Shown in pieces: positions 1-29,472 of a stretch of DNA of 29,472 nt. Made by a program: the position numbers and the translations under genes. Position 1 is the first letter of the stretch, and every line of letters starts with the position of its first letter. The stretch spans positions 1 through 29,472 of the IMG/VR virus record IMGVR_UViG_3300044675_005440; one strand, 5' to 3'. The notes under the pieces are model-generated. The model saw only the letters and a list, made by a program, of their open reading frames with translations, made no database searches and had not been told where the DNA came from. Origin of the DNA: a virus.

Positions 1-1290
1 TACACCCCTGCACCAGCCAGCTCGGGAACCAACAAGGAAGTGGGTGCTTACCCAGGCAATCAAAACAGCTATGGCATGTGGTTTACACCACCAGACCTTG
101 GTGTTGAAGTATTGTGCGTATTTGTCAACGGTGATCGCACACAAGGCTACTACATTGGCACAGTGCCTGCACAGGGCCTGGGCAGTATGTTGCCCGGTGT
201 TGCCTCATCCACCAAGTACAACATAGGCAACAATGCAAATCAAGCAGCTTATTTTGCCGATGCTACTAGATTGCCGGTGACTGAAATCAACACTGACAAC
301 GAAGCAATTTTCAACGACCCTCAATTTTTTAATCAGCCTAAACCAGTACACAGTTACGTTGCTGGTGCATTGTTTCAACAAGGCCTGATTGAGGATATTG
401 AACGTGGTACTATTCGCAGTTCAAGTCAGCGGGAAACACCCAGTGCAGTTTATGGTGTGAGCACGCCGGGAATGCCAGTGTATCAAGGCGGCATAAAACC
501 CAACGATATTCGAAAAAAGATCAACGATGGGACAATCAAACCAAACCAAGCACAAGTGATTGGACGTGTGGGCGGACACAGTTTGGTCATGGACGACGGT
601 GATCTGGAAGGTGACAATGCTTTGTTCCGTTTGAGAACATCAAAAGGCCATCAAATCACCATGAGTGACACCGGCAATTTTTTCTACATTGTGCATGCCA
701 ACGGACAAGCCTGGCTGGAGTTTGGGGTCGAAGGCACAGTTGATGTGTATGCTACCAACTCAGTTAATGTGCGTACCAAAGGTGATATCAATCTGCATGC
801 TGGCCGCGACATCAGCATGTTTGCTGGCAGAGATATCAAGATGAAAAGCAACGAAGCAATTCATGCAGAAGCGACTACCACAATGACTCTAACTTCGCAG
901 GGTGAATTTACTGCCTACAGCAAAAGCACTATTGGTGTCAAAGCAGACGGAGTATTAACTATCAACAGCAGCAGCGGATCTTGGGGTGCAGGATCTGCTC
1001 TGGTGCTGCAAGCAGGCGGCATTGATCTCAACGGTCCTGCTGCTGGCAAAGTTGCTGCACCCAACCCCATAACCAAGACACTGATGGATGATACTGAGTT
1101 TGACAGCAGCAGTGGCTGGAAAGTAAAAAAAGATGGTCTAGAAAGCATAGTGAATCGTGCTCCTACTCACGAGCCATACCCGTATCACAACAAAGGTGTT
1201 GATGTTGAAGTAGAGTTTGAGGATGGAAAGCCATCACCTCCTCCGGGTTCGCAGCCTGTGCCTGCTGGTGTAGAGATTGTGGCAAAATAA
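1..1290 (+). CDS. gp5-like baseplate central spike/hub protein, 3' part (lysozyme-less)
   Basis: The reading frame is open from base 1, so the true start lies upstream and 429 residues are visible. In T4-like phages gp5 forms the trimeric spike under the tail tube that punctures the outer membrane. The first 50 or so visible residues (motif GMWFTPPDLGVEVLCVF, then GDRTQGYYIG) look like the gp5/VgrG-type OB-fold. After a linker of about 110 residues there is a repetitive Gly/Asp/Val-rich stretch (nt ~560-1050: GDINLHAGRDISMFAGRDIKM), typical of the intertwined beta-helix of spike proteins. T4 gp5 carries a lysozyme domain of about 160 residues between these parts; here there is no room for it and no such motif. 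The C-terminus is Pro-rich. TAA at 1288-1290 is one base before the next ATG. The gp5-like call is fairly secure; the exact name rests on family recognition. Confidence 0.82.
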   Translation, partial: YTPAPASSGTNKEVGAYPGNQNSYGMWFTPPDLGVEVLCVFVNGDRTQGYYIGTVPAQGLGSMLPGVASSTKYNIGNNANQAAYFADATRLPVTEINTDNEAIFNDPQFFNQPKPVHSYVAGALFQQGLIEDIERGTIRSSSQRETPSAVYGVSTPGMPVYQGGIKPNDIRKKINDGTIKPNQAQVIGRVGGHSLVMDDGDLEGDNALFRLRTSKGHQITMSDTGNFFYIVHANGQAWLEFGVEGTVDVYATNSVNVRTKGDINLHAGRDISMFAGRDIKMKSNEAIHAEATTTMTLTSQGEFTAYSKSTIGVKADGVLTINSSSGSWGAGSALVLQAGGIDLNGPAAGKVAAPNPITKTLMDDTEFDSSSGWKVKKDGLESIVNRAPTHEPYPYHNKGVDVEVEFEDGKPSPPPGSQPVPAGVEIVAK

Positions 1291-1291
1291 C

Positions 1292-2851
1292 ATGTCTGGA
1301 TTTAATTTTACATTACCCAACGGCCAGGCGTTTGAAATCAAAGGTCCGCCAGGCTTGACCAAAGAACAAGCACAGGCTATCTTTGACCAGCAGGCCAAAA
1401 CAGGTGCATTGGTAGGATTCAAGCCTGGCGATGTGCTAAGTGCTGCCACCCAAGCTGCTGATGGATTAGCATCTGCCCAAGCTCAGGTTGGACAAGCACT
1501 GAGTGGAATAACTGGAGCACTGGGTGCTGGTATAGCCGGCGCAGCCGGGGCAATAGGAACAGTATCCAGCGCACTAGGAGCAGCAGGCGGCGCTCTAGGA
1601 GGATCGTTAGCAGGAATTTCAGCTAGCCTAACAGGTGCCGTTGGTCCAGCAGTATCGTCAATTACTGGTGCAATCACAGGTGCCCCAGGACAAATTGGCT
1701 CTGTTGCCACTCAAGCAATTAACACAATAAACAGCGCCATTACTGGCACAGCAGTGACTTTGCCAATTGATATTGCCAACTTTTCTAAACAAATTCCAGC
1801 CCTGGTACCAATAGCTAACATGTCCCAGCCTGATGTGACTGCGGTCATGGCTCAGGCCAAAAATCTAGTGGGTCAAGGCACTGATGTATTGAGCAATGTC
1901 AAAGGTGTTGGGTCTTTTGGTCTAGATGTAAGTCAATTGGAAACTGCTGGCTTACTCAAACCAGGCACCAGCGCCCTGGCAATCAGTACTGGTAGTAGTA
2001 TTACAGACATGTTGAAAAGTCCAGCAGTGTACACTGGTAAAGATGGCATCAAGGACGTACAGAGTTTACTGGCCAGTGCTCCTAAACAAGCAGAAATTCA
2101 GCAAACACTAATGGCCAAAGGCCTGGTTGATCTTGCAGCAGTTGGCATTCCCATTGACAAACTCAGTGCGCAAGGAGTTGCTGGTGTATCGCTGAGTGCA
2201 GCCAAGGATGTTCTCAATACTGAAAATTTACTAAAGGGTTTGCCGGTGCCTGCTGATGCCAAAGCAGCATTTGATACTGCTGTTCGTGATGGCGCTTATG
2301 CAGTAAATCTAGCTGAAACCAAAGTGCCAGCAGTGTTCAAAGCTATAGATTTTCCAGTACCAGCTGCGGACACTGTCAATCGAGAAACACTGGATGCTGC
2401 TACCACACGAGTGCTGGGCAATGACAAGATCCCTGAACCCAACTACAGTTCTACTGCTAGCAATAGTTTGTCTGATGACGCATTCGCTGACAGATTTTCT
2501 GTGCTGTATGCTGCTGTACTCAACGGTATTGTTAATCCAACTGGAAGAATTTATCAGTCAGTAGAAAGCAAATTATCTGCACTAGAGACTCGACAAAACA
2601 TTACTCGAGCACAATGGGAAGCAATCAACAGTGAGTTTACCTCTGCCAAAAACAACTATGACAATCAAGGGCCCAATGCAATAGCCGAACTGTATTCTTT
2701 TGTTGCTTCGGGCACAGCAAAACAGCAAAGGATTTTAGAAAATCCAATATCTGGACTCAACAAGCTGCAAAATTTAATCCAGTACTTGATCAAAACCAGC
2801 GCTGAAATTCAAGAACGATTGAGACTGCTAGCTGGCGATATTCAAGGGTAG
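1292..2851 (+). CDS. Ala/Gly-rich putative baseplate or virion protein with glycine-zipper segments
   Basis: This is a 519-residue protein of unknown function lying between the gp5-like and gp25-like genes. I chose ATG 1292, one base after the upstream stop, over an in-frame TTG at 1277 that would overlap the previous gene. The N-terminal 50 residues form a small domain (FNFTLPNGQAFEIKGPPG, then KEQAQAIFDQQ). Residues ~70-145 are almost entirely Gly, Ala, Ser, Thr and Ile, with GxxxG/AxxxG spacing (GAGIAGAAGAIG), as in glycine zippers that pack tightly or insert into membranes. Residues ~165-400 are helical with further Ala-rich stretches. The last 100 residues (ALETRQNITRAQWEAINSEF and onward) look like a charged coiled coil. 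Its position in the baseplate operon suggests a virion component near the hub. I know of related uncharacterised proteins in marine T4-like phages, but no assigned role. Confidence 0.75.
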   Translation: MSGFNFTLPNGQAFEIKGPPGLTKEQAQAIFDQQAKTGALVGFKPGDVLSAATQAADGLASAQAQVGQALSGITGALGAGIAGAAGAIGTVSSALGAAGGALGGSLAGISASLTGAVGPAVSSITGAITGAPGQIGSVATQAINTINSAITGTAVTLPIDIANFSKQIPALVPIANMSQPDVTAVMAQAKNLVGQGTDVLSNVKGVGSFGLDVSQLETAGLLKPGTSALAISTGSSITDMLKSPAVYTGKDGIKDVQSLLASAPKQAEIQQTLMAKGLVDLAAVGIPIDKLSAQGVAGVSLSAAKDVLNTENLLKGLPVPADAKAAFDTAVRDGAYAVNLAETKVPAVFKAIDFPVPAADTVNRETLDAATTRVLGNDKIPEPNYSSTASNSLSDDAFADRFSVLYAAVLNGIVNPTGRIYQSVESKLSALETRQNITRAQWEAINSEFTSAKNNYDNQGPNAIAELYSFVASGTAKQQRILENPISGLNKLQNLIQYLIKTSAEIQERLRLLAGDIQG

Positions 2852-2855
2852 TCTA

Positions 2856-2885
2856 ATGTTGCATAATATCTACGGTAAATACTGA
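2856..2885 (+). other. Possible 9-codon leader ORF ahead of the gp25-like gene
   Basis: In the 35-base gap before the gp25-like gene there is a minimal ORF encoding MLHNIYGKY followed by TGA. An AAGGG at 2844-2848, inside the end of the previous gene, sits 7 bases before its ATG. Its stop codon ends one base before the gp25-like ATG at 2887, which has no clear Shine-Dalgarno of its own. This arrangement could deliver ribosomes to the gp25-like start by termination-reinitiation. It may equally be chance. Confidence 0.3.
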
Positions 2886-2886
2886 T

Positions 2887-3264
2887 ATGGCTCAAACATT
2901 TATTGGATTCAACACAATCAACCAAGTCAAGAAATTCACCCTGACTGACTTTCCGCTGATCAAACAAGACCTGCTGAATGCATTTAACATTCGCCAGGGA
3001 GAATTGCCAGGTCGCCCAGACTACGGCACTATCTTGTGGAATTTTTTGTTTGAAGCGCAGATTGAAGAATTACAAAACAACATTGTAAATGAAGTACAGC
3101 GTGTGGCAGGCGGCGACCCTAGAATATTCATTTCAGATATACAAGTGTTTCCGCAAGACAACGGCATGTTGATACAGGTTGAACTTACAATCAATCCTAC
3201 AACAGATGCTGAACGATTGAGCATATTTTTTGACATAACCTCCCGCCGCGCCAGTTACATTTAA
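2887..3264 (+). CDS. gp25-like baseplate wedge protein / sheath polymerisation initiator
   Basis: This is a 125-residue protein, close to T4 gp25 (132 residues). It matches the GPW_gp25 family, known as a wedge component that primes tail-sheath assembly. Visible family features are the N-terminal segment with LIKQDLLNAFNIRQGELPG, the following RPDYGTILWNFLFE block (the characteristic G-T-xx-W-xx-LFE signature), and the C-terminal LTINPTTDAERLSIFFDI strand region. ATG 2887 is the only usable start: an in-frame TAA lies at 2854-2856 with no other start codon between. No good Shine-Dalgarno is seen, and a tiny ORF ends one base upstream. The gene lies between the gp5-like and gp6-like genes, as expected for a baseplate wedge cluster. 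Confidence 0.93.
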   Translation: MAQTFIGFNTINQVKKFTLTDFPLIKQDLLNAFNIRQGELPGRPDYGTILWNFLFEAQIEELQNNIVNEVQRVAGGDPRIFISDIQVFPQDNGMLIQVELTINPTTDAERLSIFFDITSRRASYI

Positions 3265-3289
3265 CTATAACTACGCCGTTTTGTGTAGC

Positions 3290-3297
3290 CATAAATA
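3290..3297 (+). promoter_or_regulatory. T4-type late promoter box (CATAAATA)
   Basis: The octamer CATAAATA matches the T4 late consensus TATAAATA at 7 of 8 positions. It lies in the 60-base gap between the gp25-like and gp6-like genes. Late transcripts in T4 start about 5-6 bases after the box, which would leave a leader of roughly 20 bases containing the AAGG ribosome binding site at 3312-3315. No computed background frequency is available, so this rests on match and position. Confidence 0.6.
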
Positions 3298-3324
3298 AAT
3301 CAAAGGTACACAAGGTTTCAAAGA

Positions 3325-6300
3325 ATGGCAACAACCACACGACAAACAGCTATATTTGGCGTTGAAGACTGGAAACAGATCTATCAAACCTATCGAGAAG
3401 CTGACTTCCAAAGCTACGATTTTGAAACTCTGCGTAAGAGTTTTGTTGATTACTTGCGATTGTACTATCCAGAAACGTTCAATGACTACATTGAATCATC
3501 AGAATTTATTGCGATACTGGACGTTATTGCGTTCATGGGGCAGGCACTTGCTTTCCGTACAGACCTTAATACTCGTGAAAATTACCTAGACACTGCTGAA
3601 CGTCAAGATTCAGTCAACCGCCTTGCTGACCTAGTCAGCTACACCGCCAAACGCAACACAGCAGCCGAAGGCCTGCTCAAGGTATTTTCTGTTGTTACAA
3701 CAGAAAATGTTGTGGACTACAACGGTGTTAATCTTTCAAACGTCACTGTAGACTGGGCTGATCCCACCAACCCTGATTGGCAAGAACAGTTTACAGCAAT
3801 TATCAATGCCAGTTTGGTAGACACACAAAAGATTGGTCGCCCGGGTAATCGTCAAACACTGCTGGGAGTTCGCACAGACGAATACGCCATTAACTTGGTA
3901 CCAGGCTTTTTACCAGTGATTCCTTATGCGTCCACAGTCGACGGAATAAACATGCCATTTGAAGCAGTGACTTCAACGTCAACCGGTGAAGATTATTTGT
4001 ATGAGCCTAGTCCTCAACCTAATCAGCCATTCAATGTACTTTTTCGCAATGATCAACTGGGATTCAACTCAAACAACACAGGATATTTTTTCTTGTTCAA
4101 GCAGGGCGTGTTGCAGAACCAAGACTTCAACTTGGCTGAACGTATTGCAAACCGCACAGTAAACATCAACGTTGAAGGTATCAACAATCAAGATCGTTGG
4201 TTATTTCAGCTAGACAATGTTGGTACAATTTCTCGTGAATGGGCATACGTGGAGAATGTGTACGCAGCAGCAGCTGAACAACTAGGCACTTCTCTGCGCC
4301 CAATCTACAGCGTGACCAGTCGAGTCAACGACCAAATTACCATGGTGTTTGGCGACGGTGTTTTTAGCGAAATTCCTGTGGGAACTTTTCGTGCGTATGT
4401 GCGGGCCAGCAATGGTTTGCAGTACATTATCAATCCTGAAGAGATGCAAGCAGTTACACTGCCAATTAGCTATATTAGCCGTTCAGGCAACCTTGAAACT
4501 GTTACTTTTACTTGCGGCATCACTCAGCCAGTTAGCAACAGCCAAGCTCGTGAACCCATTGCTGAAATCAAGCAGCGTGCTCCTGCACGTTACTACACAC
4601 AAAATCGCATGGTCAACGGCGAAGACTACAATCTGTTTCCGTATACTCAGTACAACAGCATTTTGAAATCTAAAGCTGTGAACCGAGCCAGCATTGGTAC
4701 CAGCCGATACCTGGATCTAGTGGACAACACTGGCAAATACAGTTCAACCAATACATTTGGCAGCGACGGCGGAATCTGGGAACAATTAATCTTACCGACA
4801 ATTAATTTTACCTGGGACACACGCAACGAAATTGCTGACGTGATCACCAATCAAGTGCAGCCGCAGCTGACTCAATCAACCATGCGCCAGTTCTACTATG
4901 CTAACTTTCCACGTGAGGGGGTAAATACTGGCACAACACTAGGCAGCACTTGGCAACAAAGCACAACACTGGCAAACGAAACCACAGGCTATTTTAAAAA
5001 TTCTTCAGGCACACCAATTCCTGTGGGAACGCCAGCTGGTACTCTGAGCCCATTCTACTACGCTATTGTGGGTAGCTTGATCAAATTTGTTCCTCCTGCT
5101 GGATACTATTTTGATCGCAACAACAGACTAATTCAAGGCACACCTACTCGTGCCGATGAACGGCTGGAAATTTGGGCTAGCCCAATGGATGTTATTGCTG
5201 ACGGTATGAACAACGGACTTGGTAACTTAGCATCAGGCGCCGGCCCTGTTACTATCAACAACTTTGTGCCAACTGGTGCTGTTGTAGACACCATTATTCC
5301 ATTATTTGTTACAGATTTGCCATTGGATCTTGAAACTGCAATCAGTGAGCAAATTGTTTTGTATCGAAATTTTGGTCTTGGCTACGACAACGATGGTAGT
5401 GTCACCGGCACAGCATATTCGTGGTATCTGATCACATCCGCTAACCTAGCAGCCAATGCTGCATGGAGCCAAGCCAATGCTGGTAGCCAAACAGGTCAGC
5501 AACTTGATTCATCCTGGTTGATTCAGTTCACTACATCAAACAACAATTACACAATCACATTCCGTGGCTTGGCCTATAGCTTTGGATCAGTATTGCAAAC
5601 ACGTTTCTTCTTTTATGATGGTCAACAAGTTTACGACAGTCGCACAGGTACTGTGATCAAAGATTTTATCAACTGCTTGGCAGTCAACACCCAGCCAGAC
5701 TCCACAGAGAGCCTGCCCGGCGACATCATAATGACTATTATTGGACAACCAGTTGAAAGTGACGGCTATGTAGATGACTTCCAGGTCTTGGTTGGATATC
5801 GTGACAGCGACAATGACGGCGTGCCAGACAATCCAGATTTCTTTGACGAAATTGTTGCACCCACAGTAAATCCCACACAAAAATATGTATTCTTGCAACA
5901 AACACTGGACTTTGATAACCTGCAAAGATACTTGCTGGTTGAACCAGAACGTGTGACCAGCGACTATGCAACACTTGACGACATTGAACTGGTCAAGAGT
6001 GAGTGGAGTCCGGGTCAGGTGTTTTATGCATACAATCAAAATCCTAGTCTGACAGATACTGGAGCATTTTATGAACTCAGTATTGGTGCTACTGGTGTTC
6101 GAACTATTGTTGCAGTAGACGGCTGGATTGCTAGAATTGGCCGACAAGGCTTGTACTACCAATATCGTCATAACTCTCCACTAACCAATCGTATTGATCC
6201 GGGCACTACCAACATCATCGACTTGTATGTGGTCACACAGGCATACTATACTGCATACCAAAACTGGATACGTGACACTACAAACACTGTGACACAACCA

Positions 6301-6783
6301 GATGTACCGACCATTGACGAACTTAACACTGCCTATCAGGGATTGCAAAATTATAAAATGATCAGTGATAACATTGTTATGAATTCTGTGCAATTCAAGC
6401 CGCTGTTTGGTGCCAAAGCTGCACCAGAACTACGTGCAACTATCAAAGTTATTAGAGCTAGTAATTCTACTGCATCTGTCAGTGAGATCAAGAGTTCAGT
6501 GGTGGCGGAAATGAACACTTATTTTAGCATTGATAAATGGAACTTTGGTGACACATTCTACTTCTCAGAAGTAGCAGCATACTTACATAGTCAGCTGGGT
6601 ACTATTATTAGTTCAGTGGTCCTGGTACCACTAAACACACAAAAGAGTTTTGGTGATCTTTATGAAATTAGATCAGCTCCCAATGAGTTGTTTGTTAACG
6701 CAGCAACCATTGACAACATAGAAGTGATTGACGCTTTGACCAGCACCAACCTACGCACAGCCCCAGGAAGCGGAGTAATTTAA
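3325..6783 (+). CDS. gp6-like baseplate wedge protein, enlarged
   Basis: This 1152-residue protein is related to T4 gp6 (660 residues), the wedge subunit that forms the inner ring connecting baseplate wedges. The N-terminal ~120 residues carry the typical block from SYDFETLRKSFVDYLRLYYP through FMGQALAFRTDLNTREN. The C-terminal ~150 residues carry the family core (FKPLFGAKAAPELRATIKV, then WNFGDTFYFSEVAAYLHS). About 500 residues of extra beta-rich sequence lie between, roughly residues 480-980. This insert includes an acidic DSDNDGVPDNPD loop at residues 827-838, like the calcium-binding repeats of thrombospondin type 3. The start follows AAGG at 3312-3315 with 9-base spacing and a late-promoter-like box upstream. 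TAA at 6781-6783 overlaps the next ATG by one base (TAATG), implying coupled translation with the giant gene. Confidence 0.9.
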   Translation: MATTTRQTAIFGVEDWKQIYQTYREADFQSYDFETLRKSFVDYLRLYYPETFNDYIESSEFIAILDVIAFMGQALAFRTDLNTRENYLDTAERQDSVNRLADLVSYTAKRNTAAEGLLKVFSVVTTENVVDYNGVNLSNVTVDWADPTNPDWQEQFTAIINASLVDTQKIGRPGNRQTLLGVRTDEYAINLVPGFLPVIPYASTVDGINMPFEAVTSTSTGEDYLYEPSPQPNQPFNVLFRNDQLGFNSNNTGYFFLFKQGVLQNQDFNLAERIANRTVNINVEGINNQDRWLFQLDNVGTISREWAYVENVYAAAAEQLGTSLRPIYSVTSRVNDQITMVFGDGVFSEIPVGTFRAYVRASNGLQYIINPEEMQAVTLPISYISRSGNLETVTFTCGITQPVSNSQAREPIAEIKQRAPARYYTQNRMVNGEDYNLFPYTQYNSILKSKAVNRASIGTSRYLDLVDNTGKYSSTNTFGSDGGIWEQLILPTINFTWDTRNEIADVITNQVQPQLTQSTMRQFYYANFPREGVNTGTTLGSTWQQSTTLANETTGYFKNSSGTPIPVGTPAGTLSPFYYAIVGSLIKFVPPAGYYFDRNNRLIQGTPTRADERLEIWASPMDVIADGMNNGLGNLASGAGPVTINNFVPTGAVVDTIIPLFVTDLPLDLETAISEQIVLYRNFGLGYDNDGSVTGTAYSWYLITSANLAANAAWSQANAGSQTGQQLDSSWLIQFTTSNNNYTITFRGLAYSFGSVLQTRFFFYDGQQVYDSRTGTVIKDFINCLAVNTQPDSTESLPGDIIMTIIGQPVESDGYVDDFQVLVGYRDSDNDGVPDNPDFFDEIVAPTVNPTQKYVFLQQTLDFDNLQRYLLVEPERVTSDYATLDDIELVKSEWSPGQVFYAYNQNPSLTDTGAFYELSIGATGVRTIVAVDGWIARIGRQGLYYQYRHNSPLTNRIDPGTTNIIDLYVVTQAYYTAYQNWIRDTTNTVTQPDVPTIDELNTAYQGLQNYKMISDNIVMNSVQFKPLFGAKAAPELRATIKVIRASNSTASVSEIKSSVVAEMNTYFSIDKWNFGDTFYFSEVAAYLHSQLGTIISSVVLVPLNTQKSFGDLYEIRSAPNELFVNAATIDNIEVIDALTSTNLRTAPGSGVI

Positions 6784-9700
6784 TGGCAACCACTCGTTCG
6801 GTAGATTTTCTTCCGCAGATATTTCAGACTGAGACCAACAAGCAGTTCTTGGCTGCTACACTAGATCAGTTGATTCAGGAACCCAAGTTCAAAAAGACAC
6901 AAGGTTATATTGGTCGCACAGTGGGCCCGGGTGTAAACCCAAATGACAAGTATGTGGTTGAACCAAGCACTACTCGCGCAGATTATCAACTTGAGCCAGG
7001 TGTTATCAGTCTTGAACCTGATACTAGCATAATCAAGAATGCAATCACATACCCTGGCATCAACGATGCTGTGCAATTCAACGGTGGTAACGATACTCGT
7101 CCAGATCGACTGTATGCTAGTGAATATTACACCTGGGATCCGTTTGTAAACTTTGATACTTTTGTAAACTTCAGTCAATACTTTTGGTTGCCCAACGGTC
7201 CTGCTGCTGTTGATGTAGCAGCAGTTGGTGTGCCTACCACTGACAACTTTGTGGTCAATAGAGAAAATGGAGTTTACACATTCTCTGGCCTTGCCGGGAA
7301 TAATCCTGTGATTGAAGTGCTTCGCGGTGGTAGTTACACTTTCCAAGTAGCACAGAATACAAAAGAAACGGTAAATTATCGTGTATCTAATGTGGGAATT
7401 TCGGCATATCAGATTGACTTTCAGTCTAATCCAACACTGACACTAGCCCGTGGCAACACCTATGTGTTTAACCTTAACCTTAATGGCAACTATCCTTTCT
7501 GGATCAAAACATCTCCTACCACAGGAGTAGGTGACGCTTACAATTCTGGCGTGAGCCGCAATGGTGCATTGATCGGTCTAGTGACATTTACTGTGCCACA
7601 AGACGCTCCCGATACCTTATATTATGCCAGTCAAACACAATCTAACATGCAAGGACAATTGGCCATTGTTGATGGTCAAGCTGGTACAGGTCCGGGATTC
7701 TGGATACAAGCAGCACCTGGCATTGCCGGAGTTGTGCCGTCGACTCCAAATATCAGTTCACGTGATGTGCTGGGGGTGGTCAACAATGGTGAAGATCTTG
7801 GTCAAATTACTTTCAATGTGCCGTTGAAAGACGCACAGAAATTTTATTACGACTTAACAAATTTTGGCACAGTAGACTTGATTAGCAATCTCAAGTTCAA
7901 TCAGATCAACAATGTGTCCGTTGAAGAATTTATTGCTGCCTACGGCGGCATTGATGGTATTACCAATCTCAATGGTAGAACTTTGGTATTTACTGAACCT
8001 GTAACTGATGCAGAAGGCGGCGGTTGGCAACGTACTACTCTGTATGATCCACTGCCACGAGACAGCACATTTAACGCTCAACCAGGCAGCTTTGACACTG
8101 TGTTTTTTGATCAAACCACTGATGTTGATCCAGCAGATCGCTATCAGTTGTGGCAAATTAGCTATGTCACTGTGGGTGGGTACAGCTACATGTCCTTGGC
8201 CAAAACTGCTACCGTACCAAACCTCAACAAGTTCAGAATTCTTTACGGATCTACTTACAGTAGCACACAGTGGTACAAAAACAACACTGGTGTGTTTGAG
8301 CAAATTCCTTTGCTGACTGCAATTCAAGACACTCTTTACTATCAAGATGGCACAGACCCAGAAATTTTTGGTCGCATCAAATTGCTGGAGCAATCAGAAA
8401 ACAGCACAATAGATGTTGACGAAATTCTGGGCCAGCCCAACTATACCAGTCCCAATGGAGTTACATTTACCAACGGTCTCAAGGTCAAATTTATTGGCGA
8501 CGTAATCCCTGCTAGTTATGCATCAGGCACGTTTAACTTGCTGTGTACGGCAGCAGAATTTGGTACAAACTATATCACCACAGCTAGCACAGCCAGTTTA
8601 TATGTGGGAGAACAGATTACATTCTCAGTGCCAACCATTGGTGGCATAGCACCCGGCACCTATTACGTTCAGAGTATTTCGGCCAACGGAATACAATTTA
8701 CTATCTCTGCTCAACAGTACGGTACACCTGTGGTATTGAGCCCTGGCGCAGCTAATGTCACAGCCATTGTGACCAGCAATTTGGAATACTATGTGAGCAA
8801 TGTAGGTACTGCAATTGAATTATTGTTGGTTACTGATTATATCACTCCCGAGACTTATGTGGTCGACAACAACGTTACTACCATAAACGCTGAACCAGAA
8901 ACACTAGATTATTTGACCATTGATCGTGCCAGCAAAGATCTCAATCCATGGACACGTAGCAATCGATGGTTTCATATTGATGTGATCAATGACACTGCCG
9001 TGTATAACAATACTACAGCAGCGTTTGATAATGCTTACAGAGCTAAACGTCCTATCATTCAATTCCGCCCGGGTGTCAGGTTGTACAACATGGGCACCGA
9101 CGGCAAACAGCCAGTTGACATCATTGACTTTGACGAAACTGATGCGTTCAGCAACATACAAGGAACCACCAGTTATTCTGTGGATGGATACAATCTTATT
9201 GATGGCACTAGAATTATCTTTGCAGCAGACGAAGACATTGCTGTCAAAAATAAAATTTACACTGTGAGTTTTATCAATCCAGACACTGTGTCGCCGCTGA
9301 TTTCGCAGCCTATTATTAATCTGACTCTAGCGTCTGACGGTGAAGTGCTGGCTGATCAGTCCACAGTGTGTCTTAGAGGGGACACGCTGACAGGATTGAC
9401 ATTTTGGTTTGATGGTGCAGACTGGTTAGAAGCTCAACAAAAAACAGGAGTGCAACAAGCACCCTTGTTCAATGTTTACGACACCACTGGTGCCAGCTTT
9501 GGAGATCAAACAAAATATCAAAGTTCAACTTTTGCTGGCAGCAAGTTGTTTAGCTATGCAGTGGGAGACACTGGCATTCTTGATCCTGTCTTGCAATTCC
9601 CGTTGCAATACTTGAACATCAACAACGTTGGCGATATTGTGTTTGAAAACAATTTGTACAAAGATACATTCTTGTATGTGTTGGACAATGCCAGTGTGAC

Positions 9701-12700
9701 TTCAAATATTAGTTCAGGCAGTGTGCGAGAATATGTTTCTCGCGTGGTGTTTGATCGAAAAATTGGATGGCAGACAGCAGCAACTCAAAGCCAAATTCGT
9801 CAACAATTTAAATTCTCTTATGCAGCATCTACTTTGAAATTAGATGTACGTGTAGATGACGCAGCGGCCAATGTGCCACCTGTCAAACTATACGTTGGAT
9901 CAGTATTCCAGGATCCCAGCACCTACAGCTATACCAGAACAAATGACAGCACTACAATTACACTGAGCCAAACTTATGTGATAGGGGACATTATAGAAGT
10001 TGCTGTGCTTAGTAGTCAGACCAGCCAAGTGGCCTTTTATCAAGTGCCTATCAACTTGCAGAACAATCCGCTGAACGGCAACTCAGACTCATTTACACTA
10101 GGAACAATTCGTACACACTACGAAAGTATCTGTGAGAATTTAAACACCTTAGTTGGTGTTATCAACGGTGCCAACAACACCCGAGACCTTGGAAATATTG
10201 TTCCCTACGGCCTAACTATCCTGCAACAAAGTGCGCCATTGACCTTAGCTGGATACTTTATGCGTAGTCCTTCGTTCAATGTGTTTGGTGCGTTAAACTA
10301 CAATGATCGAGAATACAACAAGTTCAAGTATCAGTTGCTGGATGCGGTAACCAAACAAAACATTGAGTTTAACACCACCGCTCAAATATTAGACACTGCT
10401 ATCGAAGATACCACACTGGGACGAGTTGAGTCTCAGCCATTTTACTGGTCTGACATGCTGCCCAGCGGAGCGGTATATACTACCACAAACTACACAGTGA
10501 GTTTGACTACCACTGATACGTTTGATACTGTACAAGTATATGACTACACCAAGTCAAATTATCTTGGCCTGGATGTGTACCTCAATGATGTAATATTGAC
10601 TCGTGGTCAAGACTATGTGGTTGCAACTGACGGACCGCGCATTACTGTCCTTGCAACATTAACACTAGGCGACTCACTAGTACTGCAAGAATACTCCAGC
10701 ACCTATGGTAGCTTTGTGCCCAATACTCCCACCAAGATGGGATTGTATGCAGCCTATGTACCTGGTATTCTCACCGAACAAACCAGTACAGGGCAGACAC
10801 AAGTAATTCAAGGCCACGACGGATCAATCACGCCAATATTTGGCGATCTACGTGATGATGTATTGTTGGAGTTTGAAACTAGAATTTACAACAATCTTAA
10901 ACTTGACGGTAACCCAGTTCCAATGACTGTGTACGATGTGTTGCCTGGCCAGTTTAGAGATACAGGATTCTCCTACGCTGAAATCAATTCAGTATTCAAT
11001 GAAGATTTCTTGAACTACGTTGGCGGAAACAAACTTGACTACAAGACTCAACAGTACAGTGCTACCAACGAGTTTACTTGGAACTACAGCAGCGCACAAA
11101 ATAAATTAAACAATGAAAATTTATTGGGTGCCTGGCGTGGTATCAACAGATATTTCTATGACACTGAACAACCACAATATACTCCTTGGGAGATGTTGGG
11201 CATAACAGAACAACCATCGTGGTGGGAACTGACCTATGGTCCTGCACCGTATACTTCTGGCAACACAGTGTTATGGGATGACCTAGAACTTGGTCTTGTA
11301 AATGATCCAATTGCACCTTACATCAAACCAGAGTTTGCTCGTCCAGGATTGAGTCAAGTTATTCCGGTGGATAGCGAAGGATCATTACTGAGTCCGTTTA
11401 ACTCTGTAGTTGGAACATACAATCAAACACAATTCCAGAAGAGCTGGGCCACCGGCGATGGAAGTCCTGTCGAAGCATCTTGGTGGAACAGTTCTAGCTA
11501 TCCTTTTGCTGTGATGCAGTTGTTGGCAGTTACTCAACCAGCTAAATTCTTTGCATTGTTTGCAGACCGCGACTTGTATCGATACAGTGAAGAATTTGGT
11601 CAGTATCTGTACAATGATCGATATCGTCTAGATGCCAACGGCATTGAGGTCTACGGTAATGGTGTCAGCAAAGCCAGTTACATCAACTGGATTGTGGATT
11701 ATAATCGTCAAACTGGTGTTGACTCTACCACAGAGCTTGCTGCTGATCTGAAAAATCTAGATGTGCGTTTGTGCTACAGAATGGCCAGCTTCAGTGATAA
11801 ACAATACATCAAAATTTATACTGAAAAGTCCAGTCCTAATTCAACCAACACAGCATTGTTGATACCTGATGAAAGTTACGACTTGCTGTTGTATAAGAAT
11901 CAGCCATTTGATCGTGCTGTGTATTCCGCAGTGGTAGTGCAAAAAGTAACCAATGGATATTCTGTATTTGGCTACGGCTCAAGCCTGCCTTACTTTAATA
12001 TTCTTGAAAGCAAAGCAACTGGATTATTACAAACAATCTCTTCTGGTGGCATAACAGTACGAGTCCCTACATTCTATACCAACAATGTGGCACAAGTTCC
12101 TTATGGCTTTGTCTTTGCAAATGAAACCAGCGTATGCGACTTTTTGTTAAGCTACGGAAAGTTATTGGAAAAAGAAGGATTGACATTTACCAATCAGTCC
12201 AACGGTTACATTTTGACCTGGGAACAAATGTGTCAAGAGTTCTTGTACTGGAGTCAGCAAGGCTGGGATACTGATGCATTATTGAATTTAAATCCACTTG
12301 CTTTTAAATTGTCAGTTACTCGCGAACAAGCAATTGTTGACAGCATCAAAGTGCAAACAATGGACAATATATTGCTGGATCAGAATCGTAGAGAATTAAA
12401 CACTCGCAATTTAAATATTGTTCGTATTGGCAATACATTCAGTTGTGAACCACTAACAGATCAGACTCTAAGTTTTATTGATCTTAAGTTTACCACTTAT
12501 GAACACATGATTGTGTTAAACAACCAAAGTGTGTTTGGTGATTTGATCTATGCACCCATAACTGGTGCTCGACAAAGTCGATTGAATTTGGTTTGTGTCA
12601 ATACCACTGACTGGACTGGACAAGTTGACGCACCTGGCTTTATTCTCAATCAAAACAATGTTGAAGAATGGACTGGGTTACGCACCTATGCCAAAGGTGA

Positions 12701-15700
12701 GATTGTCAAGTACAAGAATGTGTACTGGTCTGCACTGACCATTGTACAACCCAGCGTCAACTTTAACTTTAACGACTGGACTCAAAGTGATTATGCACAG
12801 ATTGAATTGGGATTGCTGCCAAACTTGGCCAACAAAGCAGATCAGTTGACCAACACTTACAATATCAATAGTGCCAACATTGAAAATGATACTGACTTGC
12901 TGTCATATGGCCTGATTGGATTCCGGCCACGACAGTACATGGCAGCGTTAAATCTTGATGATGTAAGTCAGTTAAATGTGTATCGCCAATTCCTGGGCAG
13001 CAAAGGTACTATCCTAAGTGCTGAATTGTTTACTGGTGCTAACCTTGGCAAAGAAACCGCAGACTACAGTATCTATGAGAACTGGGCAGTACAACGTGCT
13101 GTGTATGGAGCCAATGCAAATCGTAGCTTTTTTGAACTGCGTCTGAACCGTGCATTGTTGAATTCTAATCCTAGTTTGGTGCAAGTGGTACTGCCAGAAC
13201 AACAAAGCCAAGCTGACCAAACAATCTTGTTGAGTGATGTATGGCGGCAGAGCTACAAGTTGACTAGTCCAGATATTTTACCAACTACTACTGAGCCAAT
13301 CACCGATGCTGCATTACCCACAGCTGGTTATGTGAATCTTGACGATGTTGATATCACTGTGTTTGATATCAACGACCTTGCCAATGTCAATGCAAACATT
13401 GATGAGATTGGTGTGGGTACCAGTATCTGGGTGGCCAAAGTAAACAACTATGACTGGAACATCTATCGTGCGCAAGCAGTGCCTGGAGCAATCCAGCACG
13501 TTTGTGACAACCTAGACAATACCAGCCGAGTGATCTTTAGTCAACAACATGGATTATCAGTCGGCGACACATTGATCATCAAGTTCTTTGACATCGAAGT
13601 CAACGGTGTGTATGAAGTTGTGGGAGTATCTGATCTTAACACTGTGAACATTGTGTTCCAGTTTGCTGGAGATCGTGTAGTTGCCAATGGAACAGGACTT
13701 GGATTTACTCTGCAGACCATGCGAGTGGCACAAGCATCTGACGTGATCAATTTGCCTTACGCCAACGACATTCTTCCTGGAGCAAAAGTTTGGGTCGACA
13801 ACAACGGCAGCAACAAATGGCAAGTGATTGAAAAACAAGAAGTATTCACTGACGTTGCACAAATTAGTCCACTGCTGTTGGATGCCACTGAACACTTTGG
13901 ATCCAGTGTTGCACAAGCAACCAATCGCCTAGCTCTACTGGTCGGTAGTCCACGTTACAACCATGCAGGCGGTAGCAACACTGGCGCAGTGTATGTATAC
14001 GTGAAAAATTATGGTGATCAGTATGCACCAGTAAGCCCCGTTGCCGACGCTGACGGTATCCTTTCTTTGGCTATCACCGGAGCAAGAGGATTTGGTAATT
14101 CTGCAGATTTTGGCAATCAAGAATGGGCAGTGGCCGGTGCTAGTGCCAGCTGGGGACCCAATGGTGCCGGCGAAGCCAACAGTGGCTATACCGCAGTAAT
14201 CTATCGTGATCCAGCCCTGGGACAACCAGGTGTTAATCCCTACGCTGTCTGGCAGTTGTTGACACAGCCAGGAACCACCACAAGTACCAATCCTGGATTG
14301 GGGGAATTTGGTTATAGTGTTGCTATGAGTCAAGATGAGCGTTGGATGTACATTGGCGCACCAGGACTCAACAGTGTACATGCCTATGGTCGAGTAGACT
14401 GGGAAAAACAAGTTGTTAAGGCACTGGGCGATGATAGCACCGTCAGTTATGACATTGCACAAACAATTCAAATCAACGACGATTCTCAACTGACAGTCAC
14501 TGTTGATGGTCAAGTACAGTTGCTTGGCACAGACTATACTGTGACACTGGATAGCGGCATGTATACCACTGTGGTATTTACAGTGCCACCTGCAGCAGGA
14601 AACTTGGTCAACATCACCAGAACTTACGTCAAGCAATTAGACGCTCAAACTTATTTTGATGTTGTGCAAAGTGCAACTTCTGGTGCTGGTGTTGGTGCTG
14701 AATTTACTGTGGTTCGTGTTCGTAACGAAGTAGGACAACCTGGTTCTGTATTAGGCACAGTTGGAACAACAACTCTTGGCACTGGTTATGTAAATGGAAA
14801 CACAGTAACTATTGCCGCCAGCAGCTTTGGTGGTACAGCAAATATTGTGCTGACCATTACCAGTGTGGATGGAGTTGGTGGCATCACTGGATTCAACATT
14901 GCATACACTCCTGTGGGAATAGCATCAGTGTTTAGTCTAAATGAAGTGTTCTTTACTGTAGACAATATCTATTCGTTTAGCATAACAGTCAACGGTGTGA
15001 TGTATCGTCCCAACATTGATTACACCTACAATGTTGGTACCAGCGATCTTACTTTTGTAACTATTCCAGCAGCAGGCACAGTAATTATTGCCAATGCACA
15101 AGGCTATTTTGAATATGTCAATACCTTAACCGATGCTGGACTCATTGCTGGAGATCGCTTTGGTCAAAGTGTGAGCTGCTCAACAGATGGTCGTCAAGTA
15201 ATGATTGGTGCTCCTGACAAAACAGTTGCTGGAGAAGTTGAAGCAGGTGCAGTGTATGTGTTTGATCGAGACGTGCAACGATTTATTGCGGCTGGCACCA
15301 CAAATACATTTACATTATTGGGAACAGTAACAGGTCCAGTAAGTGTGATCCAAAACAATGTGTTCTTGATCAACCAAGATGACGGTGTAGTTGATGCTGC
15401 CAATACATTTGTATGGGATGGTGCAAATTCTGTAACCATCAATGGAACAGTATCCGTTGGTGACGTGATTGAAATTGAAACCAATCAGTTCTCTTTGATA
15501 CAAACAATTACCCAAGTCACAGTAGCAGAGTTCTCTAACTTTGGAGAAAGCGTGGACTTGTGTGCATACAATTGCAGCTTGTATGTGGGTGAACCACAAA
15601 GCAGTATTCAAGTCTACAAAGGTGGTGTGGTAGAGCGTGCTGTAAATCAAAGTCGAATTTATGGTACTAGCACCTCTGGCACTGCTAATCCTGTGCTAAC

Positions 15701-18700
15701 CGCTGGCAACACAGTACGGGTAAACAACATGGATGTGATTGTGCCCGATGCATGGAACATTCTAAATACCTATGCCAAGAATACTGTGGTATACAATCTA
15801 AGTGGTAGCACATATACAATCTATGCTTCCATACAATCAGTACCAGTAAGCACAGCAATCACTAATACAGCATACTGGCAACCAGTAACAACTACCACAG
15901 TAGCAGCAAGCATAAGTGTTAGGTCTCTAGCGGCACAGATCAACGTTGCTGTGCCTAATGTAAGTGCTGTGGTTAGCACCACCGGCTACTTGACAGTATC
16001 AGTTAAAAACAACAATGCTGCACCAGAATTCAACAAACTACAACTTGCTCCGGGTAGTATTGGTACTGCATTTGCCACATTGAACTTCGACACGTTTGTT
16101 CATACTCAAGTTATTCTTAGTCCGTATCCAGTAGAATTGGCTGGATTTGGTGCAACTATCAGCATTGATGATTCGGCAACCGCACTGGCAGTGGGAACAC
16201 CAAACGGCACACTGTACTTGATTACAATATTCGACGATGGTACCACTGACTTTGATGTGGGCAGTACTATCTTTTTTAGCACAGTAATTCAAAGTGGTGC
16301 AGTGTACACTTATGATTATTTGTCTAGTTCAAGTCCAAGTGTTGTCAACCCCGGTAACTTTGCATTTGGACAACAGATTTCCAACAGTGAAGTCAAAGAA
16401 TACGACACATTTGGCATTGCATTGAATTACACTTCGGGCGTGTTGGTAGTAGGTGCGCCATACAACGATGTTGAAGATAGCACAGCAGCATTTGGACGAG
16501 TGTTTGTATTTGAAAATACTGACCGTAGTCCAGCCTGGACAGTATTGCGTGAACAACTGCCAGTGGTTGATATTCGACTGTTAAATTCTGTGTTCACATA
16601 CGATAGAATTACTAGTGCAACCACTCAATTCTACGATTTCTTTGATCCTTTACAAGGCAAGATACTGGGTGCAGCTCGGCAGAATATAGATTATATTTCG
16701 GGCATTGATCCAGCCAACTACAATGTTGGTCCTACTAGCATCAACGGAGCAACCTGGACAGCAGAGCATGTAGGACAAGTATGGTGGGATATCAGCAGTG
16801 TCAGATTTATTGATCCTAACCAAGATGACATTGTTTACGCTAGTCGTCGCTGGGGACAAATATTCCCAGGATCAACAGTTGATGTGTATCAGTGGATAGT
16901 AAGTGATGTGGCACCTGCTGCATATGCTGGCCCAGGCACGCCACAAAACATACTGAGCTATAGTTTAAGCAGTCGTCTTGGACGCGATGGCATTTTTGCC
17001 ACGGAATATTATTTCTGGGTACGCGGAATCACAAGTACAGCTACTCAGCAAGGCAAAACACTCAGCGTGGCCACAGTGGCACAGTACATCAGCAATCCCC
17101 GCGGGTCAGGCATTAGCTATGTTGCTCCAATTAACGCCAGTACTATTGCACTATACAATGCAGGCGACTATATTGAAGCATTTGACACAGTGATCAACAT
17201 TGAGTTTGATCGAGAGTACACAACTGACAATGTTCACGTTGAGTATGAGCTGATTGGTCAAGGCAAAGCAGACGCATTCTTGAGCGACAACTTGTATCGT
17301 AAACTGCAAGATAGTTTCTGCGGAGTTGATACATTTGGTAATTCAGTTCCTGATCCAAATCTAAGCATTGCAGAGCGTTACGGTGTTCAATTCCGTCCAC
17401 GACAAAGCATGTTCGCAGATCGATTTGCTGCACTCAAGAATTACTTGACTCGTGCCAATGATGTACTGGCAATGTATCCCATCAGCGAAAGTCGTAGTTT
17501 TAACTTGTTGAACTCTGCCGAGCCTGAACCATCTGCAAACTCAGGTTCCTGGAATCTGCGTGTGGCTAACTTGGAAATTTTGGGATTCCAAAATATCAAT
17601 ACAGTTGCACTGGGATACAAGTATCTTGTGGTCAGCGACAGTGACAACCGCGGCCTGTGGACCATTTATACAGTTCAAGCAAATGAACAATCGCCGGGCA
17701 CACGTATACTAGTACTAACAGGCGTGCAAGGATACAATACTGCCGATTACTGGAGTTACATCAACTGGTATCGTCCAGGATACAATTCCAGTAGTAAAGT
17801 TGTTGCTGAAGTGGCCAACATTGCTGCATTGGATGTGTTAAATGTATCAGTTGGCAGCAGTGCTAGAATTACTGCAAACAGCCAAGGTAAATTTGAAATT
17901 TACTTGTTGGAAGATACTGGATGGAGTCGTGTTGGCCTTGAAGATGGCACAATTGAATTCAGCGCTGAATTGTGGGATTATGCAATTGGACGGTTTGGAT
18001 TTGATATTGAAGTTTTTGACGCACAGTATTATGACCAAGAGCCCGTGATTGAAACTCGTAAAATTATTCAAGCAATCAATGAAGAATTGTTTGTGGATGA
18101 CTTGGTGCTGGAACGAAACCGCGCATTGACACTGATGTTCAATTTTGTGCTGAGCGAATTTACTGCGCCTGAGTGGCTGGTTAAAACTTCCTTGATCGAT
18201 GTTGACCATAGAATTCGCGACCTTGCACCGTACCAAAACTATCGTCGTGACAACCAAGAGTTTGTGCTGGATTACATTCAAGAAGTCAAACCATACCATG
18301 TGCAAATTCGTGAATTCAATTTGCGATACAACGGTTTTGACGATTTTCTTGGCACACTAACTGACTTTGATTTGCCTGCATACTATGATACCAGTCTAGT
18401 AATTCCGCAATACACCAGCCCTGTGTTGTTGCCTTATGACCACGGAACAGCTCAAATTAGCAACTCTCTTAGTGATGTACCAGCGTCTAGCACAGTATGG
18501 ACCAACTTCCCGTACAATCAATGGTACAACAATTATTTGCTAACAGTAACTTCAGTCGAAATGATTGCTGGACGGTTTGGTACTGGGTACACAGAACCAC
18601 CACAAGTTATTATTACTGGTGACGCTGAAATATCAGCAGAAGCAGAAGCAATAATCAACAGCCTTGGACAAGTTGTGGCAGTAACAGTTACCAATCCAGG

Positions 18701-21659
18701 ATCAGGTTACAGAACTACTCCTACTGTGACTTTTGATGGTGGCAACGGCTCGGGTGCTCAAGCAGTGGTTCGTGCTGAAAACACTATGATTCGTAGCTTT
18801 ACTACTACCATCAAGTTTGATCGTTGTCAGTATGTGACCAGCATCAATGAATGGAGCTCTACTGCCACATACCAAACTGGACAAATGGTACGTTATGATG
18901 ACCGAGTTTGGATGGCAGTGAGTGATGATTCTACACCGGTTGTTGGACCCACATTTGATCTTGCCAACTGGGAAGAAGTTGATCCAGCTACCTTAAGTGG
19001 CGTGGATCGTACCATGGGATTGTATGTGCCTGGCGTTAATCAGCCTGGACTTGAATTGCCATTACTGATTGACGGAGTTGATTATCCCGGTGTGCAAGTA
19101 TATGGTGACTACTTCTTGGGCAACTTGGCCAACACTGACGCTGTGTTTGAAAGTGAGTTCACTGACCCTACTCTAGGCGAAAGAGCCACCAGCGTCAACA
19201 TTGATGGTGGCCAGTTTGTGGGCATCTACGAAGGACATGCACCAGAAGAATTGGTCAACGGTGCAGAGTATGATACCTTGGACATGCGAGTATACACTCG
19301 TCCAGGCAGTGATTGGCAACTAGATGGCCACGGATTTGAAATAGCAAATACTCGATATACCTATGATCCAACAATCACTGATACCTACAGTTGGACCAAT
19401 TTGTTAGAACACCCGGTGCAGGTTCTGGTCAGCAATCAGACCACTGGTCGAGATCTTGTGGAAGACATTGATTACACAGTAAACTGGGTAGATCAAACCA
19501 TCACTGTGGTTGACAATGTGGCCAACAATGATATCATCAACATTGCTGTCTACGAACTTGGTGGCGGCGTCCAGTTGTTCCGTGGCAATTACACAGGCAC
19601 TGATGCAAGTGATTCAGTTGTGATACCGGTAAGTGCTGATGAAATACAAACTGTGGCAGTGTTCCGCAATAGTGCAAATGTTCCAGGAATAACGTGGGAA
19701 CCTTATATTGACTCTGTGGCCTGGAGTTTGTTTGACAGTTATGAAAAACTTGATGTAGTAAACAACAGCGGCAATTATTATCGTGCTTTGCAAGCGGTGC
19801 CAGTTGGTACTGACATCACCGCAGTTGCTTATTGGGAATTATTTGTTCCGTCTACTGAAAGTATTGTGTTTTTCAATACAACCTTTGCCGCTATTGACGG
19901 TGTTGCATTAGTAGCATTTGGTATTTTGAACCCAGCAATCAGTGCTGGTGTGTTAGAACTAGGGCAAACTTATAGAATTAACACTGTGGGAACCACTAAC
20001 TTTATCACAGTTGGCGCCGCCGTAAACACAGTAGGAACAGAATTTACCGCAACTGGTACCGCAACAGGAACAGGCACTGCTACCATTGCCTACAGCTGGA
20101 GCACTCCTCAAGTCAACACATTTGTTGCTGATGCTGATATTGTGTCTAGTCGCACACTGAACTTGGACATATACACTGGAGGAACCAATCCTGCCAATAT
20201 GGTGGTGACCAAGAACGGTCTGCGCCTGCGTCCCGCAGATGGCGTTGAATGGATCAGCGACGGAAGCACTACGAATTTTGATCTTCCCACACGCGGTGGT
20301 TTTACTCAACAGATCATCAATGCACCAACTGACATCAAGGTATGGGTTGACGGTATTTTACAAGTACAAAGTGTGGGCCTGGTCACTGGATCATACAGTG
20401 TTACTATCTGGTCTGGAGCCGAAAATCGTCAGGTGATATTTGTAGATTCCCCTGCGGTAGGCTCAACAATTTTGATTGCAGTAAACACTGTGGCCGAGTA
20501 TGATGTGGCTGCCAACACAATTGAGATTATAACTCCTCCCAACATTGGAGACGTCTTCCAAGTTATTGGTTGGAACGACACTCGTCAGCAAAATGCTCTT
20601 ACACTGGTGTTCCAAGGACCTGTGACCACTGGTATCACCGTAGTTGAACCGTACGACAGCACTGACTTTGATTCTGGCACACTATCTGGTGATCCTGGCA
20701 GTTTTGACTACAGTCAAGGAACAGCTATACCCAACAATGACTTTTGGCTACGCCGTGCTGATGTAGACCCCAGCAGACTTTGGGTCACACTGGATGGGTT
20801 CAGGCTGTTCGAAGGTGAAGATTATGTGGTTGAGGGAGAGTACTTGATACTAGCTTCTGGAGCAATTGGTTCTGCTGACATCATGGTAATTACTGAATTC
20901 ACCAATTCTGTTGTGCCAGAAGCTATGGCATTCCGCATATACCAAGACATGCGTGGAGTACAGGCCACATATAGAATTACCAGCGCTACTACAACTGCGG
21001 TATCACAGGCTGTATCTGCGACTGATGATATTATCTATGTTGATGATGCGTCTGTATTGAGCGCACCTGATCTACCAAATGGTATATTTGGTGTTATCAC
21101 CATTGGTGGTGAACGCATTATGTATCGTGTACGAGACACTGCACTGAACTTTGTGAGCAGTTTGTTGCGTGGCACCGCTGGTTCGGGTGCAGCAGAACAT
21201 GTGGTGGGAACACCAGTCTACGACATCAGCCGCGGCAACTTGTTGTTGTCAGAATATCAAGACTATGTTGAAAGTGATACACTAATTGGCGACGGATCAA
21301 GCACATTGTTCTATGCAACTACGGTATCTATTGATACCACTAACGAAGACAGCACATTTGATGTGCGTAGTTTAGAAGTATACGTTGGCGGCGCACGTCA
21401 GTACGCATACTCTGACACTACAGTAGCAATTGAACCAGGGCAATATCGCTGGAACGTGGCAGAATTTACTCCACTAGCAATTGAATTTGTAACACAAGAT
21501 CAGTATCCTGAATTAACTGCACCGCCAGCGGGTGTTGAAGTAACCATGCTGGTTCGTAAAGGGGTCACTTGGTACGCACCCGGCGTAGGAACCCCTAGTG
21601 ACGGCATAGCACTGCAAGAAACCAACACTCCGGCCGCAAGGTTCTTACGAGGCTTATAA
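6783..21659 (+). CDS. Giant modular baseplate wedge/adhesion protein in gp7 position
   Basis: This uninterrupted 4958-residue ORF begins at an ATG overlapping the gp6-like stop, with GGAG at 6772-6775 spaced 7 bases away. The N-terminus (VDFLPQIFQTETNKQFLAAT, then FKKTQGYIGRTVGPG) and the C-terminal SDGIALQETNTPAARFLRGL are conserved in the large structural proteins after gp6 in aquatic T4-like phages. T4 gp7 itself has 1032 residues. Other core-like blocks are at residues ~713-793 (LNPWTRSNRWFHIDVI), ~1447-1510 (PQYTPWEMLGITEQPSWWEL), ~1660-1740 and ~3818-3870 (VLDYIQEVKPYHVQIREF). Between them are adhesion-type modules: a cupredoxin-like domain (~211-297), seven FG-GAP blades (~2370-3263), four CBM5/12-like motifs (~1961, 2990, 4022, 4313), GYxxPPxV repeats (~3931-4000), a Gly/Thr module (~4390-4440) and repeated beta-sandwich units. 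I infer a wedge scaffold carrying receptor-binding domains. The gp7 assignment rests on position and recalled family sequence. Confidence 0.85.
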   Translation: MATTRSVDFLPQIFQTETNKQFLAATLDQLIQEPKFKKTQGYIGRTVGPGVNPNDKYVVEPSTTRADYQLEPGVISLEPDTSIIKNAITYPGINDAVQFNGGNDTRPDRLYASEYYTWDPFVNFDTFVNFSQYFWLPNGPAAVDVAAVGVPTTDNFVVNRENGVYTFSGLAGNNPVIEVLRGGSYTFQVAQNTKETVNYRVSNVGISAYQIDFQSNPTLTLARGNTYVFNLNLNGNYPFWIKTSPTTGVGDAYNSGVSRNGALIGLVTFTVPQDAPDTLYYASQTQSNMQGQLAIVDGQAGTGPGFWIQAAPGIAGVVPSTPNISSRDVLGVVNNGEDLGQITFNVPLKDAQKFYYDLTNFGTVDLISNLKFNQINNVSVEEFIAAYGGIDGITNLNGRTLVFTEPVTDAEGGGWQRTTLYDPLPRDSTFNAQPGSFDTVFFDQTTDVDPADRYQLWQISYVTVGGYSYMSLAKTATVPNLNKFRILYGSTYSSTQWYKNNTGVFEQIPLLTAIQDTLYYQDGTDPEIFGRIKLLEQSENSTIDVDEILGQPNYTSPNGVTFTNGLKVKFIGDVIPASYASGTFNLLCTAAEFGTNYITTASTASLYVGEQITFSVPTIGGIAPGTYYVQSISANGIQFTISAQQYGTPVVLSPGAANVTAIVTSNLEYYVSNVGTAIELLLVTDYITPETYVVDNNVTTINAEPETLDYLTIDRASKDLNPWTRSNRWFHIDVINDTAVYNNTTAAFDNAYRAKRPIIQFRPGVRLYNMGTDGKQPVDIIDFDETDAFSNIQGTTSYSVDGYNLIDGTRIIFAADEDIAVKNKIYTVSFINPDTVSPLISQPIINLTLASDGEVLADQSTVCLRGDTLTGLTFWFDGADWLEAQQKTGVQQAPLFNVYDTTGASFGDQTKYQSSTFAGSKLFSYAVGDTGILDPVLQFPLQYLNINNVGDIVFENNLYKDTFLYVLDNASVTSNISSGSVREYVSRVVFDRKIGWQTAATQSQIRQQFKFSYAASTLKLDVRVDDAAANVPPVKLYVGSVFQDPSTYSYTRTNDSTTITLSQTYVIGDIIEVAVLSSQTSQVAFYQVPINLQNNPLNGNSDSFTLGTIRTHYESICENLNTLVGVINGANNTRDLGNIVPYGLTILQQSAPLTLAGYFMRSPSFNVFGALNYNDREYNKFKYQLLDAVTKQNIEFNTTAQILDTAIEDTTLGRVESQPFYWSDMLPSGAVYTTTNYTVSLTTTDTFDTVQVYDYTKSNYLGLDVYLNDVILTRGQDYVVATDGPRITVLATLTLGDSLVLQEYSSTYGSFVPNTPTKMGLYAAYVPGILTEQTSTGQTQVIQGHDGSITPIFGDLRDDVLLEFETRIYNNLKLDGNPVPMTVYDVLPGQFRDTGFSYAEINSVFNEDFLNYVGGNKLDYKTQQYSATNEFTWNYSSAQNKLNNENLLGAWRGINRYFYDTEQPQYTPWEMLGITEQPSWWELTYGPAPYTSGNTVLWDDLELGLVNDPIAPYIKPEFARPGLSQVIPVDSEGSLLSPFNSVVGTYNQTQFQKSWATGDGSPVEASWWNSSSYPFAVMQLLAVTQPAKFFALFADRDLYRYSEEFGQYLYNDRYRLDANGIEVYGNGVSKASYINWIVDYNRQTGVDSTTELAADLKNLDVRLCYRMASFSDKQYIKIYTEKSSPNSTNTALLIPDESYDLLLYKNQPFDRAVYSAVVVQKVTNGYSVFGYGSSLPYFNILESKATGLLQTISSGGITVRVPTFYTNNVAQVPYGFVFANETSVCDFLLSYGKLLEKEGLTFTNQSNGYILTWEQMCQEFLYWSQQGWDTDALLNLNPLAFKLSVTREQAIVDSIKVQTMDNILLDQNRRELNTRNLNIVRIGNTFSCEPLTDQTLSFIDLKFTTYEHMIVLNNQSVFGDLIYAPITGARQSRLNLVCVNTTDWTGQVDAPGFILNQNNVEEWTGLRTYAKGEIVKYKNVYWSALTIVQPSVNFNFNDWTQSDYAQIELGLLPNLANKADQLTNTYNINSANIENDTDLLSYGLIGFRPRQYMAALNLDDVSQLNVYRQFLGSKGTILSAELFTGANLGKETADYSIYENWAVQRAVYGANANRSFFELRLNRALLNSNPSLVQVVLPEQQSQADQTILLSDVWRQSYKLTSPDILPTTTEPITDAALPTAGYVNLDDVDITVFDINDLANVNANIDEIGVGTSIWVAKVNNYDWNIYRAQAVPGAIQHVCDNLDNTSRVIFSQQHGLSVGDTLIIKFFDIEVNGVYEVVGVSDLNTVNIVFQFAGDRVVANGTGLGFTLQTMRVAQASDVINLPYANDILPGAKVWVDNNGSNKWQVIEKQEVFTDVAQISPLLLDATEHFGSSVAQATNRLALLVGSPRYNHAGGSNTGAVYVYVKNYGDQYAPVSPVADADGILSLAITGARGFGNSADFGNQEWAVAGASASWGPNGAGEANSGYTAVIYRDPALGQPGVNPYAVWQLLTQPGTTTSTNPGLGEFGYSVAMSQDERWMYIGAPGLNSVHAYGRVDWEKQVVKALGDDSTVSYDIAQTIQINDDSQLTVTVDGQVQLLGTDYTVTLDSGMYTTVVFTVPPAAGNLVNITRTYVKQLDAQTYFDVVQSATSGAGVGAEFTVVRVRNEVGQPGSVLGTVGTTTLGTGYVNGNTVTIAASSFGGTANIVLTITSVDGVGGITGFNIAYTPVGIASVFSLNEVFFTVDNIYSFSITVNGVMYRPNIDYTYNVGTSDLTFVTIPAAGTVIIANAQGYFEYVNTLTDAGLIAGDRFGQSVSCSTDGRQVMIGAPDKTVAGEVEAGAVYVFDRDVQRFIAAGTTNTFTLLGTVTGPVSVIQNNVFLINQDDGVVDAANTFVWDGANSVTINGTVSVGDVIEIETNQFSLIQTITQVTVAEFSNFGESVDLCAYNCSLYVGEPQSSIQVYKGGVVERAVNQSRIYGTSTSGTANPVLTAGNTVRVNNMDVIVPDAWNILNTYAKNTVVYNLSGSTYTIYASIQSVPVSTAITNTAYWQPVTTTTVAASISVRSLAAQINVAVPNVSAVVSTTGYLTVSVKNNNAAPEFNKLQLAPGSIGTAFATLNFDTFVHTQVILSPYPVELAGFGATISIDDSATALAVGTPNGTLYLITIFDDGTTDFDVGSTIFFSTVIQSGAVYTYDYLSSSSPSVVNPGNFAFGQQISNSEVKEYDTFGIALNYTSGVLVVGAPYNDVEDSTAAFGRVFVFENTDRSPAWTVLREQLPVVDIRLLNSVFTYDRITSATTQFYDFFDPLQGKILGAARQNIDYISGIDPANYNVGPTSINGATWTAEHVGQVWWDISSVRFIDPNQDDIVYASRRWGQIFPGSTVDVYQWIVSDVAPAAYAGPGTPQNILSYSLSSRLGRDGIFATEYYFWVRGITSTATQQGKTLSVATVAQYISNPRGSGISYVAPINASTIALYNAGDYIEAFDTVINIEFDREYTTDNVHVEYELIGQGKADAFLSDNLYRKLQDSFCGVDTFGNSVPDPNLSIAERYGVQFRPRQSMFADRFAALKNYLTRANDVLAMYPISESRSFNLLNSAEPEPSANSGSWNLRVANLEILGFQNINTVALGYKYLVVSDSDNRGLWTIYTVQANEQSPGTRILVLTGVQGYNTADYWSYINWYRPGYNSSSKVVAEVANIAALDVLNVSVGSSARITANSQGKFEIYLLEDTGWSRVGLEDGTIEFSAELWDYAIGRFGFDIEVFDAQYYDQEPVIETRKIIQAINEELFVDDLVLERNRALTLMFNFVLSEFTAPEWLVKTSLIDVDHRIRDLAPYQNYRRDNQEFVLDYIQEVKPYHVQIREFNLRYNGFDDFLGTLTDFDLPAYYDTSLVIPQYTSPVLLPYDHGTAQISNSLSDVPASSTVWTNFPYNQWYNNYLLTVTSVEMIAGRFGTGYTEPPQVIITGDAEISAEAEAIINSLGQVVAVTVTNPGSGYRTTPTVTFDGGNGSGAQAVVRAENTMIRSFTTTIKFDRCQYVTSINEWSSTATYQTGQMVRYDDRVWMAVSDDSTPVVGPTFDLANWEEVDPATLSGVDRTMGLYVPGVNQPGLELPLLIDGVDYPGVQVYGDYFLGNLANTDAVFESEFTDPTLGERATSVNIDGGQFVGIYEGHAPEELVNGAEYDTLDMRVYTRPGSDWQLDGHGFEIANTRYTYDPTITDTYSWTNLLEHPVQVLVSNQTTGRDLVEDIDYTVNWVDQTITVVDNVANNDIINIAVYELGGGVQLFRGNYTGTDASDSVVIPVSADEIQTVAVFRNSANVPGITWEPYIDSVAWSLFDSYEKLDVVNNSGNYYRALQAVPVGTDITAVAYWELFVPSTESIVFFNTTFAAIDGVALVAFGILNPAISAGVLELGQTYRINTVGTTNFITVGAAVNTVGTEFTATGTATGTGTATIAYSWSTPQVNTFVADADIVSSRTLNLDIYTGGTNPANMVVTKNGLRLRPADGVEWISDGSTTNFDLPTRGGFTQQIINAPTDIKVWVDGILQVQSVGLVTGSYSVTIWSGAENRQVIFVDSPAVGSTILIAVNTVAEYDVAANTIEIITPPNIGDVFQVIGWNDTRQQNALTLVFQGPVTTGITVVEPYDSTDFDSGTLSGDPGSFDYSQGTAIPNNDFWLRRADVDPSRLWVTLDGFRLFEGEDYVVEGEYLILASGAIGSADIMVITEFTNSVVPEAMAFRIYQDMRGVQATYRITSATTTAVSQAVSATDDIIYVDDASVLSAPDLPNGIFGVITIGGERIMYRVRDTALNFVSSLLRGTAGSGAAEHVVGTPVYDISRGNLLLSEYQDYVESDTLIGDGSSTLFYATTVSIDTTNEDSTFDVRSLEVYVGGARQYAYSDTTVAIEPGQYRWNVAEFTPLAIEFVTQDQYPELTAPPAGVEVTMLVRKGVTWYAPGVGTPSDGIALQETNTPAARFLRGL
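7413..7674 (+). other. Cupredoxin-like module in the giant protein, copper ligands absent
   Basis: Residues ~211-297 of the giant protein follow the layout of small cupredoxin-like domains common in marine phage proteins: PTLTLARGNTYVFNL, then YPFWIKT, then VTFTVPQDAPDTLYY and a closing SNMQGQLAI. The usual ligand pattern is His before PFWIKT, Cys and His after YY, and Met. Here these positions read Tyr237, Ser283, Gln286 and Met289, so only Met is kept. A structural or adhesive role is more likely than electron transfer. Confidence 0.65.
13890..16571 (+). repeat. Seven FG-GAP-type blades forming a putative split beta-propeller
   Basis: Within the giant protein, seven segments share an FG-x-S/A-x opening and a V/I-G-x-P turn, most followed by a GAVYVY-like strand. 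They start near residues 2370 (FGSSVA, LVGSPR), 2434 (FGNSAD, VAGASA), 2508 (FGYSVA, YIGAPG), 2791 (FGQSVS, MIGAPD), 2918 (FGESVD, YVGEPQ), 3120 (FGATIS, AVGTPN) and 3208 (FGIALN, VVGAPY). Seven is the number needed for one integrin-alpha-like propeller. Spacing is uneven (64 to 283 residues), so extra domains are inserted between blades. Confidence 0.7.
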
Positions 21660-21673
21660 AGCAAGGTAAATAA

Positions 21674-21832
21674 ATGACCATGTCAAACACACAGTCAAAT
21701 CAGGCCACACCAGCAGCAAAACCTGCTGCTACGGCTCGCAAACCAAACGAACAAGGGACCATTTCGGTACAAGCTCACATGAGAATCTATGATCCAAAAA
21801 CGCAAAAAACTTATGTGGAGGGACGAGCATGA
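21674..21832 (+). CDS. Small 52-residue protein sharing a motif with the next gene
   Basis: This short gene lies between the giant gene and the 201-residue protein. AAGG at 21663-21666 precedes ATG 21674 by 7 bases; a second ATG at 21680 has worse spacing. Residues 1-30 are Ala/Pro/Lys/Asn-rich and probably disordered. Residues ~31-52 read GTISVQAHMRIYDPKTQKTY followed by VEGRA, a beta-hairpin-like motif. The next protein has a matching stretch near its N-terminus (GFVKISDPVTGEVLVDKKNA). The TGA at 21830-21832 overlaps the downstream ATG (ATGA), so the two are translationally coupled. I recognise no function. The location suggests a minor tail or baseplate protein, or a partner of the next gene product. 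Confidence 0.7.
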   Translation: MTMSNTQSNQATPAAKPAATARKPNEQGTISVQAHMRIYDPKTQKTYVEGRA

Positions 21833-22434
21833 TCACCCCAGGACTGTGTAAAATTGAAGGTTTTGTCAAAATTTCAGATCCTGTTACAGGCGAAGTTTTG
21901 GTAGATAAGAAAAACGCTATTCACTACGAAAACATCTCCGTAGCCATGGCGCAAACTCTGAGTGATCGTAACCTGGGTTACATCTATGAAATGGCGTTTG
22001 GCAACGGCGGCAGTTCGGTAGATCCTACTGGTGTTATTACCTATTTGCCCCCTAATACCACAGGCCAGAATGCTGATCTGTACAACGAAACTTATGCCAA
22101 GGTTGTCAACGACAATTCAGCAGCTGACACAGACCCAGAAAACAACAAAATGACCGTGCTGCACACTTCGGGCAACGTTTACACAGACATTCTAGTGCAA
22201 TGTTTACTGGACTACGGCGAGCCGCCAGAGCAGCAGGCATTTGATAACAGTACCAATTTCAACGGCGAATTTGTGTTTGACGAACTGGGACTAAAATCCT
22301 GGAACGGAAGTGCAACTGATCTGCGTCTAATTACTCACGTTATCTTTCACCCCGTACAAAAGAGCTTGAATCGTCAAATTCAAATTGACTACACTCTGCG
22401 TATACAGACATTAAGCAACATCAATGCTGTATAA
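21829..22434 (+). CDS. Putative tail/baseplate structural protein, 201 residues
   Basis: This 201-residue protein of unknown function resembles uncharacterised structural-region proteins of aquatic T4-like phages. The start is well supported by GGAGGGA at 21817-21823, just upstream of ATG 21829, which overlaps the previous stop. The N-terminus carries an IxDPxTGEVLVDKKNAIHYEN block, followed by a Gly/Asn-rich region (MAFGNGGSSVDPTGVITYLP) and a C-terminal beta-rich part (ITHVIFHPVQKSLNRQIQID). No signal peptide, membrane segment or catalytic motif is visible. It stands where gp8 would be in T4 order, but I see no convincing gp8 signature and do not assign that name. The TAA at 22432-22434 lies inside the TATAAATA box of the following gene. 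Confidence 0.8.
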   Translation: MITPGLCKIEGFVKISDPVTGEVLVDKKNAIHYENISVAMAQTLSDRNLGYIYEMAFGNGGSSVDPTGVITYLPPNTTGQNADLYNETYAKVVNDNSAADTDPENNKMTVLHTSGNVYTDILVQCLLDYGEPPEQQAFDNSTNFNGEFVFDELGLKSWNGSATDLRLITHVIFHPVQKSLNRQIQIDYTLRIQTLSNINAV

Positions 22435-22437
22435 ATA
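22430..22437 (+). promoter_or_regulatory. T4-type late promoter box (perfect TATAAATA)
   Basis: The octamer matches the T4 late consensus at all 8 positions and is followed by the AT-rich TCTATAATTAATTTAGG. It overlaps the stop codon of the upstream gene. The expected start of transcription near 22442-22443 leaves a leader of about 28 bases that includes AGGA at 22452-22455 and AAGG at 22458-22461 before ATG 22470. This is the best regulatory site in the window. Confidence 0.8.
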
Positions 22438-22469
22438 TCTATAATTAATTTAGGAACAAGGCGACCAAC

Positions 22470-24257
22470 ATGGCATATACAATTAATCTTACTGACGGCA
22501 CAGTATTTGCAACCATTTCTGACGGCACAGTAAACACTGCTAGTAGCATGATACTGGTAGGTAAAAACTATGCCGGTTACGGTGAATTTCTCGACGAGAA
22601 CTTTATCCACTTGCTGGAAAACGGTTCAAACACCACTGCACCCAGCGCTCCACTAACAGGACAATTGTGGTGGGACAAAACCAATAACTTGCTAAAAGTC
22701 TACAACGGCACAATATTCAAGACTATTAGCGCTGCTACTTCTAGTGCATCTGCACCAACATCAAACGTGCAAGGCGACCTGTGGTACGACACAGTAAATC
22801 AGCAAGTCAAAGTATATACTGGCACAGGTTTTATTGTGGTTGGCCCTGCGTTTACATCCGCTGAAGGCACAGCTGGCGCCATTCCTGAAACTATCAATGA
22901 CAACGGCGGCACACCACACTTTGTGACCAGTTTGTATGTGAACAACACTCGTGTTGCTATTGTGAGCAAAGACGCTAACTTTACACCAGCAGCCCCCACA
23001 GTAACCACATTCCCTGTAATTTATACTGGTATTACACTATCTAACACTGGTGGTAGTGGCCCGGTGTTTGCAGGTACTGCTACTAATGCTGCATTGTTGG
23101 ACAACTTGGACTCTACTGACTTCATGAGAGCGACGGCCAACACAGCTACCACTGGTACTGTGCGTGTGCAGAACAATGTGGGTTTGTTTGTTGGTGCAGC
23201 CAACGTATTCAACGTAAACACCACCTCAACAGATGCCAACGTCAAAAGCGACATCAGTAACGGTAATTTGGTGATTCAGGCCAACGTAGGCGGAACCACT
23301 TACAATGTGGCTCGTGCTCTGGGCTCAAATGGCACATTTGCAATTGCCAATGCTGCCACAGTGGGTACCACCCTTGGTGTAACTGGCAACGTAACTGGGG
23401 GCAACTTGGTTACTGGTGCACAGGTTAGTGCCACAGGCAACGTAACTGGGGGCAATATTATCACTGCTGCCCTAGTCCAAGGTGCAACAGTCAGCGCCCT
23501 GGCTAACGTTATTGCTGGCAATGTCAACACAGCTGGTCGTATCACTGCCACTGGCAATATCATCAGTGCTGCCAACGTTACAGGTTCATACTTGTTTGGT
23601 AATGGTTCACAACTCACAGGCTTGAGTCTGGGTGTGAGCGTTACCCAATTCCAAAATGGTACAACAGCGGGCCAGGTTGGTACTTCGGGTGGCAACATCA
23701 ACTTCAACGTGGGAGGTGTAGCCAATGTGGTTGTGATTGACACAAGCACTGTGTATGCTAACGTTGTTAACGTGAACAATATAACCACTCCGGGCAATGC
23801 CGTTGGTAATATTGGTAGTGTAAGTAACCCATTTAACCGTGTGTTTGCTCAATCTACCACAGCAGCATACGCTGACGTTGCAGAACGTTTTGCAGCCGAT
23901 GCTGTATACTCAGCAGGAACTGTGGTTGAACTAGGCGGAGAAATGGAAATTACTCGTGCTAGAGATGAACTCAGTGAAAATGTGTTTGGCGTTATCAGCA
24001 CACGGGCTGCTTACTTGATGAATGGCATGGCTGGTGATGACAACACACACCCGCCGGTGGCTATGACTGGACGAGTTCCTGTTCAAGTGATTGGACGTGT
24101 GGCCAAAGGTGACCGCTTGGTATCAGCTGGTAATGGTGTTGCTAGAGCGGCACAGCCTGGCGAAGCCACTGCATTCAACGTATTGGGTCGTGCATTGGCA
24201 CACAAACGAACTCCTGAGCTAGGGGAAGTTGAAGCCATTGTGACCATTAGCAAATAA
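22470..24257 (+). CDS. Tail-fibre-like virion protein, 595 residues
   Basis: The start follows AAGG at 22458-22461 with 8-base spacing, under a perfect late promoter box. The N-terminal ~120 residues include NYAGYGEFLDENFIHLLEN and two copies of a G-x-LWWD/LWYD, then VY(N/T)G motif (GQLWWDKTN, GDLWYDTVN), which I recognise from fibre proteins of aquatic T4-like phages. Residues ~300-385 are a repetitive Gly/Asn/Thr/Val-rich shaft (TGNVTGGN units) ending in a FGNGSQLTGL motif typical of trimeric fibres. The C-terminal ~130 residues (AYADVAERFAADAVYSAGTV, VFGVISTRAAYLMN, GRVPVQVIGRVAKGD) form a beta-rich terminal domain common at the ends of phage and bacterial surface fibres. I infer a trimeric host-contact or whisker-like fibre. 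The specific T4 counterpart is unclear. Confidence 0.82.
   Translation: MAYTINLTDGTVFATISDGTVNTASSMILVGKNYAGYGEFLDENFIHLLENGSNTTAPSAPLTGQLWWDKTNNLLKVYNGTIFKTISAATSSASAPTSNVQGDLWYDTVNQQVKVYTGTGFIVVGPAFTSAEGTAGAIPETINDNGGTPHFVTSLYVNNTRVAIVSKDANFTPAAPTVTTFPVIYTGITLSNTGGSGPVFAGTATNAALLDNLDSTDFMRATANTATTGTVRVQNNVGLFVGAANVFNVNTTSTDANVKSDISNGNLVIQANVGGTTYNVARALGSNGTFAIANAATVGTTLGVTGNVTGGNLVTGAQVSATGNVTGGNIITAALVQGATVSALANVIAGNVNTAGRITATGNIISAANVTGSYLFGNGSQLTGLSLGVSVTQFQNGTTAGQVGTSGGNINFNVGGVANVVVIDTSTVYANVVNVNNITTPGNAVGNIGSVSNPFNRVFAQSTTAAYADVAERFAADAVYSAGTVVELGGEMEITRARDELSENVFGVISTRAAYLMNGMAGDDNTHPPVAMTGRVPVQVIGRVAKGDRLVSAGNGVARAAQPGEATAFNVLGRALAHKRTPELGEVEAIVTISK
23385..23455 (+). repeat. Tandem 51-bp repeat units in the fibre shaft
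   Basis: A perfect 20-base direct repeat beginning ggcaacgt lies at 23385-23404 and again at 23436-23455, a period of 51 bases or 17 codons. At protein level each unit reads TGNVTGGN plus nine variable residues. Weaker copies continue to about 23600 (ITATGNIISAANVTGSY). This pattern fits a beta-helical or trimeric shaft that grows or shrinks by unit duplication. Confidence 0.8.
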
Positions 24258-24269
24258 TTAGGATAAAAA

Positions 24270-25238
24270 ATGACTTATTCATCAGGAGGCTTGATCCAGG
24301 CCACAGACTACAATGGTTTTGCCAGTACCACTGCAAGCGCCAACGTCAATGATCTTTGGGCCACCGGTGCTACTGATAAAGGTTGGGGACAAACAGCACT
24401 AAGCACTGTGAGTGCAGCCGGAGTTGTTACTGCAACCAACTGGGCAAGTCTTGTTAATACTATCAGCAGCATGGGCAGCCAAACTGGCACAACTATCACA
24501 GCAAGATCAGCTCCTGTAACTGGCAACCTGATTCAGATTCTTGCTGCTCTCAACACAGACCTAACCAACATAACTACCAACCGACTCAACGCTGTGGCCA
24601 ACGGCACACAGTATACAGCCTGGACTGGCACCAACTCAAAGACTGCTGCTACTTCGGGAGCAACTTGGAGCTTTACATTTACCAACACAGTGACATTTGC
24701 CAGTGCAGCAGCAGCACGTTACTTTTTCAACGGTGGGGGTCGCATCAAGCTGGATGTGAGCAAAACAGCCACTGGCGACCTGGGCGACCCAGAATGGAAT
24801 GACTTGGCCAATACCTTGTGTGGCGACATTTTCTTCACGGGTGGCACTGGAACTGCTGTAATTTCAGGCGCATCTTACACAGGCACAACCAAAGTTGGCG
24901 GAACAGGCACACCAAACATATTGCTCACCACCACAGGATTCTATGACCTGACTCCCGGCGGTGCAGCTACCATTATCTACAAGCAGTTTGCTGACACTGT
25001 TCCCTACACCAGCAACTTTATCCAACACAGTGCTGCTCTCAACGCTGCAAGCACCATACTGACATTTACCACATTATGGAGTGCCAGCGACGGCGACGCA
25101 ATTTCGGGTGGCACAGCCTCAACGGGAGCCACTCCTGGAACAGCACCAACCACAATTTGCACCTATTTCCCACCTAGTACAACCTATCTGACTACTGCAA
25201 GTTGGGGAACCCCAACAGTGGCAGCAACCACAGTCTAA
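24270..25238 (+). CDS. Thr/Ala/Ser/Gly-rich putative virion protein, 322 residues
   Basis: AGGA at 24260-24263 precedes ATG 24270 by 6 bases, only 12 bases after the fibre gene. The protein is very rich in Thr, Ala, Ser and Gly and poor in charged residues. It opens with MTYSSGGLIQATDYNGF, which I recognise from uncharacterised structural-type proteins of aquatic phages. The first ~125 residues appear helical and repetitive. Residues ~150-175 (AAARYFFNGGGRIKLDVSKT) match a motif seen in several phage tail-fibre and appendage proteins, followed by a beta-rich C-terminal half. No catalytic motif, signal peptide or membrane helix is visible. It is the last gene before the hairpin terminator, so it closes the late structural block. 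A fibre tip or decoration role is plausible but unproven. Confidence 0.78.
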   Translation: MTYSSGGLIQATDYNGFASTTASANVNDLWATGATDKGWGQTALSTVSAAGVVTATNWASLVNTISSMGSQTGTTITARSAPVTGNLIQILAALNTDLTNITTNRLNAVANGTQYTAWTGTNSKTAATSGATWSFTFTNTVTFASAAAARYFFNGGGRIKLDVSKTATGDLGDPEWNDLANTLCGDIFFTGGTGTAVISGASYTGTTKVGGTGTPNILLTTTGFYDLTPGGAATIIYKQFADTVPYTSNFIQHSAALNAASTILTFTTLWSASDGDAISGGTASTGATPGTAPTTICTYFPPSTTYLTTASWGTPTVAATTV

Positions 25239-25241
25239 CCA

Positions 25242-25261
25242 AAAGGGCCGCAAGGCCCTTT
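25242..25261 (+). terminator. Rho-independent terminator hairpin at end of structural block
   Basis: A perfect 8-bp stem AAAGGGCC/GGCCCTTT encloses a GCAA (GNRA-type) loop, starting three bases after the stop codon at 25238. The downstream sequence is T-rich (ACCTTTGTTACTTTTTCC), though not an uninterrupted T-run. It separates the late virion genes from the following cassette. Confidence 0.85.
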
Positions 25262-25287
25262 ACCTTTGTTACTTTTTCCTGTATACT
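25259..25287 (+). promoter_or_regulatory. Sigma70-like promoter overlapping the terminator
   Basis: The sequence TTTACC at 25259-25264 (4 of 6 to TTGACA) and TATACT at 25282-25287 (5 of 6 to TATAAT) are separated by 17 bases. The -35 box includes the last three bases of the terminator stem. The expected start, about 7 bases after the -10 box, is position 25294, the A of the next start codon. The match is good but not computed against background. Confidence 0.5.
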
Positions 25288-25293
25288 ACTAGC

Positions 25294-25599
25294 ATGGATA
25301 CTGATGCTTTAATTGTTCACTCGCGAGCACGTTTTGATCATGTGACTGCTCGTCGCATACTCAAAGAAAAATACCAAGCACGTATGTTGTTTGCCTACGC
25401 CAGCGGCATGTGGCGTGCCGGTCCTGAACTGCTGACTGTGTTGGCAACATGTCCCGACGAGTCAGCAGTGTTGCTGGATTTGTATGACGCTCCAATCAGA
25501 GTTGATGTTAGAGAACTTGAATTGGCAGCACAACAACGCTGGCAAGAGCAAATGAATGCTTGGCTAGTAGAATACGAAACCAACAGTCAAAAACGATGA
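25294..25599 (+). CDS. Conserved phage protein of unknown function, possibly leaderless, 101 residues
   Basis: This is a small mixed-charge protein (MDTDALIVHSRARFDHVTAR, WRAGPELLTVLATCPD, ending in QQRWQEQMNAWLVEYETN). I recognise similar proteins of about 100 residues in T4-like cyanophage genomes, without known function. No Shine-Dalgarno is visible in the 30 bases before ATG 25294, and the predicted promoter start coincides with that ATG, so translation may be leaderless. No membrane segment or catalytic motif is evident. The C-terminal third looks helical. Its stop TGA (25597-25599) overlaps the next ATG (ATGA), which makes it the first gene of the coupled sugar-transferase/radical SAM cassette. 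It might regulate or assist the cassette; nothing in the sequence decides this. Confidence 0.75.
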   Translation: MDTDALIVHSRARFDHVTARRILKEKYQARMLFAYASGMWRAGPELLTVLATCPDESAVLLDLYDAPIRVDVRELELAAQQRWQEQMNAWLVEYETNSQKR

Positions 25600-26408
25600 C
25601 CACAGGCGCACTTATTTTTGCGTTCAACAATGAACAAATCGACTACCTGGCCATGGCTGCGTGGAGTGCTAAAAACATTCGCAGACATCTTGACATACCA
25701 GTTGCAGTTGTTACAGATGCAGACCCTGCAGACCCTAGACTCAATGGATTTGATCAAGTCGTGCCAGCCACAGCCAAATCTGGTGGAACACGATACTTTG
25801 AAGATTACGCTAGCACAGTGACCTGGCACAATGCTGGCAGGGTCAACGCATATGATCTAACACCCTGGGATCGTACCCTGGTATTGGACGCTGACTATGT
25901 GGTAGCCTGCTCTGATCTCAAAAGAATTTTAGAATACAACACAGACTTTATGTGTCATCGATCGGCCGTCAACTTCAACACTGGGCATCCTTTGAAAGGA
26001 CTCAATGTTTTTGGGCGCCATGACATGCCCATGTGGTGGGCCACAGTAATGGTATTTCGTCGATCAAACACTGCACAATACATATTTGACTGCATGCAGA
26101 TGATACGAAGCAACTGGGAACATTATCGAGCATTGTATGGCATTGACAAAAAGACCTATCGTAATGATTTTGCCCTAAGCATTGCCCTGGGAATTGTAAG
26201 CGGCCACACAGGCAAAGTAGATGAAATACCTTGGCCCTTACTGACTGTGATGCCAGACACAGTGCTGACCAAAATTGCACACCAAACTGATGCATACCGC
26301 ATCACATATTGCGACCCAGACAACCAATCAAAATACATTCAATGGCATACTACAGATTTTCATGCCATGGGCAAACAGCACTTGGAGAACATAATTGCGG
26401 CCCATTGA
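25596..26408 (+). CDS. GT-A-like glycosyltransferase candidate with DxD motif
   Basis: This 270-residue protein starts at ATG 25596, overlapping the previous stop by four bases; an upstream in-frame TTG at 25560 would lie deep inside the previous gene and is less likely. The N-terminus is a Rossmann-like GALIFAFNNEQIDYLAMAAW followed by PVAVVTD, typical of nucleotide-sugar binding. At residues 98-100 is D-A-D in LVLDADYV, the metal/nucleotide-sugar DxD signature of GT-A enzymes such as family 8. Further on are paired Trp residues (MPMWWATVMVFRR) and a NWEHYRALYG block that recurs in the next protein. The fold call is fairly good; donor, acceptor and activity are unknown. No membrane segment is seen, so it is probably cytoplasmic. 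It may modify a phage or host glycan, or a virion protein. Confidence 0.7.
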   Translation: MTTGALIFAFNNEQIDYLAMAAWSAKNIRRHLDIPVAVVTDADPADPRLNGFDQVVPATAKSGGTRYFEDYASTVTWHNAGRVNAYDLTPWDRTLVLDADYVVACSDLKRILEYNTDFMCHRSAVNFNTGHPLKGLNVFGRHDMPMWWATVMVFRRSNTAQYIFDCMQMIRSNWEHYRALYGIDKKTYRNDFALSIALGIVSGHTGKVDEIPWPLLTVMPDTVLTKIAHQTDAYRITYCDPDNQSKYIQWHTTDFHAMGKQHLENIIAAH

Positions 26409-27156
26409 AGAACAAGGTTATGTTGTGGTAGCAGTCAACACAGACACAGTTGACTACGTTCGTTGCGCTGGCATGTTGGTTCAAAGTCTAAAGACACAGC
26501 ATCCTGCTGCAAAAGTGTGTTTAATAACAGATCAACCAGTAGAGGATCCTGTGTTTGATTATGTGCATTTGTTGCCGGCGGTGGCGGAAAATGCCTATGC
26601 CAATGACGCAGCAGTATTTCAGTTAACACCGTTTCGTGAAACAATCAAGCTGGAAGCAGACATGCTGATTGCTAGCCCTATCTCACACTGGTGGGACTTG
26701 TTTAGACACCGTGACGTTGTGATCAGTACAGGATGTAGAAACTGGCACGGCGATGTTAGCACTGCTCGGCACTATCGCCGAGTGTTTGATCAAAATCATT
26801 TGCCTGATGTGTACAACGCCATTACTTACTGGCGACTGAGTGAAACTGCAAAAGAATTCTTTGATCTAGTTCGGGATATATTTGCCAACTGGGAACACGT
26901 TCGCACACTGATAAAGTTTGCACCTGCGGTAGCAGACACTGATCTAGTGTATGCTATGGCTGCACAGATCATAGGCGAACAAAGAGTTACCATGCCTTTT
27001 GTTACATATCCACAAATTGTTCACATGAAACCGCACCACGCAGGCACAACAGATCGTTGGACACACGAATTGACCTGGGAACATGATCCATTGCGTATCA
27101 ATACCGTGGCACAATGGGGTGCATTTCATTATCATATCAAGGAATGGCGACCATGA
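26395..27156 (+). CDS. Second GT-A-like protein, paralogue with ExD in place of DxD
   Basis: This 253-residue protein is related to the preceding one. TTG 26395 is chosen because GGAG at 26384-26387 is 7 bases upstream and no ATG is available near the N-terminus. It overlaps the previous gene by 14 bases. Shared features are an N-terminal [20 protein letters not shown] strand-helix, a VCLITD strand, a DxD-like site and a NWEHVRTL block. The DxD-equivalent reads E87-A88-D89 in IKLEADML, with Glu in place of the first Asp. The final part is His/Trp-rich ([21 protein letters not shown]), which could supply metal or sugar contacts. It is a glycosyltransferase-like protein by fold resemblance. The altered motif may mean changed specificity or a non-catalytic partner of the first protein. 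Confidence 0.65.
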
Positions 27157-27485
27157 CACCTGATGAATTCTGGAGCATACTGCATGCAGTGCCCGAAACA
27201 CAGCCATTAACCTATCGACTGTACCATGACTCAGTTGGGGTTTTGCTATTTTACAGCATGGAGCATTTGCCCGGTAACTACATTGAGATTGATGCTGCAA
27301 CCTACGCTCGTAGCCCCAGTCGTGTGCGTGTGGTAAATGGTGTGTTGACTGAAACAAAATGGCGCACAGTCAACAAACTAACTCCTGCACCCGCAGGCAC
27401 ACACTGTCACCCAACTGACGTGGCTGTGGTAGTTGAATCTGAACCTTATTGTGCCTGGAGCAAAAAAACATATGAAGCAAATTGA
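27153..27485 (+). CDS. Conserved phage protein of unknown function, 110 residues
   Basis: I start this at ATG 27153, which overlaps the previous stop (ATGA) and lies 9 bases after AAGGA at 27139-27143; in-frame ATG 27144 would sit directly on that site. The protein begins [14 protein letters not shown] and contains the block [20 protein letters not shown], followed by VRVVNGVL. I recognise this pattern from small uncharacterised proteins of aquatic T4-like phages. Near the C-terminus is H84-C85-H86-P87-T-D89, a cluster that could bind metal. No signal peptide or membrane helix is seen. Its last 14 bases overlap the next gene. Constant association with the cassette would suggest a partner or regulatory role for the flanking enzymes; this is inference. 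Confidence 0.72.
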
Positions 27486-28398
27486 CATAGCAGACCTAGA
27501 CTGCATTTACTTGAGTTACGATGAACCCAACAAAGAAGAAACCTGGACCAAGATCAAAAACATGGTGCCTTGGGCAGTACGAGTTGATGGTGTAAAAGGT
27601 AGTGATGCTGCACACAAGGCCGCAGCAGAAGCATCTACCACAGAAAGATTTATTCTTGTGGACGGAGACAATATTCCTGACCCCAGCTTTTTTAATCAAA
27701 CGCTTAGTTTTCCCACAGCTGAATATGAACAGGCAGTATTTCGCTGGAGAGCACGTAATCACATCAATGGGCTAATGTATGGCAATGGTGGATTGAGCAG
27801 CTGGACTCGAGAGTTTGTGGCGCAAATGCGTACTCATGAAGCCACAGACGGCAGTGTTGAAACACAGGTTGAATTTTGTTTCAACCCACAGTACTGGCCC
27901 ATGCACGATTGCTACAGCACAACATATCCCAATGGCAGTGCCAGCCAAGCCTGGCGTGCTGGTTTTCGAGAAGGCGTTAAAATGTGTCTGGACCGTGGAC
28001 GCAGACCCAGCACAGAAGAATTTACCGATCGTGTACACAAACGAAATCTAGACAATCTTACCATATGGCACAATGTAGGTGCAGATGTTGACCATGGCAT
28101 GTGGGCCATTGCAGGTTCGCGAATGGGCACTTACATGACCATGCTGACCAATTGGGATCATACGCAGGTGCAAGACTTTGCTGAACTGGATCAGTTGTGG
28201 CTCACAGTAAAAGACAGTGAACCACGCATTGTGGCAAATCGTGTGGGAGTTGATCTAGGCACACAACTGGGCTTGCCCATGAGCATGCTGGAAGCAGAAC
28301 AATCAGCATTCTTCAAACAGCACTATCGCAGCGACTGGCACAACCGTGGAGCAATGGTGCGAGAAATTGACGTTATCCGAGAACGTGAAGGTTGGTAA
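27472..28398 (+). CDS. Third GT-A-like sugar-transferase candidate with DGD motif
   Basis: This is a 308-residue protein. ATG 27472 is chosen over an in-frame ATG at 27433 that would overlap the previous gene by 53 bases; GGAG at 27456-27459 lies 12 bases upstream, rather far. The N-terminus reads [20 protein letters not shown], and after [14 protein letters not shown] comes RFILVDGDN, placing D64-G65-D66-N67 where family 2-like GT-A enzymes carry their metal-binding DxD. A second half with [15 protein letters not shown] and [19 protein letters not shown] is conserved in uncharacterised proteins I recall from cyanophages. It is not obviously paralogous to the two preceding GT-like proteins. 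TAA 28396-28398 overlaps the next ATG by one base. Enzyme class is moderately supported; the substrate is unknown. Confidence 0.68.
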
Positions 28399-29472
28399 TG
28401 ACCAAAGGCGATCAAAGCCATTTTTTAAATGCAGCAGAACAAATGCAGGACAAATTAGGACCTGCACTGTGCCTGGCCAAGTGGAAACAAGTTAGTCTAC
28501 ACTTGCCCACAGGACTCAACAATAGCTGCTATCATCCTCCCCTGCATCGTATCAACATAGAAGATATTGGACGCAATCCGTCAGCACTGCACAATACCGA
28601 GCACAAAAAACAACAACGCAAACTCATGCTGGCAGGCACAAAGCCTGCTGAGTGTCAGTATTGCTGGAACATGGAAGATCAAAACAAACTGAGTGATCGC
28701 CATTATAGATCAGGCGAGCCCTGGGCCGCAGTAGATTTTGAAAAAATAAAAAATAGTCAAGGATCTGAAGATGACATCATTCCCAGTTATGTGGAAGTTA
28801 ATTTCAACAACGCTTGTAATCTCAAGTGTAGTTACTGCTCTCCGCAGTTTAGTTCAAGTTGGCAACAAGAAATGGAACGTGATGGGGCATATCCTACTAT
28901 GGTGCCTCATAACGCTCCTGAGCATTTTGTTGGTGATCGTAAGCCCATCCCTGCCCGGGAATCTAATCCCTATGTAGATGCCTTTTGGGCGTGGTGGCCC
29001 ACGCTGTATCCTGAACTGGAACACTTTCGAATGACCGGCGGCGAACCACTACTGGACCGGAACACCTATAAAGTATTTGATTATGTGTTGGCCAACCCCA
29101 GCGCCAAATTGCATCTAAATGTCACAAGTAACTTTAGTGTAGAGCCCAAGCTGAGTGAAAAGTATTTTAACTATGTGAAACAACTGTGCAACGGTGGCAT
29201 AGAACACTTTATGCAGTATGTTAGTCTGGATTCGGGCGTGCCTGCACAAGCTGAATACATAAGAAATGGAATGGAATTCAGCAGAGTCAAATCAAATGTA
29301 CACAATTATCTAACCAACATTCCCAGCTACAACAGTTTGACATTTATTATCACAATGAACAATCTGTCAGTTACAGGTTTGAAACCTTTGTTGGAATGGA
29401 TATTGCAGCTGAGACAACAACATTCGTCTACATATCAACGGGTATGGTTTGATACTCCTGTGCTGCGTGATC
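28398..29472 (+). CDS. Twitch-domain radical SAM enzyme, 5' part (runs off window)
   Basis: The frame is open from ATG 28398 to the window end (358 codons) with no stop, so the gene continues to the right. AAGG at 28388-28391 is 6 bases upstream and the ATG overlaps the previous stop. C140-x3-C144-x2-C147 in FNNACNLKCSYCSP is the [4Fe-4S] cluster motif of radical SAM enzymes, and M212-T-G-G-E-P217 is the SAM-binding GGE motif. The N-terminal ~130 residues contain extra cysteines (C44 in NNSCYHPP; C86-x2-C89 in ECQYCWNME), as in phage-borne 'twitch' radical SAM proteins whose products are unknown. Such enzymes cut SAM to a 5'-deoxyadenosyl radical to modify peptides, sugars or nucleotides. Coupling to GT-like genes suggests a sugar or glycoprotein substrate, which is inference. 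Confidence 0.9.
   Translation, partial: MTKGDQSHFLNAAEQMQDKLGPALCLAKWKQVSLHLPTGLNNSCYHPPLHRINIEDIGRNPSALHNTEHKKQQRKLMLAGTKPAECQYCWNMEDQNKLSDRHYRSGEPWAAVDFEKIKNSQGSEDDIIPSYVEVNFNNACNLKCSYCSPQFSSSWQQEMERDGAYPTMVPHNAPEHFVGDRKPIPARESNPYVDAFWAWWPTLYPELEHFRMTGGEPLLDRNTYKVFDYVLANPSAKLHLNVTSNFSVEPKLSEKYFNYVKQLCNGGIEHFMQYVSLDSGVPAQAEYIRNGMEFSRVKSNVHNYLTNIPSYNSLTFIITMNNLSVTGLKPLLEWILQLRQQHSSTYQRVWFDTPVLRD

Follow-up and report, generated by a model that had tools for sequence, protein, structure and literature searches.

A fixed-order cassette beside the fibre genes of an uncultured T4-like phage, the possible front half of a glycan assembly and radical-tailoring operon

The six genes at the end of IMG/VR record IMGVR_UViG_3300044675_005440, which comes from an uncultured T4-like water phage, combine transferase-like proteins with a radical SAM enzyme directly behind a tail fibre region. 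This raises the question of what such a cassette makes and which molecule it acts on. The window analysed here is the whole record of 29472 bases, in which the following features were located.

6783..21659, + strand: VrlC-like giant baseplate/tail protein of 4958 aa, bordering the host recognition region on its left side
21674..21832, + strand: conserved short ORF of ~50 aa that overlaps the 5′ end of fibA, with a counterpart at 1103-1258 of the marine contig L215
21829..22434, + strand: fibA, conserved structural/fibre-region protein (phrog_11259, E 5e-72), upstream of the cassette in relatives
22470..24257, + strand: fibB, tail-fibre-like protein (phrog_14394, phrog_972)
24270..25238, + strand: fibC, fibre-region protein
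25242..25261, + strand: intrinsic terminator 3′ of fibC
25259..25287, + strand: predicted sigma70-type promoter, TTTACC-N17-TATACT
25294..25599, + strand: g1, soluble protein of 101 aa, no family assigned
25596..26408, + strand: g2, predicted GT8-like glycosyltransferase, 270 aa, ATG start
26395..27156, + strand: g3, predicted GT8-like glycosyltransferase and g2 homologue, 253 aa, TTG start
27153..27485, + strand: g4, soluble protein of 110 aa, no family assigned
27472..28398, + strand: g5, GT-A-like protein, 308 aa, ATG start
28398..>29471, + strand: g6, N-terminal-twitch radical SAM enzyme, truncated on the 3′ side where the contig stops

The preliminary description of this DNA had read the six genes as coupled by overlaps of 1-14 bases, and this holds: successive genes overlap by 4, 14, 4, 14 and 1 bases, and the overlaps recur in relatives (median spacings of -4 for g1-g2, -5 for g2-g3 and -14 for g4-g5). 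Where g3 starts with TTG, its orthologues show ATG at the same codon. All six genes are under purifying selection (dN/dS 0.06-0.16), with g4 evolving fastest (0.155) and g1 at 0.085, the most diverged forms of the latter being 23-35% identical. Family searches with g1 and g4 gave single weak matches only; both proteins are conserved and soluble, with no obvious leader/core layout of the kind expected for a RiPP precursor. No membrane segment was found in any protein of the cassette or of the downstream array described below, which is compatible with cytoplasmic enzymes.

The same description had placed a promoter-like site of the cassette's own directly after a terminator, and conservation confirmed this arrangement. 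Promoter-like matches in the window alone are not significant (16 sites vs 9.8 expected), and the significance of both elements therefore derives from their conservation across loci. Of 86 distinct loci, 83 have a -10 box in the 23 bases directly ahead of g1, compared with 6.7 in shuffles, and 76 of the 86 upstream sequences reach folding energies below -10 kcal, the terminator stem being kept with changed sequence in relatives. The promoter occupies the same place in the marine contigs L154 and L161. In the window, 6 bases lie between the -10 box and the g1 ATG, and conservation of the box predicts a near-leaderless transcription start at or near this codon. The late 8-mer was found in none of the 86 regions upstream of g1, and three genomes have the T4-like late motif ATAAATA ahead of gp25 and gp6. 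These promoter calls were made by consensus and conservation only.

Upstream, the N-terminal 1000 aa of the giant protein match phrog_10938 (virion structural) and phrog_677 (wedge/fibre connector); the name VrlC-like was given from its size and place and from passages of PMC7029224, as a label rather than as identity with VrlC. The linkage between fibre genes and cassette is nearly absolute. All 65 loci recruited with fibC that have room downstream carry g1-g5, 52 of 53 fibA loci are linked to the cassette, and all loci with the complete set of six genes have them in the order g1-g6. The proposed survey of relatives thus revealed strict co-occurrence and fixed order, and not homologues scattered independently. 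Ser and Thr together make up 29.5% of fibC, compared with 10-19% of the other proteins measured. The pairwise distances of g2 track those of fibC weakly (Spearman 0.27), below the values for g2-g3 (0.43) and g2-g5 (0.45), and no special co-evolution between the transferases and fibC was seen.

The g2/g3 pair resembles GT8 enzymes, g2 in predicted structure and g3 by homology. By Foldseek, the AlphaFold model of g2 (pLDDT 96.6) matched GlyE and glycogenin with E about 2e-7 and prob 1.00, and also UGGT and LARGE1, while D98xD100, H256 and K260 are invariant, as in the metal-binding DxD motif and C-terminal His/Lys site of GT8 enzymes. The homologous g3 (hhalign 99.6%) matches phrog_1903, and its profile matches glycogenin (E 2.5e-4); it carries the variant ExD motif E87-A-D89, with D89, H210, K212 and H245 invariant. 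These results support the sugar-transferase fold suggested earlier for both proteins. However, identity to glycogenin and GlyE is 12-15%, and the Pfam GT8 model matched neither g2 nor any of 45 g3 members. We conclude that g2 and g3 are not Pfam GT8 members and probably work like GT8 enzymes, with a predicted activity of sugar transfer. The usual sugar acceptors of GT8 enzymes are macromolecules.

The g5 structure model (pLDDT 89.9) found glycosyltransferases as its best PDB matches by Foldseek, namely the PBCV-1 capsid GT (2p6w, 7e-4), TarP and SunS, with a TM of only about 0.3. Its score against Pfam Glyco_tranf_2_3 is 17.3 bits, under the cut-off of 27, and homology to g2 was rejected (hhalign 2.9%). 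The model thus points to a GT-A-like protein separate from g2 and g3, for which the case for sugar transfer is weaker than for that pair. Three GT-A-like proteins with DxD-type motifs had been counted before; the fold stands for g2 and g3 as GT8-like and, less firmly, for g5, which is not their homologue, and the motif is invariant in g2 and in g5 (D64-G-D66, within DGD(N)), while g3 has its variant form. Proteins are the acceptors of several fold neighbours, namely glycogenin, GlyE, the PBCV-1 capsid GT and SunS.

The truncated g6 scores 264.7 bits against NF033640 (N_Twi_rSAM, NCBIfam; curated cut-off 170), and a full-length orthologue 312.2 bits; the complete protein measures about 462 aa in the near-identical contig L002 (positions 10001-11389). 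In an alignment of 30 sequences, including two at just 20-22% identity, the CxxxCxxC site (C140/C144/C147) and the N-terminal C25, C44, C86 and C89, expected for an auxiliary cluster, are all invariant. By sequence, g6 is therefore a member of this family. The extra cysteines reported for the last gene are confirmed, and the assignment to twitch radical SAM enzymes is retained with the correction that the twitch is N-terminal. We know of no reaction assigned to NF033640.

Beyond the window, the module continues. In 53 relatives, g6 is followed by four further radical SAM orthogroups in the near-fixed order g6-GTB-rB-rC-rD-rE-p346-CarbT, with rB and rC in 53/53 and rD and rE in 52/53. GTB is a putative GT-B-like enzyme, the carbamoyltransferase identity of CarbT was confirmed by Pfam, and putative SGNH and sulfotransferase-like genes occur optionally. 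The array radical SAM enzymes tested are NF033640 members by the curated cut-off, with 12-21 such enzymes per contig on contigs of 320-364 kb. The cassette thus forms just the leading part of a larger module, and six genes were an undercount. In 3/53 relatives, an amidinotransferase-like gene lies close to the array.

Members of the cassette had been expected in aquatic T4-like phages, which is true of uncultured ones; in tblastn searches of 50,697 deposited phage records, g1, g2, g4, g5 and g6 had no relative and g3 a weak match in Synechococcus phage ACG-2014f. Furthermore, a Bacteriovoracaceae chromosome that lacks the fibre and transferase genes described here carries all five radical SAM orthogroups together, so the substrate of these enzymes need not be a phage fibre. 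Literature searches combining 'twitch domain-containing radical SAM' with phage, or Bdellovibrio with radical SAM and LPS, returned nothing.

Among known systems, pelagimyophages have cassettes with GT8 and radical SAM genes at this position, which the authors read as O-chain modification (Zaragoza-Solas 2020, PMC7029224). According to passages of that paper, their host recognition cluster is likewise a VrlC-adjacent island of a T4-like aquatic phage with tail fibres, GT8 and radical SAM genes, and here too a VrlC-like protein, called by size, place and phrog_10938, forms the left border with fibre and transferase genes inside; the right border of such a cluster, gp14, would fall past the contig end in g6. 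In contrast, the pelagimyophage clusters are described there as hypervariable and non-syntenic, whereas the order of three fibre genes, g1-g6 and five radical SAM orthogroups is fixed here in related contigs, several of them 320-364 kb long, and partly also in marine relatives; the passages in question name neither this gene set nor the radical SAM subfamily or the promoter. The presence of radical SAM enzymes in a phage has been called highly unusual (PMC2853527). The T4-like Campylobacter phages CP220/CPt10 encode 11-12 of them, five clustered with a glycine amidinotransferase, and the authors read them as metabolic genes (PMC2853527); however, none of these enzymes scores above 35 bits against NF033640 or matches the g5 or g3 profiles. 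Phage ACG-2014f has its g3 homologue (E 6e-14) near a tail fibre, in a sugar operon with GDP-mannose dehydratase, GT11, GT6, GT25 and heptose epimerase, but no match to g5. No enzyme of CP220/CPt10, HTVC008M or ACG-2014f exceeded the NF033640 cut-off. In the contigs studied here, enzymes of that family are multiplied in phages and stand beside glycosyltransferases and fibres.

We tentatively favour the reading that the cassette forms the first half of a phage operon for glycan assembly and radical tailoring. In its predicted timing, host sigma70 RNA polymerase would start the operon at the near-leaderless promoter, and the terminator would insulate it from the late fibre genes. The GT8-type pair and g5 would transfer sugars, g6 and the four further N-twitch enzymes would perform successive H-abstraction on the sugar or its carrier (e.g. 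epimerisation, dehydrogenation or deoxygenation), and the putative GT-B-like enzyme, the carbamoyltransferase and the optional genes would finish the product. This partly bears out the earlier suggestion of a small pathway for a radically altered glycan or glycopeptide, the glycopeptide being a candidate product only. Counting against our reading, the cassette itself holds no lipid-carrier enzyme, flippase or nucleotide-sugar enzyme. The most likely target would be the envelope glycan of the infected cell, such as LPS core or O-chain, with the effect of blocking re-adsorption of sister phages; the phage's own Ser/Thr-rich fibre would be second choice. The sigma70-type instead of late-type promoter and the radical SAM set on a fibre-less chromosome argue somewhat against action on fibres only, and we regard the host envelope as the more likely target. 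Against the envelope, the fibre adjacency and the composition of fibC fit fibre modification equally, and several fold neighbours have protein acceptors.

If virion glycosylation were the function, g2, g3 and g5 would modify Ser/Thr of the adjacent fibres, chiefly fibC, and the radical SAM enzymes would remodel these sugars or the peptide, thereby shielding or tuning receptor binding. Besides linkage and composition, the lack of membrane or lipid-carrier enzymes and the protein glycosyltransferases among the fold neighbours of g2 and g5 agree with this, and mycobacteriophages provide an established case of virion glycosylation (Freeman 2023, cited in PMC12619734). We nevertheless consider it possible but rather unlikely, given the separate promoter and terminator, the weak g2-fibC correlation and the bacterial radical SAM set.

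Less likely again is a soluble modified metabolite (an unusual nucleotide sugar, amino-sugar or peptide, e.g. against host defence), with the GT-like proteins as nucleotide-sugar processors. The solubility of all transferases and radical SAM enzymes, the family-less g1 and g4, and the occasional amidinotransferase-like gene, as in the Campylobacter phage clusters, would suit it, but no dehydratase, epimerase or nucleotidyltransferase was recognised in the conserved part, and the usual macromolecular acceptors of GT8 speak against it. DNA hypermodification with glycosylated or radically altered bases has precedents, since T4-like phages use glucosyltransferases on DNA and radical SAM enzymes serve in some base hypermodification pathways, but it is very improbable for proteins with a GT8 fold and no match to DNA glucosyltransferase families, encoded beside fibres instead of the nucleotide module, and with a radical SAM set that also occurs on a bacterial chromosome.

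The favoured glycan reading has a broader form, which is speculative and in our judgement unlikely: a five-step radical SAM pathway (g6, rB-rE) common to aquatic T4-like phages and predatory Bdellovibrionota would make a previously unknown radically tailored glycan, and the phages would couple it to fibre genes, GT8/GT-A transferases and a leaderless sigma70 promoter, rewriting the infected-cell surface. The shared orthogroups link phages and predatory bacteria, both attackers of Gram-negative cells, and a changed surface glycan would mean new chemistry in phage-host competition. Independently of the target, single phage contigs hold twelve or more radical SAM enzymes of one subfamily, and five orthogroups in fixed order behind adhesion genes turn a variable island into a defined, testable pathway and give the uncharacterised NF033640 family strong genomic context. 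Bacterial carriage of the cassette on L154 and L215 was rejected, because their order of fibre genes and g1-g6 identifies them as phage contigs that binning had placed in MAGs; L215 also has the VrlC-like end, and L157 and L161 carry the cassette too.

The cassette lies directly downstream of the fibre region:

21674–21832: ORF of about 50 aa between the VrlC-like gene and fibA
21829–25238 (+): fibA, fibB and fibC, three fibre-region genes
25294–29471 (+): g1–g6, six overlapping genes (g2 and g3 GT8-like, g5 GT-A-like, g6 radical SAM)

The positions of the six joined genes in the preliminary description were confirmed, with overlaps of 4, 14, 4, 14 and 1 bases. The sequence is the complete 29,472-base IMG/VR contig and stops within g6; L002, a nearly identical contig, has an entire g6 of about 462 aa, followed by one more gene. 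The fibres are preceded by T4-type baseplate genes (hub/lysozyme, gp25 and gp6 wedge proteins) and then a 4958-aa VrlC-like protein. Genes g1–g6 are 100% identical in L002, while fibA is only 92% identical (L002 3432–4034 versus window 21829–22434), which suggests a possible recombination boundary within the fibre block. The short ORF overlaps the start of fibA; its C-terminal residues, MRIYDPKTQKTYVEGRA, resemble those at the N-terminus of fibA, VKISDPVTGEVLVDKKNA, and the marine contig L215 has a counterpart (1103–1258).

The six families are not independently scattered, in line with the coupling first proposed. Within one broad lineage, the order g1–g6 was found in 69/69 and 42/42 loci with all six genes (recruited by g6 or g2, the two sets sharing some contigs), loci recruited by fibC alone contained g1–g5 in 65/65 and g6 in 64/65 cases, and g1–g4 were present in 52/53 fibA-recruited loci. 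The 80 best relatives (71–100% identity) were kept out of 398 that an IMG/VR scan with g6 had confirmed. Strong purifying selection acts on all six frames (median dN/dS 0.06–0.16). In two marine contigs from MAG bins, L154 and L215, g1 is just 28–35% identical; nonetheless, the arrangement fibre genes-g1-g2-g3-small gene-g5-g6-radical SAM genes is kept. Loci L131–L138 retain g2-g3-g5, some of them also g6.

The suggested comparison with GT8 enzymes gave a match for g2, whose AlphaFold model (pLDDT 96.6) has GT8 or GT8-like best Foldseek matches, namely GlyE, glycogenin, UGGT and LARGE1 (E 2e-7 to 7e-6, probability 1.00). Its residues D98xD100, H256 and K260 are invariant. The g3 protein, with an ExD motif, matches glycogenin by profile (E 2.5e-4) and g2 by hhalign (99.6%). 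Profile comparison found no relationship between g5 (pLDDT 89.9) and g2; the solved structures closest to g5 are glycosyltransferases, the best being a PBCV-1 capsid enzyme (7e-4, TM ~0.3). Its best fold matches overall are two uncharacterised viral proteins of 800–1080 aa. Family searches assigned neither g1 nor g4, and hydropathy analysis detected no membrane segment in any of the six proteins.

The module extends beyond the cassette. The g6 protein belongs to the N-terminal-twitch radical SAM subfamily NF033640 (N_Twi_rSAM; 264.7 bits, cut-off 170), and seven cysteines in it are invariant. In relatives it is followed by the series GTB-rB-rC-rD-rE-p346-carbamoyltransferase, in which rB–rE are radical SAM orthogroups. 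Of the 53 relatives whose sequence continues for 9.5 kb or more past g6, rB and rC occur in 53, rD and rE in 52, p346 in 47, GTB in 46, and the carbamoyltransferase in 34 (some loci stop short of its position). These four orthogroups and two more array enzymes all exceed the NF033640 cut-off, and contigs of 320–364 kb hold 12–21 matches each, partly scattered. In the tree, a branch sets each of the five orthogroups apart, and this holds with the marine L154 sequences included; support is good for rB–rE and weak for g6 (40), because other g6-type enzymes intermix with bacterial ones. Pfam confirms the carbamoyltransferase; the GT-B-like, SGNH-like and sulfotransferase-like labels are putative readings of sequence motifs that no Pfam model supports.

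Bacterial relatives of g6 are mostly from Bdellovibrionota. Among the genomes sampled, NF033640 genes over the cut-off were found in 20 of 78 from this phylum and in 3 of 150 from the phylum to which L207, a Beijerinckia record, belongs; the 14 control genomes had none. On the Bacteriovoracaceae contig L153, each of the five orthogroups is represented by relatives, whereas g1–g5 are missing; the flanking genes, as read from the sequences, are rplU-rpmA-obg on one side and lgt on the other. The radical SAM set can therefore exist apart from transferases and fibres, and what it acts on is not necessarily a phage fibre. In L153 and three other Bdellovibrionota records (L175, L209, L210), N-twitch genes form chromosomal arrays; the L175 genome has about 20 over the cut-off.

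The fibC–g1 interval contains a conserved terminator, in two sequence forms, followed by a predicted promoter, TTTACT-N17-TATAAT. The -10 box falls within the last 23 bases before g1 in 83 of 86 distinct loci, compared with 6.7 in shuffles, and marine L154 and L161 have TTGATT-N17-TATAAT in the matching position. As the -10 box mostly starts 11–13 bases 5′ of the ATG, g1 transcription would begin at the ATG or a few bases away, nearly leaderless. The T4-like late motif ATAAATA precedes the structural genes gp25 and gp6 in three genomes of these phages. On the + strand of the window it occurs only at 3291 (just 5′ of gp6) and 22431 (just 5′ of fibB), and the late 8-mer is absent upstream of g1 in all 86 loci. 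Consensus and conservation thus point to a cassette of the sigma70 class, expressed early or midway, and probably insulated from late fibre transcription.

Combined, cassette and array would assemble a glycan and then tailor it by radical chemistry. The product is probably a glycan; Synechococcus phage ACG-2014f has its g3 homologue within an explicit sugar operon, close to a tail fibre, which supports only this part of the mechanism. Regarding the target, the host envelope is a tentative choice, likelier than the phage's own fibres. It is favoured by the promoter class, by the occurrence of all five enzymes on a chromosome in the absence of fibres, and by how weakly g2 and fibC distances correlate (0.27). 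Modification of the fibres is the less likely second choice, favoured by the near-absolute linkage of cassette and fibre genes, the Ser/Thr-rich composition of fibC (29.5%) and the action of several of the transferases' fold neighbours on proteins.

The general kind of system is already known: PMC7029224 describes the host recognition cluster of pelagimyophages, where radical SAM cassettes accompany fibres and GT8 enzymes. In the literature searched, no report was found of the fixed gene set, the five-orthogroup array, the putative insulated near-leaderless promoter or the Bdellovibrionota link. Campylobacter phages CP220 and CPt10 encode 11–12 radical SAM proteins (PMC2853527); unlike g6, these are not NF033640 members. 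An L-arginine:glycine amidinotransferase-like gene past the array in the related contig L147 (15083–16102, −; E 3e-13) parallels the amidinotransferase of their clusters.

In L148, a 320-kb phage contig, heptose-pathway (HldD/HldE-like), TctC-like binding protein and AhpC/AhpD-like genes were read by eye (15191–17075, 11176–12090, 17412–18496); the TctC-like gene hints at a possible betaproteobacterial host. L147 (18338–19900) and L148 (3–1835) also encode a protein of >1100 aa with Trp/Tyr-rich repeats of about 50 aa (DYSWHPDP..PPYIYVFGNQ...PGATExKYM), which could be a scaffold or substrate and ends C-terminally in a g5-like domain (hmmsearch 1.5e-13).
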